Shown here: positions 1-64,000 of the stretch, in pieces | Numbering within the stretch: position 1 is the first letter of the stretch | Layout of the letters: the number at the start of each line of letters is the position of its first letter | From: Sporolactobacillus sp. Y61 | GTDB taxonomy: Bacteria > Bacillota > Bacilli > Bacillales > Sporolactobacillaceae | Direction of reading: 5' to 3' | DNA: 64,000 bases | Assembly (NCBI RefSeq): GCF_040529185.1 | Contig: NZ_CP159510.1 | Span: forward strand, 434,001-498,000 | Notes under the pieces: model-generated | The model's database searches: none | What the model saw: only the letters and a program-made list of their open reading frames with translations | Told to the model about the DNA's origin: nothing | Translations under genes and position numbers: made by a program

Positions 1-812
1 ATGACGCCCCAGCTTGCAAAGGGCGCCTGGACGCCTAATCCGAGAAAACTTAAAAAGGCTTCGGAAAAAATGGCCGATGGAACGGTTAACGTCATTTGAA
101 CAATAATCGGACCCATGGTATTGGGAATCAGATTTTTTTGAACAATGCGCCAGGGCCTGCTTCCAAATGATCTGGATGCCGTGACAAATTCATAATTTTT
201 TAATTGAAGCACCTGGCCTCTGACAATGCGTGCCATGCCCGTCCAGCCTGTAACCGTCAGTGCGACGATAATCGTTAATAAGCTTGGGCCCATGACAACC
301 ATCAGTAATATGACGACCAGAAGATAAGGCAGCCCGTAAAGGATCTCAATGATTCGCATCATAACAAGATCTGTTTTCCCGCCGATATAGCCGGAGATTC
401 CGCCATAGGCCACACCGATCAGGAGATCAACCAGAGCGGCAACAATGCCGACGAACAGTGAAATTCGCGCCCCGTACCAGGTCCGGGTAAATACATCGCG
501 TCCAAGTTCATCGGTACCGAACCAGTGATCGGCCGAGGGGGACAGATTCTGCAAAGTCAGATGCTGTGCCGTCACAGAGTATGGGGAGACAACTGGTCCA
601 AAAAGGGCAGCAATCATGAGAAAAATCAGGAAACCCAGGCCCAGCATCGCTAATTTATTTTTTGTAAGCTGAATCCAGGCATCACGCCAATAGGAAGTAC
701 CTGGCCGCACAAGCGACTGCTGTACCGTTTTTTTGCGATCAAGACGGCGAAACCATGCTTCCGGAACATTTTGCGCCGTGATCTTTTCCTGCAGATCATT
801 TGCACGAATCAT
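1..812 (-). CDS. Peptide/nickel-type ABC transporter permease, OppC/DppC-like (partial)
   Basis: Second permease of an oligopeptide/dipeptide ABC importer, an integral membrane protein. The window cuts off its C-terminus. It starts with an ATG at 812 whose ATGA overlaps the stop of the upstream permease, a translationally coupled arrangement. The first ~80 residues hold a charged cytoplasmic segment and one membrane helix. A periplasmic-type stretch with HWFGTDELGRDVFTR follows, a hallmark of the OppC/DppC/NikC family. The conserved EAA-loop end (EAFLSFLGLGVQAP) is visible just before the window edge. The cognate ATPases and binding protein must lie to the left, outside the window. Substrate (peptide, dipeptide or metal chelate) cannot be told from a permease alone. 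Confidence 0.93.
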   Translation of the reverse strand, partial: MIRANDLQEKITAQNVPEAWFRRLDRKKTVQQSLVRPGTSYWRDAWIQLTKNKLAMLGLGFLIFLMIAALFGPVVSPYSVTAQHLTLQNLSPSADHWFGTDELGRDVFTRTWYGARISLFVGIVAALVDLLIGVAYGGISGYIGGKTDLVMMRIIEILYGLPYLLVVILLMVVMGPSLLTIIVALTVTGWTGMARIVRGQVLQLKNYEFVTASRSFGSRPWRIVQKNLIPNTMGPIIVQMTLTVPSAIFSEAFLSFLGLGVQAPFASWGV

Positions 813-1747
813 TGGCTCCCCTCCTTGCTCTGCTTAATTCGCGGATCAAGCCAGCCGTAGGCGAGATCGACGAGAAAGAGCATAAAGATCAAAAGGGCGC
901 TGTAGAACATCGTCGTTCCCATAATGACGGGGTAGTCTCTGGAATTGATGCTGTCAACAAAGTATTTGCCCATACCGGGGATAGCAAAAATTTTCTCAAT
1001 GACAAATGTGCCGGTCAAAATGCTTGCCGCCAGGGTGCCAAGCACCGTTACCGCGGGTAGCAGCGCATTTTTCAACGCATGCTTCGTTACGATAATAAAC
1101 GGCGGCAGCCCTTTAGCACGGGCGGTCCGAATATAATCCTGAGTCAGCACTTCAAGCATGCTGGACCGGATCAGCCGCGCAATGATTGCCATCGGACCGG
1201 TCGCAAGCGCGATAATCGGCATAATCATGTACGAGAACCCCTGCCATGTGCCGGCCGGAAGCAAATGAAGATTCACGGCAAATTCCTGGATCAGCAGTGT
1301 GGCCAGAACAAAATTTGGAATTGAAATGCCCAGAACAGCCAGGGTCATGGCCAGATAATCAATCAGGCCATTATGCTTTAATGCGGCAAAAATACCGAGA
1401 ATAACCCCTGATATCACGGCGACGGCAAGCGACCACATGCCCAGCTCAAATGAAACCGGAAACCCTCGTCCAAGCAAATCATTCACGGTTTGCGCAGGCT
1501 GTTTGATCGACGGACCATATGTAAATGTTGCAATGGACTTAAGATAGATGAGATACTGAACCGGGAGCGGCTGATCAATATGATAATGCGCTTCAAGATT
1601 TTTTACTGCAGCATCACTCAATACCTTTCCGTTTATGTTATTAAAGGGTGACCCCGGGATCGCATGCATGAGCAGAAAGGTCAATGTCGCAATGACCCAT
1701 AAAGTTAAGAGCATGGCAAAAAATCTTTTCAAGACAAAGCGCAGCAT
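809..1747 (-). CDS. Peptide-type ABC transporter permease, OppB/DppB-like
   Basis: First permease of the same importer, about 312 residues and six predicted membrane helices. The N-terminus (MLRFVLKRFFAMLLTLWVIA) is the usual OppB/DppB signal-anchor. The EAA loop appears as RTARAKGLP near residue 195. The ORF could open at 1756, but AAGGG sits directly against that ATG and lies 9 bases before the ATG at 1747, which I therefore choose. The gene is first in its transcript, behind a consensus promoter and a ~180-base leader containing a hairpin. The two-permease order (B then C) is standard. Confidence 0.92.
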   Translation of the reverse strand: MLRFVLKRFFAMLLTLWVIATLTFLLMHAIPGSPFNNINGKVLSDAAVKNLEAHYHIDQPLPVQYLIYLKSIATFTYGPSIKQPAQTVNDLLGRGFPVSFELGMWSLAVAVISGVILGIFAALKHNGLIDYLAMTLAVLGISIPNFVLATLLIQEFAVNLHLLPAGTWQGFSYMIMPIIALATGPMAIIARLIRSSMLEVLTQDYIRTARAKGLPPFIIVTKHALKNALLPAVTVLGTLAASILTGTFVIEKIFAIPGMGKYFVDSINSRDYPVIMGTTMFYSALLIFMLFLVDLAYGWLDPRIKQSKEGSQ

Positions 1748-1821
1748 AAGAACCATCCCTTATTTTCTACTCGAATGAATGTTGAAGAAAAGCATTTTCA
1801 GGCGTTCGTTATGTACAAAAC

Positions 1822-1843
1822 CCAGCTCAGTAAAAGGAGCTGG
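1822..1843 (-). other. Leader hairpin of the peptide-transporter operon
   Basis: CCAGCTC and GAGCTGG form a perfect 7-bp stem with an 8-base loop. On the transcribed strand it is followed by GTTTTGT, so it could act as a weak attenuator. An upstream CCAGCTT near 1895-1901 could pair with the same 3' arm. No T-box motif is present. Function is inferred only. Confidence 0.35.
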
Positions 1844-1940
1844 ATTGAATACAGGATATCAGATCAATACGAATGACTTCAGGGGCCTGCTACAAGCTGG
1901 CGGGGAAATATGAAATCGCTAACATATTAAGTATAAAACT

Positions 1941-1969
1941 ATTATATCCATAATAAATATACTTGTCAA
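1941..1969 (-). promoter_or_regulatory. Consensus sigma-A promoter of the peptide-transporter operon
   Basis: Reading the minus strand there is a perfect TTGACA (1969-1964), a 17-base spacer and a perfect TATAAT (1946-1941). It points at the permease genes and leaves a leader of about 180 bases. Confidence 0.85.
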
Positions 1970-2013
1970 TAATTAAAAAATTTTATTAATTTTCTGTTTA
2001 ATACACCAAAGCT

Positions 2014-2049
2014 GAAAAAAAGCAATCCGCCGATTCAGAGCAGATTGCT
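2014..2049 (-). terminator. murI: Intrinsic terminator after murI
   Basis: On the minus strand AGCAATCTGC pairs with GCGGATTGCT across a 9-base loop. One mismatch is tolerated in the stem, and seven T follow. It lies 20 bases past the murI stop. Confidence 0.8.
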
Positions 2050-2069
2050 TTATTCCTTCAATAATGTAA

Positions 2070-2849
2070 TCAGGGCATGGCATCCAGTTTTTTCAACAGC
2101 TGATCATAATGCGCCAGAGTTTCTGTGTCTTTAACCTCTACACCGGACTTGAAGTAGGTGATCCTGCCGCTTCCTCCGCCAATCTGATGCAGTCTTTCCA
2201 GCGTATGCTTCAGATTCAGTGCAGTTCCGAGCCCACCGTCAATCACATGTGTTTCTTTGGGGAATTGCTGCTGAATGATGTCTTTAAAAATGGGAAAATG
2301 GGTGCAGCCAAGCACCACCGTACCGTACTGGTTCAAATCAAACGGTTGCAGTTGTTTCTGTAAATAAGGAACAATATCCTCCGGTTTAAAATCGAATGCT
2401 TCCGCAAATTCAACCAGTTTCGGCATCGGCAGCGGGTCAACAATATCATGCTTATCAATCCGTTCGACCAGACGGTGATATTTTTCTTCCTTCAGCGTCA
2501 GCCGCGTCGCCATCACCAGAACTTTTTTCATCTCCGACTGGCTTTCAATCACTGCCGGTTTGACAGCCGGTTCAATGCCGATAATCGGAATTGAATAATT
2601 TTGGCGCAAGTCTTCGATCGCTGCACTCGTTGCCGTATTACAGGCCACCACCAGTGCCTTAATGTCACGGGCAACCAGGAAGTCAGCAGCTTCAAAAATA
2701 TACTTTTTCAATTCATTTTTCGGCTTTTCTCCATACGGAAGATGCGCCGTATCCGCATAATAGAGAAAATTTTCGTTCGGCATCAGTTTTCTGATCTGAT
2801 GCAGGACGGTCATGCCGCCAATGCCGGAATCAAATACAGCTATGTTCAT
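2070..2849 (-). CDS. murI: Glutamate racemase
   Basis: Interconverts L- and D-glutamate in the cytoplasm, supplying D-Glu for peptidoglycan stem peptides; cofactor-independent. The 259-residue length is typical. The two catalytic cysteines are both present: Cys70 in VACNTATSA and Cys182 in GCTHFP. Asp7-Ser8 of the DSGIGG motif open the protein. The ORF can be extended to a TTG at 2855, but the family begins MNIAVFDSGIGG, so the ATG at 2849 is preferred. It is monocistronic, with its own terminator. GCTHFP and NTATSA favour glutamate over aspartate racemase. Confidence 0.95.
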   Translation of the reverse strand: MNIAVFDSGIGGMTVLHQIRKLMPNENFLYYADTAHLPYGEKPKNELKKYIFEAADFLVARDIKALVVACNTATSAAIEDLRQNYSIPIIGIEPAVKPAVIESQSEMKKVLVMATRLTLKEEKYHRLVERIDKHDIVDPLPMPKLVEFAEAFDFKPEDIVPYLQKQLQPFDLNQYGTVVLGCTHFPIFKDIIQQQFPKETHVIDGGLGTALNLKHTLERLHQIGGGSGRITYFKSGVEVKDTETLAHYDQLLKKLDAMP

Positions 2850-2945
2850 GATCAATCACTTTTCTTCATAATTTTTGTCCCTGACATTGCTTCATTGTAT
2901 CACCTTTTTATGGTCCGGGAAACTGAATGGGATCTGAGTCTAAGG

Positions 2946-3794
2946 TCACCCGGCAAACATCGTTTTAATCTCCTCAGCCAGTTCATTCGGACGCTCAAGC
3001 ATCACCATATGGGATGTATTTTTCATCATGACGCAGCGTCCTTGTTTCGCATGTGCGAGAAATTGATCCATCGCATGTTTCTTATAGGCATCGACCTGTT
3101 CATCACTTTCTGCGGCGGATTTTGCAATAACAAGTGTGACGGGAATCGTTAATTGCGCGACAACATCATGAGGATGAAATGTCCACAAAGCCTGTGCGCA
3201 TGCCTGTTTTGTCTCTACCGGACAGTTGAAAGCCACGCGTCCATCCTTCGTTTCATGGACAATATCCCGAACCGCGTTTTCAACGTCAGCATTCCAATAG
3301 GGTGTATCCTGCTTTTGATCATTGATGAACCTCTCCATATTGCGCAGCAATGCCTCAGGAAAAGAAAAGTTCGAAAAGTCTTCCCATGTCATCCCCGGCC
3401 ACTCCTGGTAATTGAGGTATCCGGCGTCGACAAGCATTAAGCTGCGCACGCGTTTCGAATCATGTGTAGCGAAATACATGGCCAGATTGGCGCCCCACGA
3501 GTGTCCGACGAGCCAAACACGCCGCACATGAAGCTGATCGAGCAAATCGGACAATTGATCCGATAACAAGTCAAATGAATAGCTCGAGCTCGGCTCACTG
3601 ACTCCGTTTCCCGGCATGTCCGGGGCAATGATGCGTACGCCGCGCAAACGCTTTTCAATCAATGTCCAGACTTCGCCGGTCCACGCAAGTCCATGAATCA
3701 GCACCAAAACATCCGTTGATGAGGCATCTCCTGCTTCTCTAAGTTTATACCTTATTTCCTCTTCACCAGCCGTAACATAGCGTACATGCCACAT
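2946..3794 (-). CDS. Alpha/beta hydrolase
   Basis: A soluble alpha/beta-hydrolase of about 282 residues. The oxyanion-hole motif LIHGLAWTG lies near residue 33. The nucleophile elbow GHSWG is near residue 100, and NTSHMVMLERP near the C-terminus supplies the catalytic histidine. Several in-frame starts exist (GTG 3803, ATG 3797, ATG 3794). GGGGTG lies 6 bases before the ATG at 3794, which I choose. The substrate is unknown; the fold covers esterases, haloperoxidase-like and C-C hydrolases. It stands alone between murI and an ArsR-type regulator. Confidence 0.85.
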   Translation of the reverse strand: MWHVRYVTAGEEEIRYKLREAGDASSTDVLVLIHGLAWTGEVWTLIEKRLRGVRIIAPDMPGNGVSEPSSSYSFDLLSDQLSDLLDQLHVRRVWLVGHSWGANLAMYFATHDSKRVRSLMLVDAGYLNYQEWPGMTWEDFSNFSFPEALLRNMERFINDQKQDTPYWNADVENAVRDIVHETKDGRVAFNCPVETKQACAQALWTFHPHDVVAQLTIPVTLVIAKSAAESDEQVDAYKKHAMDQFLAHAKQGRCVMMKNTSHMVMLERPNELAEEIKTMFAG

Positions 3795-3924
3795 CATATT
3801 CACCCCGGCGTGTTGTTTCGTTAATTATAATCGAAAAATGCAGGTTTGTGGGAAAAAGGATAAGTCTGGTGCAACGAAAAGGGTCAGACAGACGCCATTT
3901 CAAAGCTCCTGCCCACCTGCGTCA

Positions 3925-4494
3925 TCACCCCCACAGTTCCGGTGGATTCATCTCATAAATACTGTTCTTTCGATACATAAACTGATAGACAATCAGTTCG
4001 CGGCGCAGTGTGGCATAATCCGCATAAAACTTCCTGAGATAAGTGCTGATTTCCTTTTCAGAATAGGCCTTTCCATATTTCAGCCCTTTGACAAGCTGCG
4101 CCATCACCACCATTCGTTTTTTTCGTTGCGCAGGAATGGTCTTTAACGAGCCATCGGCATTAAAAAAGGCGTCCAGTATTTTTACACGTTCCTCTTCAGT
4201 GACTTCCGGCAGCATTGACGGTTTCCCCTTTCCAAATGATAATAGTGCTTTCGCCTGACCTTCCAGAACTTTTTTCTCTAAAGAAAAATAAATGGTATTT
4301 TTGACCCGACTTTCCCTGATGAGACCCGCCTCACGTAATTTATCGATGTGGTGGGTAATGGTCGGCGGCTTCAAACCCAGCTTGCCGGCAATCGCCTGGC
4401 CATGAAGCTTTTGATCGCGCAGGAGGGCAACAATCCGCAGCCGCGTGGGATCACCCATTGCTTTGTAAAAAGTAATCATTCGATTAAACTGCAT
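3925..4494 (-). CDS. ArsR/HTH_20-type regulator with C-terminal DUF2087
   Basis: A 189-residue two-domain transcription factor. Residues ~8-75 form a winged helix of the ArsR type, with PTITHHIDKLREAGLI as the recognition region. Residues ~100-185 match the DUF2087 type, with KRKKRM-like basic residues and an aromatic tail (VYQFMYRKNSIYEM). No metal-binding ELCVCD motif is visible, so it is not a classical arsenic or metal sensor. SD AGAGGTGATTCG precedes ATG 4494. Two copies of an 8-bp palindrome sit just upstream of the start, suggesting autoregulation. Target and signal are unknown. Confidence 0.88.
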   Translation of the reverse strand: MQFNRMITFYKAMGDPTRLRIVALLRDQKLHGQAIAGKLGLKPPTITHHIDKLREAGLIRESRVKNTIYFSLEKKVLEGQAKALLSFGKGKPSMLPEVTEEERVKILDAFFNADGSLKTIPAQRKKRMVVMAQLVKGLKYGKAYSEKEISTYLRKFYADYATLRRELIVYQFMYRKNSIYEMNPPELWG

Positions 4495-4504
4495 CGAATC
4501 ACCT

Positions 4505-4528
4505 CTAATTAGTTATACATCTAATTAG
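4505..4528 (-). promoter_or_regulatory. Tandem palindromic operator of the ArsR/DUF2087 gene
   Basis: Two identical CTAATTAG palindromes at 4505-4512 and 4521-4528, 16 bases apart centre to centre. The nearer one abuts the Shine-Dalgarno of the regulator gene. Position and symmetry fit a dimeric winged-helix repressor acting on its own gene; binding is inferred. Confidence 0.55.
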
Positions 4529-4677
4529 ATATTAATAAAAATTCTTCACCTTTGCAAGATGACATTTGACTAAAGTTGATTTTTATCTTATGAGACAATC
4601 GGAAATCTGGTGCGATGTGGTCGACATTGCAGGGGGATCGAAATTTTCATCGAGCGGCGCCATCGTTAACTGCCTTA

Positions 4678-5439
4678 TTATTTAATAAACTGTCTGATGT
4701 AGCCGTTTAGTTCTGACGCTGCTTTTGTCGGAATCTGGTGTTTGACGTTTTGAATCCATTTCAGTTCGTTATGCGGCAGTTGTTCATGCAGTACTTTCGC
4801 GTAACGAAAAAAGCCGCGATCTTTAAGTCCGAAGACCAGTAATATCGGCAGTTGAATCTGATCCAATTGACGGGTGCAGGTGTAGGACAGACTGTAGTAA
4901 TAGTACTCGGCCACGTTTTTGCCTGATCCCTGTCGTTCTTCCCGCAGCATTTTCCAAAACGAAGAGAGTGTATTCATATTCGTTCCGGCAATATAAAAGC
5001 CTAATAAAGAAAGTGCTCTTATCCGCGCAAGCGTCCCTGCCAGAACCAGTTTGCTTTTTAATGACCAGTTGCTGACTTCAGACAGGCCGCTGACCAGGAT
5101 GCCGCCCATTGCCCGGTTCTGGTACTTCAGGAAAAACTCCAGCGCAATTGATCCCCCGGTTGAATAACCGCAGATATAGGCTTTACGAATGTTCAGATGA
5201 TCGAGCAAATGCAGCATATCATCCGCGATGAGCGGGTAAGTCAGGGTCTCGTCCGTTGCTGAACTTCTTCCATGACCGCGTATGTCAAAAGTAATGATTT
5301 GATAATCCCTGGATAGTTCCTTCATTTGATTTAAAAAGTTGAAATGGGTCAGCAACGGAGGATGAACAAAAAGAATCGGGATCCCCTGGCCCTGAACAGT
5401 GTAGTAGAGTTGGCAGTCATCTGCCTGGAAATAGGGCAT
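4678..5439 (-). CDS. Alpha/beta hydrolase
   Basis: A 253-residue soluble hydrolase. DIRGHGRSS near residue 52 and the nucleophile elbow GYSTGG near residue 92 are typical of small esterase/peroxidase-like members. FGLKDRGFF near residue 205 carries the acid, and VKHQIP near residue 232 the histidine. GAGGTGACC lies upstream of ATG 5439. It is not in an operon; its neighbours are the ArsR/DUF2087 gene (same strand, 184 bases away) and a divergent esterase. Substrate unknown. Confidence 0.85.
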   Translation of the reverse strand: MPYFQADDCQLYYTVQGQGIPILFVHPPLLTHFNFLNQMKELSRDYQIITFDIRGHGRSSATDETLTYPLIADDMLHLLDHLNIRKAYICGYSTGGSIALEFFLKYQNRAMGGILVSGLSEVSNWSLKSKLVLAGTLARIRALSLLGFYIAGTNMNTLSSFWKMLREERQGSGKNVAEYYYYSLSYTCTRQLDQIQLPILLVFGLKDRGFFRYAKVLHEQLPHNELKWIQNVKHQIPTKAASELNGYIRQFIK

Positions 5440-5570
5440 CGCCCGGTCACCTCAGAGAAATGAATTGCCCCTATTTTCCCCAAACGTTACGCTTCTATCC
5501 AGATATTTTGTGACAACCGGGAATGATTCAGCGTGGACACGGCAGACTAAGTGCGTGAGGAAGTGATTAA

Positions 5571-6257
5571 ATGAAGCAACCCTTGTGTATCGTTATCCAT
5601 GGGTTCGCCGGAAACCCGTGGGAAGTGGAACCGCTGGCCCGCGCACTTGAACACTCCGGGTTTGACGTCATCACGCCGCTTTTGCCCGGGCATGATCGAG
5701 AAAAAAAGCGTATGGAAAGGAGCACTGCGCCGGACTGGCTGCAGGCGATTGAAAAAATTGTTACACGGGCAGAAGACGACAAGAGAGAGATTCATCTGAT
5801 TGGCTTTTCCATGGGTGCGATGATCGCCTCGATTACGGCCTCCAGGTATCCGATCTCTTCTCTGGTCCTGCTTTCTCCAGCTGTTTATGTGCTGACCCCT
5901 CACGTTTTCAAAATGAGGTGGGAAAGATTTCATCAACGGAAAAAAGGGAAACCGGAAGAATATGATTCACCATTCACTCAAAAGGTCCCGCTTGCCAATG
6001 TCTTTCAGTTTCACAAAGTTGTCAGGCAGGCCAAACGGATTTTTCACAATCTTCATGTCCCACTGTGTATCATTCACGGTGAACGGGATGAAACGATCGA
6101 TCCGAAAAGCGCTAAACTGATTTTTCACGCGGCTGCTTCGGAAGAAAAAGAACTACACTATCTGCCGCACGCGCGGCATCATATTTGTCAGGGCGACGAT
6201 CGTGACAAGGTTATCCGATTTGTGACGCTGTTTCTAAACAAGCATCGAACCTTATAA
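5571..6257 (+). CDS. Carboxylesterase / monoacylglycerol-lipase-like hydrolase
   Basis: A 228-residue esterase of the compact Est30 (YvaK) type found in Bacillales. IHGFAGNPWEVEPLA begins at residue 9, TPLLPGHD near residue 35, and the nucleophile is in GFSMGA near residue 78. IIHGERDETID near residue 168 supplies the Asp, and HARHHI near residue 200 the His. All three triad positions are visible. SD GAGGAAGTG precedes ATG 5571. It is divergent from the preceding hydrolase. Likely hydrolyses short or medium acyl esters; the physiological substrate is unknown. Confidence 0.88.
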   Translation: MKQPLCIVIHGFAGNPWEVEPLARALEHSGFDVITPLLPGHDREKKRMERSTAPDWLQAIEKIVTRAEDDKREIHLIGFSMGAMIASITASRYPISSLVLLSPAVYVLTPHVFKMRWERFHQRKKGKPEEYDSPFTQKVPLANVFQFHKVVRQAKRIFHNLHVPLCIIHGERDETIDPKSAKLIFHAAASEEKELHYLPHARHHICQGDDRDKVIRFVTLFLNKHRTL

Positions 6258-6284
6258 TCCACAGGTATTTTGTTTATTAGAAAA

Positions 6285-6430
6285 ACCGGGATGCGTCCGG
6301 TCTTTACTTCCGCCGGATTAGGTTGCATCAGCACTGGCAGGAGACTCCCTTGGCCAGCACTCCCGCAGGTGCCAATACATTTCGCCCTACGGTTCAGCGT
6401 CACACCTCTAAATGAGGGGCTTCTGTATTT
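6285..6430 (-). ncRNA. Candidate structured RNA with its own terminator
   Basis: There is no ORF here, but the minus strand folds well. AGTGCTGGC and GCCAGTGCT (6332-6365 region) pair over nine positions only if two G-U pairs are allowed. On the plus strand the same positions are C-A mismatches, which points to minus-strand transcription. Downstream on that strand ACCGG/CCGGT (6301-6285) is followed by TTTTTCT, a terminator-like end. I do not recognise a known riboswitch or 6S/SRP/RNase P signature. No gene follows on the minus strand for over 800 bases, so a free-standing RNA fits better than a leader. Confidence 0.4.
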
Positions 6431-6473
6431 TTTGAGATCATCTCACTTCTTTTTCAAGAAGCATTCTGATTTT

Positions 6474-6625
6474 TATTTAAGCAATAAGCGGGAATTTTCC
6501 GGTTACCATGGAGAATGGAGCGCGTTCCGGGGAACCATAAGGGGAAATTTTCCCATTAAGAGAAATTTTTCCGTCTATTGATCAGATCGGGCACTTAACC
6601 TGATCTCCCGACCAATTGTCACTTG
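6474..6625 (+). repeat. Interspersed palindromic repeat, copy A (diverged)
   Basis: Intergenic element sharing ordered landmarks with two other copies in the window (30250-30483 and 49824-50020). These are an AATAAGCGG...TTTTCCG palindrome, a GGAGAATGGAG...TTCCGGGG core, ATAAGGGGAAATTTTCCC, TTTTTCCGTCTATTG, and a GGGCACTTAACCTGATC tail. The tail is also found in the second copy. Confidence 0.65.
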
Positions 6626-6666
6626 GGTAACCGGAAATGATTCATGACAGCTCGGCAATCGGCATA

Positions 6667-7677
6667 CTATTTTGCCAGATCTCTGACCGTTTGCCGCTCA
6701 ATGATCTGATGTCCCATAATTCGCCCTTCGACATGTTCTTTGCCTTCAATAATGTCAATCAGCATCCCGCCGCCGACACGGCCGATTTGAAAAAGCGGCT
6801 GTTCCACTGTCGTTAATGGGGGTATCGACATCTTCGCAATTTCCAGATTATCATAACCGATAATGGATAAATCATCAGGAACGCGCAGACCTGAGGAATA
6901 AGCAGCGGACAGTGCCCCGACAGCCATAAAATCGCTCGCCGCCAATACGGCCGTTAACCCACTGTTTTTTCTGAGCAATTCAGGCAAGAGTCTTTGTCCA
7001 TCATCAAAATAAAAATTAGGGCCATAGACAATCTGATTCTCATTAAAGGGCAGGTTGTGATCCTTCAATGCCTGGATAAATCCGTCGATCCTCGGCTGCC
7101 CGGCAATGCGATCCTCCTTATTCCCGCTGATCATCCCAATTCTTGTATGACCCTTTCCGATCAGATAACTGGCTGCATGATAGGTTGCCATCCGGTCATC
7201 CACTTTCACGTAGGGAATGGAATATTTCAGGGACTGCGTCGCCAGCAATACAAGCGGAATGCCCATCCTTCTAATCTCATCGTAATATGCGTCCCTTAGA
7301 ACTTCACTGGTAAAAAGCAGACCGTCCACCCGTTTTTCTTTCAAAACATGCAGGTAATCCATTGTCCGCACACCACTGTTTGCCGTATGACAGATGATCA
7401 CACTGTAACCTCTGGTATAAGCAGCATCCTCAACCCCCTTTAGAAGTGAAGAGGAAAACATACTCGATACATTTGGAACGAGAATCCCGAGCGTTCTCGT
7501 TTTTTTATTGATCAATCCTCTGGCAACAGCATTTGGCTGATAGTTCAGGTCCTTGATCACTTTGAGCACGCGTTGTTTTGTTTTCAAACTGTAACCGGGC
7601 TGATTATTCAAGATTCGTGAGACGGTCGCAATGGAAACATTTGCGGCACGTGCAACGTCTTTAATCGTCGCATTCAT
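6667..7677 (-). CDS. LacI-family transcriptional regulator
   Basis: A 336-residue sugar-type repressor. Residues 1-50 form the LacI helix-turn-helix with hinge (TIKDVARAANVSIATVSRIL, then NAVARGL). The remainder is a periplasmic-binding-like sensor domain with YDNLEIAKMSIPPLTTVEQP near the C-terminus. SD AAGGTGATC precedes ATG 7677. CcpA/LacI-type palindromes lie in its own upstream region and before the divergent small ORF. The sugar operon it once controlled is not present on either side: the divergent side holds only 58 codons. Effector unknown; CcpA itself is unlikely, since no Hpr-contact signature could be checked by eye. Confidence 0.9.
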   Translation of the reverse strand: MNATIKDVARAANVSIATVSRILNNQPGYSLKTKQRVLKVIKDLNYQPNAVARGLINKKTRTLGILVPNVSSMFSSSLLKGVEDAAYTRGYSVIICHTANSGVRTMDYLHVLKEKRVDGLLFTSEVLRDAYYDEIRRMGIPLVLLATQSLKYSIPYVKVDDRMATYHAASYLIGKGHTRIGMISGNKEDRIAGQPRIDGFIQALKDHNLPFNENQIVYGPNFYFDDGQRLLPELLRKNSGLTAVLAASDFMAVGALSAAYSSGLRVPDDLSIIGYDNLEIAKMSIPPLTTVEQPLFQIGRVGGGMLIDIIEGKEHVEGRIMGHQIIERQTVRDLAK

Positions 7678-7690
7678 GGGATCACCTTTT

Positions 7691-7706
7691 TTGAAAACGT
7701 TTACTC
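7691..7706. promoter_or_regulatory. LacI/cre-type operator in front of the regulator gene
   Basis: TTGAAAACGTTTACTC carries the CG-centred AAACGTTT palindrome typical of LacI-family operators, with one or two differences from a cre consensus. It lies 14 bases upstream of the regulator start, suited to autorepression. Confidence 0.55.
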
Positions 7707-7850
7707 AACGGTTAAAATACAGACTTTTTCCCGCTTTGTCAAGCTTTTTTGAAAGAAAGCGCATTGTTTTATATGTTTTCCAGATTAGATTGGCGTCAAA
7801 CATGACCAGACATTAAGGAATGTTCCCTTATAACAACTTAAATTATCTAT

Positions 7851-7862
7851 GTAAACGTTTAA
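7851..7862. promoter_or_regulatory. LacI-type operator before the divergent small ORF
   Basis: GTAAACGTTTAA contains a perfect 10-bp palindrome TAAACGTTTA. It lies about 70 bases before the ORF at 7931. A second dyad, TAAGGAA-TGT-TCCCTTA, lies at about 7814-7830. Confidence 0.5.
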
Positions 7863-7930
7863 TGCAGGTGTTTACTTTTGTTTTTAAGACGCTTCATCGA
7901 GTCATTCATAATAACCTGGGAGGGTGAATC

Positions 7931-8107
7931 ATGAAAAATGTTATTTCATGGAAAGAACGCATAACGGCAAGGCCTGCTTATTTAATTGGGCGGGCTGTGA
8001 TTAACAAAACGCTCATACTGGAGCCCGATGATGGGGCTACCCGGTATGAGCGTATGCCTGAAGATGATGGAACTGCCGTATACAGATCCGTACGTACGGT
8101 GGTATGA
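7931..8107 (+). CDS. Small ORF, possible truncated sugar-operon gene
   Basis: 58 codons from an ATG with an excellent ribosome site (GGGAGGGTGAATC). They are divergent from the LacI regulator and behind a LacI-type operator. The product is mixed and charged, begins MKNVISWKERIT, and has no signal peptide or recognisable domain. The strong initiation signals and the regulatory set-up suggest the 5' end of a once longer sugar-metabolism gene whose remainder was deleted. A genuine small protein is the alternative. I do not recognise the family. Confidence 0.4.
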   Translation: MKNVISWKERITARPAYLIGRAVINKTLILEPDDGATRYERMPEDDGTAVYRSVRTVV

Positions 8108-8163
8108 TTTTCCTCCTGCCCGATCTATGTGATTTATTCAGGCCATTTCGGAGGCGGTATTCA

Positions 8164-8589
8164 TTATTCAATCAATTTAGCAATCAGATCAGACAACTGA
8201 TTTAGTTCCTGATCATTAAGTTTATGGAAAACTTTACGCATGTAGTCCTCACGAACAGACCTCAACTGGTAATAAAGTGCAACGCCGTCCTCAGTTACTG
8301 TCAACAGGACTTTTCTCCGATCCCTTTTAGATCGCTGGCGGATCACGTAGCCGCATCGAATCAGTTTGTCGATGACGGTCGTTGCATAACTGGGAGAGAC
8401 ATCGAATGCCTTCGCAATATGCGATGAGGTTTCCTGACCATGTCTATGGAGATGAGACAGGAACGAGAATTCGTGAGCAGTCAGCTCGCTGCTCTGAAGT
8501 TCATTCATTGACCGCCGATAACGTCGGATAAAAATAGCAAACTGGCTTTCAATTGTATGAATTCTGGATTCTCTGTCCGTGAGAGACAC
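8164..8589 (-). CDS. MarR-family transcriptional regulator
   Basis: A 141-residue winged-helix regulator, last gene of the efflux operon (10-base gap after the transporter). The DNA-binding core runs from about residue 38 (LTAHEFSFLSHL) through SPSYATTVIDKLIRCG to the wing KRDRRKVLLTVTEDG, all standard MarR landmarks. Start is GTG 8589 with AAGGGAAGCAG upstream. Likely represses its own operon through the palindrome at 11122-11147. The inducer is unknown, presumably a substrate of the pump. Confidence 0.9.
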   Translation of the reverse strand: MSLTDRESRIHTIESQFAIFIRRYRRSMNELQSSELTAHEFSFLSHLHRHGQETSSHIAKAFDVSPSYATTVIDKLIRCGYVIRQRSKRDRRKVLLTVTEDGVALYYQLRSVREDYMRKVFHKLNDQELNQLSDLIAKLIE

Positions 8590-8598
8590 CTGCTTCCC

Positions 8599-10410
8599 TT
8601 ATTTTCTGGTCATAGTCGGACTGATCTCAGCTCTTTGCCGCGAATTTGCTCGTTTAATAAAGAATGCGAGCACCCAGGCAATGACCGTCAGCATGGTAGC
8701 GACAATAAAGGCATCATTAATACCCTGAATCGTTGCCAGCTGCTGAACCTTCATTTCAAGCAGCTGCAGTACGGTATGCTGCCCCTGTACCGCAGAAACG
8801 TGATCCGTTGCAGACAGCACAAGGCTGGAATTCTGAAGCTGCTGCATAAACGGATGATTACTTGAAGCAACCTGATTTGCATAGTCGCCGATATGCAATG
8901 TCGTTCGATTCGTCATGACGGTAACCAGGAAAGCCGTACCAAGCGAACCGGCAACCTGCCGCATCGTATTGGACATAGCCGTTCCATGACTGTTCAACGC
9001 TCGAGGCAGATCATTCAGCCCTTCTGTCATGATCGGCATCATCAAAAGCGACATACCGAACATTCGCCCCGTATAGAGAAACATAATCCAGCCGTACGTC
9101 GTCGTATCGCTTAAATGTCCAAACGCCCAGGTTGTAATAATAGTCACCGCAAGACCGATTACAGCGAGCGGTCGCGATCCGATCCGATCAAATAGTATCC
9201 CGGTAATTGGCGACATGACGCCCATGAGCAATGCGCCGGGTAGCAGAAGCAGTCCGGATTGAAGTGGTGTAAATCCGCGGATGTTCTGCAGATAGATCGG
9301 AAGCAGAATCATTGCGGCAAACATCGCCATCGTCACTAGTATATTAACGATTGTCGTGAAAGTAAATATTTTGTATTGAAAAACGCGCATATTAAGCAGT
9401 GGCGTATCCATAAACAGTTCATGCCAGACAAACAGAATCAGTGCGATGACACCGACGATAAGGGTTACTAATACGACGCTATCTTCCCAGCCTTTGTTTC
9501 CTGCTTCACTGAACGCATACAGGATGCCGCCGAAACCAATCGTTGACAGAACAACACCCGGAAGGTCAAGCTTTGGAAATGAGCGGCGTCCGACGTTTTT
9601 CAGATAGGTGAGGGCAAACAGGACATCAACAATGCCAAACGGGAGCACGATCCAGAATAAGACCCGCCATGTAAAATGTTCCACAATATACCCGGAAAGT
9701 GTTGGCCCAATTGCAGGCGCGAAGATCATGGCGACACCCATCAGACCCATTGCTCCGCCACGTTTTTCAGGCGGGAAAATGGTCAGGAAAACATTGGTCA
9801 TCAGCGGCATGATAATTCCGGCACCAATCGCCTGAATCACGCGCCCACACATCAAAATGATGAAGTCAGGCGACAGAGCACAGACAAGCGTTCCCAGCGA
9901 GAACAGAGTCATCGCTGAGATAAAGAGCTTCCGAGTTGTAAAAGTTTCCATTAAATAGGCGGTAATCGGGATCAGAACCCCATTGACCAGCATATACCCG
10001 GTGGTGATCCATTGCGCCGTGCTGGTCGAAATATTCAAATCGACCATCATCTTAGGCAGAGCCACATTCATGAGCGTCTGGTTCAGCAGCGCAACAAAAG
10101 CGCCCAGAATCAGGACCAGAATAATCGAAGCGTGATGACCTGACGCCCCCTGTGCGCTTAAGGCAGGGTTTCCCGGACGCTCTGCACAGTCCACTTTAGC
10201 AGAGTTCTGCACGATTCGCCTTCTCGAAGCATGTGACCCGCTGTCATGCTTTTCGCCAGACACGTGCAGGGAAGCTTCTCCCGTGCCCGGTTCAGTCAGA
10301 CGGTCAGCAGTCGTCATCAGTTTGTTTTTCCGGCGACGATGCAAAATAAAATTAAAAAACACAAGAAAAATGAGTGCACACCCGATGTACACAGAAAGGA
10401 ATGATGTCAT
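8599..10410 (-). CDS. DHA2-family (EmrB/QacA-like) MFS multidrug efflux permease with N-terminal extension
   Basis: A 603-residue major-facilitator drug:H+ antiporter with about 14 core helices starting near residue 95. Landmarks include LNQTLMNVALPKM (motif D1), WITTGYMLV, GRVIQAIGAGIIMP (motif C-like) and FTWRVLFWIVLP. Unlike typical members (about 470-520 residues) it carries an extra ~93 residues. These are a single hydrophobic helix (residues ~3-24), a basic RRRK stop and a hydrophilic linker. The start is ATG 10410, 5 bases after GAGGAGGG; the TTG at 10413 is less likely. It lies between the membrane-fusion protein and MarR genes. Confidence 0.9.
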   Translation of the reverse strand: MTSFLSVYIGCALIFLVFFNFILHRRRKNKLMTTADRLTEPGTGEASLHVSGEKHDSGSHASRRRIVQNSAKVDCAERPGNPALSAQGASGHHASIILVLILGAFVALLNQTLMNVALPKMMVDLNISTSTAQWITTGYMLVNGVLIPITAYLMETFTTRKLFISAMTLFSLGTLVCALSPDFIILMCGRVIQAIGAGIIMPLMTNVFLTIFPPEKRGGAMGLMGVAMIFAPAIGPTLSGYIVEHFTWRVLFWIVLPFGIVDVLFALTYLKNVGRRSFPKLDLPGVVLSTIGFGGILYAFSEAGNKGWEDSVVLVTLIVGVIALILFVWHELFMDTPLLNMRVFQYKIFTFTTIVNILVTMAMFAAMILLPIYLQNIRGFTPLQSGLLLLPGALLMGVMSPITGILFDRIGSRPLAVIGLAVTIITTWAFGHLSDTTTYGWIMFLYTGRMFGMSLLMMPIMTEGLNDLPRALNSHGTAMSNTMRQVAGSLGTAFLVTVMTNRTTLHIGDYANQVASSNHPFMQQLQNSSLVLSATDHVSAVQGQHTVLQLLEMKVQQLATIQGINDAFIVATMLTVIAWVLAFFIKRANSRQRAEISPTMTRK

Positions 10411-10428
10411 CAAATCCCTCCTCTCAAA

Positions 10429-11085
10429 TTAGATATGAATCTTTACCGTAACATTCATGCCGGGAAGAAGATCATTACCTTTGTAGTCGTCAATTGAAAT
10501 TCTCACAGGAATGACTTGCGCAACTTTTGTGTAGTTGCCATTACTATTCGATCCCGGAATCAGTGAGAAGGTTGCGGCGGTTGCTGTTCCAATCTTCTCC
10601 ACTTTACCGGTAAATACCGTATCCGGGAACGCGTCAATTTTCAGATCAACCTTTTGTCCCTTTTTTACCTTTTCAATTGCGTTTTCATCGACATTGGCTG
10701 TCACGTACAGTTCATTCAGATTATAGGCTTGGGCAAGCTGCGTTCCGGCGGCTGCGAATGCATTTTTGGTTGTATTGCTTAACGCAATCGTCGCCTTTTG
10801 CGGCATTTTTACTGCAGCTTCAACTTTTTTCCCATCGGCTCCCATTGTTTCCACATCGCCGATTGTTTCATTGGCATCAAAAGTCCTGCCTTCTGCAGCA
10901 CTCCAGTTAACCAGTTTTCCGGAAGCAGGCGAAGCAACAGAGATAACCTGGCCGCTTACTGCGGCATTATCCGTTTTGACATAATGGGTTGCCTGATCAT
11001 AATAGTAGTAACCGGCTGCTCCGCCACCAATCAGAATGACGATCACAATGATGTTAATAATCAGCAATCGAGTAAAATTTTTCAT
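10429..11085 (-). CDS. HlyD/EmrA-like membrane fusion protein
   Basis: A 218-residue adaptor for the neighbouring EmrB-type pump. One N-terminal membrane anchor (residues ~5-27) precedes the biotinyl-lipoyl-like half motif TDNAAVSGQVISVASPASGKL. A beta-barrel part with VTANVDENAIEKVKKGQKV then leads to a C-terminal LLPGMNVTVKI. It is much shorter than Gram-negative EmrA because the long coiled coil is missing, as expected in Gram-positives without an outer-membrane partner. AAGGGAGATC favours ATG 11085 over the ATG at 11103. First gene of the operon. Confidence 0.9.
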   Translation of the reverse strand: MKNFTRLLIINIIVIVILIGGGAAGYYYYDQATHYVKTDNAAVSGQVISVASPASGKLVNWSAAEGRTFDANETIGDVETMGADGKKVEAAVKMPQKATIALSNTTKNAFAAAGTQLAQAYNLNELYVTANVDENAIEKVKKGQKVDLKIDAFPDTVFTGKVEKIGTATAATFSLIPGSNSNGNYTKVAQVIPVRISIDDYKGNDLLPGMNVTVKIHI

Positions 11086-11121
11086 AGCTGGATCTCCCTT
11101 CATTTTGACATAAAATTAATA

Positions 11122-11147
11122 TAGTTAATTATTAACCTTATTAACTA
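11122..11147. promoter_or_regulatory. Palindromic operator of the efflux operon
   Basis: TAGTTAAT (11122-11129) and ATTAACTA (11140-11147) are perfect inverted arms around a 10-base spacer. They lie 37 bases upstream of the membrane-fusion gene. The AT-rich symmetry fits a MarR dimer, presumably the one encoded at the end of this operon. Confidence 0.6.
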
Positions 11148-11271
11148 TTTAAGTGCAGTAGTAATTTAACATATTAGGTTTAAACGTGCAACAAAAATGA
11201 AATTTTTTTCTTTTTTTATGCAGACCTGGAAAATTACCTGGAAACATGAGAAGGATCAAAAAGCGCGGGAT

Positions 11272-11388
11272 TTATTGGGGCTGAACGGTCTCACCTGTCC
11301 CTGTAAAGTTGATGCTCAGGGAGGCAAGCAGTCCAAACCCAAATAAGATACTCAGGAGCACATGAAAGAGCAGAAATAAAGCAGCCAT
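11272..11388 (-). CDS. Possible 38-residue hydrophobic peptide
   Basis: Open frame starting MAALFLLFHVLLSILFG and ending with a short polar tail, consistent with a single-pass membrane microprotein. It lies alone between the efflux operon and the metallophosphoesterase gene. No convincing ribosome site precedes it, so it may be chance. Confidence 0.25.
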   Translation of the reverse strand: MAALFLLFHVLLSILFGFGLLASLSINFTGTGETVQPQ

Positions 11389-11434
11389 TTATTAGATCGT
11401 ATCAATACAGACTCTTCGTTTGTTTCGTATTCTC

Positions 11435-12298
11435 CTATCTGTGTTGCCCGTCCGGTTCATCTGATTTTTTTAGAAACTCGATAACATCCTGTTCATAACC
11501 CTTTCGCTGATTCATTTCTTTTAAAAATGCTTTGTCATGCGTATGTGTTTTACCGGTTTCCAATTGCTCTTTATACAGACTGAGATAGGGAAGCCCCTGC
11601 CGCTTTGCCCGGTCTGTTTCTTTATCTCGGCTGTAGCTGACCTTTTTGAAACTTACTTGCGGAATGCCCTTTTCATCAATTTCAAGAATGGCATACTGAG
11701 CACGTAAATCAGCACGAAGCTTCGTCCGTTTGAAATAGGGCTGCCCCACGGAACCCGGGTTGATGATCAGTTGATCCTCACTGCTGTAGCGCAACATCTG
11801 ATGATGCACATGGCCGTAAACGGCAACATCACTATTTTTTGAAGTAAAAAGGCGGTCAAAATTTTGTTGCGTTTGATCCGGTGTCAGATCACCGCCATAA
11901 TTTTTACCCGGCAGGTTATGGGTCAGACTAATATTCAGTCCATTAATTGTCCTGGTCGTATGTATCGGCAGCTGCTTCAGCAACTCGATTTCGGCGCTTG
12001 TTAAGCTTTGACATTGGTACTGAACAAGTTTAGCAATATAAATATCTGATGGATCATTGAGGTCAACTTCTCCTTCCAGTACTTCGAGAAGGCAGTCTTC
12101 CCAGTTCCCCTTTACATAAACGGCGGTATTGATTTTTTTTAACAGAGCAAATAAATCAGCTGATCCGGGGCCGGGCATGATGAGATCGCCCAAAAACCAA
12201 TAGTCAGTGATTTTTTCGCGGATAGAGTCTTCAATAACTGCTTCCAATGCGGTTGTATTTCCATGTACATCAGAGAGCAATGCGATTTTATGGTTCAT
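11435..12298 (-). CDS. Metallophosphoesterase, YfcE/MJ0936-like
   Basis: A 287-residue calcineurin-like phosphoesterase. Metal-ligand motifs in order: SDVHGN (residue 9), GDLIMPGPGS (~37), GNWED (~65), LTHNLPG (~126), GHVHH (~161) and NPGSVGQPY (~181). The third motif is normally GNHD/E; here His is replaced by Trp (GNWE), common in this diadenosine-polyphosphatase/phosphodiesterase subgroup. A ~60-residue charged tail follows the fold. Codon use is AT-rich, like the mosaic region to its right. Substrate uncertain. Confidence 0.85.
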   Translation of the reverse strand: MNHKIALLSDVHGNTTALEAVIEDSIREKITDYWFLGDLIMPGPGSADLFALLKKINTAVYVKGNWEDCLLEVLEGEVDLNDPSDIYIAKLVQYQCQSLTSAEIELLKQLPIHTTRTINGLNISLTHNLPGKNYGGDLTPDQTQQNFDRLFTSKNSDVAVYGHVHHQMLRYSSEDQLIINPGSVGQPYFKRTKLRADLRAQYAILEIDEKGIPQVSFKKVSYSRDKETDRAKRQGLPYLSLYKEQLETGKTHTHDKAFLKEMNQRKGYEQDVIEFLKKSDEPDGQHR

Positions 12299-12552
12299 GC
12301 GCGCTTCACGCTCCCAGCTGGCTAAATTTGCTTATCCGCTCATTGTTATTCAAGAACAACACTGTTTGGGGTATTAACCATAAGTTTCAACACAGATCGT
12401 AATCATACATCTTAGACGAACAATATTCAACTTATTGTGAGGTCTCCCCTCACCCACCGGCACCAGGCCTGTCATACGTCTTTTTAACCCACTGCTCTAA
12501 TTCAGCCCGGAAGTTCTCTTTTTGTTCATCGTTTTGAAACACTTTTTCTAAA
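12299..12552. other. Intergenic stretch with an unassigned coding remnant
   Basis: No complete gene. On the minus strand at about 12450-12550 there is an open stretch of ~30 codons (VFQNDEQKENFRAELEQW) ending in a stop, and no start of its own. It looks like the tail of a lost gene fused to the IS1380 relic; family unknown. Confidence 0.4.
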
Positions 12553-12790
12553 CGTTATAGGCTGATCCTTCTTGATTTCCAAAAGTTTCAAAGTTGGACG
12601 AATCGACATCGAGAACCATCCTGGCGCTGGGACGAAGGACATGAAGCCGATCCAGATAAGCCTAGTTGACCGCTTCCAGCGACTGAACCGTTTCCTCATC
12701 CACGCATTGGTTGGACCGGGAAGGAGATCGGCTGAGAGCCCCCACCTGAGAAGCCAGCTTTGATTTTTTTGTTAAACTGAAGCAACTTTT
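12553..12790 (-). pseudogene. IS1380-family transposase relic
   Basis: The minus-strand translation gives LASQVGALSRSPSRSNQCVD, then after an internal stop LDVDSSNFETFGNQEG. The latter corresponds to the first catalytic-Asp region of IS1380 transposases (LDxDSTHxxTYGxQEGxxYN). Only ~80 codons survive, with an in-frame stop, so it is dead. Confidence 0.7.
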
Positions 12791-12917
12791 TTTACGCTGT
12801 TCATACGAGGAAGTCCCCCTTACCTTGTATGTTTGGTTCTCGCAAATTAATCATACCAAAGAGGGGCTCCTTTATTGAGCATAAAAATGTTCATTCCAAA
12901 TAAAATTCAGAAAATAT

Positions 12918-12946
12918 TTGACATATCTCTGATTGAGTTGTATATT
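12918..12946 (+). promoter_or_regulatory. Consensus promoter of the leader-peptide/MHS transporter transcript
   Basis: TTGACA (12918-12923), a 17-base spacer and TATATT (12941-12946). The predicted start near 12953 is about 27 bases before the leader peptide ATG. Confidence 0.8.
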
Positions 12947-12979
12947 AATTCACAATTAAAAGTAAAAGAGTGAACATAA

Positions 12980-13039
12980 ATGTTAGCAACCCGTGCAGCT
13001 ATTATTCGAATTATTATTATCAGCGCCATTATTATTTAA
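12980..13039 (+). CDS. Isoleucine-rich leader peptide (candidate attenuation peptide)
   Basis: A 19-codon ORF with SD AGAGTG. Nine of its 19 codons are isoleucine, in runs (II, IIII, III), eight ATT and one ATC. There is no valine and one leucine. It begins MLATRAAIIR and ends in TAA. It lies 27 bases after a consensus promoter and 50 bases before a strong intrinsic terminator, with the MHS transporter next. This is the layout of amino-acid attenuation leaders such as ilv leaders. Scarcity of charged tRNA-Ile would stall the ribosome and favour read-through. The mechanism is inferred. Confidence 0.7.
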   Translation: MLATRAAIIRIIIISAIII

Positions 13040-13043
13040 TAAT

Positions 13044-13128
13044 GCGGGCTGCATGTTGTTGTCCGCAAAAAAGCGGACAGGGCTAGCAGGGCTAGGAACT
13101 GTCAAAGGTTCCTGGCCCTTTTCTTTTT
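13044..13128 (+). terminator. Attenuator hairpins and terminator before the MHS transporter
   Basis: The terminator proper is GGGCTAGGAAC (13089-13099) pairing with GTTCCTGGCCC (13108-13118; one G-U), followed by TTTTCTTTTT. Upstream, GTCCGC (13061-13066) can pair with GCGGAC (13073-13078) or with GCGGGC (13044-13049). These are mutually exclusive folds. All lie between the leader peptide stop and the transporter start. Confidence 0.75.
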
Positions 13129-13216
13129 ATCTTTTATTAATCATGGTAAAAGGGGGCAGGGAAAATATTTTTTTAGTTCGGTGTTAAATCAGAATTTTAC
13201 TTAGGGGGATTTTTTA

Positions 13217-14530
13217 ATGAATAGTGTTGTTGATGCATCATTTGGCGGTGAAACATTAAAACGAGATTCAGTTAAAACCGTTATCTTTGCTTCAATGATC
13301 GGAACAGCCATCGAATTTTTTGATTTCTACGCTTACGGAACCGCTGCTGCTGCTTATTTTCCGCAGGTCTTCTTTCCTGAAGTTACACCGACAATTGCTA
13401 CTATTTTGAGCTTGCTTACCTTTGGTGTTGCTTTTGTTGCCAGGCCATTAGGAGCATTCGTTTTTGGTCACTTTGGCGATAAGATGGGTAGGAAAAATAC
13501 TTTAGTTGTTTCTCTCCTGTTAATGGGCGTTTCAACCGTCTTAATTGGGGTCTTGCCAAGTTATAACACTTTAGGACTAACAGCTGTCTTACTGTTATGC
13601 ACATGTCGTTTTGTTCAAGGAATTGGTTTAGGAGGAGAGTGGTCAGGTGCTGCTTTGGTTGCAACTGAAAACGCTCCTGCTGACAAACGTGCTTTATATG
13701 GTGCTTTTCCAGAATTAGGTGCTCCATTAGGTTTCTTTTTAAGCAATGGTTTATTCTTTGTTCTTGAAAGTATTTTAACACCGGAACAAATGATCACTTT
13801 TGGTTGGCGTGTTCCATTTTTGACTTCTGCTTTATTAGTTATCGTTGGCTTATGGGTAAGAGCAAGAATGCAAGAGACGCCTTTATTCCGATTATCACAA
13901 AAGAAAAATAAGGTTACCCGCTCGCCTTTATTAACCGTTTTGAAAACGGGTTGGCGCCAGTTTATCCAGGGTACATTTATTGTATCTGTTACTTATACCC
14001 TTTTTTATACGCTGGCAACCTGGTCATTAGCATATGCAACGACCAATTTAGGATTTACCAACCGTGAATATTTATTCTTACTGATGGGGGCTGTTTTCGT
14101 ATTTGCAGCATTTATTGTGATTTCCTCGTTAAATGCCGATAGATTAGGCCGGCGGAAAGTTTTAATTTCTTCATCTGTAGCTTTAATCGTCTTTTCTGTT
14201 GTCTTTCCATACTTACTTCAAGGTCACCAGAATTTCTTCGGCGCTGCTGCTTTCTTAGTCATTGGATTTGCTTTGATGGGGATTGCTTTTGGGCCAATCG
14301 GTGCCATTTTGCCAGAATTATTCAAAACTGAAGTCCGTTATTCAGGTTCCGGAATTGCTTATAATCTGGCGGCAATTGTAGGTGCTGCTTTCACACCAAC
14401 AATTGCAACCTGGCTAGCTGCCACCTGGGGAATCCAGTCTGTTGGACTTTACCTCGGAATCATGGCTGTCGCTTGTTTCGTTTCTTTAATCACTATCAAG
14501 GAAACTAAAAATGTCGATTTTACGAAATAA
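13217..14530 (+). CDS. MHS-family (metabolite:H+ symporter) MFS transporter
   Basis: A 437-residue 12-helix transporter of the ProP/KgtP/ShiA-like MHS family. Family marks are GTAIEFFDFYAYGTAAA near residue 30, RPLGAFVFGHFGDKMGRK near 75, RFVQGIGLGGEWSGAALV near 135, and ELFKTEVRYSG near 370. SD GGGGG lies 8 bases before ATG 13217. AT-rich codon use differs from most of the window, and IS relics flank it on both sides, so recent acquisition is likely. The Ile-rich leader in front suggests a role linked to isoleucine or a branched-chain keto acid; substrate not shown by sequence. Confidence 0.88.
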   Translation: MNSVVDASFGGETLKRDSVKTVIFASMIGTAIEFFDFYAYGTAAAAYFPQVFFPEVTPTIATILSLLTFGVAFVARPLGAFVFGHFGDKMGRKNTLVVSLLLMGVSTVLIGVLPSYNTLGLTAVLLLCTCRFVQGIGLGGEWSGAALVATENAPADKRALYGAFPELGAPLGFFLSNGLFFVLESILTPEQMITFGWRVPFLTSALLVIVGLWVRARMQETPLFRLSQKKNKVTRSPLLTVLKTGWRQFIQGTFIVSVTYTLFYTLATWSLAYATTNLGFTNREYLFLLMGAVFVFAAFIVISSLNADRLGRRKVLISSSVALIVFSVVFPYLLQGHQNFFGAAAFLVIGFALMGIAFGPIGAILPELFKTEVRYSGSGIAYNLAAIVGAAFTPTIATWLAATWGIQSVGLYLGIMAVACFVSLITIKETKNVDFTK

Positions 14531-14596
14531 TCATTTAACTGATGAGGATGATCAACATGTCTTTCAAAAATAAAAAGCATCGGTTGCCGCCGATAC

Positions 14597-14645
14597 TTTT
14601 GCATAGTAAATTCACTCTGTCAAATTTTTATATCGCTATGCAAAA
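14597..14645. repeat. Inverted repeat, unassigned
   Basis: TTTTGCATAG (14597-14606) and CTATGCAAAA (14636-14645) are perfect inverted arms 29 bases apart. They lie downstream of the MHS gene, next to a small ATCGG/CCGAT hairpin. Possibly a transposon scar or a weak terminator. Confidence 0.4.
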
Positions 14646-14734
14646 TTAATTATAACATCATTTTTTTAGTTGCTTGTTGTTTCGGGCTTGCCCTTTATCA
14701 GTTAAATTTTTAAAAACAAGGTTCTATACTATCT

Positions 14735-14773
14735 GGTACTGATAGAAGAATTCATCTATCAGTACCCATTTTT
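14735..14773 (+). terminator. Intrinsic terminator downstream of the MHS transporter
   Basis: GGTACTGATAGA (14735-14746) pairs perfectly with TCTATCAGTACC (14755-14766) over an 8-base loop and is followed by CATTTTTTG. Confidence 0.8.
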
Positions 14774-14842
14774 TGTTTATGCTAAAAAGGAAATGAAGCT
14801 GCAACTTCATCACAAAATAAATTAGCCTTCAGACGATAATTT

Positions 14843-15407
14843 AAGCTTCTTCGCTGATTAAAATTAATGAACCTGGAATTACTGGAAACTACCTAATTAA
14901 AAATGACAGGTGGTTTTCAAATGTTAGTAGAGTTCAATGACCTGGATAACTTATTCCATATTACAGAGCCCTGGTATGTTCATGACTGTATCTTTAACGA
15001 AAGCCAAAAAAAGATGGATGTTTATTTAAAAGTATACAAAGAAGCCTTTTTAACGTGCCCAAGCCCGTCTGGCCCCCATGGTGGAACTCTCAAAGACACT
15101 GAAAAAGCATTATGCGGCGTGGTCAGGTGATTCCAATCCCAACTCAACAACAGGATATTGGAAGGCATCAACAGCCTATTCCAGGCACTGAAACGGAGAG
15201 CAGGAGGCTACCACTCCGATAAGAATATCATCGCCATGGTCTACCTGCTTGCCGGAAAATTAGATTTCTCACCCAAATAAAAGAACAGGCATCAGTACGA
15301 ACCACGTATCGCTCACAACTGAACCCGTTTCCTTGTCCGATTTTCATGGATTATTTGGAAATCACTTTACCAAACTATGTCCCATTTACGGATTTTAGCG
15401 AAGAGCC
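14843..15407 (+). mobile_element. Internally deleted ISL3-family element
   Basis: Right boundary is a typical ISL3 end, reading GGCTCTTCGCTAAAATCC inward from 15407. A diverged matching end (GCTTCTTCGCTGATTAAAAT) starts near 14843. Inside are only the two termini of an ISL3 transposase. Length ~565 bases versus ~1.4-1.5 kb expected for the family. It directly abuts the end of the DUF262 gene. Confidence 0.65.
14921..15280 (+). pseudogene. ISL3 transposase, N- and C-terminal remnants
   Basis: The first ~45 codons from ATG 14921 (SD AGGTGG) read MLVEFNDLDNLFHITEPWYV and continue to the zinc-ribbon region. The frame then shifts and most of the catalytic domain is missing. Near 15140 the last ~45 codons resume with LNNRILEGINSLFQALKRRA and AMVYLLAGKL, a characteristic ISL3 C-terminus. 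Non-functional. Confidence 0.75.
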
Positions 15408-15435
15408 ATATAGTTTGGCATTTCAGGTAAAGTGC

Positions 15436-17253
15436 TTAATCCAATGCACCTCCGAAAGCAGAGACAACATCTTCACCATTCAGGTTGATAACTTTTTTAC
15501 CCATAGCATTACTAATTAAATTTATTAACGATTTAGCTCTCTTTAAAAAATATTTATCAAAGTCATCTACTTTAAGATCATCAATATCAATTAGATGAGA
15601 TCTAACATTGCTTTCTAACTGAGATTCCGCTACATGACCGTTATCTTTGATCCTCTTCATATAAACACTAGGGGCGTTCCCACCAATTATCCTGTTTGTC
15701 CGAGCAAACAATGGCGTTTTATTAACAATAGAATTCCATTTCTTTTTATCTATCTTTCTTTTGATACAATAATCGCGCGGAAATATATGGTGAATATCCG
15801 TCCTTTCATCGAGGAACACTATAAAATCCATCTGTCTGCCACTAATAAAATCGCAACAGTGATTCTTTAAAATTAATGCCATAATTCCTTTATAAGCGGC
15901 ACTTTGCCGTGTTTGAAGGGACAGAAGTCTTGTAGGTTCAAAATATGCTCTCTGTACCGTATCAGGTTCTTTTCCATCATGTATCCATCCTAAAACGCCA
16001 CTAACATCACTTGCATACCTTGTTTCATTTGCTCCACCATACATTTCACCGAAAACACCACACCAATACCATCGCGAAATCTTTTCTTTAATCGTACCAT
16101 CCTGAGCCATGGGACCAAGAACAGCAAATATAACCGACATTGGAATTAACTGAGTACTATATGGCAGATCACGTGATGAGAAAATTCTCTGTTCTTTAAG
16201 AAAGCTAGCACTCTGAAGAAAGCCTTCAGTTAATTGATCTGCATATTTTTTGTAATCATTAAGTTTTAACTTAAGTACATCTTTTTTCTTACAACTTATT
16301 GCTTCGCCACCATTTTGCCTCAAATAATATCTGGACAGTAGTGTTATCGATGTTAAAAAATCTGTAGATGAAACATCAGACAATAAGGCGTCTGCTTTAT
16401 TTGAAATAGATAAAGCAGACTTCTGAATGAACTTTTCTTTTCGCATTTCCCAGTCTTTCCGCAATTCAAAGTTATCCGCAGCAAATGTAGCCGTAATTAA
16501 CTCAAAAACAGTTAATGAGACACCTCCAGTATTTACATTTTCAAATACCTGACAAACTGCTTCTTTCGGCGTCTCCTTACTTAATGTAATTACCGGAACC
16601 TTGTAAGCCTGAATTTGTGCTAATATTTTTGCGTTAAAATTCATGTATCGATCGAGAATCTGTGGCGCATAATTATGAAATTTTTGATACTCGTTTTGCC
16701 ATTGTGTGCAGGCAATCATGTCATAGACAATATTTAGTGGAAACATATGATTCTTAAATTCATTTTCTTTTGTAGAAAGATCAAGATCTATATTCCGCCC
16801 AAAATTTGATCTAATCTTTTTATCCTCTGGAACCGAGATTACTGCATCAACTCTATCAATTGTACTGTTCAAACATTTTTCAATATCCAAATAATAGTAG
16901 CGATTAATTTGTTTATTCTTATTTGTCTTCGTAAGCATAGGGCCTCTAAAATACATAGCACCAAAAATTGAAGTTAACCTCTGCTGTCCATCAAGAACAA
17001 GAATCTCTGGTTTGTTCTTACTACTTGATCCACTAAATGGTTTATACTTAAATCGTATCGAATCACCACCATATTCCAAGAACATTAGTGCACCGACTGG
17101 ATAAGAATTCGATATGCTGGCGATTAATGCCCTAATGCGATCATCATCCCATACCCAGCCACGTTGGAAATCCGGCAATTGATTTAATCCCTTATTTATA
17201 GCTACCAGGATTTCTGACATTGGAATATCGTTTGATCTAAAAATATTTGCCAT
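15436..17253 (-). CDS. DUF262 / HNH (GmrSD-type) protein, candidate defence nuclease
   Basis: A 605-residue protein joining a DUF262 (ParB-like) N-terminal domain to a DUF1524-type HNH C-terminal domain, as in the type IV modification-dependent restriction enzyme GmrSD. DFQRGWVW (28-35) and LDGQQR (87-92) are the DUF262 nucleotide motifs; FENVNTGGVSLTVFEL lies near 260. DIHHIFP (486-492), then N511 and N520, form the HNH pattern. The start ATG 17253 is 9 bases after AGGTG; a GTG at 17265 is possible. It is last in a four-gene minus-strand row, 224 bases after the DUF499 gene. Nuclease activity is expected from the family, not shown. Confidence 0.85.
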   Translation of the reverse strand: MANIFRSNDIPMSEILVAINKGLNQLPDFQRGWVWDDDRIRALIASISNSYPVGALMFLEYGGDSIRFKYKPFSGSSSKNKPEILVLDGQQRLTSIFGAMYFRGPMLTKTNKNKQINRYYYLDIEKCLNSTIDRVDAVISVPEDKKIRSNFGRNIDLDLSTKENEFKNHMFPLNIVYDMIACTQWQNEYQKFHNYAPQILDRYMNFNAKILAQIQAYKVPVITLSKETPKEAVCQVFENVNTGGVSLTVFELITATFAADNFELRKDWEMRKEKFIQKSALSISNKADALLSDVSSTDFLTSITLLSRYYLRQNGGEAISCKKKDVLKLKLNDYKKYADQLTEGFLQSASFLKEQRIFSSRDLPYSTQLIPMSVIFAVLGPMAQDGTIKEKISRWYWCGVFGEMYGGANETRYASDVSGVLGWIHDGKEPDTVQRAYFEPTRLLSLQTRQSAAYKGIMALILKNHCCDFISGRQMDFIVFLDERTDIHHIFPRDYCIKRKIDKKKWNSIVNKTPLFARTNRIIGGNAPSVYMKRIKDNGHVAESQLESNVRSHLIDIDDLKVDDFDKYFLKRAKSLINLISNAMGKKVINLNGEDVVSAFGGALD

Positions 17254-17477
17254 CTTTATCATCACCTATCTTCTGCAAATTAGTTCCAGTTTGGTTGTAG
17301 TATAGGACCTCTATGACGATATTAAATGGATTAAGTCAGTGAACTATCGAGATATTTAATCCTGAATTATTCATAGAGCACTGTTCCCCCATCATTTAGG
17401 CGGTGATTCATAATTAAACAAGCGCACTATTGAAACCTTGTCCCCACATGATTATTACCTCTCAGCTGTGGTTAATA

Positions 17478-20400
17478 TTATTCATCAAACCCAAAGTTAT
17501 CAATTTTTAATGTTCGACAATTTTCGCTGACCGTTCGGATGGTTTCTGGTGGAATTCCTTTTGTTACATTGGCATCGACATCAAGCTTAATATCGACATC
17601 ACTCCCATCGAGTGATGTAACATGATTAATGATCTCATCAACAAGGCGGCTCACATCACGATTGATTCTTGTGTTGTCCAATTTGGCAGACATATGAAAG
17701 TGAATAACTTGTGCTGCTTTTTCTTGCTTGTCCCCATTATCTTTATTTGGATTTGGATCGACTTCAACAGCCGCTCCTCCATCATGATTTTCACTGCCAC
17801 CTGGATTGATTTCAGAAGGAGCAGGTTCTTTGATGGTCTGTTCTTTGGTCAATTGTTTTAATGCAATGACAAGTTTAACCAGGTAACTATTTGGATTAAC
17901 CTCAGTTATAGGCCGATTATATGTCAAGCCTATATATCGCTCTTCGCTCTTTGCTTCTGCAAGGGCAAAATATTCTGTTGAATGAATCCCCTCACAAATT
18001 GCCCTTTCCAACACTTCATAAGATGCCAGGCGAGGTAAATAGCAATACGAGCAAAGCTGCTCCCACAACTGTTTAATGGAGATGTCATCCCTGTTTTTCC
18101 ACAGAACATTATCCAGTTCCAGTAGCAATAGAGCAGGTGCCCATTGCGTGATTAAAGCATCCTTTTGTTCCATGTCTCGCACTGCCCTTGCCACAATGCT
18201 GTCATCACTGCCGCCAATATTTGAACTGTCCCATATAATTGCTTTCAAGTCTATTTCCCGGTCAATCCGTGGCACAAGCAGCCATTGATACGCATTTTTA
18301 ATCCGAGATCTTGCAGTCTCATCACTACGATCAATATTAACTTTAGTTTCTTTGACCTGAGTTGCATCTAGATTCAGCGACTCTTTGTCTCGTAAAATGG
18401 ATTGCCACGCCAGATAAAGGCGAATAGTTATTTTCAACGATGGAATTTGATTCACATCCGATGCTACAAAAGCGAGCATGTTTCGATAGAGCCTCGCTGT
18501 ATTGCCACGATTATCCAATATATTTTGAGCTGCGGAAATGGCTCGACTATTTTTTGATCTTGAATCATAGGTATCGGTTGGTTTGAGGATCACCAACCGA
18601 GCAAATTGGTCATCCGGAACATCTAACGACGACGAAGGACAAATGTGGAGGCCGCCAAAAGGTTTTTCCTTCCGTTCTTTCCGCAGACGACGTTCAATTT
18701 CGTTGAGCACGTCTGACTCCGAGAACAGTGTGATTGCCCTGTCTTCGGCTGTTTTTCTCAATGTGGGATGTGTATCAAACCAGAAACGATTATTTGATGA
18801 ATCAGCGTATAGATAACTAAGTTTATTCTGTAATTTGCCAAGTGCATCATTGAAAACGGATATCTGTTCCCCCGGTTGGGCAATCCCTAAACGTATACTT
18901 GATGATTCTATTCCCCTGACAGACTGTTTCTTGTTCGTTGGTGCACTCCCAAATAGTATCGTACGGGCAACTCGTCTGCATGCTAAGTACTGACCAAAGC
19001 GCCTATTCTGTTGATCTTCTATATACGGAATCGAATTTTTCCCATCGACTTCATGGTCGATAATCGCATTCCAGCTTTCAGGAAGATAACGTGTCAGTTC
19101 ATCACGTATGAGGGGATTGTCCAGAGAAATTGATGATGGCATGATCATTAGACCTGCATCGTTATTCATCCACAGATCGTGAACGACGGCAGCCATCAAC
19201 CGCAGGACGCCACGCGTCCTCTGAAAATTTTCCAGTGTTGCCCAATCATCATAAAGCCGATGGAAAACTTCCGGGTGAATTGGGTAACAGGCGATCAGTT
19301 CCCTTTTGTATGCTAATTCCTTGGCCTGAATTGGAAAATCGGAACTATTGTTTTGATACATCTTACTAAATTGACTGCATACCTGCTCACGTCCTGCCGG
19401 ATCTTTGCAGTCAAGGAAGAGTCGTCTTCGAACCACTTCAAAACCTTCGTCCGCAGCTACCGGTTTCCATACCGACTCCATTCGGCCAAATGTATGCTCA
19501 ATAGTTGCCAACACTTGCCTGCCGGCTTCCCCACCAATTTCAAGATTCGATTCTGGTATTGAAGCAACAACAAGACTGTTTTTACTGGCTCGGGCAGCTT
19601 CTGTGATTTCCTGAATAAACGAAATAATATTTTCAAAACTCCCGGCAGGTAAACCACTCACCCCATAAATTTTACGTGCATAAGCGACCAGCTCATCAAT
19701 CAGGACTACGCATGGTCCGCACGCATTGAAGAGATTTTTTAAAGCTTCTGAGCCAGGTGAAATGCCTTTTCGATCCGCTTCTTTTACATAACTGTAAAGT
19801 TGTGGGTTTCCTTCTGATGCAGCCAGTTGAGCAGCCATTTCCCCCCAAAGTGTATTGATCGTAATACCTGGGAAATTATTCGGCCTCTTGCTTTTTGACG
19901 GATTTAGGGCCGTTCCAACAAGTACTGAAATATTCGCCTTTGGTAAAGATTTAAGGCCTGCTTTTTCAAGTACAGATTTGGCATTAGGGATCTTATCAAT
20001 AGACACTTTTCCGCCAAGCAAATGATAAAGTGCTAACATGCTGTGTGTTTTCCCGCCGCCAAAAGCTGTCTTCAATTGAATCACCGGTTCGCCGCCACTG
20101 CCTGTTACTCGTTCGAGTGCCTGAACGAGCAGATTCGACATGCCTTCGGTAACATACGTCCGGGCAAAAAACTCGACTGGATCCTGATATTCATAACTCG
20201 CATCGCCATGTGCGACTTGAGCAAGATCGGCGGCAAACTCTGCATTCTTATAGCGACCTGCTGCTACATCCGGATGTGGTTCAATGACATCGCGCCAGCT
20301 GGGCAGTCCATTGAGTGGTACTTCCCGCATAATGCCGCGGTTTTTTGCTGTTCTAGCATCTCCCGTCCGATTATTCTGAACAACGGCTGTTGATCCCTTT

Positions 20401-20849
20401 TCCGATCCATAGCGGAATTTTCGCATCAGCGATCGGATGTTCTCAGCGCTCTCTGCATCAATTTGCTCGCAAAGGCGCGACATTGTATCCAGCGCCCGCC
20501 ACGTATAATCGTCATCGAAATCTTCACTCCCAGCATGAGCCCACTTGTTTCGTACACCCTTTAATTCCTTGGTCCAGGTGCGATGATCGATCGACAGCTT
20601 TTTACGAAATACCTGATTCCACTGAAAATCAATCAGGTTTAAACATGCAGCAATATCCAGTGAATCAACCAACTTGCCCCACGAACCGGTTAACGGAAGA
20701 TTCCGTTTTTGTTCATCCCGAAGTACATCAAGTACACCGCTCAACCACCAATTATCTTTATACTCAATCTGCAATTCCCGTGCAATATAAGGAGCAAGAG
20801 CTTTTAACAAATATTCGAATCCCCTATTAACTAACTCGTGATTGCTCAT
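17478..20849 (-). CDS. DUF499 (COG1483-type) ATPase with N-terminal Swt1-like HEPN domain
   Basis: A 1123-residue AAA-like ATPase. Residues 1-135 look like a Swt1-type HEPN helical domain with R100-NKWA-H105, the R-X4-H motif of HEPN ribonucleases. Residues ~225-600 form the DUF499 core, with Walker A in AFGGGKTH (262-269) and Walker B VVLIDE (381-386). The C-terminus has a VDPNPNKDN-rich linker and a conserved end domain. Its ATG overlaps the methylase stop by four bases; SD GGGGGAG. This family is found beside DUF1156 methylases in defence islands and is related in role to BrxC/PglY. A motor or scaffold role is inferred. Confidence 0.87.
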   Translation of the reverse strand: MSNHELVNRGFEYLLKALAPYIARELQIEYKDNWWLSGVLDVLRDEQKRNLPLTGSWGKLVDSLDIAACLNLIDFQWNQVFRKKLSIDHRTWTKELKGVRNKWAHAGSEDFDDDYTWRALDTMSRLCEQIDAESAENIRSLMRKFRYGSEKGSTAVVQNNRTGDARTAKNRGIMREVPLNGLPSWRDVIEPHPDVAAGRYKNAEFAADLAQVAHGDASYEYQDPVEFFARTYVTEGMSNLLVQALERVTGSGGEPVIQLKTAFGGGKTHSMLALYHLLGGKVSIDKIPNAKSVLEKAGLKSLPKANISVLVGTALNPSKSKRPNNFPGITINTLWGEMAAQLAASEGNPQLYSYVKEADRKGISPGSEALKNLFNACGPCVVLIDELVAYARKIYGVSGLPAGSFENIISFIQEITEAARASKNSLVVASIPESNLEIGGEAGRQVLATIEHTFGRMESVWKPVAADEGFEVVRRRLFLDCKDPAGREQVCSQFSKMYQNNSSDFPIQAKELAYKRELIACYPIHPEVFHRLYDDWATLENFQRTRGVLRLMAAVVHDLWMNNDAGLMIMPSSISLDNPLIRDELTRYLPESWNAIIDHEVDGKNSIPYIEDQQNRRFGQYLACRRVARTILFGSAPTNKKQSVRGIESSSIRLGIAQPGEQISVFNDALGKLQNKLSYLYADSSNNRFWFDTHPTLRKTAEDRAITLFSESDVLNEIERRLRKERKEKPFGGLHICPSSSLDVPDDQFARLVILKPTDTYDSRSKNSRAISAAQNILDNRGNTARLYRNMLAFVASDVNQIPSLKITIRLYLAWQSILRDKESLNLDATQVKETKVNIDRSDETARSRIKNAYQWLLVPRIDREIDLKAIIWDSSNIGGSDDSIVARAVRDMEQKDALITQWAPALLLLELDNVLWKNRDDISIKQLWEQLCSYCYLPRLASYEVLERAICEGIHSTEYFALAEAKSEERYIGLTYNRPITEVNPNSYLVKLVIALKQLTKEQTIKEPAPSEINPGGSENHDGGAAVEVDPNPNKDNGDKQEKAAQVIHFHMSAKLDNTRINRDVSRLVDEIINHVTSLDGSDVDIKLDVDANVTKGIPPETIRTVSENCRTLKIDNFGFDE

Positions 20850-23629
20850 TGATCTCCCCCCTGAAAGAAATTCAGTTGCTGCGTATCTTGCCGGCGAAGC
20901 TCAGCTGCTTTATTTTGAATATCCGGCCAGGCTGTTACCAGTGAATTGAAGGCAAATGCTTCCTTTGTCCATTTTTTCCGTTCAGCAATGGTGAAAAGCC
21001 GATAAACAAGTGCCCGTGCATCTTCCGCATTAGTACCGGCAACTTGGGCAACGATCCTGGCGGCCTCCTGATTGCCTTTGCCAGTTTCCATTGCCCTTGT
21101 CAGTTGCTGTGCCAGAAGCCAAATCAGCGATCCGTCTTTTTTAACATCTTCAGGCAATTCTTCGCGGGTAAGTAATCTCACTACGCCGTTATCCGCCTGC
21201 AGTATTTTTTCCCGTTCGATTTGATTAATCGAGACGTTTTTGGCATTAGCCAGTACCTCTGCTTCCCCATATTTAATTGTGTTATAGGCATACTGTTCAT
21301 ATAAATCCACACAAAAACGACTGTATTGATCCAAATGTCCGCTTTGTTCGGATAAATACATATCCAATTCCTGATTGATGATTTGCAATGCCGACCGAAC
21401 ACTCATTGGCGTTCCATCTGCTTCTAATACTTTCGTATATTTCGAGAACACAGCCATCCCAGGACCGATCGCAGATTGTGCCAAGTCAACGGGTGCAATA
21501 TTCGATTGCTGCAGCTTAAACAGTGCCGGTCGTAATTCACGTTTCAGACCATTGATAAATTGACGCCGCGTCCCTATTGACGCATCTGCATGACGTTTAC
21601 GACAGACAAGAACGATGGAAGAAGTTAATGAGTTAGTGCCAATACTTAGAGATCTACCTTTTTTTTCCGTGCTAAACGGCCATGTTCCTGTTATTGAAAA
21701 TCCCTCATGGATAATTGCTGAGAGAATCGTTTCCCACCCTTTAGAAATTGTTTTGTTATTGTCACTACTGGTTTCTTTTTGTTTAAAAGCATAGTAGATT
21801 GTAACAGGTATGTCATTACAGCTATGTAAATATATTTCTTTGAAGGCTTCCTTCATACCTTTTTCAAAGTTCATTTTTGCTTTTTCCTGGTTCCCACCAT
21901 ATCTATAAGGAGTTGCAACCAACTCTTCCTTTTTGGGAACTAACATCGTGCTAAAAATATTAGGGTATGCATGAATGAGACAACGTCTTAACCAAATATA
22001 GAAAAAGTCAGACAAATCAGCATATCCGATATTATCATAATAAGGCGGATCAGTAGAAACCATTGTGTTAGTTATTTTTAATTGATTTACTGCACTTTGT
22101 TGATATGCCTCTCCATTTATTTTCCCCTTACATAATGAAGTAAATGCCTCGCACAACCTTTTGAATAAACTATCAAAACTTCCTGATGAATGACTAAAAA
22201 TATTGCATTCAGCAAAATCCCATACCATAGGTATCGCTTGGCGGGCAAAGGTATTTCTCATTTGCGCATTTGTATTATTCCAACTACAGATCGAGGAAGA
22301 ATGATTTGCAATTTGATCGACCAAAAATGCCAAATATACGCCAACTGCTTCGCCATACGCTTTTGCCCCGACACCGCCCTTTGCAAGTTGAATGCCATCA
22401 TTAGCCATTCCGGCGGCAACTGCATCTGCTTCCACTTTTTTCTGCGCCTCTCTAACCAAATCACTGAATGTTGTTAAAGCAGTTAACTGCCGATTGGTGA
22501 AAAGATCAGCAAAATTTCTTAATCCATAATTAGGCGTTTTAAAATCTCGAGGATTATGAGTAATCGTCGCATCTGGATAATCACTTGGCTTCCCAACTAC
22601 AGCTGTTTGCTTTTGAAAATCATCTGCTGAGAGATAAATTCTCCCCTTGTTGCCTTCCGCAACAACAGCAATCAACTGTGTCCCCATTCGTCCAGCTTTC
22701 CCCTCTTCACGTATATAAGGAAATCCGACAGGGGCTCCACAACAAATGCAATGGGCGCCGCGCCGATTCACTGTACCTACAGCATCTTTTTCCCCATATT
22801 TCACTTCATATGTAATTGATTTCCCAGCAATTATTGGCTCAACATAAGCCTCTTTACCCTTCTTCTTCGATAAAATAAAGGAGCGTGCCAGGGGCATTTC
22901 ACAGCCACAGGCTGGATTCGGACATTTTACCGTCCGAGCCCATAGCCAGGCGATCACTGTTGCTTTTCCGCCACCCATTTTTTTGGGTAGGTCAACCTTC
23001 GGATAGAGATTGCCAATTCGCTTGAATGCTTCCTTTTTCATCCACTCGCCATAGTACCGAACATCTTCAGCCAGTCCTTCAGCACCTGACCAAGTATTGT
23101 CCATCGTTTCGGTCCGTGATTTAGGATTAACTGCCGGATGATCGGCAAATTTCGGTGGGATTTCGATCATTGCTTTGTTGATCATGACAGCTACCGGATT
23201 GAGATCGCCGGCGTGTGCTTCAAGTCCCAGGCGTTGTGCCTCAAGTGGAATCGATCCGCCACCCGCAAACGGATCGAGCAGCGGCGGCGGATTACCGTTT
23301 GTTGATTTGCTGATTTCCGCTTTTGCCTGATTCAGGATCTCTTTATTATTCGAATTCTCCCATTTTACCAGTTTTTCAAGGAGTGAAAAAAGGCGGTTTC
23401 GTTCTTCTAACTGTGCTTCTTCCGTTGGAAATTGTTCCGGATGAGACGATGGATCATCAACTAATGAGGCAAAGATAACTGCTCGCGCGGCAGCAAGCGG
23501 ACGCCTCGCCCACCATAAATGCAGCGTCGACGGATGACCGTGCCGGATTGATTTTTCTCGTGCTGAAGCCTGATTAATTGCTTTAAGCGGCAATGCTACT
23601 TCAATTAATTTTTTCCGAGTCAATGTCAT
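20846..23629 (-). CDS. DUF1156 (COG1743-type) adenine-specific DNA methylase with zinc ribbon
   Basis: A 927-residue DNA methyltransferase. The DUF1156 head is residues ~5-60 (SIRHGHPSTLHLWWARRPLA). SAM motif I is DPFAGGGS (119-126), and the catalytic motif DPPYYDN (527-533) fits amino-methyltransferases. Between them is a Zn ribbon of C236-X4-C-X-C243 and HCICC (293-297), probably in the target-recognition part. A four-base gap separates it from the helicase, and it overlaps the DUF499 gene by four bases, so the three are coupled. Probably modifies adenine in host DNA to mark self. Recognition site not predictable. Confidence 0.88.
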   Translation of the reverse strand: MTLTRKKLIEVALPLKAINQASAREKSIRHGHPSTLHLWWARRPLAAARAVIFASLVDDPSSHPEQFPTEEAQLEERNRLFSLLEKLVKWENSNNKEILNQAKAEISKSTNGNPPPLLDPFAGGGSIPLEAQRLGLEAHAGDLNPVAVMINKAMIEIPPKFADHPAVNPKSRTETMDNTWSGAEGLAEDVRYYGEWMKKEAFKRIGNLYPKVDLPKKMGGGKATVIAWLWARTVKCPNPACGCEMPLARSFILSKKKGKEAYVEPIIAGKSITYEVKYGEKDAVGTVNRRGAHCICCGAPVGFPYIREEGKAGRMGTQLIAVVAEGNKGRIYLSADDFQKQTAVVGKPSDYPDATITHNPRDFKTPNYGLRNFADLFTNRQLTALTTFSDLVREAQKKVEADAVAAGMANDGIQLAKGGVGAKAYGEAVGVYLAFLVDQIANHSSSICSWNNTNAQMRNTFARQAIPMVWDFAECNIFSHSSGSFDSLFKRLCEAFTSLCKGKINGEAYQQSAVNQLKITNTMVSTDPPYYDNIGYADLSDFFYIWLRRCLIHAYPNIFSTMLVPKKEELVATPYRYGGNQEKAKMNFEKGMKEAFKEIYLHSCNDIPVTIYYAFKQKETSSDNNKTISKGWETILSAIIHEGFSITGTWPFSTEKKGRSLSIGTNSLTSSIVLVCRKRHADASIGTRRQFINGLKRELRPALFKLQQSNIAPVDLAQSAIGPGMAVFSKYTKVLEADGTPMSVRSALQIINQELDMYLSEQSGHLDQYSRFCVDLYEQYAYNTIKYGEAEVLANAKNVSINQIEREKILQADNGVVRLLTREELPEDVKKDGSLIWLLAQQLTRAMETGKGNQEAARIVAQVAGTNAEDARALVYRLFTIAERKKWTKEAFAFNSLVTAWPDIQNKAAELRRQDTQQLNFFQGGDQ

Positions 23630-23633
23630 TTCC

Positions 23634-26600
23634 TCATTTCTCTAAGAGCACTATTGAGTGATGTACTAATTTCATTATATCGTAGTTTACACTGGTAGCA
23701 CCAAAGTCCGGGGCCTTTATAAATGGTTTTTTCAAATAAATGGTGTGCGTTTTCACTCCATCGACTTTCACGAGTGCCAAAATGAACTCATCTGGTTTAT
23801 TCAGAGCAGTCAGGATTTCATTCTTACTGAGTGTCACTGTTGTGGCATCGCGTGTTCGCCCTTTTACTTCAATAAAGCGGAGACAACTCCCGCCGTGCCT
23901 TTGAGCTTCGGGAATTATCGATTCAATATCATAGCCACATTTTTTTATACTGACATCCTCAGGCACAAAGCCAAGCTCCCGTTCAATCATCATAACAGCT
24001 CGCATGCCGGCCAGCTCGATTATCCGCCGGTCTTTTCCAAACAATCCTGCAGTCGAGGGTTTTCCAAATAGCTTCGTCAGTAATCCCAGAGGAACAACAA
24101 GCGAACCCCCAACGACTTTTGGCGGTATGGGTGATAGATGTTTCGCCTGCTCCAGTTCAGCCAGTCTTTTTCTCATCCTGCCTTCCAGTTCCTCGGCACG
24201 TCGAGTCGCCAGTTTGGAATTAAGCTTAGCATTGGTTTTGCCTGTTGCTTCTTTTTCTTTCAAATCTGCCGCCTGATAGTCCCAATATTGAATCTCAGCC
24301 GTTAACCGTTCCTTCACCGCTTTCATTGTTTTCTCGATTAATTTTACTTTGTGACTTTTCACAGTTTGAAAATGATCAGGAATAATCTGTTCGATCGCAT
24401 AGCGTTTTGCACGTTCTTCCACATTGTGCATCAGCCATGACTGGTTTTTGATATACCCCTTGATACGTTTTCTTTCTTCTTCATTTGCCGGCCTATAATC
24501 AAGATATGGTGCATAACCAGCGTTCATCGACGTACCGTTTTCTTTCAATTCAACAAAATGAACATGTTTGGAGATAACCCTGCGTGTTCCGTTATCAAGA
24601 ATTTTTCCGTCCTGAATCGCATCTTCTATGTAGAAAAGCAGCCTTGGATCGATATTTTCATCATTTTCATCTACATAGATCGTACCACGTTTCAGTACAT
24701 CCCCGTAACGTTCCAGAATCAAACCAATTGTAGCGTCCAACAAAGGTTGCCCGGGGCAAAGAAGAACAGCCGTTGCCTTTCCATGAAGATGGCAGGATGT
24801 TTTATCAAAGCAGACACGCTCATACTTTCTAAGAATTGGTTCATCAAGCGTACTTTCATTGAAGTGTCGGATGGTGTATGGAACAGAGGTGATTTCATAT
24901 CTCCCCTGTTCTCTGGGTTTAATTGATCCCCCTAATTTTGTGAATGCTTCTTTAAAGAACGCTTCGATAAAATGTGGTTGTAATTTATGGGCTTCCGCAC
25001 GTTCCATATCTTCACGAATTTCCGATACCTGATGGATATCCATCGTATCTTCCGTCAATGCCCGCTCTTTAAGCAGATTTTTCAATGCCTTTTGATCCAG
25101 CGAATGATCAACCACCTGATCCAATCTGGCTTTAACCTCCGGACGATTACCATAACGAACTGCTTCAATAAGCAGCTGACGTAAAGATTTATTTTCAAAC
25201 TTCACTTTCCCCAGGATATCGAATACTTTGCCGCCTAGTGCTTTACGCTCGTTATTCAATTTGGCCAATAATTTTTGATAAACCTGGCCTTCACGCGTTT
25301 TATTAGAAACAAGATTCCAGAAATGACACACCTCTGTCTGTCCGATACGATGGATGCGTCCGAAGCGCTGTTCCAGTCGATTCGGGTTCCATGGAAGATC
25401 ATAATTGATCATCAGATGCGCTCGCTGCAGGTTGATCCCTTCACCGGCAGCATCTGTCGCAATAAGGATACGAACTTCTTTATCCTGTTTAAACAGTTCT
25501 TCAACATGATGGCGATCTCTCCGCTGCATGCCACCATGAATGGTTACAACGGCATGGTCATTGCCTAGTAAAGAACATATTTTATTTGTCAAATAATAAA
25601 GTGTATCCTTATGTTCCGTAAAAATAATCAGTTTTTCCCTCTGACCATCAGGACTGAACATATTCTTATCTTCTTGAAGAAGTTTCGAAAGTTCTTCCCA
25701 CTTCCGATCATCACCGGTTGCTCTCACTTCCGTAGCTGCTTGTTCCAGGTGTTTCAATGTTTCGATCTCTGCTTCCATTTCTTTGATAGTTGATGACGCG
25801 GATGCTTGATCCGCGATACGATCTTCAACCGATTCAAACTCTTCACCAGGCATCTCATCAAGGTCATAAAAATCATCATCATTTTTTAAAGCAAGCGAAT
25901 CTTGAGAAACATGACGCTGCATCTTTTCCTCAGTTACCCGTTGCTCTAAGCGTTCCCGCCTACGCCTTAGTGATTGATAAATGGCTTCTGGTGAAGATGC
26001 AAGCCTGCGTTGTAGAATAGTTAACGCGAAACCGACTGTATTCCTTCGTTCAGTGTTCAGCTTATCTGCGCGATTAAACTCTTCCTGAACATATTCAGTG
26101 ACTGCTTCATAAAGTTGTGCTTCCTTAGGAGATAAATCATAATTAACGGTATAAGCAATTCGTTCCGGGAAAAGTGGCGTCCCGTCAAATTTGAGCAGCT
26201 CCTCTTTCACCAAACGTCGCATGACATCGGACACGTCAATTGATTGCTGACTGGAGCGTAACTTTCCTTCAAAGCGATCGGGATCGATCAGCGACATGAA
26301 CAGTTGAAAATCTTCTTCTTTTCCATTATGCGGTGTCGCTGTAAGTAATAGAAAATGGCGTGTAATCGTTGACAGTAGCTGACCGAGTCTGAAACGCTTC
26401 GTATATTTCACTTCGCCACCAAATACAGTGGCTGACATCTTATGTGCTTCATCGCAGACAATAATGTCCCAGTCAATCGCTTTCAGTTTTTTCTGAAGGC
26501 CATCATTTCGCGCCAATTTATCAAGACGGGCAATGCAGAAGGGCATTTCTTCAAAGACATTCCCTGTTACAGCTGAGTCTATATTATCATTATTAAGTAT

Positions 26601-27140
26601 CTTAAACCGAAGATGGAATTTACGATAAAGTTCGTCCTGCCATTGTTCTGACAGATTGCCAGGTGTGACAATCAAGCACCTTTTCACATCGCCGCGAATA
26701 ATCAGTTCCTTTAACAACAGACCTGTCATAATTGTTTTTCCGGAACCAGGATCATCAGCCAGTACATATCGCAGTGGCATTCTTGGCAGCATCTCTTTAT
26801 AAACAGCAGAGATCTGATGTGGTAAGGGTTCGATCTCGGATGTATGGACAGCCAAATAGGGGTCAAATAAATGGGCAAGATGAATGCGATACGCTTCCGA
26901 GACCAGGCGCATCAAACCACCGTCCGCGTCAAAACTCCATGGGAGACTGTCTTTAATGATCTTCAGGTCAGGTTCGCTATCACGATAGAGCAATTCGCTG
27001 CCAAGCTGGCCTTTATCTGTTTTATAGGTGACTTCCAGAACGGCATTACCATACCATGATGCCGCTACAATAGTTACCGGATCATCACCAACGATGCCTT
27101 TCACGACGGTATCTGCAGTTAAATCTTCTAAACGAGCCAA
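23634..27140 (-). CDS. SNF2/DEAH helicase with C-terminal DUF3883-like domain
   Basis: An approximately 1168-residue superfamily-2 helicase/translocase. Walker A is DPGSGKT (130-136), then DEAH (230-233), LLLTATPHNG, and the C-terminal lobe with ATDAAGEGINLQ and RFGRIHRIGQT. A coiled, charged region (~400-470) interrupts the lobes. The last ~90 residues (RFIEVKGRTRDATTVTLSKN) resemble DUF3883, a PD-(D/E)XK-like module. The ORF opens at ATG 27173, but GGGGG is 7 bases before TTG 27140, and the family begins with RLEDL, so TTG is preferred. First gene of the operon; likely the invader-DNA translocase. Confidence 0.87.
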   Translation of the reverse strand: MARLEDLTADTVVKGIVGDDPVTIVAASWYGNAVLEVTYKTDKGQLGSELLYRDSEPDLKIIKDSLPWSFDADGGLMRLVSEAYRIHLAHLFDPYLAVHTSEIEPLPHQISAVYKEMLPRMPLRYVLADDPGSGKTIMTGLLLKELIIRGDVKRCLIVTPGNLSEQWQDELYRKFHLRFKILNNDNIDSAVTGNVFEEMPFCIARLDKLARNDGLQKKLKAIDWDIIVCDEAHKMSATVFGGEVKYTKRFRLGQLLSTITRHFLLLTATPHNGKEEDFQLFMSLIDPDRFEGKLRSSQQSIDVSDVMRRLVKEELLKFDGTPLFPERIAYTVNYDLSPKEAQLYEAVTEYVQEEFNRADKLNTERRNTVGFALTILQRRLASSPEAIYQSLRRRRERLEQRVTEEKMQRHVSQDSLALKNDDDFYDLDEMPGEEFESVEDRIADQASASSTIKEMEAEIETLKHLEQAATEVRATGDDRKWEELSKLLQEDKNMFSPDGQREKLIIFTEHKDTLYYLTNKICSLLGNDHAVVTIHGGMQRRDRHHVEELFKQDKEVRILIATDAAGEGINLQRAHLMINYDLPWNPNRLEQRFGRIHRIGQTEVCHFWNLVSNKTREGQVYQKLLAKLNNERKALGGKVFDILGKVKFENKSLRQLLIEAVRYGNRPEVKARLDQVVDHSLDQKALKNLLKERALTEDTMDIHQVSEIREDMERAEAHKLQPHFIEAFFKEAFTKLGGSIKPREQGRYEITSVPYTIRHFNESTLDEPILRKYERVCFDKTSCHLHGKATAVLLCPGQPLLDATIGLILERYGDVLKRGTIYVDENDENIDPRLLFYIEDAIQDGKILDNGTRRVISKHVHFVELKENGTSMNAGYAPYLDYRPANEEERKRIKGYIKNQSWLMHNVEERAKRYAIEQIIPDHFQTVKSHKVKLIEKTMKAVKERLTAEIQYWDYQAADLKEKEATGKTNAKLNSKLATRRAEELEGRMRKRLAELEQAKHLSPIPPKVVGGSLVVPLGLLTKLFGKPSTAGLFGKDRRIIELAGMRAVMMIERELGFVPEDVSIKKCGYDIESIIPEAQRHGGSCLRFIEVKGRTRDATTVTLSKNEILTALNKPDEFILALVKVDGVKTHTIYLKKPFIKAPDFGATSVNYDIMKLVHHSIVLLEK

Positions 27141-27454
27141 AACGAATCCCCCTGATGATTCATAAAAATTCATTTCCAGGCAATATCATGTTTTTTACTT
27201 TTTAATAGACTTGATGACAGCACACTGGAACACTCTTTAATATATACCTTTCATTTGATTATATCAGATTATTTATCAGTTATTGGTTAGACTTGAAGGA
27301 TGAAAAGCGCCCATAAAGAACTTAATGAATACCTCTTTATCTTATCTTGGGAAAAACCCTCCTTCAAAGATTGTTCTTGGGTGATAAAAATGTATGCACC
27401 CATTATTTTCGCTGACTTCAATATCATGGTGTGAGTATTTTCTGTGAATAAAAT

Positions 27455-27868
27455 TTAAACAGTTACCAGGTTACGTAAATCTGTCTTTTTAGATTTGTAA
27501 GCTTTCTGAAGCTGAAGTTGCTTCATTTCGTTTTCTTGAAGAATCTTATTTTTCTCTAAATCATTTCCCCCCTGCCAGTAACAGGCACATTCCCCATTAA
27601 TCAGGTATTACTCTGACGAGTTTCATATATTTTCTTCTCTTCAAGCAACTTGTCAAGATCCTCAACACACTGATCCTTACTCAGTTTGCGCTTAAGAGAA
27701 TAAAGCTTTTCTGTGGTTTTGATCATCGCTTTTTCGTAATATCAGGTTCATGACCAATAATTTCTTTTCTGTGTTTCTCCTCATCTAATTTTGCTCGAAT
27801 ACACAGAGCGCAAGCCCAGCTTGTCGGCGTGACATTTTTCCAATGTTTTTCTTAATTTGTTTTCCCTT
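27455..27868 (-). pseudogene. Degenerate coding stretch between the two defence units
   Basis: Minus-strand frames hold three short charged pieces that read on from one another only after frameshifts. They are HWKNVTPTSWACALCIRAKL...ITKK, then MIKTTEKLYSLKRKLSKDQC, then ENEMKQLQLQKAYKSKKTDL up to a stop at 27455. They are lysine/glutamate-rich and probably coiled. No family is recognised. The rest of 27141-27454 shows no gene. Confidence 0.4.
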
Positions 27869-27869
27869 T

Positions 27870-28145
27870 TTAACTCGCCACATCCTTTTTGACAAATGCA
27901 ACTGCGACGTCCGGGAATGCATAGAGACACTTCACCTGTTCTTGATCAAAGTCGATGACCACACAATCTTTTGCTTCCTTTAATTCGTTTATTTGTTGAT
28001 CATTCATTTTCAAAGCAAAATCATGTGACCAATCCTTAAAAAAGACGATATGATCGCTTTCTTCAATGAGTGCGACGGGAACGCCACTCGGATTTTCGCC
28101 AATATAGCAATCTTTACCGCTTACCATAATCTCAACACAATACAT
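27870..28145 (-). CDS. Hypothetical 91-residue protein paired with the methylase fusion
   Basis: A small acidic soluble protein starting MYCVEIMVSGKDCYIGENPS. It has a mixed alpha/beta pattern, no signal peptide and no membrane helix. SD AAGGAGTGATTGA is excellent. It lies 36 bases after the methylase/specificity gene on the same strand, so very likely co-transcribed. I do not recognise it. By position it could be an accessory or control factor, but nothing in the sequence proves that. Confidence 0.7.
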   Translation of the reverse strand: MYCVEIMVSGKDCYIGENPSGVPVALIEESDHIVFFKDWSHDFALKMNDQQINELKEAKDCVVIDFDQEQVKCLYAFPDVAVAFVKKDVAS

Positions 28146-28181
28146 TCAATCACTCCTTCGTTATGGTGATAGATCGCTTTG

Positions 28182-29906
28182 TCACGCTTTGTCCCAAATA
28201 CCCTGATTCATCGCGTCATCCAGCTGATTCCGCTCTGATACATATTTTTTCTGAAGCTCAGTTAGCTTTTTATAGTAGGATGAACGGAGCCGCCTGCAGG
28301 ATTCACCAATCTGATCCGCTTTGGTAATCAGCTCTTCCGGTACCGGCAGCCGGCTCAGACTTTTCGCAGTCAGTACGGGCAGGATTGTGCCGGACTGGCT
28401 GCGCGACAGGTAATACTCCCCGAGCGGACTTTCCAGATAGGCTTTAAAAAAATAGGGATTGATCTGCTTCGGCCGCAGCGCCATCAGATTGATTGAGAGA
28501 TAGACAGTTTCGCTGCTGTCAAAGACGGCGATCTTCTGCCGGGTGCCCTTGGCGACAAGGACGATATCGCCGTGCCGCAAACGGTGGCGGCTGAGGTCCC
28601 TGTTGACAGCGAACCGGGCGATCGACTGAAAATCAATGCGCCCGTCATCGCTGATGTCATTAAGCCGAAGTACGGCTGCCCCCTCTCCTGTCTCCGGGTT
28701 GTTAGCCGACAGGTTATACCCTTTCACCAGCGTGCACAGATCCTGCAGGGGAACCGTCTTCAGCGCGCGGAGTGTGTCCTGGTTCCACCGTATTTCACCC
28801 AGGTGTTTCGACAGAAAGGTAGTGCGCATCAGATACTTGTCCACGTCCCAGGAGTCGTCATGGGCAACAATCTCCTGATCCGGTACGAGCCGGCTGAAGC
28901 CATCTTCGTTTTTCGGCGTCTTCAGGACGGACAGGATCTTCTGAATGCCATCTTCAGAGATTTTCTTATCACGCAGGCGTCCTTCGCTGAAGGAACCGGC
29001 ATCGATCATCAGCACGTGATCATTTTCCTTATGGTGGTCAAACAGCAGTAAATTGGTCGCTGTCGCCGACGCTGGATAAAGTCCGGCCGGAAGACGGATG
29101 ACGGCGGACAGCTGAGCAAGCAGATAGCGCCGGACTTTCTGTTCAGAGGCGACGGAACGGATCAGCGGCCCGCTGCCGGAGACGATAATTGTCTTTCCTT
29201 TACTTCGTTCCACCGCATTGAGCAGGAAATAGAAGTCCAGCTTGCCCATTTTCCGATCAAGCGGAGAAAAGCGCCCATGCGACGCCGTTTGCGGATCAGC
29301 CGCCGTCTTCATGCCGATTGGCGGATCGATGACGACCGCGTCGAACTTTTTCAGGGCCGTCCCTTCAAAAAATGCCGGGTCGAGGATCGCGTCGCCGCGT
29401 GCCACCTGATGTGTGTTCCCACTGAGCGTGAGGAACATGTCGGTCAGTGCGACGGCTTCCGGACTGACATCCTGACCGTAATATGCGGTATCCGGATGAT
29501 CCACTGCGAGGTCGAGGAACGAGCCGCCAAATCCGCAGGCTCCGTCGTAAATGGTTTTCACCTGCTCTTCATGAAGCATCCCGGCAATCAGCCGATTGAT
29601 TTCCAGCGGCGTCACGGACAGGCTCCGGAGCCGGATCGCCTGTTTATAGAATCCGTCTTTCAGCTGGCTGGCGGTAATTTTTCTGAAATCGATGTCCTGA
29701 AATGAAGATTCCAGCTGACCGGCGAGATCCGGTACGAGTTTTTTCAACGTTTTTCGGATGGCATGGGCTTGTTCCTCCCCGCCGTCCTGTCGCGCATCGA
29801 TCGCCCGGCTTCCGAGATACAGCGTCACCAGAAACAGTCGTTTTTCGCTGGACATCCGGTCATCCAGTGTTTCTGCACCACGCGCCAGTTGCTCACTGAG
29901 GTTCAT
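28182..29906 (-). CDS. Adenine DNA methylase fused to a type I specificity (HsdS-like) domain
   Basis: A 574-residue protein. Residues ~80-330 are an HsdM-like N6-adenine methylase with SAM motif DGACGFGGSFLDLA (121-134). The catalytic motif is DPPIG (194-198), where DPPY/NPPF would be expected, so the aromatic base-flipping residue is replaced. Residues ~390-560 match one HsdS target-recognition unit (LRLNDISDDGRI, then SLSRLPVP). There is no restriction subunit or nuclease domain in the window. ATG 29906 has SD GAGAAGG; the ORF extends 29 codons further without signals. GC content is higher than the helicase operon, so it probably arrived separately. Confidence 0.85.
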   Translation of the reverse strand: MNLSEQLARGAETLDDRMSSEKRLFLVTLYLGSRAIDARQDGGEEQAHAIRKTLKKLVPDLAGQLESSFQDIDFRKITASQLKDGFYKQAIRLRSLSVTPLEINRLIAGMLHEEQVKTIYDGACGFGGSFLDLAVDHPDTAYYGQDVSPEAVALTDMFLTLSGNTHQVARGDAILDPAFFEGTALKKFDAVVIDPPIGMKTAADPQTASHGRFSPLDRKMGKLDFYFLLNAVERSKGKTIIVSGSGPLIRSVASEQKVRRYLLAQLSAVIRLPAGLYPASATATNLLLFDHHKENDHVLMIDAGSFSEGRLRDKKISEDGIQKILSVLKTPKNEDGFSRLVPDQEIVAHDDSWDVDKYLMRTTFLSKHLGEIRWNQDTLRALKTVPLQDLCTLVKGYNLSANNPETGEGAAVLRLNDISDDGRIDFQSIARFAVNRDLSRHRLRHGDIVLVAKGTRQKIAVFDSSETVYLSINLMALRPKQINPYFFKAYLESPLGEYYLSRSQSGTILPVLTAKSLSRLPVPEELITKADQIGESCRRLRSSYYKKLTELQKKYVSERNQLDDAMNQGIWDKA

Positions 29907-29920
29907 TTGATCGCCTTCTC

Positions 29921-29990
29921 GATAGTTTTTATTAACTATTAATGTTATACCTCTTTTTCGTGGATTTATCAATAGTTTTGTAAAACTATT
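29921..29990. promoter_or_regulatory. Paired palindromes in the methylase-fusion promoter
   Basis: AATAGTTTTGTAAAACTATT (29971-29990) is a 9-bp-arm dyad. A related dyad GATAGTT...AACTATT lies at 29921-29940, next to the start codon. They flank an AT-rich promoter region ~50 bases apart, as for a repressor bridging its promoter. The regulator is unknown and not adjacent. Confidence 0.5.
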
Positions 29991-30249
29991 CATCTACACG
30001 CGCAGCAAAGACAACAAAAAGTGCGAGCAGCATCCGACCACGTAAGTAGAGATGCATTCTGCACCGGCAGCCGTGAGCAACTATCCACTTGTGCCTGAAA
30101 GGGTACCAGCCACTTAGCGTTCTCCGGAAATTTCCTGCTTATTTTAAAGCCATGAAGGTTTTACCTCCATGACCTGAATCGACGTTTTGATGATATCCAT
30201 GGGTTCCATCAGAATGGGTCACGCCAGCAACTAATATCTGAAAATGTCA
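29991..30249. other. Intergenic stretch, no gene seen
   Basis: No ORF or recognisable element apart from a hairpin at 30151-30171. On the minus strand it is CATGGAGG/CCTTCATG with one G-U pair, which could be a distal terminator for leftward transcription. Confidence 0.5.
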
Positions 30250-30483
30250 TCGTCTTGCTTAATAAGCGGAGATTTTTCTCTTATATGCAGAATGGAGTTC
30301 GTTTCGGGGTATCATAAGCGGAATTTTTCCGATTATGGAAAGCAAAATCCACTATTCTCTTATTTTTCGAGTCAACAGGCGGAATTCCTCCGTCTATTGC
30401 AGATGTGCTGTTATCCTCTTTACTAAGTTAAGCGGAATTTTTCCGTCAATTTTTCAGACCGGGGCTTAACCTGACCATCCCCC
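30250..30483 (+). repeat. Interspersed palindromic repeat, copy B
   Basis: About 230 bases with four small palindromic modules: TTGCTTAATAAGCGGAGATT, ATAAGCGGAATTTTTCCGAT, CAGGCGGAATTCCTCCGTCT and AAGTTAAGCGGAATTTTTCC. A tail TCAGACCGGGGCTTAACCTG follows. It aligns in order to copy C (49824-50020) in reverse orientation and to copy A (6474-6625) in the same orientation. Confidence 0.75.
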
Positions 30484-30538
30484 AATAAAAAAGATCCGGG
30501 AATCAGCATTTTTTGGCGTACTCAGCTTTTTATGTGGA

Positions 30539-31845
30539 TCAGGCTTTTATGAACTGCTCAAAGTCCGCTCTCACCTGATCGGCATACGCCTTGGCCCAGG
30601 CCACAAGGCTTTCATCAAATTTTTCCGATTTACCTGTATAGCCACGAATCCAGGCGGCGTTCGGGCTCTGTGCATGTGCCCGTGCCAGCAGGAACCCGCA
30701 GCCCGCTGCATATTGATCAAATGAGGCAGGAGAAAGCTCGTCCAGTTTAATAGATTCTCTCATATCTCTGTACTGACGAACATAATAATCCCGGCCGTTC
30801 GCGTGAAAATATCCGAGAAATGGATCGGACACTGCCTGAAGGATCTGCTGACAGGCGACGACCCGGTAGCCCTGCGAACCGGTACACACATCCGGATCCC
30901 CGGAAGCGGAGGACAATTTTCCGAAATGGCGGAGTGCTTTGCCTCTTTGATCTGCAGAACGAGATGACTGCCATCCGCAGCAGTAAGCAGCAGGAGAAAT
31001 GACCGTGTCCCTACACTCCCTACGCCGACCACACGCCGGGTTACATCAGTCAGGGTATACTGCGCGAGAAAGAGTGCAACATCCGGAGCCGAATGAGCAC
31101 AGTATTGTGCAAAAGACGCACGAATCCGGGTCATTAATTTGGGGGCAATGTGCGTCATGATCGGCGGATTTTCAACGAATCTGGTCCGCCCGTTATCTGT
31201 TTCTGTAAATTTTTTAACGACCTGTTCTGATGTCCGGTTTCTTGCCTCCTGTGCCGCTTCGATAAAAATCTTCCGCGAAGCATCATGTAAGATCTCTTCA
31301 ATTTGCCGGTCATCCATGCTCATATAGAACCGGTCCAGTGCGTCCATCTTCATCATCCGGCGAAGGCCTGTACGATAACTGTCCGCACTCCGTTTCGCCG
31401 CATCCGCAATCTGCCTGTCATGGAAACCAAGGGACTCCCCGCAGAGTATCACGCTCGTCACAAGCCGCTTCACATCCCACTCCCACGGGCCCGGTGCCGA
31501 TTCATCGAAATCATTCAGATCGAAAATCAGTCTCCTCTCCGGCGAGGCATAGAACCCAAAGTTGGCGATATGTGCATCTCCGCATAAGACCACGTGCTTT
31601 CCGGTCAGCGGCTGTGCCGCCAGATCATACGTCATCAGTGCTGCGGTTCCGCGGTAAAAAGCAAATGGAGAGGCAGACATACGTTCTTTTCGCAGCTCCA
31701 GTAATTCCGGAAGTCGCTCCCGATTCCCGGATTCAATAAAGGTGACAGGATCACGATCGCGGGGAATAAACTTTGCCTGATCAGAAAAAGGGGTAACCTG
31801 CCTGGCCGCTTTTCCAGCCTGTTTCAATCGTTGTGCATCCTCCAT
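30539..31845 (-). pseudogene. DUF2252 family protein, frameshifted
   Basis: DUF2252 proteins (~430-450 residues, kinase-like fold, function unknown) match across two frames. Codons from ATG 31845 (SD GAGGAGG) run through FYRGTAALMTYDL, LCGDAHIANFG and FDLNDFDES to LQIKEAKHSAISE. The remainder (GSQGYRVVACQQILQAVSDP, then GRDYYVRQYRDMRES and GFLLARAHAQSP) is in the next frame. The switch lies at 30912-30930, at a run of four A on the coding strand; one extra A would restore EKLSSASG and the full length of ~435 residues. It is either a genuine recent frameshift or a sequencing error. Confidence 0.82.
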
Positions 31846-31898
31846 CTGACTGTATCCTCCTCACAAATAGAATTTCCCGGGTCACAACAGCATTTATG

Positions 31899-31934
31899 TA
31901 AAAGCTTCCCTCCATAGAAGAGGGAAGCTTTTTA
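31899..31934 (-). terminator. Intrinsic terminator after the tyrosine phosphatase
   Basis: AAAAGCTTCCCTC (31900-31912) pairs perfectly with GAGGGAAGCTTTT over a 7-base loop, with T runs on both strands. It can serve leftward transcription of the phosphatase gene. Confidence 0.85.
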
Positions 31935-31941
31935 TTCACGG

Positions 31942-32718
31942 TTATTCCAGACAGAAATCTTTAATTCTGCTGCGCATACGATCAGTAATGCCAAATTCCT
32001 TTTCAAGATAGTTATTAAATGTCCCATACGTATCGGTGATCGCATCCATCGACGCTTCCAGAAATTCTTCATGCAGAATAAAACCGTCTTCAAATTGCCT
32101 GAGCTTTACACCGGAAATGTAGTGCGATGCCTCCTCAAACATCTGCTGATGATAAGCTGTAAGTGTCTGATTAGAGTACAGATAATCCTCCATAATGGAT
32201 GATACCGGTACATCCAGCGTCATCAGAATCAGCATTGCACCGACCCCGGTCCGGTCCCGTCCACCCATACAGTGATGGACAAGCGGGAGATGTTTCTCCG
32301 GACGTGCCAGCATGCTCATCAATCTCCGATAGGACGGATTTCTGACAGGCATTGATGCATACACCTGCCTGAATTTCTCACGGGTAAAGGATTTGTAAAA
32401 CTCCTCCGGATCCCATTCACTGTGTGCCGTTGAACGGTCTTCCCCGTTCACCGCGACCCGTACATGCCTTTCCCTGTCGATCTGCGGATCGGGACGCATA
32501 TACGCTTCTTCTTTGTCCCGATAATCAAAAATGTATTTCAAATGAAATTGCTTCAGATACCCTTTATCTTTCACAGTCAGCCCGCTTAGCTCTGCCGCAC
32601 GGAACACGATGCCCTTTCTGATCCGTCTGCCATCGCGCGTTTTCATGCCACCCATATCACGGAAATTGTAAACGCCCTGCAGCGGTAGCAGGCGCTCCGT
32701 CATCACTTTTTCTTCCAT
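31942..32718 (-). CDS. Tyrosine/serine protein phosphatase (Y_phosphatase3 type)
   Basis: A 258-residue cysteine phosphatase of the bacterial LipA/IphP-like group. It opens with GVYNFRDMGGMKT, the family's N-terminal motif. The P-loop is HHCMGGRDRTG near residue 152, so C-X5-R is intact, though the usual AGK is GGR. RAAELSGLT is the substrate-side loop. ATG 32718 is chosen because AAGGGTG lies 6 bases upstream; the ORF opens at 32742. Acts on phosphoproteins or phospholipids; target unknown. A paralogue lies divergently at 33165. Confidence 0.87.
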   Translation of the reverse strand: MEEKVMTERLLPLQGVYNFRDMGGMKTRDGRRIRKGIVFRAAELSGLTVKDKGYLKQFHLKYIFDYRDKEEAYMRPDPQIDRERHVRVAVNGEDRSTAHSEWDPEEFYKSFTREKFRQVYASMPVRNPSYRRLMSMLARPEKHLPLVHHCMGGRDRTGVGAMLILMTLDVPVSSIMEDYLYSNQTLTAYHQQMFEEASHYISGVKLRQFEDGFILHEEFLEASMDAITDTYGTFNNYLEKEFGITDRMRSRIKDFCLE

Positions 32719-33164
32719 CCGCATCACCCTTTTCCCATTCATTCCTGAACCGGCGCGACCCGGTCGAATCGTTACACTATTTATCTATCTTATCATAATT
32801 TTCGGGCTGCGCATGTATCAACTTTTTCATTCGAAATAGCAGGCCGGCGCCTCACCGGTTTTTAAAAAAAGTGGGGATACTGACATCAGAGATCCTTACA
32901 GTAAGTGAAACAGTTGCCCGGGCTGAAGCCGGCAGACACAAGATCATATACGCTGGTCAGTTATCAGTCAAGGGCGACAATCCATCAGATAAAATAAAAT
33001 TCAGACTTATATTTCCATGTGATTTATACTAGTATTAAAATTGTGCCGGAGCCTCTATGGTTTAAACGCGGACCAAATTGAAGGTACATTCAACAGAACG
33101 ACTGATTTTCCGGATGGATATCAGCCATTCATTTGATTCAGAGCTTGAAAAAAGGAGTTTGTCT
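32719..33164. other. Divergent intergenic region between the two phosphatase genes
   Basis: No ORF. A GATTTATACTAGTAT stretch at about 33021-33035 offers a TATACT -10 for the rightward phosphatase. CCGG...CCGGTTTTTA near 32850 is at best a weak hairpin. Nothing else seen. Confidence 0.45.
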
Positions 33165-33875
33165 ATGCCTTCCAGAAGGATATTACTGTCCGGTACGCTC
33201 AACACCCGGGACCTCGGCGGGTATCCCGCAGAAGAAGGCCGCATCACCCGGTTCGGGCGGATCATCCGCAGCGATGCCCCACTGATGTTCACGGCTGACG
33301 ACATCACGCTTCTGAAACAGGCAGGGGTGACCGCCGCGATCGACTTTCGCTCGAAGAAAGAAATCATGAAGAAACCGAGTGCTTTTGCACAAACGCCTGG
33401 CTTCCATTATTTTCATTGCCCGTTTGTTATCGGCAATCAGGACCCGGGATCCAAAGCGGGCGTCCCTCCGCTGTACGCCAGAATTATTGCCGACTTTCCG
33501 GCCATGCGTCAGATATTCAAAATCATAACCAGGGAAAAAGGGGCGGTTCTGATCCACTGCGCAGCCGGTAAAGACCGAACAGGCGTCGTCTCCGCCCTGC
33601 TGCTTCTGGCAGCCGGCGTTCCGGTCAGTGACATTCTTGCAGATTATCAGATTTCCTACACGTATCTCCGTACGCGAATTATTGAACAGCTGAAACGGGA
33701 TCCGCAACTGCCTGCTTACTTCGGCCGATCAGATATGGAATATATGGAAATGACGCTGGATCAGTTTTTCAAGACCTTCGGCGATATCGGAAAGTATCTG
33801 ACGACGATCGGGTTAACCGGAGAAGAAAAGCAGCTGCTGAAACAAAAGTTATTCCTGCCGTCTGCAATGGGATAA
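33165..33875 (+). CDS. Tyrosine/serine protein phosphatase (Y_phosphatase3 type), second copy
   Basis: A 236-residue paralogue of the preceding phosphatase. LSGTLNTRDLGGYP is at the N-terminus and the canonical P-loop HCAAGKDRTGVV near residue 132, so C-X5-R is intact. LLAAGVPVSDILADY follows as in the family. The ORF opens at 33078, but AAGGAG lies before ATG 33165, which is chosen. Sequence outside the motifs differs strongly from the copy at 31942, so this is an old duplication or two acquisitions. Target unknown. Confidence 0.88.
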   Translation: MPSRRILLSGTLNTRDLGGYPAEEGRITRFGRIIRSDAPLMFTADDITLLKQAGVTAAIDFRSKKEIMKKPSAFAQTPGFHYFHCPFVIGNQDPGSKAGVPPLYARIIADFPAMRQIFKIITREKGAVLIHCAAGKDRTGVVSALLLLAAGVPVSDILADYQISYTYLRTRIIEQLKRDPQLPAYFGRSDMEYMEMTLDQFFKTFGDIGKYLTTIGLTGEEKQLLKQKLFLPSAMG

Positions 33876-33981
33876 TCGTGTCACACAGGTCTGACCGGCC
33901 GCGAGAGAAACGGATCGGGAAATGCCGGCGTACTGTGACCTGCGGCCTGCCGGAAAACAATCCATGAAAGAGGTGCCTGCC

Positions 33982-34731
33982 ATGGGAAATACAGAAAAAT
34001 TCACTGGAAAAGCTGAGGTCTATGCTCAATTCAGACCAGATTATCCTGAAACTTTTGTCCGGGATCTGATTCTGGAAAACCATCTTTCTCCGTCATCAGT
34101 CGTCGCCGACATCGGCTCGGGAACCGGCATTCTGACCGGACAGCTTCTGAACCAGGGGCTGAACGTCATTGCGGTTGAGCCAAACGCAGAGATGCGTCAA
34201 ATTGCTGAATCGGCCTTTGGCTCAAACCCGCTCTTCACATCCGTTCCGGCCACTGCCGAACAGACAACACTGAAAACCGGATCTGTCGATTTAGTTACCG
34301 TTGCACAGGCCTTCCACTGGTTCAATCCGGAACAGTTCAAAGAAGAATGCCGGCGGATACTAAAGCCCGATGGAAAAGTCGTCCTGATCTGGAACAGCCG
34401 CGTACCGCACGCCCCTCTGATCAGGGAAACCGCGTCAGTATGCCGGAAATTCTGTCCCGTGTTTCACGGTTTTTCAGGCGGGACCCGTGAAGACCCCGCA
34501 CCGTTCCAGACCTTTTTCCGCAATGGTCGGTTCGCAGTCAGAAAATATGACCACCCGCTTTCCTACAGTCTGAACGCTTTTCTCGGCCGGCATCTTTCCG
34601 CCTCTTACGCGCCGAAAGGGCAGAAAGGGCAGCCTTACATCGACGCGCTTACGCAGATTTTTCAAAAGCATCAGAAGAGAGGCCGGGTCCGTTTCCCCAA
34701 TGTGACCTGCAGTTACAGCGGCCGGGTCTGA
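33982..34731 (+). CDS. Class I SAM-dependent methyltransferase
   Basis: A 249-residue soluble methyltransferase of the Methyltransf_11 group. FTGKAEVYAQFRPDYP is at the start; motif I is VADIGSGTGILTGQL near residue 43. An acidic residue in VIAVEPNAEMRQ follows, then AQAFHWFNPEQFKEECRRIL. This layout is common in small-molecule or tRNA/quinone-like methylases, but the substrate cannot be assigned. GAGGTGCC precedes ATG 33982; the ORF's earlier ATG at 33922 lacks a site. It follows the phosphatase by ~100 bases on the same strand. Confidence 0.85.
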   Translation: MGNTEKFTGKAEVYAQFRPDYPETFVRDLILENHLSPSSVVADIGSGTGILTGQLLNQGLNVIAVEPNAEMRQIAESAFGSNPLFTSVPATAEQTTLKTGSVDLVTVAQAFHWFNPEQFKEECRRILKPDGKVVLIWNSRVPHAPLIRETASVCRKFCPVFHGFSGGTREDPAPFQTFFRNGRFAVRKYDHPLSYSLNAFLGRHLSASYAPKGQKGQPYIDALTQIFQKHQKRGRVRFPNVTCSYSGRV

Positions 34732-34746
34732 TCCATCCAGAAACCC

Positions 34747-35409
34747 TTACAACCGGTCAGGACGAATGATCAATTTACCCTTCCCGGCTTTCTCAGCGGC
34801 CCGTTTATCGTAAAGATCCCGCAGGATGCGGCTGACGGTTTCCGGAGTCACACCGATATACTCGGCTATATCCTGTTCCGTCATGTTGAGTTTCAGTAAG
34901 TAACGTCCGTCGGCCTGCCTGACACCTGACTTTTCCACAAGTTTCCTGAGAAAAGCGGCGAGCCGTCCGGACGCTGTGCCAAACACCGAATCGGAAATAC
35001 GGGTCATCAGCTCCTGATTTTTCTCCGTTAAAAACTGTTCCAGATGCGCCCTAACAGAAGGGTAAGTGCTGAGTATCTCTGCCATCGCCTTACGGGACAG
35101 GCGGAAAAGCGTCCCGGACGTGATGGTTTCCGCACTCGCAGGGTAAGTCCGCGCCTGATTCAAGAGACCCACATGGGGAAACAGGTCACCATGAGAAAAC
35201 AGGCTGGCTACCCATTTCTTCCCTTCACTGTTCTGATGATACGCACTGATCAATCCGTCAACAACAAGATAGTAAGCTGTAAGTTTCTCTCCATCATAGA
35301 ACACCGTCTCCCTTGGCCGGCAAGAGCGAAAAGTGCCTTTTTCTTCGACAGCCTGCAATTCTTCTTTTGTTAACCCCTCCAGCCATCCGTCATTGGAAAG
35401 ATGTACCAT
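34747..35409 (-). CDS. Crp/Fnr-family transcriptional regulator
   Basis: A 220-residue regulator with a cyclic-nucleotide-like beta-roll (residues ~10-120), a dimer helix, and a C-terminal HTH. The recognition helix has E-x-x-S-R (TPETVSRIL), which reads TTGAT half-sites in Fnr-type proteins. Only one cysteine is seen near the N-terminus and no Fe-S ligand cluster, so oxygen sensing by an Fnr-type cluster is unlikely. SD GAGGAGGG precedes ATG 35409. It is divergent from the cupin-ferredoxin genes, with a perfect FNR box in between. Confidence 0.88.
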   Translation of the reverse strand: MVHLSNDGWLEGLTKEELQAVEEKGTFRSCRPRETVFYDGEKLTAYYLVVDGLISAYHQNSEGKKWVASLFSHGDLFPHVGLLNQARTYPASAETITSGTLFRLSRKAMAEILSTYPSVRAHLEQFLTEKNQELMTRISDSVFGTASGRLAAFLRKLVEKSGVRQADGRYLLKLNMTEQDIAEYIGVTPETVSRILRDLYDKRAAEKAGKGKLIIRPDRL

Positions 35410-35487
35410 CCCGATCCCTCCTCATTTTGTAAAACCAGCTCTGTCTATATGAATTCTCATTGTGATTTATGTCATTTTCACGTCAAT

Positions 35488-35501
35488 TTGATTTGGATCA
35501 A
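35488..35501. promoter_or_regulatory. FNR-type binding site upstream of the cupin-ferredoxin genes
   Basis: TTGATTTGGATCAA is a perfect TTGAT-N4-ATCAA match. A TATTAT -10 at 35524-35529 would put transcription start near 35536. The site would then be centred at about -41.5, the classical class II activation position. Confidence 0.8.
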
Positions 35502-35604
35502 GGTCACATAGCGCCTCGTCTACTATTATAAAAGATAGATCTTATCTATTGAAATCGATCCGCCCTGAATCGGGCGGCATAACAATAACAGGAGGATACA
35601 AGTG

Positions 35605-36248
<644 letters not shown>

Positions 36249-36326
36249 GCCGGGTCACCGGGTGATCCTGACGGAATACATGGTATAATTTGAGTGAAAA
36301 TGTCAGGAAACAGAGGCTGAATAGAA

Positions 36327-36689
36327 ATGATACAAATCAAACGCATTTATGAAGAAAAAGCCCCGGAGGACGGCCAGCGCATTCTGGTGGACAGGCTCTG
36401 GCCAAGAGGTATGTCCAAAAAACGGGCACAGCTTGACGAATGGATGAAAGATATCGCTCCCAGCCCGTCGCTTCGTCAGTTCTATCATCAGCACAGGGAA
36501 GACTTCACTGCCTTTAAATCGGCCTATGAAAGAGAACTGGCTGAGGATTCGGAAAAACAGCAGGCGCTTGAGGAGCTTGTGCAACGTGCCCGTAACGGGA
36601 ACGTCACGTTGCTCTATTCTTCAAAAAATACCGCGACCAATAATGCAAAAGTTCTGCTTGAATTTCTGCACGCACATTATGATGTCTGA
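36327..36689 (+). CDS. DUF488 family protein (YeaO-like)
   Basis: A 120-residue protein of the short DUF488 group. It opens with IQIKRIYEEKAPEDGQRILV and has DRLWPRGMSKKRAQLDEWMK, LRQFYHQHRE and VTLLYSSKNTATNNA, all conserved in the family. The function of the family is unknown; members often sit near nitrosative-stress and heme genes. Weak SD upstream of ATG 36327. It is 78 bases past the ferredoxin and may share its transcript. Confidence 0.85.
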   Translation: MIQIKRIYEEKAPEDGQRILVDRLWPRGMSKKRAQLDEWMKDIAPSPSLRQFYHQHREDFTAFKSAYERELAEDSEKQQALEELVQRARNGNVTLLYSSKNTATNNAKVLLEFLHAHYDV

Positions 36690-36784
36690 AGAAAAGTCCG
36701 GCGCAGTCAGGGCTCTATGCTGACTGAGCCAATGATCCATAGCCTTTTTACTTTCTTATCGTATGAGAAAGGATTGTGATTTCC

Positions 36785-37561
36785 ATGACACATGTGATTG
36801 GCATTCTGGGAGCGGCTGACCGGCACGGCCTGACTGCGGAGATGCTTCAGGCCGTTCTGGACGCGGCTGGCCATCAGGGATGTACAGTCGAAACGATTTT
36901 TCTTGCAGATGAAGATCTGCGCCTCACCGATTTTCGGAAAGCAAATCCTGCGATCGCGCAGCTGAGTCATAAACTGCACGAAGCTGACTGTCTGGTTCTT
37001 GCATCCCCCACATACTGGGGGAGCATCTCCGGAATGATGAAAAACTTTCTTGACTGCATGCATCATGAACTGGTCTCTTTCACTAAGAAGGGAGAACGCC
37101 GGCCTGCCGGGCTGCGTGGCCGGAGCTATATCCTGGTCACCTCCTGCTTTACACCCACCTTTGAAAACTGCATCACCGGCGCGACGGACCGTACCTTTCA
37201 GGCAATGGATGTCCCTCTTGCCGCTGCGGGCATGCATCGCATCGGTGAAGCCGTCTGTACCGGTACCTGGGGAATGACTGAACTGCCCGACTCGAAGAAA
37301 GCAGACTGTGAGAAACTGGGTCAGCGTATCCCGGAAAAATTAAAACAGGGAGGGTTCCTCTTGAAACGCTATATTGAGCTTTTCTTCATGCTTGCTCTGA
37401 CCGTACTGATTGTTATGGGCATTCAGCAGGGGCTCAGCGCCCTTCACTTTCTCAACCTCAGCAATTTCTGGATCAATTATGCGATATTCGTTCTGCTTGC
37501 CTATCTGTTACTGGCATCCATCCTCCACTATGTCGCCATGCGGATGCATAAAAGGCATTAA
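36785..37561 (+). CDS. NADPH-dependent FMN reductase/flavodoxin-fold protein with two C-terminal membrane helices
   Basis: About 258 residues. Residues 1-185 form a flavodoxin-like domain (THVIGILGAADRHGLTAEML, then CLVLASPTYWGSISGMMKNF, which binds FMN). Residues ~195-255 contain two strongly hydrophobic helices and a basic end (MRMHKRH), so the flavin domain is probably tethered to the inner face of the membrane. Start ATG 36785; GTG 36776 with AAAGG close by is an alternative. The membrane tail is unusual for NADPH-dependent FMN reductases and suggests transfer to a membrane partner or quinone. Confidence 0.8.
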   Translation: MTHVIGILGAADRHGLTAEMLQAVLDAAGHQGCTVETIFLADEDLRLTDFRKANPAIAQLSHKLHEADCLVLASPTYWGSISGMMKNFLDCMHHELVSFTKKGERRPAGLRGRSYILVTSCFTPTFENCITGATDRTFQAMDVPLAAAGMHRIGEAVCTGTWGMTELPDSKKADCEKLGQRIPEKLKQGGFLLKRYIELFFMLALTVLIVMGIQQGLSALHFLNLSNFWINYAIFVLLAYLLLASILHYVAMRMHKRH

Positions 37562-37636
37562 CCGTATGTAAGAGCAAAACAGCAGGGAACAGGACATCCA
37601 TAAGGAAATCTCCTGACTTCTTTACTCCGGCCCTAT

Positions 37637-38305
37637 TCATTTATCTATATGAAAGGCTCCCAGTTCCTGTGGTCTGACGATGGTCACCTGCCGTCCTTTC
37701 CTGGAGATCAGCCCTTCGTCCTGGAGCAGTCTGAATTTACGCGACAATGTTTCTGAAGTTGTACCCAGAAAAGCAGCGAGTTCCTTCATCTTCATCGGCA
37801 AATGGAGCGTCGCGCTTTTTTCTGATTTCATTAAATTCAGCAGGTAAGTCGCTACTCGTGTTTCCACTTTCTCCATCATCAGAAACTGCGTCTGCCGTTC
37901 GGCAGAAACGGCTTTTTTTGCATTGATTTCCAGGAGCTTCAGACTCAGCTGCGGATGGGTCAGCAACAAGCTCTCGAAATCCCTGTGTGTTAATAAACAG
38001 ATCACCGTTTCCTGCAGTGCCTCACCAAAAAGGCTGTCATTTCTCACGCCAAATAAGGCGGATTCCCCTTCATAATCGCCTGGTCCTGCTACGCGCAGAA
38101 GCTGTTCTTTCCCGGAATGGGACAGCTGATAGATCTTCACAGCCCCACGGGCAACAATAATCAGCTGCGGCTCACCATCGGGACGAATCACCTGCTCCCC
38201 TTTTTGGTAAACCCGGCTGTTGACCAGAGTATCAATTTTCCCCCGATCCTCTTCATTTAGCTGGCTGAACAAAGGCACAACAGCTACACATTGATGGACG
38301 TTCAT
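37637..38305 (-). CDS. Crp/Fnr-family regulator (Flp-like)
   Basis: A 222-residue second Crp/Fnr member with only distant similarity to the one at 34747. The beta-roll is residues ~10-120 (PLFSQLNEEDRGKID, GEPQLIIVARGAVKIYQLS, GPGDYEGESALFG). The HTH has TSETLSRKFRLL, again with E-x-x-S-R. Cysteines at position 6 and in VICLLTH could form a redox pair as in lactobacillus Flp, but a cluster is not evident. SD GGGGGG lies 8 bases before ATG 38305. Convergent with the flavoprotein gene. Confidence 0.88.
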   Translation of the reverse strand: MNVHQCVAVVPLFSQLNEEDRGKIDTLVNSRVYQKGEQVIRPDGEPQLIIVARGAVKIYQLSHSGKEQLLRVAGPGDYEGESALFGVRNDSLFGEALQETVICLLTHRDFESLLLTHPQLSLKLLEINAKKAVSAERQTQFLMMEKVETRVATYLLNLMKSEKSATLHLPMKMKELAAFLGTTSETLSRKFRLLQDEGLISRKGRQVTIVRPQELGAFHIDK

Positions 38306-38615
38306 GATGCGTCCCCCCGTCCTGATTTTGTCCTAACAGTAAATGTTTCATTTTCTATCTGAAACAGGCCGTGAAAAAATCCTGATGCCTGCGAGGCGTT
38401 GGCGTCCCCGCCTGAAGCGCATCCAGGTCAATCCCCGCCCTTACATGAATAGTATATACCGCCTATACCATGAATAAATTGACAACCATCAAGTTTTGCA
38501 GAAACTGCCCGTTTTTCCCCTTTCCCGATAAAAATGAGCTAAAATAATAGCAACAGGACGCATAAAGGGAACATATCCTGTATATAAGAAGTCCAATTGC
38601 CGGAGGAGAATCCGG
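38306..38615. other. Divergent intergenic region
   Basis: No ORF. TTGACA at 38479-38484 and TAAAAT/TAATAG near 38540 are the only promoter-like pieces for the rightward gene. GAGGCGTTGGCGTCCCCGCC near 38395 is GC-rich without a clean stem. Confidence 0.4.
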
Positions 38616-39551
38616 ATGCTTGAACAACTGAACAGAGAACTGACTTCCATCATGTCCGGACAGATTAACAAGCGCCGGTGGACAGACAGGCAGGAGCGGA
38701 CCGAGGCAGGGCTGAAGCTGGAGCAGGTAAAAATCCGCAGCCTGAAAAAGCAGATGGACAAGGAGCAGCGTGATGTCGACCGGCTGACTTCACTGAGTGT
38801 CGCGGGGCTGGTCTATCTGCTGACCGGACGCAATCCTGAGAAAATGGATAAGGAAAAACGTGAGGCCATTGCGGCACGGCTGAAATATGAGGAAGCGGTC
38901 AAAACATCGGAGGATATGCAGTTTGAACTGGAAAAGATCAAAGCCCATCTGGCCTCCGTTCAGAATGTGGACCAGCAGTATAAGGATCTGATGAAAAGAA
39001 AAGAGCAGCTTATCCGGGACCAAAATTCACCGCTCAGTGAAACCTTATATGCGATGGTTGAGCTCGAAGCCGCTCTGAAGGCTGCCATCAGAAAATATAA
39101 AGAAGCCATTGCGGCCGGGGATCGGGCCCGCGTCTCACTGGAAGGAGCCATAGAATCGCTGAAATATACAAAACAGCTTTCTGCAGCAGACCCTGCCAGG
39201 GGGGAAATGATGATTACGAACAGGACAGAAGCCCGTCATTCCCGCGATGAAATTCATGAAGCCCAGCACAATCTTCGTCTGTTTGAAAATGAGCTCCATG
39301 ATATCCGGGTGCTGACCGCCCGGGAACTGGAAGAGAGCGGCCTCCTGACTTTCGCTGATTATTTCTTTGACGGATTCGTTACCGACTGGTTCGTTCATGA
39401 ACAGATCAGAGAGTCTGAAGCGATGACGTATCAGACCCTGCGCGAGACGAAAAAAATGATCCGCGATCTGCAGCGCGGGCTCTTCCAGCTGAAGAAGCAG
39501 CTGGAGGGAGCCGTCCGCAGACGAACCGCTTTTATAGAAATGGCCAAATGA
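38616..39551 (+). CDS. Hypothetical coiled-coil protein
   Basis: A 311-residue soluble protein of mostly charged heptad-like helices. Coils run at ~20-60, ~80-170 and ~200-240, with a short hydrophobic break SLSVAGLVYLLTG near residue 60. The region FADYFFDGFVTDWFVHEQIR near 245 is the only non-coil segment. No signal peptide or enzyme motif. Strong SD CCGGAGGAGAA precedes ATG 38616. Similar uncharacterised proteins occur in Bacillales, but I cannot name a family. A structural or scaffolding role is a guess. Confidence 0.75.
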   Translation: MLEQLNRELTSIMSGQINKRRWTDRQERTEAGLKLEQVKIRSLKKQMDKEQRDVDRLTSLSVAGLVYLLTGRNPEKMDKEKREAIAARLKYEEAVKTSEDMQFELEKIKAHLASVQNVDQQYKDLMKRKEQLIRDQNSPLSETLYAMVELEAALKAAIRKYKEAIAAGDRARVSLEGAIESLKYTKQLSAADPARGEMMITNRTEARHSRDEIHEAQHNLRLFENELHDIRVLTARELEESGLLTFADYFFDGFVTDWFVHEQIRESEAMTYQTLRETKKMIRDLQRGLFQLKKQLEGAVRRRTAFIEMAK

Positions 39552-39561
39552 GCCTGCTGAA

Positions 39562-40197
39562 TCAGAACCTGTTGTTCAACCTGTGGAGAAAGGTCCGAAT
39601 ATCCGCAACTTCCTGAGGAATTACGCCATGAGCCGACGGGTATTCATGATACGATGTATTACATGCATGCTGTTGCAGATAGCGGCGGGTGTCCCGGGCT
39701 ATTTTAATGGAAAAAAGCGGATCATACTGACCGTGGGCAACAAAGAACGACGTTTTGCCTGCCCTGACCCCATCAGACTGTTTAAAAAACTCCGGCAGAC
39801 GGCCGCTCAGGATCACTGCCCCGGTCACACAATCGGGATAAAACAGGCTGTAGGACAGGCTGAGGATCGCCCCCTGGCTGAAGCCAAGGAAGAAAACAGG
39901 CTGCTTTGCCGACAGATTCTCTTTCTCATAGATGTCGGACAGACTGTCTTTTATTTTCCGGAGGACTTTCGTAATCACCTCCTGCTCGGACTGTCCGGAA
40001 AAGTCAGGAAGATAGTAAGTATAACCGGAACTGAATCGCAGATCACCCCGGATATTGATCTGAACGAACTGAGCGGGCGATTCACTGACAATGCCGGCCA
40101 GATCATGATCGTCTGTTCCCATTCCGTGGAGTGTGATCAGAATCGGGGTCTCATCTGTTACCGCTTCTGGTTTACTGATGTTATATTGATAGATCAC
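39562..40197 (-). CDS. Phospholipase/carboxylesterase-type hydrolase (COG0400-like)
   Basis: A 211-residue alpha/beta hydrolase. ILITLHGMGTDDHDL is near residue 18 and the nucleophile in FLGFSQGAILSLS near residue 110. HGQYDPLF near residue 163 carries Asp, and YPSAHGVI near residue 195 carries His, completing the triad. The ORF extends upstream to 40473, but that part is the shadow of the nitroreductase. GAGGTG sits 6 bases before GTG 40197, where the family N-terminus begins. A quinone- or ester-detoxifying role next to a nitroreductase is possible but unproven. Confidence 0.85.
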   Translation of the reverse strand: MIYQYNISKPEAVTDETPILITLHGMGTDDHDLAGIVSESPAQFVQINIRGDLRFSSGYTYYLPDFSGQSEQEVITKVLRKIKDSLSDIYEKENLSAKQPVFFLGFSQGAILSLSYSLFYPDCVTGAVILSGRLPEFFKQSDGVRAGKTSFFVAHGQYDPLFSIKIARDTRRYLQQHACNTSYHEYPSAHGVIPQEVADIRTFLHRLNNRF

Positions 40198-40261
40198 TTC
40201 ATTCACCTCTGCCTGGTATGAACTTACTACTTCGGTTTGGTTCGACCCTATACAGGGACTA

Positions 40262-40286
40262 AAAGAGGCCGTTCGAAACGGCCTCT
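40262..40286 (-). terminator. Intrinsic terminator after the nitroreductase
   Basis: GAGGCCGTT and AACGGCCTC form a perfect 9-bp stem with a TCGA loop. On the minus strand it is followed by TTTTAGT. Confidence 0.8.
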
Positions 40287-40291
40287 TCCAG

Positions 40292-40978
40292 TCATTTGAT
40301 CCACTGCACGACTTCATCCATCGACTGTCTGGTTTTCGGTCTTGGTTCCTTCGCACGGTATCCGAAGGCCACCATGCAGGCAATGCCGAAGTCGTCTCCG
40401 TTAATGATGCCCTCATCCTTGAGAATCTGTTCGACCTTTGCTTTAGGGAATCCCTCCATCGGGCAGGAATCAATGCCGATTTCTGCCGCAGCGGTCATCA
40501 TATTCGCTACGGCCAGGTAGGCCTGACGACAGCCCCATTCAAAGAAGACGCGATCATCACCTGTCAGGGCAAAGTCCGATTTCTCGAAATTCCCGATCGT
40601 CTTCGTCGCCTGTCCACTGATATTTTCAGGCAGTCCCTGTACCTCTTTCAGTATATGCTGAACGTGATCTGAATCCGCACGCAGTCCGCTGGCCAGCCTG
40701 GAAAGAACAAGAACAAAATGACTGGCTGTCTTCAGTTTGTCGGCAGCGCCCCATGAAACAGCAGCCAGTTTATCACGCAGCTGCTGATTCTGTAACACAA
40801 CGAATTTCCACGGCTCGAGGCCAAAAGAGCTCGGCGAAAGGCGCCCAGTCTCAAGGATGAACTGAAAATCCTCGTCACTGATTTTTTTCGATGCGTCAAA
40901 CAGCTTACAGGCATGTCTGAAGTGAAAGGCATCCAGAATTCTTTTCTTTGTCTGTTTTTTGTCGACTGTCTTTTCCAT
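40292..40978 (-). CDS. NAD(P)H-dependent nitroreductase (NfsB-like)
   Basis: A 228-residue FMN flavoenzyme of the nitroreductase fold. Landmarks are FHFRHACKLFDASKKISDED near residue 18, LSPSSFGLEPWKFVV near 47, EWGCRQAYLAVANMMTAAAE near 147, and GIDSCPMEGF near 170, the FMN-site segment. Residues from both ends are present, so it is full length. AGAGAGG lies 9 bases before ATG 40978. Reduces nitroaromatics or quinones; physiological substrate unknown. It has its own terminator. Confidence 0.9.
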   Translation of the reverse strand: MEKTVDKKQTKKRILDAFHFRHACKLFDASKKISDEDFQFILETGRLSPSSFGLEPWKFVVLQNQQLRDKLAAVSWGAADKLKTASHFVLVLSRLASGLRADSDHVQHILKEVQGLPENISGQATKTIGNFEKSDFALTGDDRVFFEWGCRQAYLAVANMMTAAAEIGIDSCPMEGFPKAKVEQILKDEGIINGDDFGIACMVAFGYRAKEPRPKTRQSMDEVVQWIK

Positions 40979-41271
40979 TATTTCCATCCTCTCTTTATCC
41001 GGCTTGTGAATTACCGTTTTCCTCCGTCACGTTTATTATATCCTTCCTCTGCCTGTATATGAAATGGCCTGCATTGCTCTAAAATCCGTCTGATTCCAGA
41101 ATGATCCCTGTCCGGCCGGCACTGCTTGCCCGGAACGTCCACCAGCCGGCCAATACCCTGCTGATCACCCTCCGACGCGTCAAGCACGGCTGCTCCCCAT
41201 GGGGAAAAGCGTTCAAAAAAAACGAGAGGGCCCGCAATCATCCCTTTCGTTTTTCAGACTTGCTGCTGTCT
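40979..41271. other. Intergenic region between nitroreductase and kup
   Basis: Promoter space for the nitroreductase. A 76-codon minus-strand open frame at 41011-41241 has no ribosome site and no recognisable product, so I do not call it. Confidence 0.4.
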
Positions 41272-43307
41272 TTATTTTTCCGTGTCTTTCACAGGATGCC
41301 GTACGTCTGTCTGATTCAGATGCAGAACTTCAGGATCATAAAGCATCAGCGGGATCGGTTCTTCAACCACCTCACTGAATCTCAGGCCGTACCACACAGC
41401 CGGTGACGTCGTGATGTTCTGCAGGAAAATACGTCCGCCGATCAGTAAACGATCGAGCCGTTTCATTTTGGGATCTGTCGCTAAATCCATCAACTGCTCG
41501 GTTGGGATGACGAATTTAAAATCACCGACGCGGCGATTCTTAAGCGTGGTGTATCTGGGGTATTGTGTGTCGATAAGCCTCTGATCAATCAGGTCATTGA
41601 TGATCTGCCGGATATAGACATTAACATGCTGTGAATTTCTAAAGCCCAGGTAGAGCTGCACACTAATGATATTACGCGTACCCAGCATATCTACGGTGTA
41701 TTCGCCTTTATAAGGTGAGTCTGTTTCGTTTACCGTCACAAACCAATAGACCTTGGCCCGCTTTGGCCGCTTATCCAGAATGGAGTACAGCACCTTTCGT
41801 TTGATGCTGTAATGAGCCCCGACTCTGGTCATGTAGACCAGATTCGTCGCATAAAGCGGTTCTGAGGAATCATGACTGAGCTGGATTAACTGCTTTCGAT
41901 AGTCCAGCAAAGAAACATTTTCACTTGTTCGCTCATAGCTCTCACGCTGCTTATTCCCGAAGTACCAGATGACCATAACCAGAAAAATCAAAAACGTAAT
42001 CAGAAGTGTCAGGTAGCCGCCATGCGTAAACTTGACGAGGCTGGCCAGCAAAAAAATCGATTCAATCGAACCAAAAAACAGAGCCATGCACGCGGCAAGA
42101 GCCTGACTGACCCGATCCTTAACAAAGGCATACAAAAGGATCGTGGTCATCAACATGGTCAGGGTTATCGCTAAACCGTAAGCCGCTTCCATGTGATGTG
42201 ACGTTTGAAACAGCCAGACAATACCCAGGGTAATGATACACAAAATCCAGTTTACGGTTGAAATATAAATTTGATTGCGCACATTACTTGGATGTTTAAT
42301 CACCATGCGAGGAATAAATTTCAAACCAATGGCTTCATTGACCAAAGTATAGCTGCCGGTGATCAAAGCCTGTGAAGCGATGATTGCGGCTAAAGTCGCA
42401 ATGGCAATTGCCGAAAGGCGCAGTTGATCCGGAAGCATTTCATAAAAGGGACTCACAACAGATAAATGCCGATAAGCCGTATCCTGGTAATGACTCATGA
42501 CCCAAGCGCCTTGCCCCATATAGTTCAATATCAGCATGAGCGAGACAAATGGCCAGCTTCCATAAATATTTTTCCGGCCCACATGGCCCATGTCTGAATA
42601 AAGTGCTTCGGCCCGGTCGTTGCCAGAAAAACACTTCCAAGAATAAAAATACCCGCTTTATTAACCGGACTGAAAAGAAACTGAATCGCATAAAACGGCG
42701 ATAATGCTTTTAAAATTTCTAAATGATCCATCATACTTATGAAACCGGCGGCACCGATAAAAATAAACCATAGAAGCATGATCGGTCCAAACGAACGTCC
42801 GATGGCCGCTGTGCCAAAATGCTGAATCAGGAAGAGAGCAAGTAATATGACTGTGACCACAAAAGCCACAACGAGCTGATTCTCACTGAATGTAAAGGAA
42901 CCGATATGCTGTCCTTTAAGCCCTTCAATAGCTGAAGTCACCGAGACAGCCGGAGTTAACGTACCATCTGCCAGAAGGGCCGCCCCGCCAATCAGTGCTG
43001 GAAAGATCAGCCAGCGTGCCGACCGATTACGAATTAACGCATATAATGCAAAAATGCCGCCTTCATGATGATTATCTGCACGCATAGCAATCAGGACATA
43101 CTTTACGGTGGTAATGACCATCAACGTCCAGAAAATTAATGAAACGGAGCCAATGATATATTCAGGTACAGCATACTGCATCTGACCGGCATCCGAAATG
43201 ATCGCATTCATTACGTACAAAGGTGAAGTACCAATGTCGCCATAGACAATCCCTAAAGTAACCAGCATCCCGCCAAGCGACAGGCGCTGAGTCATTTTAT
43301 TATCCAT
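41272..43307 (-). pseudogene. kup: Potassium uptake transporter Kup, frameshifted
   Basis: A Kup/HAK proton-coupled K+ transporter, about 678 codons in total, in two frames. From ATG 43307 come [33 protein letters not shown] and [11 protein letters not shown], up to FLATTG. The rest ([24 protein letters not shown], and the cytoplasmic C-terminal domain) is in the other frame. The switch lies at 42611-42616, where GGG would have to be GGGG to give the conserved [13 protein letters not shown]. Everything else is intact and the upstream riboswitch is perfect. This is either a very recent loss or a sequencing error. Confidence 0.88.
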
Positions 43308-43413
43308 AATGTTATTGATCTCCCCCGCAAAAACTGTTTTTTGTTGAAAGCGTTAAATGACCGGTTTCATTTCGCTTATGATAATATCCATAAAATGGAA
43401 TAAGGGAACAACA

Positions 43414-43443
43414 AAAAGACCATAGAGGATTAACTCTATGGTC
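43414..43443 (-). terminator. kup: Expression-platform terminator of the c-di-AMP riboswitch
   Basis: On the minus strand GACCATAGAG pairs with CTCTATGGTC around a short loop and is followed by TTTTTG. It lies between aptamer and kup, so ligand binding would stop transcription. Confidence 0.88.
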
Positions 43444-43479
43444 GAATTTTGCCGATCATACGTTCACACCCTCTCATTA

Positions 43480-43605
43480 ACGCTTACGGGGTTAGCTGTC
43501 GGATTCGGACCATGAGAGTAGCCCGTCCCTGCATTAAAGGATTCACCCCAAGTGATGCGGACATCACAGAGTTGGTTCCCCCGCTCCTAACGGATTAAGC
43601 GAATA
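43480..43605 (-). promoter_or_regulatory. c-di-AMP (ydaO/yuaA-type) riboswitch
   Basis: The minus strand contains the conserved blocks of the family in order: CGCTTAATCCGTTAGGAGC, GGGGGAACCAA, GGGGTGAATCCTTT, GGGACGGGCTACTCTCATGG, TCCGAATCCGACAGCTAACC and CGTAAGCG closing the outer stem. c-di-AMP binding is known to turn off K+ importer genes in Bacillales, which agrees with kup downstream. Confidence 0.95.
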
Positions 43606-43629
43606 AAGAATGATTCTGTTATTGGAGTC

Positions 43630-43658
43630 ATTATACGCCTTGTCGCTCATGATGTAAA
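43630..43658 (-). promoter_or_regulatory. Sigma-A promoter of the riboswitch-kup transcript
   Basis: TTTACA (43658-43653), a 17-base spacer and TATAAT (43635-43630) on the minus strand. Transcription would begin ~20 bases before the aptamer. Confidence 0.8.
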
Positions 43659-43821
43659 ATATAACGGGAACGGCATGCGCCAATCAGGTCGGCGCAATCA
43701 TCAAACCGTGGTTCACAACAGCCGATCGGCAGGCCACCTGAACCCTTAAAGCAGGCGCTTCTCACCACCCGGTCAAATGGGCTCAAGCAGTCATTCGTTA
43801 TTTCTCATCTCACGAAGGCGC

Positions 43822-45354
43822 TCACTGTCCGAGCTCCTTTTTCTTCCTTAAAAGATCCTGAAACTCTTTCTCCAGTTCCTGCGAAGGTTCAAGGCTGAGC
43901 CGGCTGAGCACCTCGCTGATTTTCGTGTCAAGGATCAATCGCTGATCCTGTTTCAAATCGCGCTTCTTTTGCGGTTTGAAATGTTTGAACTGCTGATACG
44001 TCCCTTCAAAGACCCTGACTTTCTGATTGCGTATCTCCAGCACACGCGTTGCAACATTTTGAATAAAACGGCGATCATGCGAGACAAAAACCACGGTTCC
44101 TTCATAGTCTTTAAGCAGTGCTTCAAGCGCTGAGGCCGCATCCAGATCAAGATAGTTTGTCGGTTCATCCAGAATCAGTGTGTTCATGTCGCTTAAAAAA
44201 AGTTTGGTCAGGGCAACCTTGACACGTTCGCCACCGCTCAGCACGCCAACCCGCTTTTCGACGTCGTCACGATAAAAATGCATCCGTGCCAGCACGGTCC
44301 GGATCAAAGTCTCACTCTGTCTGGATGAAACACGCACATTCTCAAGAATCGACTGACTCTCATCCAAAATGTTCAGTTTCTGGCTGAAGTAAGCGATTTT
44401 CACCGAGGGTGCCCGCGAGATTCCCGCCTCCTGATGGATCATTTTTTTAATCAGTGTCGTCTTTCCCGCTCCGTTCGGTCCGATAATTGCCAGTTTGTCG
44501 CCACCACGTACAAGAAAACGGGCGCGCTTCCAGAGGACGCGTTCGCCAATCCGCCCGGAAACATCTTTTACCCGAAAAATAATCCGGTTTTTAAACGATT
44601 CAGCGTTGGGCAGATCCATCCTGACCGGTTCGGGCTCTTTTACTTTATCAACCTTCTCCAGTTTATTCAGGCGTGTCTTCATGGAGCTTGCCGTTTTCTG
44701 CAGCTTCTTTTGCTTCTTGGCAAAATAAGGATTTCTGGGGCTCTTAACCGCCCGTTCTGCTTTTCTTGTCTTTAAAGTCAGTGCTTCTTCCAGCTGATGT
44801 TTCTTTTTCTCATATTTTTCATGGGCGAGCTGCTGTGCTGCCCGTCTGGCTTCTTTTTGCTTTTCGTAATCACTGTAATTGCCGGTATAGACGTTCAGCC
44901 TGCCGTCATCAATCTCCCAGATTGTTGTGCACAGATGATCGAGAAAGGCGCGGTCATGCGACACAAGAATCAGTGCCCCCTGCCAGGCAGCCAGTTTCTT
45001 TTCCAGCCACTCAATATGCTCCAGATCAAGATTTGTGGTTGGTTCATCGGCCAGCAAAAGTTCGGGATCCCTGAACAGCGCATCCTGAATGTACGCCTGG
45101 GTTACTTCGCCGCCGCTTTTGGTCGTATCGGCCCGTTTCAGCTGGGGCAGCAGTTCGCACGATGCCCGCTGAATCACGGTTCCTTCTTCAGGGTTAAGCT
45201 TTTTCGCCAGAATATTGAGCAGAGTGGTCTTCCCGCTTCCGTTCGGGCCAACCAGACCAATGCGATCATGTTCGTACACATATAATTGATCAATGTCAAA
45301 CAGCAGCCGGTCTTTGACATCATATTTGATCTTCAGTGCCTCAAGCAAAACCAT
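43822..45354 (-). CDS. ABC-F family ATPase, antibiotic-resistance (ribosome protection) type
   Basis: A 510-residue soluble tandem ABC ATPase without membrane domains. First cassette: GPNGSGKTT (~36), SGGE, LLADEPTTNLD. Linker ~170-260 is long, basic and coiled (antibiotic-resistance-domain type). Second cassette: GPNGAGKTT, LSGGERVKVALTKLF, LILDEPTNYLD. Length, linker and the attenuator in front fit VmlR/Vga/Lsa-type ribosome protection against lincosamides, streptogramin A or pleuromutilins, rather than housekeeping EttA/Uup. GGGG is 8 bases before ATG 45354; the ORF opens at 45378. Resistance spectrum cannot be predicted. Confidence 0.87.
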   Translation of the reverse strand: MVLLEALKIKYDVKDRLLFDIDQLYVYEHDRIGLVGPNGSGKTTLLNILAKKLNPEEGTVIQRASCELLPQLKRADTTKSGGEVTQAYIQDALFRDPELLLADEPTTNLDLEHIEWLEKKLAAWQGALILVSHDRAFLDHLCTTIWEIDDGRLNVYTGNYSDYEKQKEARRAAQQLAHEKYEKKKHQLEEALTLKTRKAERAVKSPRNPYFAKKQKKLQKTASSMKTRLNKLEKVDKVKEPEPVRMDLPNAESFKNRIIFRVKDVSGRIGERVLWKRARFLVRGGDKLAIIGPNGAGKTTLIKKMIHQEAGISRAPSVKIAYFSQKLNILDESQSILENVRVSSRQSETLIRTVLARMHFYRDDVEKRVGVLSGGERVKVALTKLFLSDMNTLILDEPTNYLDLDAASALEALLKDYEGTVVFVSHDRRFIQNVATRVLEIRNQKVRVFEGTYQQFKHFKPQKKRDLKQDQRLILDTKISEVLSRLSLEPSQELEKEFQDLLRKKKELGQ

Positions 45355-45390
45355 TACATCATCCCCATTTTCATTCATATCCGGGGACAG

Positions 45391-45425
45391 AAAAAAGCCC
45401 CCTGTCCCAGTTCAGAACAGGAGGC
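45391..45425 (-). terminator. Attenuator terminator upstream of the ABC-F gene
   Basis: On the minus strand GCCTCCTGTTC pairs over 11 positions with GGACAGGGGGC (two G-U) and is followed by TTTTTT. It begins one base after the stop of the 38-codon uORF. Confidence 0.85.
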
Positions 45426-45426
45426 A

Positions 45427-45543
45427 TCAGTTCGGCGAACAGCAAAGAAGGGTTCTCCCTTCTTTCGGCCAAAGCGATACAAACCAATCCTGTCCTGAAC
45501 ATCCGTCTGAAGGTATGAAGACAGAAAACCTCTGTTCCTTCAT
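45427..45543 (-). CDS. Leader uORF (38 codons) of the ABC-F attenuator
   Basis: Starts with ATG 45543 behind GAAGGTC and reads MKEQRFSVFIPSDGCSG..., ending in LLCCSPN and a stop directly against the terminator stem. Its coding region contains a further 9-bp hairpin AAAGAAGGG/CCCTTCTTT. A ribosome slowed by antibiotic on this uORF would disturb these folds. The peptide itself is probably only regulatory. Confidence 0.6.
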   Translation of the reverse strand: MKEQRFSVFIPSDGCSGQDWFVSLWPKEGRTLLCCSPN

Positions 45544-45578
45544 TTCATGACCTTCAGTTATCGGCTTCAAAAACAGGA

Positions 45579-45590
45579 TTAGTTTTTCAT
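45579..45590 (-). CDS. Three-codon start-stop uORF of the ABC-F leader
   Basis: ATG AAA AAC TAA behind SD AAGGG. The stop overlaps AATCCTGT, which is perfectly complementary to ACAGGATT further down the leader (within 45479-45490). Very short uORFs of this kind are known in lmo0919/vga-type leaders; function here is inferred. Confidence 0.5.
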   Translation of the reverse strand: MKN

Positions 45591-45629
45591 TGGCCCTTGG
45601 TTCACCCTTCCGTTCGTTTCATTATCTTT

Positions 45630-45658
45630 ACTCTATGCAAATTCCAACCCATTGTCAA
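45630..45658 (-). promoter_or_regulatory. Sigma-A promoter of the ABC-F leader
   Basis: TTGACA (45658-45653), a 17-base spacer and TAGAGT (45635-45630) on the minus strand. The leader from here to the ABC-F start is ~270 bases. Confidence 0.75.
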
Positions 45659-45738
45659 CCAGAGCCGGATAATGGAAACCTTTATTTATGCCGGAGTGCG
45701 ACTCCGTGCATTCTACTTTCCGGCCAGTCTCTGCGGGT

Positions 45739-46218
45739 TCAGATCTTCCCGCCGGTCAGTGATCGGTTCAGGTTGGCCATTTCAATTCCGCTGACCGCGG
45801 CATCCCAGCCTTTATTGCCTGCTTTCGTTCCTGCGCGTTCAACAGCCTGTTCAATCGTCTCCGTTGTGATGACACCAAAAAGCACAGGAACCCCCGTCTC
45901 CAGACTTGTTTTGGCGACCCCTTTGGAGACTTCATTGCAGACATAGTCATAGTGCGAGGTGGCACCGCGGATAACGGCTCCGAGCGCCAGAACCGCATCA
46001 TAATGCCCGGACTCCGCTATTTTTTTCGCCGCAAACGGAATTTCAAAAGCGCCGGGCACCCAGGCCACCGTGACATTCTCATCACTGACGCCGTGCCTCT
46101 TCAGGGCGTCCTCTGCACCGGCCAGCAGCCTGTTTGTGATAAACTCATTAAAGCGGCTGACGACGATGCCGATCTTTAGCCCCTTACCGATTAAATGACC
46201 TTCGATAACTTCTACCAT
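45739..46218 (-). CDS. ribH: 6,7-dimethyl-8-ribityllumazine synthase
   Basis: Condenses 5-amino-6-ribitylaminouracil with dihydroxybutanone phosphate, the penultimate step of riboflavin synthesis, as a cytoplasmic icosahedral complex. At 159 residues it is full length. [11 protein letters not shown] near 21, [13 protein letters not shown] near 53, [15 protein letters not shown] near 79 with the catalytic His, and [12 protein letters not shown] near 112 are all conserved. GGGGAG precedes ATG 46218, 15 bases after ribBA. Last gene of the operon. Confidence 0.96.
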
Positions 46219-46233
46219 TGTGATACCACTCCC

Positions 46234-47421
46234 CTATTTTGATAAATGCAGCAAATGTCCCATTTTCTCGGCTTTCGTGAACAGATAACGCCGATTGTTT
46301 TCGTTCGAATTGATCTCAAGCGGCACTCTCTGGATCACATGAAGCCCGTGCCGCTCCAGATTTTTTATCTTCGCCGGGTTGTTCGTCATCAGCCGCACCT
46401 TCGTGATTCCCAGATCGCGAATGATTTCTGCGGCCGCGGCGTAGTCCCTCATGTCGGGCGGAAACCCAAGATGCAGATTGGCTTCCACCGTATCGTCACC
46501 CTCTTCCTGAAGTCGGTACGCTTTCAGTTTATTAATGAGGCCGATCCCCCGCCCTTCCTGACGGAGATAGATCACCACACCCTTGCCTGCTTCTTCGATC
46601 ATCTGCAGGGCTTTGTGCAGCTGCGGCCCGCAGTCGCAGCGTTCCGAACCAAAAACGTCCCCGGTCAGGCATTCCGAATGGACCCGGACCAGGACGGGCT
46701 GATCGCCGGCAACCTGTCCTTTAACAAGCGCAACATGCTCTTTTCCTTGATCAGAGTAACCGATGATGTGGAAGCTGCCCAACGCCGTCGGCAGATCCGC
46801 GCTGACTTCACGATGCACGTGATGCTGCTGCCGGTAAGTGATCAGGTCCTTGACCGTAATCATTTTCAGGCCAAATGTCTGCGCCAGCGCTTCCAGTTCC
46901 GGCCGCCGCGCCATATGGCCATCGCCCTTCAGGATTTCACAGATGACCGCAGCCGGCTTCGCACCGGCCAGTCTGGCCAGATCAACCGATGCCTCCGTGT
47001 GGCCGGCCCGTCTCAGAACGCCCTCCTCGCGAGCGATCAGTGGAAAAATATGTCCCGGATGATGAAAATCGGATGCCTTTGCCTGATCGGCTACGATCGC
47101 CCGGATCGTCTCCGCACGTTCAAAAGCGCTGATCCCGGTTCTGGCTTTTCGTGAATCGACACTGACGGTAAAAGCCGTTTCGTGATTGTCCGTATTCTCG
47201 TCAACCATGGGCCGAAACTTCAACGCATCAGCTATTCTTTGATCCAGCGGCATGCAAAGCAGCCCCCGGCCATGCGTGATCATGAAATTAACCGCCTCAG
47301 GCGTCACCTTATCAGCCAGGCAGACAAAGTCTCCTTCATTCTCCCTGCCTTCGTCGTCGCAGATGATGATGATTTTCCCGGCTTTCAAATCACTGACTGC
47401 TTCTTCGATTGATGCAAACAT
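46234..47421 (-). CDS. ribBA: Bifunctional DHBP synthase / GTP cyclohydrolase II
   Basis: A 395-residue fusion providing both precursors of riboflavin. Residues 1-~200 are dihydroxybutanone-phosphate synthase, with [22 protein letters not shown] and HHPGHIFPL. Residues ~205-395 are GTP cyclohydrolase II with the zinc motif HSECLTGD...GSERCDCG (three Cys), [16 protein letters not shown], and the end [15 protein letters not shown]. Both halves have all key motifs. It lies 15 bases from both ribE and ribH. Confidence 0.96.
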
Positions 47422-47436
47422 GCTTCCCCACCTCCG

Positions 47437-48087
47437 TTAATGACTGATAAATCCATGCTCAAGCAGTTTGCCATAAGTCAGATGCTGCGCGGTTTTTGTA
47501 GTCTTAAGTGCTGCGTTCATGACATATTTCTGCAGGACATCACATTCCACGTTGACGGAATCGCCCATTTTTTTCTGTCCAAGCACCGACTGGTCTGATG
47601 TATGCGGAATTAAAGCAACCGTCAGCCGGGCGTCCTGAATAGCAAACACCGTCAGGCTCGTTCCGTCCAGAGCGACTGATCCTTTTTCAACCAGCCAGGC
47701 ATCCAGTTCTGCGGGCACTTTAATGATCAGATAACGAGCGTTTCCTTTTGGATAACTCCTGACGATTCGCCCGACTCCGTCCACATGACCTGTCACAAAA
47801 TGTCCGCCGAATCGCCCATCTGCCCGCATCGCGCGCTCAAGATTCACCGGATCACCTGATTTCAGTGTTTTCAGCGCCGTGCTTTTTATCGTTTCAGGCA
47901 TGACGTCTGCCGTGAACCCGGATCTCATTTTTTCCGTAACTGTCAGACAGGCGCCATTCACGGCAATGCTGTCACCAATCGTCAGATCCTGCAGGATGCG
48001 TGTGGCCCGGATCGAAATCTGTATGGCCTCAGTGCCTGTTTTTACAGCGGATACATGCCCGATTTCTTCCACAAGTCCGGTAAACAT
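47437..48087 (-). CDS. ribE: Riboflavin synthase, alpha subunit type
   Basis: Dismutates two 6,7-dimethyl-8-ribityllumazine molecules to riboflavin. 216 residues with two lumazine-binding repeats: MFTGLVEEIG...NGACLTVTE, and GHVDGVGRIVRS...LDGTSLTVFAIQ. ATG 48087 lies 3 bases after the ribD stop; SD is within the ribD end. Second gene of the riboswitch-controlled operon. Confidence 0.95.
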   Translation of the reverse strand: MFTGLVEEIGHVSAVKTGTEAIQISIRATRILQDLTIGDSIAVNGACLTVTEKMRSGFTADVMPETIKSTALKTLKSGDPVNLERAMRADGRFGGHFVTGHVDGVGRIVRSYPKGNARYLIIKVPAELDAWLVEKGSVALDGTSLTVFAIQDARLTVALIPHTSDQSVLGQKKMGDSVNVECDVLQKYVMNAALKTTKTAQHLTYGKLLEHGFISH

Positions 48088-48090
48088 GGT

Positions 48091-49179
48091 TTAGTCCCTC
48101 CTTCGGGTCGCCGTAATTTTCAGATCACCGTCAATTTTTTCAACATCGTCTATGGACAGCGCGGCGGCATCCCGCAGGTGCTCAATACCGTCGCCGCCGA
48201 TCACGGGGGCCGCCCGCTGCCCGCCAATCAGCTTCGGCGCCATGTACACAATCAGCCGGTCAAACGCGCCGGCCTTCAGGAAACTGCCGTGAATCGCCGC
48301 CCCTCCTTCAACGAGCAGCGACATGATCCCTTTTTCCCCAAGGAAGGTTAAAACATCCTGGATGCGCAGATCTCTTTCCGGCAAGCGAAAGACACTCACC
48401 CGGTCATTGCGGATACGCGCCGCTTTTTGCTCATCAATCGTTCGTCCGGTGATGACCCAGGTCTGTGCGGCCCGGTCATTCAGAAGCTGTGCCTGTTCCG
48501 GAATACGCAGCTTTGTATCCAGAACAACGCGGACCGGCTGACGCGCGACGCTTTCCGTTCGGACGGTCAGACGCGGATCATCAGCAAGCACGGTGCCGAT
48601 ACCCACGAGAATTGCATCATGCCGGCTGCGCAGGTTTTGCCCGTCGCGCCTGGACGCCTCACCTGTGATCCACTGGCTTTCTCCCGCCGCCGTCGCCGTC
48701 TTGCCGTCCAGGCTGCAGGCAGCTTTCAGCGTCACAAAGGGCGTCCCATGCGTCATGTAGTGGAAGAAGCCCGGATTAAGCGACTCTGCTTCTTTTTTCA
48801 TCAGCCCGGACTCCACGGTAATACCGGCTTCCTTCAGGCGCTGAATTCCCCGTCCGGAAACCAGCGGATTTGGATCGACCGAAGCGATCAAGACGCGCCT
48901 GACCTGCTTTTTAATAATCAAATCCGCGCAGGGTGGAGTCTTCCCAAAGTGGGAACATGGCTCCAGCGTGACATAGAGCGTGCTGCCCTCAGCTCTGGCC
49001 CCCGCCATCGTTAGTGCGTTCACCTCCGCATGCGCCTCGCCGGCTTTTAAATGCGCGCCCATGCCGACAATCCTCCCGTCACGGACAACAACCGCCCCGA
49101 CCGCCGGATTTGGCCAGGTCTGACCGACTGTCGTTTTCGCCAGATGAATCGCCAGGCTCATAAACTCCGCATCTTTCAT
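48091..49179 (-). CDS. ribD: Bifunctional diaminohydroxyphosphoribosylaminopyrimidine deaminase / reductase
   Basis: Steps two and three after GTP cyclohydrolase. A 362-residue protein. The deaminase half (1-~145) has the zinc site HAEVNAL and PCSHFGKTPPC, and the reductase half (~146-362) has LKAACSLDGKTATAAGESQW and LLVEGGAAIHGSFL. First gene of ribD-ribE-ribBA-ribH, ~180 bases downstream of the FMN aptamer and just after its terminator. Confidence 0.95.
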   Translation of the reverse strand: MKDAEFMSLAIHLAKTTVGQTWPNPAVGAVVVRDGRIVGMGAHLKAGEAHAEVNALTMAGARAEGSTLYVTLEPCSHFGKTPPCADLIIKKQVRRVLIASVDPNPLVSGRGIQRLKEAGITVESGLMKKEAESLNPGFFHYMTHGTPFVTLKAACSLDGKTATAAGESQWITGEASRRDGQNLRSRHDAILVGIGTVLADDPRLTVRTESVARQPVRVVLDTKLRIPEQAQLLNDRAAQTWVITGRTIDEQKAARIRNDRVSVFRLPERDLRIQDVLTFLGEKGIMSLLVEGGAAIHGSFLKAGAFDRLIVYMAPKLIGGQRAAPVIGGDGIEHLRDAAALSIDDVEKIDGDLKITATRRRD

Positions 49180-49214
49180 ATGCCTGCCCCCTTTACCATC
49201 GATTTTTCGGGCAT

Positions 49215-49248
49215 CAAAAAACCCCGAAGCAAATAATCACTTCAGGGT
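49215..49248 (-). terminator. Expression-platform terminator of the FMN riboswitch
   Basis: Minus-strand ACCCTGAAG pairs with CTTCGGGGT (one G-U) across a 10-base loop and is followed by six T. It lies between the aptamer and ribD. Confidence 0.88.
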
Positions 49249-49361
49249 AGTGTATAAAAATTGAATACGACAAATATGTGCTCACTTAAATAAACCGTTT
49301 TCACGCATGACTCATAAGGAAAGCGAAAAACGGGTCTCCCACGCGGGAAACACAACTTGCC

Positions 49362-49505
49362 GCAATCTTTCTCCCATCCAGACTGTACTGTCGGCTTCAG
49401 CTTCTCACTGAATCCACCGTTTGCCAAAAAAGAGCAACCGGGTCGCGGGCTTGCACGAAAACGTGATCACCGCCGGTTGGGAATTTCACCCTGCCCCGAA
49501 AGATT
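49362..49505 (-). promoter_or_regulatory. FMN riboswitch (RFN element)
   Basis: Minus strand shows the conserved RFN blocks: ATCTTTCGGGGCAGGGTGAA, CCCAACCGGCGGTGAT, AAGCCCGCGACCCGG, GGATTCAGTGAGAAGCTGAA, GCCGACAGTACAGTCTGGAT and GGGAGAAAGAT closing the stem. Reduces rib operon transcription when FMN is abundant. Confidence 0.97.
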
Positions 49506-49528
49506 ACTTAACATATGAAATTGTCTTA

Positions 49529-49557
49529 ATTATAACGCAGGAGGATGCCGATGTACA
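49529..49557 (-). promoter_or_regulatory. Promoter of the rib operon
   Basis: TATAAT (49534-49529) on the minus strand with a 4/6 match TGTACA at 17-base spacing. Transcription would start just before the RFN element. Confidence 0.65.
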
Positions 49558-49823
49558 TGGATATGAATGAGGGCGCCAGTTACTGCACAGCCAAGATGCC
49601 GAATAATCAGTTCTTTTTGCTCCAGTTCGTTCTCGATAATTTTTCAGCCGAAAGCCAATGAAACTAAACTTCTCTCCAGGACACCTTTTCAAAAACACCT
49701 TATTTGTACCAACGAGCTGATTGACTGTTTGCCAAAATATATTTCCCTTTCAAAGTTGGGCAGGTGATCCCGGACGTTGCGCAAAAAATTTCCCCGGCAT
49801 CGCTGCCAGGTGGCTCGATAAAT
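49558..49823. other. Intergenic stretch, no gene seen
   Basis: Short open frames on both strands have no ribosome sites or recognisable products. Nothing else is visible before the repeat. Confidence 0.5.
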
Positions 49824-50020
49824 GAAGCGGAAAATATCCGCTTAACTTAGTAAAAAGAATGAGTGCGAGTTTCAATAGACGGAGGAATTCCGCCTATTGA
49901 TTCAAAAGACATGAAAAGGGGGAGTTTTCATTGCTAATCGGAAAATCTCCGCTTATTAAGCTCTGAAACTCGTTCGATTCTGCATTTAAGCGGAAAATAT
50001 CCGCTTATTAAGCAAGGCGA
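49824..50020 (-). repeat. Interspersed palindromic repeat, copy C
   Basis: The reverse complement matches copy B (30250-30483) in order: TTGCTTAATAAGCGGATATT, ATGCAGAATCGA, TAATAAGCGGAGATTTTCCG, CAATAGGCGGAATTCCTCCG and CTAAGTTAAGCGGATATTTT. It lacks the ~30-base tail seen in copies A and B. In this copy several modules are perfect palindromes of the type AAGCGGAAAATATCCGCTT. Confidence 0.75.
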
Positions 50021-50089
50021 TTAGATTTACAAATAGTGATTCTATCAATCGTCTGGTTCGTGCGGCTAGTGTTATTCATTGAGCCACCC

Positions 50090-50215
50090 ATGATGGACAG
50101 GATCAACACATCGATTCAGATTATGGAGCAAACACTTGGCTTTAAAACAGGAAGAAAAAATCTGGATAATTCTCTAAGAAAAGCCCGCCAACAGGTCTGG
50201 AATGGGTACGATTAA
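50090..50215 (+). CDS. Possible 41-codon ORF or gene remnant
   Basis: Open frame MMDRINTSIQIMEQTLGFKT... ending in QQVWNGYD. It continues open upstream without a start and has no ribosome site. Amphipathic and basic; looks like the C-terminal piece of a larger protein. No family recognised. Confidence 0.3.
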   Translation: MMDRINTSIQIMEQTLGFKTGRKNLDNSLRKARQQVWNGYD

Positions 50216-50310
50216 TTTTACTTGAAAGATAGAAAAGTGTCCTTATCCCTTGCTGGTTCTATGTTTTTCTAGCTCAGTCTAACCTGTGATCGCAGTTTAG
50301 TAAGTGTAAC

Positions 50311-50324
50311 TTGATCTGGATCAA
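50311..50324. promoter_or_regulatory. FNR-type binding site of the hcp operon
   Basis: TTGATCTGGATCAA is a second perfect TTGAT-N4-ATCAA site in the window. TATCCT/TAATAA (50347-50357) would serve as -10, placing the box near -41 for activation of the genes to the right. Confidence 0.78.
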
Positions 50325-50435
50325 TGTGCTTTTCTTATTTCATCTGTATCCTAATAATTAAGCGCTTTCATTAAAAATTATCATCAACATCCAGGCTTTC
50401 TGTGATACATTCGCTATTTAAGGAGGTGAAAAGTT

Positions 50436-50658
50436 TTGAACGGCTCCAAACAAATTGATACAGCAATGTTTTCTAAGTTTACGATTGTTAATCAGGATAC
50501 CTGCACTGCACCCGATATTTTTGAAGCCGAGGAAGACGGACTTGCTTAATAAGGGTCTCCGGCCAATTCCTGAGGAACTGTTATCGGATCTGGACGATGC
50601 TCCGGCGGAGTCTATTCAAGTGTCGAATAAGCCGTTTAATAAGGTTAATTCAAGATAA
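50436..50658 (+). pseudogene. Decayed ferredoxin lacking its cluster cysteines
   Basis: Starts with TTG 50436 behind a perfect AAGGAGGTGAAAAG. FTIVNQDTC-TAPDIFEAEED, then (after a stop and gap) GLRPIPEELLSDLDDA-PAESIQ, align to the intact ferredoxin at 35949. The CxxCxxC segment is reduced to one Cys, the YEGCPT segment with the fourth Cys is deleted, and a middle block is missing with a TAA in frame. No [4Fe-4S] cluster could form. Promoter, FNR box and ribosome site remain intact in front of hcp. Confidence 0.82.
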
Positions 50659-50685
50659 AATAAGCTCAATGGAGGGAAGAATAAT

Positions 50686-52326
50686 ATGGAAAATGCAATG
50701 TTTTGTTTTCAATGTCAGGAAACTGCAAGGGGCACAGGATGCACGCAAATCGGTGTATGTGGCAAAAGCCCGGCAGTGGCTGCCGCTCAGGATTTACTCG
50801 TTTATGTGACCAAGGGCATTGCCGCGGTCACTACGCGTCTGCGCGCCGAAGGGAAAAGCATCAGTCGCGAAGTCAATCATTTAATAACCGAAAATTTATT
50901 TACAACGATCACAAACGCTAATTTTGATGAACGAGCTATTCACGCCCGAATAACCGCCACTTTGAAAAAAAGAAAAGAACTGACAGAGCAACTGTCAGAC
51001 AAAGAAAATCTACCCGATGCAGCTATCTGGTTGCCTTCCGATGATTCCGAAGAAAGTAACATTGGCCGGGTCATCCATATGGGCGTACTTTCCACAAAGA
51101 ATGAGGATGTTCGCAGTTTGCGCGAGCTGATCACCTACGGCCTGAAAGGACTTTCCGCGTATAGCAGGCATGCCAACGTTTTATTAAAAGACAATGAAGA
51201 GGTGGACACTTTCCTGCAAAGCGCACTTGCAAAGACGCTGGACGATTCTCTAAACACGGATGAATTAACCGCTTTGGTTCTGGAAACAGGGAAATATGGC
51301 GTAAAAGGTATGGCTTTACTAGATCAGGCAAATTCAAATGCCTACGGTAATCCGGAAATCACAGAAGTGAATATTGGCGTTGGGAATCGACCGGGCATTT
51401 TGATTTCCGGACATGATCTGCGTGATATCGAAATGCTTCTGCAGCAGACACAGGGCACAGGTGTGGATGTGTATACACATTCAGAAATGCTCCCGGCACA
51501 TTATTACCCAGCTTTTAAAAAGTATCCGAATTTTATCGGCAATTACGGAAATGCCTGGTGGAGACAAAAAGAGGAATTTGAAAGCTTCCGCGGACCGATT
51601 CTGATGACGACGAACTGCATCGTCCCACCGAAAAAAAGCTATAAAGATAGACTGTATACAACTGGAGCCGCCGGTTTCCCGGGCTGCAAACATATTCCAG
51701 GTAAAATTGGCGAACAAAAGGACTTTTCCAAAATTATTGCGCAGGCTCAAAAGTGCCCACCGCCGATCGAAATTGAAAGTGGCGATATTGTCGGCGGCTT
51801 CGCCCATCATCAGGTGTTTGCGTTAGCCGATAAAGTGGTTGATGCCGTTAAATCCGGAGCAATCCGGAAATTTGTCGTAATGGCTGGCTGCGACGGGAGA
51901 ATGAAATCACGAAAGTACTATGCTGACTTTGCTAAAGCGCTGCCCAAAGATACAGTGATTCTGACGGCAGGCTGTGCAAAATATAGATTTAATAAACTAA
52001 ATCTGGGCGATATCAACGGCATTCCCCGTGTACTGGACGCTGGACAATGTAACGATTCCTATTCTCTGATCCGCATCGCGCTAAAGCTGAAAGAAGTATT
52101 CAATTTAGAGGATATTAATGATTTGCCAATTGTCTATAATATTTCCTGGTACGAACAGAAAGCAGTTATCGTCTTGCTGGCTCTGCTTTATCTGGGCATC
52201 AGGAATATTCATCTTGGTCCTACTTTACCCGCCTTCCTGTCGCGTAACGTTACCAATATACTGGTAGAAAAATTCGGAATATCGGGGATACATTCCGTTG
52301 AGTCAGATCTGAGCCTGGTTTTTTAA
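50686..52326 (+). CDS. hcp: Hydroxylamine reductase / hybrid cluster protein
   Basis: A 546-residue cytoplasmic Fe-S-O enzyme that reduces hydroxylamine and, by current knowledge, NO to N2O under anaerobic nitrosative conditions. N-terminal cluster Cys7-X2-Cys10-X8-Cys19-X5-Cys25 is the class I pattern. Hybrid-cluster ligands are seen in [44 protein letters not shown] and [10 protein letters not shown]. Behind the FNR box and the broken ferredoxin, followed by an NADPH-dependent reductase, so an electron chain NADPH-reductase-ferredoxin-Hcp is implied. Confidence 0.96.
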
Positions 52327-52496
52327 TAATTGTTTTTTCCCCTGTTCCCGAATGAATAGATAAAAAGTCATTAGACAGCAAATATAACTGCTAAACTAAA
52401 ATCAACAGATTCTGCTAAATAGAAATGAACAGTGGGATTAATGCTCCATTTCTTATTTATTCCGAGTGACAAGGGAAGAAAGAAGAAGGGATTATT

Positions 52497-53504
52497 ATGA
52501 CGGAGAATAAGGAAATATTTGATACAACCATTATTGGTGGAGGTCCGATTGGACTTTTTAGTGCTTTTTACGCCGGGCTGCGTCAAATGAAGGTCCGGTT
52601 GATTGAAAGCCTGCCACAAGTGGGCGGACAATTGAAGGCGCTCTATCCTGAGAAAACTATTTTTGACGTAGCAGGGTTTCCATCGATAAAGGCAAAAGAA
52701 TTAGTCAGTGTTTTAACTAAACAGACTTTACAATTTGACCCAGCAGTTATTTTAGGCCAAAAAGTTGAAAAGTTAAAGCGATTGCCAAACGGTGTAATAG
52801 AGCTGCAGACAAAAAAAGGTGAAAAATATTTAAGTCGAACCGTAATTATTACTGCCGGTGTCGGTGCTTTTTCACCCCGACTATTCAAAGTTGAAAATGT
52901 GAAATCTTATGAACATGACAATCTTTATTATTATGTTCATGATATTCAGCAATTTGCTGGACAATCAGTTGTGATCCTCGGTGGGGGAGATTCTGCGGTT
53001 GACTGGGCAAATGCACTTGAGCCGATAGCGGCCCAGGTTACAGTGGTTCACCGACGCAATGCATTTCGTGCACATGAAAGCAGTGTACGTCAAATGAAGC
53101 AATCCAACGTTAAGATTGCCACTCCATTCACAGCAAAAGCGATCGTTGAGAGGGGGAAGACAATTGAAAAATTAATTATTAACGAAGTAAAAGGTGACCG
53201 AGAGATGGAGCTGCCACTTGATGATTTAATTGTCAATTATGGTTTTGTTTCTGAGCTTGGCCCGATAAAAGACTGGAAATTAACTCTTGATAAAAATTCA
53301 ATTATTGTGAACTCAAAGATGGAAACCAATATACCAGGTGTTTACGCAGCTGGTGACATCGTCAGCTATCCTGGTAAGGTTAAATTGATTGCCACCGGTT
53401 TTGGAGAGGCACCGGTAGCAGTTAATAATGCTAAGCATTTTATTGATCCTAATGCACGGACGCAGCCAATGCACAGTTCAAGTAGCAGGCTTTTTGGTCA
53501 ATGA
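52497..53504 (+). CDS. Ferredoxin--NADP+ reductase, thioredoxin-reductase type (YumC-like)
   Basis: A 335-residue FAD/NADPH flavoprotein. TTIIGGGPIGLFSAFYAG (FAD-binding), QVGGQLKALYPEKTIFDVAG, ILGGGDSAVDWANAL (NADPH-binding), and GVYAAGDIVSYPGKVKLI (second FAD motif) follow in order. The CxxC of thioredoxin reductase is absent, as in YumC-type ferredoxin reductases. 170 bases after hcp on the same strand and likely the donor of its electrons through a ferredoxin. AAGAAGG precedes ATG 52497. AT-rich relative to hcp. Confidence 0.9.
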   Translation: MTENKEIFDTTIIGGGPIGLFSAFYAGLRQMKVRLIESLPQVGGQLKALYPEKTIFDVAGFPSIKAKELVSVLTKQTLQFDPAVILGQKVEKLKRLPNGVIELQTKKGEKYLSRTVIITAGVGAFSPRLFKVENVKSYEHDNLYYYVHDIQQFAGQSVVILGGGDSAVDWANALEPIAAQVTVVHRRNAFRAHESSVRQMKQSNVKIATPFTAKAIVERGKTIEKLIINEVKGDREMELPLDDLIVNYGFVSELGPIKDWKLTLDKNSIIVNSKMETNIPGVYAAGDIVSYPGKVKLIATGFGEAPVAVNNAKHFIDPNARTQPMHSSSSRLFGQ

Positions 53505-53559
53505 AAGAGATAACGATGCCATAGAAAAGAGGGAAACTGCTCCTACTGTCAGGCGAAGG

Positions 53560-53740
53560 CGGGAATCACCTCAGTATGCCGCAGCAAGATCGGCGGTCCA
53601 AAGATGAACAACGGTGAAGAGTTGACAAGCCATTCAAGGACAAGATTTTAAGAATCGAATCCCCATTGAAGGAGTGTTTGGCACCGGTAAACGGCGTTTT
53701 GGTCTAAACCACCCTGCAAAAAGTGCAGGGGGTTTCTTTT
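53560..53740 (+). pseudogene. IS5/IS1182-like transposase C-terminal relic with terminator
   Basis: Two frames give SKIGGPKMNNGEELT and, after a frameshift, DFKNRIPIEGVFGTGKRRFG, matching the conserved VEGxFGxGKRxYGL end of IS5/IS1182-like DDE transposases. CCCTGCA (53712-53718) and TGCAGGG (53724-53730) followed by GGTTTCTTTT form a terminator at its end. No start or catalytic core remains. Confidence 0.65.
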
Positions 53741-53766
53741 ACTTTTATATCACTGGCTTCGCATCC

Positions 53767-54935
53767 CCGGATTTAAAATCTAAGTGCAACACATCAAGAT
53801 TACACAAATAGGCCATGGAGACCTAAACTTAAAGTGCCAAAACTCTAAAGAAAGGAAATCTCCATGACCCAATCTAAGAATAGCACTGCCGAGCATTACC
53901 AACAACTCACACCAGAAGAAAGAGGCGCAATTGAAGCGTATTTGAACGCTGGTAAGTCAAAAGCCGAAATCAGCCGTCTGCTTCATCGCAGTCGCAGTAC
54001 CATCTCTTGCGAAATCAGGCGGGGCAGGGTTCAACAGCGTAATTATGACTACCTCTTTGTCTATCGATACTACGCTGACACCAGCCAGCTCTTTCATGAA
54101 CGGGCCCGTCAAAAGTGCCATTCTAAGGGCTTAGAAGAACGCTGCTGGTTGTTCTTCAAGATGTTCACAAAGGCGCTCAAACGGCGTCCGCGGATTGAAA
54201 GTGTGGACAGTTATATCCATGTCTTCAAACAGGCGCATCCAAACAAGCCCTGTCCATCAACGCCGACCGTTTACCGCTACATTGATCAAGACCGGTTAGA
54301 CGTGAAGAACATTGATCTGCCGGCCAAACTGAGGCGTCATGTGAAAACCAGTCACCACAATCATTCATGTAAGAATAAGCGCCTGGCTGGCCCCTCAATT
54401 GAAGAACGGTCAGACGTCATCAACGACCGGAAACGCTTTGGCGACTGGGAAGGTGATCTGGTTAAAGGCAAGCGCCAGGCCAGTGAACCAGCTCTCCTGA
54501 CGTTAACTGAACGACAGTTACGTTATGAACTGATTGTGAAGATTCCCAACTACCACGCTGACACCTGTTTGAAGTATCTTCAAAACGTTGTCGACAAGCA
54601 GCCTGAGCTCTTTAAGACCATCACCTTTGACAACGGTTCTGAGTTCAAACTCTTAGATCAAGTCAAGGGCCCTCAGGTCTACTTTGCCCACCCTTATTCA
54701 CCCTGGGAACGAGGCGGTAACGAGAACCAGAACGGTCTGATCCGGGAGTACATCCCTAAAGGCCAGTCACTACATGGCTTCTCTAAAGATGCTATTGCTC
54801 AGGTTCAAGAGGCACTGAATCAGAAACACCGCAAGGCGCTCAGCTATGCTAGCGCCGCCGAGCTTATTGAGGCCGCGCTGGCAAGCTAGCTCACGGCGTG
54901 ACTCCATGGTTGTTGCGCTTGATTTGACATTCCGG
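53767..54935 (+). mobile_element. IS30-family insertion sequence, apparently intact
   Basis: About 1.17 kb. Imperfect ends of ~24 bases read CCGGATTTAAAATCTAAGTG at the left and CCGGAATGTCAAATCAAGCG at the right (reverse complement), both continuing CAAC. The single transposase ORF fills the interior. No clear target duplication is visible, so exact boundaries may be off by a few bases. Confidence 0.75.
53864..54889 (+). CDS. IS30-family transposase
   Basis: A 341-residue DDE transposase. Residues ~15-55 are the HTH (LTPEERGAIEAYLNAGKSKA, RSRSTISCEI); the catalytic triad is D in RFGDWEGDLV, D in TITFDNGSEF and E in WERGGNENQNG. All three acidic residues are present and the frame is open, so it is probably active. 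SD AAGAAAGG precedes ATG 53864. Resembles IS30 elements of lactic acid bacteria, in line with the other imported DNA in the window. Confidence 0.93.
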   Translation: MTQSKNSTAEHYQQLTPEERGAIEAYLNAGKSKAEISRLLHRSRSTISCEIRRGRVQQRNYDYLFVYRYYADTSQLFHERARQKCHSKGLEERCWLFFKMFTKALKRRPRIESVDSYIHVFKQAHPNKPCPSTPTVYRYIDQDRLDVKNIDLPAKLRRHVKTSHHNHSCKNKRLAGPSIEERSDVINDRKRFGDWEGDLVKGKRQASEPALLTLTERQLRYELIVKIPNYHADTCLKYLQNVVDKQPELFKTITFDNGSEFKLLDQVKGPQVYFAHPYSPWERGGNENQNGLIREYIPKGQSLHGFSKDAIAQVQEALNQKHRKALSYASAAELIEAALAS

Positions 54936-55006
54936 GCTGTTCTTTATCGTTTATTTCCATAGTATTTTCTGCCACTAGCAAACAGCCCCAACCTTTCATT
55001 CCTGAA

Positions 55007-55210
55007 TTATTTTTGCTCTAAACTGATAATATCGCCAATATCAACGCCTAAAGCAACACATATCTTAACAAGAGTTTCAATTGAAACCGGCTCATCTTTA
55101 CCAAGCTTTGCGATGACATTACTACTTACTTGAGCTGCTTCTTTTAATTGAGTTTTGTTCATTTCTTTATCTATCAATAGTTTTCAAAGCTTTTTATACG
55201 TTATGGACAC
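55007..55210 (-). pseudogene. XRE/Cro-type HTH regulator with an internal stop
   Basis: 68 codons matching the small YozG-like HTH family (KLLIDKEMNKTQLKEAAQVS, then LVKICVALGVDIGDIISL). GTG 55210 has SD GAGGTG. Codon 9 is TGA (55186-55184) where the family has Trp (YKKLW KLL). Read-through from the ATG at codon 17 would give only a truncated domain. Single G-to-A nonsense mutation, next to the IS30 element. Confidence 0.75.
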
Positions 55211-55526
55211 GTTTTCACCTCGAACTTTTTTAAAAACTCGCATAAACTGCTTAAAGGATATTATATCACGATGTGTCAATGTTTTATCTATAAATACACA
55301 CAATTTGATTCAGAAGTAACTTTCCGTTTTCGTAGGGGGGTAAGATATCGGCTCAGGGGGGTAATCATGCAGGTCATAATTATAATCAAAGAGGTAATAA
55401 TTTCCCAGTATATGAGTGCATAAAAATTTTCTCGGCCACTGAGAATGACAGGTGAATTCTACTAACTTATAAATGTTCATAGGTAAGATAGAATCATCAT
55501 TGAATCTTATCAACTTCTCTCAGCAG
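55211..55526. other. AT-rich intergenic stretch
   Basis: No confident gene. A 67-codon minus-strand frame (55310-55513) starts with TTG, has no ribosome site and no recognisable product. Confidence 0.4.
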
Positions 55527-56054
55527 TTAATTTGTCATATCCGTTTCGATCAAACCGCAATACGGAATTCGCTCTTGATTGACAAATTGCCGAATTAATA
55601 CGCCGTGTGTGACAACCGCTATGTTCTGATAATCCATGTATTTTTCCAGTACATGAACTGCTCTGTTTTTGACCTGCGAATAGCTTTCCCATTTGTATTT
55701 ACAGGCTGCATTATGTTCGCCTTTAAATTGTTTAACTTCCTTCAACAGTTCTATAAAGTGTTCGGGTCCGGAATACTGAAATGTTGTATCCGGCAGCCAC
55801 TCATGCAAATCGGTCTCGACTTTTATATCCAGCCCTGTATTTTTAGAGATGATTGCTGCTGTCTGCAATGCTCGTGTGTAAGGAGAAGAAAGAATGATTT
55901 GGGCTGTTCTCAGCTTTTCATTTTTAGAAACGGCTTCAGCCTGACGAACGCCTTTTTCCGATAGCCCGGCCAAATCTATTCCGTGGCCAATAAAGCGACG
56001 CTGTCTAACCGTTTCATAATTTGGTTCAGCGTGTCTGATAAATACAATGTGCAT
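55527..56054 (-). CDS. Histidine phosphatase family protein (phosphoglycerate-mutase fold)
   Basis: A 175-residue single-domain phosphatase. The catalytic His is in FIRHAEPN (residue 8); SSPYTRALQTA near 56 carries the second Arg, and VVTHGVLIRQF near 147 the second His. Full length for the small group that includes CobC/PhoE-like phosphatases; substrate unknown. SD AAGGAG precedes ATG 56054. Region 56055-56266 to its right holds no gene. Confidence 0.9.
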   Translation of the reverse strand: MHIVFIRHAEPNYETVRQRRFIGHGIDLAGLSEKGVRQAEAVSKNEKLRTAQIILSSPYTRALQTAAIISKNTGLDIKVETDLHEWLPDTTFQYSGPEHFIELLKEVKQFKGEHNAACKYKWESYSQVKNRAVHVLEKYMDYQNIAVVTHGVLIRQFVNQERIPYCGLIETDMTN

Positions 56055-56266
56055 GATTCATTCTCCTTCAAGCGGGCATGATATCTTATATAACGCTATT
56101 TTCATTGTTTAGCTGCAGATTCCAAAAGATACAGTCCTGTTTGCAAAGCTGAACTAAATTTGACTGTTGCAGCATCGGAGGATTGGCTGAATACATAAGG
56201 ATTTCTTTCCAGCAAACAGATATACATACAGCTACTGCATAGTTGACCGGCCTCTGTATCATCAGC

Positions 56267-58573
56267 TCACTGTTCCTGCACTCTCCCGATTATTTTTTTC
56301 GTCTTCTCCAGCGGGAATGGAACTTCTTCAATCGGAAAATAGTCAATGCTTTCAACACGTGCGGTTCCTTCCATGTTCGACGCGCCAAATGGCACACGGA
56401 CATAGTCGCCGACTTCGATACCTTCATCATCGGTTTGATAATAATAGGTTCTGTCGCTATCATCGAAGGCGACGCTGCAGTATTTCACTTCTCCATCTTT
56501 CCGCGCATTCATGAACGCATTTCGATCAAGCAGCTGGCCAAATCCATAGAAACCAATAAACCAACGGATCAGGTCCATCAGTTCAGACCATGATTCTTCG
56601 GGGATGTGGCGTCGATTATAAATACCGGAATGTGACCGGACCGTGCCGTCATAATATATCGCCTCAAGTTTGTAGAATCGGACACCCGTTGTGTCATCAA
56701 ACTTTGGTGTATCCACCCAGCCGTCGTCATGGAAACAATCCTCGGCAACCCGCAACAGGTCATCCATCCCCCCTTGAACATCGTACTGGTGCGTCACCGA
56801 ACAGGCCATTCCGGCACGCTGCCTGATGACGAGCTGCTGCCTTTCATGGTCGATGGTTATAGATTCTGTATCATGCCAGTTTACCCCCTGCGGACTGAAT
56901 GAGGCGTCAAAATGACGATGACGATCAAATTCAATCGTCATTTTCCTGATGTTCACCGTGCTGTCAGCGTCATCATCGATATCGAAAAAGTGCAGCAGGT
57001 CTCTCCAGTTGGGCGGATAGGCGTTACTGCCTGACCAGACTTCGTCGCGTTGTCCCCCATAGTTGACCGCGAGTTTCCACTGTGTTCCGTCAAGAACCCC
57101 GGGATCTGTGTATTCGCTTTCCCAGTATTCAACATGGATATCCTCAAAAGTCTTCATCAGTTGTGCTGTTTCTTCACGTGAATAATGTTCTGTGGCTGAA
57201 GGATCCCTCATAAAATCTGTGGTGAGAATTGCTCTGCCGTTTTCAAATACCATGCGATACGTATGCCATCCACTAAAGAAACCGCCGATATCAAAACAAA
57301 TTTCCTCGATCTGTGTGCTCTTCAACCGCCTGTCAATCGATTTGAGCTGTTTCAGCCATTTGACCATCGATCCGTCCTGGAAAAAGTCAAAAAGCGCCCC
57401 ATCGCAAAACTGCTTGGCTCTGATCGCTCCCATAATCAGCGCAAGAATACACTGAGCATCAAGCGAGTCCGTCCCGGCATGACGCATCACCTCACTGTCC
57501 CATTTCAATCCGTGGTTTTCAAGAATCGAGCTGTACTCGGTCAGAGCGTACGCCGGGTGGCTGTCTGAAAACTGGCAAAATTCACGGATAAACGAATCAA
57601 CAAGGTGATTAAAATAGATATCTGGCATGGGAATCGGAAACTCTGGAGTGCCAGCATACTTACTGCCGATAAACCAACCACCGAAAGAATCAACTGCGGA
57701 CAATTTACCGATATATTTGGTCAGCACTCTGAACTGATTACCCGTGCTTCTGCCGATAAATCGTGACCATTCATGATAAACGGCATAACGGTCCTGATCA
57801 AGATATGTAACTGCTTTTTCAACGATCGAATCAGAAACGCCATAATAAGCTTCTGCAAGCGCACCGGTAATGGCGGCCCGTATTCCGCGATCACCGCCCA
57901 GGGAAACAGCCGTCCGTATTGCATCGTCAAACGATACAGATTCTAAAAAAACTTCGATCGCCTGCGGCACGATTCCGTGGCTGGTTTCGTCAGGTCCATT
58001 TACTTCTCTGATCCCATCAAGGGTAAAGTCCAGAGGAAAATAGTTCTGGTTTACTTTTTGATAGATTTCAGATTTGGTAAATCCCCGCCTGGCCATGAAG
58101 ACGGCGACAGCCACTGCTTCACCATCCTTAATCCCTTCATGGTGAAGAGGGATGGTCTCGGTTACCGCTTCAGCCAGGCAGATGGCTTCCATGTCCGTTC
58201 TTGCTGCAAATCCCGCTGGAATGACAGACAGCACTGCACCGTTTCCAAAGCTGCTGTCGATTTCAGGCGTTTCACCATTTACCTGATCGGATAAGCTTTT
58301 GCCCGAACCCGATTGAGGAGACAGGCGGCTGATGTTCTTCACATTCCTGAGCATCAGGCTTTCCAGCAAGGCCAGGAACTCATCATCGTATGTTCCGCCT
58401 GTCGAAGGCTTTTTTGCTTTTACTGTATCCATAAGCGCCCTGGCCACGGCAAACATCAGCAGGCTGCTGTCCGTCAGCCGGCAATCGTCTGTAAACAGTT
58501 CAAAATCTCTGCCCTGATTATCATCGGCCGTAAATCGGGAGCCGGCGATATCGCCGATCATCGCACCGATCAA
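56267..58573 (-). CDS. ADP-ribosylglycohydrolase-like fusion protein with missing metal ligand
   Basis: A 768-residue multidomain protein. Residues 1-~260 are a DraG/ARH-type fold (MIGAMIGDIAGSRF; SFGNGAVLSVIP at 108; GALAEAYYG at 237). Key metal motifs are altered: TDDC (28-31) for TDDT, and GGDRGIRAA (226-234) where the family has GGDTDTIAA, losing an Asp. A segment near 370-430 (LALIMGAIRAKQFCDGALFD) resembles DUF6508. Residues ~430-690 are unassigned and the last ~75 (EVGDYVRVPFGASNMEGTAR) look like a small beta-barrel. TTG 58573 with GGGGAGGGG is chosen. Probably binds rather than cleaves ADP-ribose, or uses altered chemistry. Confidence 0.8.
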   Translation of the reverse strand: MIGAMIGDIAGSRFTADDNQGRDFELFTDDCRLTDSSLLMFAVARALMDTVKAKKPSTGGTYDDEFLALLESLMLRNVKNISRLSPQSGSGKSLSDQVNGETPEIDSSFGNGAVLSVIPAGFAARTDMEAICLAEAVTETIPLHHEGIKDGEAVAVAVFMARRGFTKSEIYQKVNQNYFPLDFTLDGIREVNGPDETSHGIVPQAIEVFLESVSFDDAIRTAVSLGGDRGIRAAITGALAEAYYGVSDSIVEKAVTYLDQDRYAVYHEWSRFIGRSTGNQFRVLTKYIGKLSAVDSFGGWFIGSKYAGTPEFPIPMPDIYFNHLVDSFIREFCQFSDSHPAYALTEYSSILENHGLKWDSEVMRHAGTDSLDAQCILALIMGAIRAKQFCDGALFDFFQDGSMVKWLKQLKSIDRRLKSTQIEEICFDIGGFFSGWHTYRMVFENGRAILTTDFMRDPSATEHYSREETAQLMKTFEDIHVEYWESEYTDPGVLDGTQWKLAVNYGGQRDEVWSGSNAYPPNWRDLLHFFDIDDDADSTVNIRKMTIEFDRHRHFDASFSPQGVNWHDTESITIDHERQQLVIRQRAGMACSVTHQYDVQGGMDDLLRVAEDCFHDDGWVDTPKFDDTTGVRFYKLEAIYYDGTVRSHSGIYNRRHIPEESWSELMDLIRWFIGFYGFGQLLDRNAFMNARKDGEVKYCSVAFDDSDRTYYYQTDDEGIEVGDYVRVPFGASNMEGTARVESIDYFPIEEVPFPLEKTKKIIGRVQEQ

Positions 58574-58802
58574 TTTTCCCCTCCCCCTTCAGCTTTTTGC
58601 CATTTTTGTGAACGCCATTTCTGCCGATACATGATCCTCCGCCGCTGTTCGTGCCGCGACGGGAATTTCAGCAGATGGTTCACCCGAACCTTACATTTTG
58701 ATCTGTCGAGCGCAAAGTGAGCGGGCATCTTACGATTGATTCATTGATTTTCATCGAATTTATTTGAAATGACTAACGCCGTCTTCCACTTTACTTCTGC
58801 CT
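58574..58802. other. Intergenic stretch, no gene seen
   Basis: GC-mixed spacer upstream of the ADP-ribosylglycohydrolase; no ORF with initiation signals and no clear promoter seen. Confidence 0.4.
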
Positions 58803-59012
58803 TCAAACGGTTTTTTCAACGTCAATGCCCTTTTTAATATAGTCCTTCAGGATGGGGCCCCTGTCAACTGTTTCCTGAATATGGGTGATCCGAATCTGGC
58901 ACGCCGCCTGCACGTTCTCCGTTTGTTGGATGAGAATCCCATAGGCATCCTTTAACCGTGCACCTTTGTGAACCCTTGTGTAACAGAAGCACTCAAGATT
59001 CTTTAAACCCAT
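58803..59012 (-). CDS. Possible 69-residue hypothetical protein
   Basis: Open frame MGLKNLECFCYTRVHKG... ending DYIKKGIDVEKTV, not overlapped by another gene, in a 560-base gap. It has no convincing ribosome site, so it may be a remnant of a longer gene. No family recognised. Confidence 0.35.
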   Translation of the reverse strand: MGLKNLECFCYTRVHKGARLKDAYGILIQQTENVQAACQIRITHIQETVDRGPILKDYIKKGIDVEKTV

Positions 59013-59070
59013 GGGTTAAAACGATGTCTTCCCTTCATATGGACCATTGTTTGATAAAGCCATTAAATAA

Positions 59071-59102
59071 AAAAGGATGGATAATAAATCATCCATCCTT
59101 TT
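59071..59102 (-). terminator. Intrinsic terminator after the EamA exporter
   Basis: AAAAGGATGGAT and ATCCATCCTTTT form a perfect 12-bp stem over an 8-base loop with flanking A and T runs. It could terminate in both directions. Confidence 0.85.
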
Positions 59103-59140
59103 TCATCACTGACAGCTGAACAAAGGGCAGCAGATCCATA

Positions 59141-60019
59141 TCAATCCGAATATCTGATATTGATCCAGATACTGGCAGATATTAAGAGTACACCCGCCCA
59201 GAAACCCAGGCCTATTGCTTCGCCTAAAATGAGCCAGCCTAAAAATGTCCCGACTAAAGGCTGAAAAACGAAAAACAACCCGGAACTTGCAGCATTCATT
59301 AACTGCAGCCCACGATTCCACATAACAAAAGCGACTGCCGTTGAAACCACGCCTAAATATAAAATACAAAGGATTACAGTGGGCTCCGTCAGGTAATGCC
59401 ATTGAATTGTAAAACGCTGCATGTACACAATCGGCGACAAACAAAGTAAAGCCGTTGCTGTAGCTAAAGTGGTCACCTGTATGGGTGAGTAATGATCAGG
59501 AACCAGTTTAATCAGAACGGACATTAAAGCCCATGTCAGCGCGGCTATCACCAGAAAAAACGCGCCATGCAGTTTTCCCATGTCGATTGCATGAACGCCG
59601 ACAATCATCAGTACCCCAATCGTTGCCAGTGCTACTGATCCTTCTTTAATCCAGGTTAAACGCTCTTTTAATATCCAGCAGGCAAACAGAATCATAAATG
59701 TTGGGGTCGCAGCCGTAATGACAGAACCCAGCTGAGCGGAAGATAACCATGTGCCGGTTTCTTGCGTGACGATCGATACAGCGTTACCGATCAGGCCAAT
59801 TAAAAGGATTAATGGCAAATCTTTTGGTTTCACACGCCAGTTGACGTGCTGCCAGCAGCCAATAATAAATAAGACAACAACAGCAACTAAGTAACGCAGC
59901 CAGACCAGTTCGATGGGCGGAAAAAACGCTACCACTACTTTGACTACGACAAACATACCGCCCCATATACTGGCAGAAAGGCTTAAAAATAAAGCGCCAA
60001 TGATCTTATTTTTCCTCAT
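59141..60019 (-). CDS. EamA/DMT-family transporter
   Basis: A 292-residue drug/metabolite exporter with ten hydrophobic helices in two EamA repeats. SASIWGGMFVVVKVVVAFFP begins repeat one; LTWALMSVLIKLVP begins repeat two; GLFFVFQPLVGTFLGWLILG ends it. SD GGAGATCACAAC lies just before ATG 60019. Upstream (60060-60105) two TTAACGGAG repeats and a CTCCG/CGGAG dyad may be an operator. Substrate unknown; RhaT-like groups export amino acids or drugs. Confidence 0.9.
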   Translation of the reverse strand: MRKNKIIGALFLSLSASIWGGMFVVVKVVVAFFPPIELVWLRYLVAVVVLFIIGCWQHVNWRVKPKDLPLILLIGLIGNAVSIVTQETGTWLSSAQLGSVITAATPTFMILFACWILKERLTWIKEGSVALATIGVLMIVGVHAIDMGKLHGAFFLVIAALTWALMSVLIKLVPDHYSPIQVTTLATATALLCLSPIVYMQRFTIQWHYLTEPTVILCILYLGVVSTAVAFVMWNRGLQLMNAASSGLFFVFQPLVGTFLGWLILGEAIGLGFWAGVLLISASIWINIRYSD

Positions 60020-60253
60020 GTTGTGATCTCCGTTTCCGTAATTTATAAATCTTTCGTTACGAATTTAACGGAGCATCTTCTCCGCTAAATTAACGGAGAA
60101 CTGGAACATCACATTCCGTTGCCGGTGCATAAATCATACGCTTATGCCTCCTCATTTTTTTATTTACACATACTATACCATGTGTGCCATTATTTTTTGA
60201 ACTATTCGCTAAACAATTTAGGGGTTTTCCGGACTGATATCAGCAAAACAGGA

Positions 60254-60798
60254 TCATCCGTTTTTTCCTGTTTTTTTCGGTTGATAAACCCTTTCAGAAA
60301 CCAGCTTTTTAAATTGTAAAAATTCCTTCTCAGTCATCCCGTCCGGGTAATGCATGATCTTTAATGCAACCGGCTCTTCATTCACCGGTTGCATATTTGG
60401 CTGCACATAGCCATAATCGCTGAGTTTAAAACCGAGTTTCTGGTAAAAATGAATTCTTCGGGCAGCCAGTCTGCTATTGGGTTCTTCCACTTCAAGGACG
60501 ACCGGTCTGTCAACATGGTCCAGATAACGCTTCACCATGTTCGATCCAATGCCGGATCCTCTCAGAGCAGGCTGAACCGCCAGGTGTTCCAGAAAAAGTA
60601 AACCGTCAAGCTGCCACTCAGCAATAAATCCGGCGATTTTCTGACCAGCTGCTGAGGCAACATATATCCGGTAGTCCGGAAGATCAAGCAGGGCTTGTGC
60701 GGCTTTATATGAGCGGCGTTCCACAGGGGGAATGACGCACACATCAGCTGATAGACCGGGTTAAAATCTTCACGGGCAAGTGGATTGATTTCTATCAT
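60254..60798 (-). pseudogene. GNAT-family N-acetyltransferase, frameshifted
   Basis: About 182 codons. The first ~25 (MIEINPLAREDFNPVYQLMC) are in one frame. The rest, with PPVERRSYKAAQALLDLPDY, FLEHLAVQPALRGSGIGSNM (acetyl-CoA loop) and RRIHFYQKLGFKL, are in the next. The switch is in a run of five C near 60725; six C would give the expected CASFPPVERRSY. AAAGG precedes ATG 60798. Otherwise intact, so a sequencing error is as likely as a real mutation. Confidence 0.82.
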
Positions 60799-61032
60799 CA
60801 ATATAGATTATCCTTTCTGAAATGGTTCAGCATCATGTCAATTCTACTTATCTTCCAGTATATCATCTCCAATTGAAATGAGCTTCGGCGTGATATGTAT
60901 TTATAGACGGCTCTGTTCACAGGCTCCCTTTACACAATGTACCGATCGTTACAACTTTCCAGGCTTGCCTGTGAAACTTAAGCAGCGCGTACGGAAGTGC
61001 CCCCGATTCACTCATATAGTCTGCTGTAGTAT

Positions 61033-61590
61033 TCACTTAATCGTCTTGATGATTTTCGCCGGATTTCCGGCTGCGACGACATGGTCAGGGACGTCTTTTG
61101 TAACCACCGAACCGGATCCGATGACCGCATTATCACCGATCCTGACACCCGGGTTGATCACCGTGCGGCCACCGATCCAGACATTGTTACCGATCGTCAC
61201 AGGCTTTCCGAACTCGAAGCCCGAGATGCGCTCCACGGCATCAAGAGGATGTGTGGCCGTATAAATATGGACACCCGGGGCCATGAAACAATTAACTCCA
61301 ATCTCAACTTTGCAGACATCCAGGATGACGCAGTCAAAATTCGCATAGAAATTTTCGCCGACATGGATGTTTGAACCATAGTCACAGCGAAAAGTCGGCT
61401 CGATATACAGGCTGCTGCCGGTTGAACCGAAAAGCTGATTTAATAAATCCGTCCGTTTATCTCTTTCGCTTTCCGTCGTCTGATTAAACAGCCGGGTCAG
61501 TCGCCGCGCGTTTCTCCGCCCCTGCACCAGTTCCGGATCGTCTGCATAGTAGCGTTCTCCGTTCAGCATTTTCTCTTTTTCTGTTTTCAT
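61033..61590 (-). CDS. Maltose/galactoside O-acetyltransferase (hexapeptide repeat)
   Basis: A 185-residue left-handed beta-helix acetyltransferase. Opens [20 protein letters not shown] as in Maa/LacA. Hexapeptide repeats run from ~65 to 170 ([20 protein letters not shown], then HPLD with the catalytic His, then [20 protein letters not shown]). Transfers acetyl from acetyl-CoA to sugar hydroxyls. SD AGGAGGAG precedes ATG 61590. Stand-alone gene; the 234 bases after it (60799-61032) hold nothing recognisable. Confidence 0.93.
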
Positions 61591-61796
61591 GATTGCTCCT
61601 CCTGCTTTTTTATGGTCATTTTTTCAATTGGCATTTGTCTTCCACGCTATGACTATAACGATAACAGGATCGACGTGCAATTCTTTTTTCCTCGTTCGAG
61701 CAGGTCCTTCACACCCTCATTGAAGAAAATGCAGGCTATGTATGACCCTTTTTTTGTCGTACAATAGGGACATGCTCTGCCCTGGAGGGATAATCT

Positions 61797-62198
61797 GTGC
61801 TTAACTACATTCTCTTCATTCTGTTCGGCATGCTGGGTGCCGTCTCAAGATACCTTCTCAGCATGCTGTTTCATGCCTCATCATTTCCGATTGCTACATT
61901 GGTCATCAATCTGTGCGGATGCTTTCTGCTCGCTGTGGTCGCACGCTTTCTGATCCATATCCGCCGGCTGCCCGCAAGTCTGATATCTGCTGTGGGCACA
62001 GGGTTCATTGGATCATTTACAACTTTCTCCGCCTTCGCACTGGAGACCGTTGAACTGATCCGGCGAAATCTGCTGCTTGCCTGTATCTACGCGGGGACCA
62101 GTCTGTTCGGCGGGCTCGCTGCCGCTGCGCTGGGTTATCTGACCGCAAGACTCCTGTTAAATCGTCTGAAAGGAAGTCTGGATCATGATCATCAATAG
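61797..62198 (+). CDS. crcB: Fluoride exporter CrcB, first subunit
   Basis: A 133-residue small membrane protein with four helices. FGMLGAVSRYLLSMLF near 8, LVINLCGCFLLAVVARF near 38, and GTGFIGSFTTFSAFALE near 68, the pore-lining TF/FS signature of Fluc channels. Start is GTG 61797 with GGAGGG 7 bases upstream. It overlaps the second crcB by 14 bases; the two probably form one channel, as in other Firmicutes with paired copies. No fluoride riboswitch is seen upstream. Confidence 0.93.
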   Translation: MLNYILFILFGMLGAVSRYLLSMLFHASSFPIATLVINLCGCFLLAVVARFLIHIRRLPASLISAVGTGFIGSFTTFSAFALETVELIRRNLLLACIYAGTSLFGGLAAAALGYLTARLLLNRLKGSLDHDHQ

Positions 62199-62553
62199 TT
62201 TCCTGGTTGCCCTTGGCGCGGGCTTCGGCGTTCTGGCCCGAGTGCTGGTGACGCAGTGGATCATGCGAAAATGGACGTTTTCATTCCCCCTGGCCACTTT
62301 CCTGATTAATCTTTCCGGATCCTTCCTGCTCGGACTGGTAACGGGTTCTGCTATCCGCCCGGATCTGGCATTGTTACTCGGCACCGGATTTCTCGGTGCC
62401 TATACGACATTTTCAACTTTCAATGTGGAAAATATCGAACTGATCCGCCGCAGGAAAATAAAAACGATGATGACTTACGCGGGCGGGAGCCTTTGTTCAG
62501 GCATTCTTGCCGCTTTTCTCGGACTTTCCGCCGGGGTCTGGATCACCGGATGA
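62185..62553 (+). CDS. crcB: Fluoride exporter CrcB, second subunit
   Basis: A 122-residue paralogue of the preceding gene with the same four-helix plan. GAGFGVLARVLVTQWI, FLINLSGSFLLGLVTG and GTGFLGAYTTFSTFNVE keep the key Asn and the Phe/Thr/Ser pore residues. AAAGGAAG precedes ATG 62185 inside the first gene, so translation is coupled. Confidence 0.93.
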   Translation: MIINSFLVALGAGFGVLARVLVTQWIMRKWTFSFPLATFLINLSGSFLLGLVTGSAIRPDLALLLGTGFLGAYTTFSTFNVENIELIRRRKIKTMMTYAGGSLCSGILAAFLGLSAGVWITG

Positions 62554-62625
62554 TTTGACGAATGAGAGGGACCCGTCTATCCTGTTGGACAAGAAACTTC
62601 TAAATCTGGAGAAGAGGCATATACA

Positions 62626-63507
62626 TTGAACAGATCTGCTTTTATTAAATTAAGTGTGGCTATGGCGATCTTTGGATCGATCGGTTACTTTTCCCGACTG
62701 AGCGGACTTCCTTCGATTGAACTCGTTTTTGTTCGCTGTATCAGTGCCGTGGTGTTCCTCACGGCGTACTTGCTGCTTAGTGGACATTATAAGAGGGAAA
62801 AATGGAATAGAAAAGAAATGACCGTCATCATCCTGGGCGGAGTCTTTCTCGTTTTGAACTGGGTATTCTTCTTTGCTTCGTTCGAAAAAACCGCAATCAC
62901 TGTCGGCATTTCCATCTATAATCTGGCTCCGATCCTCGTCCTTGTCATCGGCTGGGTCTTCTTCAGAGAGCGGGTCAAAATACTCGGCGTATTAGCCGTT
63001 CTGCTTGCCTTTACCGGCACCGTCCTGATCTCCGGTCTCAGGGCAGCGGATCTTGCGGCAGGCGGAAGACCCCTCGTCGGGGCATGCTTTGCGCTGATTG
63101 CTGCCGTTTTTTACGCCCTTGTCATCATTACCGGGAAACATATTCAACAGGCAAGTCCTTACCTTGTGACCATCATCCAGACATTCATCGGTGTCCTTAT
63201 GCTCTTCCCTTTTGTTCACTTCACGCTGTACAGCGATCTGACACCGGCCGAATGGCTGTACAGTATCCTTACCGGTATCGTCCATACCGGTATCGTGTAT
63301 CTTCTGTTCTACGGAAGCATCCGCTCGCTGTCGACACCGGTTGTCTCTGCACTGACCTATCTCGATCCGCTCACAGCTATTCTGCTTGATGTGCTGGTTA
63401 TCGGATTTGTACCCTCGAACCTGCAGATCCTTGGCATTCTCATGATTTTCATTGCACTCTCTTATACCCTTTTCAAATCACAAAAACCTGAACGGACCCG
63501 GACGTGA
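62626..63507 (+). CDS. EamA/DMT-family transporter
   Basis: A 293-residue ten-helix exporter, in the same superfamily as the gene at 59141 but clearly diverged. AMAIFGSIGYFSRLSGLPSI at the start, NWVFFFASFEKTAITVGISI and IYNLAPILVLVIGWVFFRE mid-first repeat, and ALTYLDPLTAILLDVLVIGF in the second. Start is TTG 62626 with GGAGAAGAGG upstream. Substrate unknown. 72 bases after crcB, perhaps the same transcript. Confidence 0.9.
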   Translation: MNRSAFIKLSVAMAIFGSIGYFSRLSGLPSIELVFVRCISAVVFLTAYLLLSGHYKREKWNRKEMTVIILGGVFLVLNWVFFFASFEKTAITVGISIYNLAPILVLVIGWVFFRERVKILGVLAVLLAFTGTVLISGLRAADLAAGGRPLVGACFALIAAVFYALVIITGKHIQQASPYLVTIIQTFIGVLMLFPFVHFTLYSDLTPAEWLYSILTGIVHTGIVYLLFYGSIRSLSTPVVSALTYLDPLTAILLDVLVIGFVPSNLQILGILMIFIALSYTLFKSQKPERTRT

Positions 63508-63704
63508 AGAAAGACTTGCAGACATCCGCCACAAATAGTTTCATATCATCAGATGTTGCAGCTGGTTTGACCATTTCGGGGGGGGTATAAAAAGCAGGGA
63601 AAAGCCCGGCAGATCAGCCCATTCTGCCATGCCGGTATTTCTTCCAAATAGGAAACAGCTTACTGAAAGAACGACCCGTTCACACATGAAACGAGAGAAA
63701 ATGA

Positions 63705-63734
63705 TATAATAGAAGATGTGAGAAACTTCTCACA
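63705..63734 (+). promoter_or_regulatory. Extended -10 promoter with an overlapping operator palindrome
   Basis: TGATATAAT gives an extended -10 (TATAAT 63705-63710). TGTGAGAA-AC-TTCTCACA (63717-63734), an 18-base perfect dyad, covers the predicted start region and suggests tight repression of the gene at 63757. The 250 bases before it (63508-63704) have no gene; an eight-G run lies near 63579. Confidence 0.6.
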
Positions 63735-63756
63735 AAATTTCAGAGAGGATGTTGCA

Positions 63757-64000
63757 ATGATGGAAGTGCCTGTTGCCACTTCATTTAAGCCCGTCCCGGA
63801 TGGAGATATCCATGATTATGACGGGATTATTAACTACTTTAACTTTGCGCCGGTTCGTCAGCAGCTTTTGCCAAAGTATAAGTCGATTACTTTTGTAACG
63901 ACAGGAATCATTCCCTATGATGGCGGACAGACGACGATGCTCCACTTAGGTACGGAACTGAGTAAGCGCGGGTTTGACGTGTATTACCTGTCTTATTTAC
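63757..64000 (+). CDS. Glycosyltransferase-like protein (partial, N-terminus only)
   Basis: 81 codons before the window ends. After ~40 polar residues the frame reads SITFVTTGIIPYDGGQTTML, then HLGTELSKRGFDVYYLSYL, the opening beta-alpha unit of GT-B (GT4-like) glycosyltransferases with a glycine-rich donor-side loop. AGAGAGG is 8 bases before ATG 63757. Acceptor unknown; likely cell-surface polysaccharide or teichoic-acid related. Controlled by the palindromic operator just upstream. Confidence 0.65.
   Translation, partial: MMEVPVATSFKPVPDGDIHDYDGIINYFNFAPVRQQLLPKYKSITFVTTGIIPYDGGQTTMLHLGTELSKRGFDVYYLSYL

Follow-up and report, generated by a model that had tools for sequence, protein, structure and literature searches.

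Exchange of a methylase segment between strains points to a probable specificity module in a chromosomal Hma operon

Two strains of the same Sporolactobacillus species carry an Hma operon in which a segment of the methylase gene hmaB has been exchanged while HmaA and HmaC are nearly constant. The operon resides in the 64,000-nucleotide stretch of Sporolactobacillus sp. Y61 analyzed here (NZ_CP159510.1, positions 434,001 to 498,000; hereafter the window), where it is followed by a gene for a GmrSD-type protein. Taken jointly, the data lead us to assign a probability of roughly 0.78 to the reading that this is a chromosomal Hma operon beside a stand-alone BrxU-like GmrSD protein, with target specificity governed by the HmaB segment. 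Comparing the two strains amounts to a natural experiment, one that sets the likely specificity subunit of Hma apart from the motor and the nuclease. Features of the locus, in window coordinates, are as follows.

15436..17253, minus strand: GmrSD-type (DUF262 plus HNH-like) protein, likely BrxU/HEC-05-like accessory cargo; Pfam GmrSD_N; PDB 7p9k by profile and Foldseek; partial PADLOC matches
17478..20849, minus strand: hmaC, HEPN_Swt1 fused to a DUF499 AAA+ ATPase; PADLOC HmaC; Pfam HEPN_Swt1, DUF499; motifs RNKWAH and GGGKT
20846..23629, minus strand: hmaB, DUF1156 DNA methyltransferase of the DPPY class; PADLOC HmaB; Pfam DUF1156; motifs I and IV
21643..22863, minus strand: exchanged part of hmaB (residues ~256-662), which surrounds motif IV and is proposed to recognize the target; from same-species strain comparison
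23634..27140, minus strand: hmaA, SNF2 helicase with a C-terminal NOV_C/DUF3883 PD-(D/E)xK-type nuclease domain; PADLOC HmaA; Pfam SNF2, Helicase_C, NOV_C; GYD...EVK; probable TTG start, reading frame open from ATG 27173
27870..28145, minus strand: 91-aa open reading frame separating hmaA from the N6_Mtase gene; without family match; sister-strain copy 99% identical
28182..29993, minus strand: solitary N6_Mtase with a type I specificity-like C-terminus; Pfam N6_Mtase; PADLOC MTase_I, Specificity_I; same-strand upstream neighbor, membership in the locus not claimed

Architecture and identity of the operon

The four reading frames described in a sequence-only reading of this DNA do lie open at the claimed minus-strand positions, and three of them are coupled as that reading proposed. 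Specifically, a 4-base gap separates the end of hmaA (23634) from the start of hmaB (23629), and the end of hmaB (20846) overlaps the start of hmaC (20849) by 4 bases, such that the intact trio hmaA-hmaB-hmaC occupies 27173-17478 on the minus strand. The TTG at 27140 chosen earlier as the hmaA start appears better than ATG 27173, because the match to the PADLOC HmaA model starts at residue 13 and because AGGGGG, found by eye, lies just upstream. The DUF262 gene begins 224 bases past hmaC, as claimed, if ATG 17253 is its start. An alternative GTG at 17265 would reduce this distance to 212 bases; aligned relatives begin at ATG 17253. Pfam recovers the proposed SNF2, NOV_C (which we take to be the former DUF3883), DUF1156, HEPN_Swt1, DUF499 and GmrSD_N (presumably the former DUF262) domains, but yields no match at E 0.001 for the proposed HNH part. 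A pattern search found the expected catalytic motifs in all four proteins.

The sequence-only reading had held that the locus fits no named system, and had suggested a PADLOC profile search whose return of a complete named system would count against it. That search returned Hma: the matches score 1626 bits for HmaA (residues 13-1173), 1178 bits for HmaB and 1062 bits for HmaC, each covering ~99% of the profile. Judged by these matches and by published descriptions, the trio is the already named Hma (helicase, methylase, ATPase), alias Type-1 BREX-related. Hma (HmaABC) was reported by Payne et al. 2021 (PMC8565338) and equals the Type-1 DUF499-centred BREX-related (BR) system of PMC12839542. 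According to these Hma and Type-1 BR descriptions (PMC8565338, PMC12839542), HEPN-fused DUF499 occurs in 1370 taxa and the helicase-nuclease fusion in 79% of taxa; the association of HEPN-DUF499 with SNF2-DUF3883 had already been described in 2013.

The window shares with the published system all three proteins, their order and their domains, including the HEPN-fused variant of HmaC, the SNF2-PD-(D/E)xK HmaA and the DUF1156 methylase. The genes form a compact same-strand operon whose order is shared with relatives, and the C-terminal PD-(D/E)xK domain of HmaA appears active (NOV_C by Pfam, GYD...EVK). Type-1 BR methylases have a recognition insert that holds a four-Cys zinc finger; in HmaB, a pattern search found paired cysteines at 236/241 and 294-297 as candidates. 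Gene content of the trio does not differ from the published system; what is added here is the HmaB segment exchanged between two strains.

This linkage is conserved. Among 17 genomes with an HmaC match above 1000 bits (the strong Hma set, window and sister strain included), hmaB adjoins hmaC on the same strand in every case. A same-strand hmaA is found upstream in 15 of the 17, three of which have an extra gene separating it from hmaB; the contigs of the remaining two end inside hmaB. Patterns searched across 28 loci placed R-x4-H within the first 230 residues in 26/27 HmaC frames found, the exception being the 983-aa HmaC of L121, which seemingly lacks the HEPN part, and GYD...EVKG in all 21 HmaA frames found. 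The linkage of the trio is beyond chance; no comparable tie joins the fourth gene to it.

Relation to BREX and DISARM

The sequence-only reading had also noted a kinship with BREX, which is supported, together with the absence of PglZ, BrxA, BrxB, BrxL and DrmA/B/C. Consistent with the latter, Pfam recognized no PglZ domain, no other Brx domain and no DISARM partner in the 10 flanking proteins. Canonical BREX (types 1-6), which requires PglZ with BrxC, is rejected because PglZ is missing from these 10 proteins. HmaA resembles the DISARM helicase DrmD, but its score of 374.6 bits is below the NCBIfam cut-off of 610 and no DISARM partners were found among the 10, so DISARM is rejected as well; none appears either among the PADLOC matches listed for the four upstream neighbors (for one neighbor, the best 25 of 51).

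A further parallel is Type-1 BREX, where the methylase PglX (BrxX) is described as the specificity factor for modification and defence, contributing motif recognition to both (PMC11341690). The DUF499 and BrxC ATPases are reported to be related (PMC12839542). The two systems differ in that the recognition insert of BR methylases is nested in the catalytic domain, whereas BREX recognition resides at the C-terminus.

An exchanged segment in hmaB

Compared with the same-species strain, whose HmaB is listed under Sporolactobacillus sp. THM19-2, protein identity is 98.2% for HmaA, 99.3% for HmaC and 99.7% for the GmrSD protein, while HmaB residues 256-662 are only 58.6% identical between flanks of 96.5% and 96.2%. 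At the DNA level, identity within hmaB is lost at 21643..22863, and the bordering stretches match at 97.8% and 99.0%. HmaA is not wholly constant, with residues 1151-1175 being 80% identical between the strains; HmaC residues 901-1123 are identical.

Because target-recognition domains are known for their rapid divergence, one might ask whether the HmaB segment differs through rapid selection on an inherited gene rather than through exchange. Two observations make this highly improbable. Synonymous sites in the segment are close to saturated, even over the unchanged DPPY block: across residues 525-546 (22 codons) pN is 0.000 and pS is 0.79, compared with strain-pair pS values of 0.042 for hmaA and 0.016 for hmaC. 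Furthermore, the segment tree conflicts with the flank trees. Among 82 sequences, the HmaB flanks place the two strains as sisters (distance 0.043, support 1.0), whereas in the segment they are 1.49 apart and their most recent common ancestor holds 75 of the 82. Exchange of the segment is thus the reading we adopt. Values of pS are also raised in hmaB 1-255 (0.24) and 663-927 (0.13) in this Sporolactobacillus pair, and therefore the exchanged tract is wider than the segment or patchy. A shufflon or silent cassette within the genome was rejected as the source: hmaB matched once per strain in the pair, and the eight congeners searched gave no match. We found no description of such an exchange between strains in print, and PMC12839542 uses 'swap' and 'phase variation' 0 times.

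Plasmid-borne relatives offer a further comparison. The matched plasmid records numbered 17 for Thermus and 14 for Rhodococcus, of which 9 and 6 were taken; two Thermus records were left out (L172, whose stretch has no annotated hmaB, and L171, with hmaC cut to 471 residues), and hmaC is cut at its 3' end in 5 of the 7 kept. On average hmaB is the most divergent gene in both groups, with mean pS of 0.155 in Thermus (hmaA 0.039, hmaC 0.031) and 0.661 in Rhodococcus (hmaA 0.202, hmaC 0.320). Other features of these plasmids weigh against the main reading. In Thermus, hmaB is most variable at 436-524 and little variable at 547-662. In Rhodococcus, the synonymous excess spans the whole of hmaB, hmaC varies more than hmaA, and the pair L177/L179 has one hmaB in common.

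What recognizes the DNA

These comparisons suggest that HmaB alone likely determines the target of methylation and of restriction alike. The published proposal (PMC12839542) assigns recognition of invaders in BR systems in part to fast-evolving HmaC domains, and a version in which the alpha+beta, wHTH and C-terminal RRM regions of HmaC perform this task instead of HmaB draws on Rhodococcus, where HmaC windows 1001-1050 drop to 64-69% identity (in an alignment that also includes two misframed Thermus rows). We regard this as unlikely here. Across the HmaB exchange, HmaC keeps 99.3% identity and an unchanged 901-1123 region, and therefore a sequence-specific role there would leave HmaC mismatched to one of the alleles. 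The strain pair bears directly on that proposal and makes the question of the target recognized by Hma directly testable by two methylomes.

The restriction-modification-like defence function suggested by the sequence-only reading is supported: self DNA is probably marked by the methylase, and invaders would be the target of the ATPase and the helicase-nuclease. HmaB would recognize a DNA motif through residues ~256-662 and methylate adenines in self DNA; Payne et al. 2021 (PMC8565338) describe HmaB as an m5C methylase, contrary to the N6-adenine assignment in PMC12839542. The same HmaB, together with the HmaC AAA+ ATPase, would scan incoming DNA, and unmethylated sites would allow the SNF2 motor of HmaA to act, after which the PD-(D/E)xK domain at the HmaA C-terminus would cut. 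The HEPN domain of HmaC might serve as a backup RNase, and the GmrSD protein may act alone against modified phage DNA. More generally, we lean toward the view that Hma is a BREX-like immunity system with a single specificity module, namely an exchangeable stretch of the methylase catalytic domain, such that recombination would retarget modification and restriction together while a sequence-blind helicase-nuclease and ATPase stay unchanged. Sequence searches of the PDB with HmaB and HmaC gave no match at E<=0.01. The HmaB model has a mean pLDDT of 71.7 and no PDB match by Foldseek at E<=0.001, and therefore the fold of the segment is tentative.

The fourth gene as interchangeable cargo

The fourth protein matches Pfam GmrSD_N at 111.2 bits (cut-off 33.2) and contains DGQQR, as expected for a GmrSD N-terminal domain. 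Its only PDB profile match at E<=0.01 is BrxU (7p9k; E 3.4e-6, residues 12-96), a GmrSD-family type IV protein. BrxU is also the best Foldseek match of the model (mean pLDDT 68.4), with E 2.8e-9 but a TM-score of 0.38 and ~15% identity. PADLOC matches are partial, with PDC-M55C at 87.6 bits and HEC-05 lower at 72.6 bits, the latter spanning only residues 10-262 of 608 in a library that shows no cut-off. A conserved DIHH[IV]FP...N motif and a weak fold match to BrxU mark the candidate HNH region. The resemblance to BrxU/HEC-05 extends to the DUF262 N-terminus, a similar length and the neighboring BREX-like system, since BrxU works with BREX; unlike BrxU, the gene here follows hmaC rather than lying between core genes.

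The sequence-only reading had placed this protein within a four-gene unit, which the neighborhood survey does not bear out. If it were a dedicated subunit supplying DNA cleavage to this Hma variant, its same-strand position immediately behind hmaC in both strains would be explained, as would the DUF262 genes that follow hmaC in L103 (a Coriobacteriaceae MAG; no more than ~10 bases from where hmaC ends), in L126 (24 bases by the first start codon) and, after a divergent Hma, in L155. Moreover, of 43 over-cut-off GmrSD_N matches in 53 genomes with HmaC, 4 immediately follow hmaC, against a rough, uncomputed chance expectation (from genome sizes) well under 1. Nevertheless, Hma seldom accompanies this family: HmaB and HmaC matches lie near at least 3 of 80 loci of close DUF262 homologues (L047, L103 and L114, the last at 24-30% identity), a lower bound because 45 of the 80 reach >9 kb upstream, and the family occurs in 3 of 17 strong Hma loci, being missing from the stretch examined in the other 14. 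The slot after hmaC is elsewhere held by an Mrr, Gabija or Avs3-like gene, and HmaA has a nuclease motif of its own. An obligate fourth subunit is thus too strong a claim, and a dedicated cleavage subunit is quite improbable; the gene more likely encodes facultative, interchangeable BrxU-like cargo, probably a DNA-cutting protein. Given that GmrSD-like genes embedded in Hma loci are already in print, the locus is therefore Hma plus one item of defence cargo rather than a new four-gene system, and with the system already known, the four-gene claim adds little. Promoter-like sites number 29, compared with 33.8 +/- 6.3 in shuffled sequence; for terminator-like sites the count is 16, compared with 10.8 +/- 3.7.

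A known three-gene system

Four open reading frames, all on the minus strand, span window positions 27173-15436, with two further genes just upstream:

28182-29993, minus: solitary N6 methylase whose C-terminus is type I specificity-like
27870-28145, minus: 91-aa ORF
27173-17478, minus: hmaA (SNF2 helicase), hmaB (DUF1156 methylase) and hmaC (HEPN-DUF499 ATPase)
17253-15436, minus: GmrSD-type, BrxU-like gene (DUF262 plus HNH-like)

As the sequence-only reading had claimed, the first three genes are coupled: 4 bases separate the first from the second, and the second and third overlap by 4. The fourth begins 224 bases past the third when counted from the ATG that its family conserves. Pfam domains, in gene order, are SNF2/Helicase_C/NOV_C, DUF1156, HEPN_Swt1 plus DUF499, and GmrSD_N. 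The same reading held that the operon fits no named system, which is not true of the first three genes. Their products match the PADLOC profiles HmaA, HmaB and HmaC at 1626, 1178 and 1062 bits, with ~99% of each profile covered and the HmaC match beginning past the HEPN domain. As excerpted, Payne 2021 (PMC8565338) names Hma as a three-gene operon with 1,638 instances in 26 phyla, and PMC12839542 (2026) re-describes it as a Type-1 DUF499-centred BREX-related system; of the 2446 taxa that have it, 1370 show DUF499 fused to HEPN and 1921 (79%) show the helicase joined to PD-(D/E)xK. Excerpts of PMC3710099 (2013) already place HEPN-DUF499 fusions in operons with SNF2-DUF3883 and term DUF3883 a nuclease domain. 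These profile matches and descriptions establish that the trio is an already known system.

Exchange of an hmaB segment

The corresponding locus (L120) of a same-species genome, G202, can be aligned across the whole of window 9183-28655, with DNA identity of 97.8-99.0% everywhere except 21643-22863, inside hmaB. The HmaB of G202 is entered under Sporolactobacillus sp. THM19-2. Protein identity is 98.2% for HmaA (with a weaker patch of 80% at residues 1151-1175), 99.3% for HmaC and 99.7% for the GmrSD protein, and for HmaB it is 96.5% (residues 1-255), 58.6% (256-662) and 96.2% (663-927). A segment of hmaB has been exchanged while HmaA and HmaC remain nearly constant.

Such a difference could reflect either import of foreign DNA or selection acting on inherited sequence. 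Two islands within the segment are conserved, 377-435 and 525-546, the latter containing DPPY. Over the 22 codons of 525-546, nonsynonymous divergence (pN) is 0.000 while synonymous divergence (pS) is 0.79, compared with a pS of 0.042 for hmaA and 0.016 for hmaC, which points to import. Trees of flanks and segment, built from an identical set of 82 HmaB sequences, agree with this reading: the two strains are sisters in the flanks (support 1.0) and lie far apart in the segment, where under midpoint rooting their most recent common ancestor holds 75 of the 82, although the set (best matches to either segment plus six plasmid rows) favors separate segment groups.

On plasmids, hmaB is likewise the most divergent gene on average. 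Mean pS for hmaB, hmaA and hmaC is 0.155, 0.039 and 0.031 among seven Thermus plasmids (21 pairs), and 0.661, 0.202 and 0.320 among six from Rhodococcus (15 pairs). Several observations make the segment picture less neat: the Rhodococcus synonymous excess extends over the entire gene, one Rhodococcus pair (L177/L179) has one hmaB in common, Thermus residues 547-662 are conserved, and pS between the two Sporolactobacillus strains is raised beyond the segment as well. Among the titles and abstracts listed for the open-access literature, a scope that stops short of subscription papers and bioRxiv preprints, none describes an HmaB segment exchange.

According to the abstract of PMC11341690, the BREX methylase PglX contributes motif recognition in both methylation and defense. 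By analogy with this dual role, the HmaB segment probably reads the DNA motif for both the methylation and restriction arms. HmaC and HmaA would need no knowledge of the motif, since they changed little across the exchange. We infer that the motif changed with the segment and that restriction follows it.

Distribution and gene order

HmaC matches occur in 9 of 397 genomes at the order level (two being short C-terminal fragments only) and, at any strength, in 73 of 398 at the phylum level, the window's genome being included in both. Seventeen genomes, the window's and the sister strain's among them, have an HmaC match above 1000 bits, and in all of them hmaB adjoins hmaC on the same strand. The hmaA gene lies upstream in 15, with an extra gene intervening in three; the other two contigs stop inside hmaB.

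Within the genus, hmaB was found in 2 of 10 genomes searched, both of the same species. Congeners G151 and G334 have no hmaB match and carry short frames resembling the last ~75 HmaC residues (L160, 8721-9161, minus; L161, 9906-10193, plus), with 78% and 76% protein identity and different neighbors; that in L161 sits, by eye, after an rlmH-like gene. These frames may be relics of lost operons or stand-alone RRM.

On Thermus plasmids L167-L175, Hma is split, with hmaA inverted relative to the other two genes, toxin-antitoxin and regulator genes between hmaB and hmaC, and a Fic gene beside hmaB in six of nine; the fetched stretch of L172 has hmaA and no annotated hmaB or hmaC. In Rhodococcus plasmid L181, an ISL3-like transposase (15194-16519) separates hmaB, annotated as a shorter 837 aa, from hmaC.

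The fourth gene as probable cargo

The DUF262/HNH gene had been proposed as a member of a four-gene unit, and its distribution speaks otherwise. Its best 120 relatives of 8000 scored, own-species entries excluded, share 59-72% identity. Among the best 80 loci of the genome collection, HmaB and HmaC matches (tblastn E<=1e-8) lie near at least three (L047, L103 and L114, the last distant at 24-30% identity), a lower bound because upstream sequence exceeds 4 kb in 61 of the 80 loci and 9 kb in 45; L109 has a weak HmaB-like match alone. Conversely, the family follows hmaC in 3 of the 17 strong Hma loci (window, sister strain and G608). Across 53 HmaC-bearing genomes, GmrSD_N gives 43 matches above cut-off in 31 genomes, four directly after hmaC (the window's own genome G000, plus G202, G608 and G398). 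The most plausible reading of the fourth gene is defense cargo for which other genes can stand in.

Its family profile has BrxU as sole match in the PDB. BrxU is also the best match of the predicted model (E 2.8e-9, ~15% identity, TM-score 0.38), which has a mean pLDDT of 68.4 and two stretches under 50 (residues 1-34 and 51-94). In Coriobacteria-type loci L103 (11828-13955) and L047 (10456-11601), a PDC-M42C-like gene follows the DUF262 gene, and in L103 it has a NADAR domain (Pfam) and is followed by an Mrr-type gene. The DUF262 gene may have companions of its own that move with it.

Other genes occupy similar positions. PADLOC models match (E<=1e-8) 13 of 20 Hma neighbors, chosen by eye and thus non-random; of these 13, L126 and L155 are GmrSD-type genes in their own right, the matches at L121 and L122 are marginal, and that at L124 resembles an ordinary cysteine desulfurase. 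Among the clear matches, those immediately 3′ of hmaC include Mrr (L123), Gabija GajAB (L131) and an Avs3-like protein (L133). Another clear match, a PDC-M07A-like protein, sits between hmaB and hmaC in L137, and a Schlafen AlbA_2 protein (Pfam) between hmaA and hmaB in L122.

Directly after the window's DUF262 gene is a decayed reading frame (~14950-15300, plus) that resembles the C-terminal part of a transposase of ISL3 type. Of 15 genus genomes, G202 alone besides the window's own has a close copy (98%) of the upstream N6 methylase, and seven others have weaker matches. Two divergently transcribed Y_phosphatase3 (tyrosine-phosphatase) genes lie close to each other at 31942-32742 and 33078-33875.
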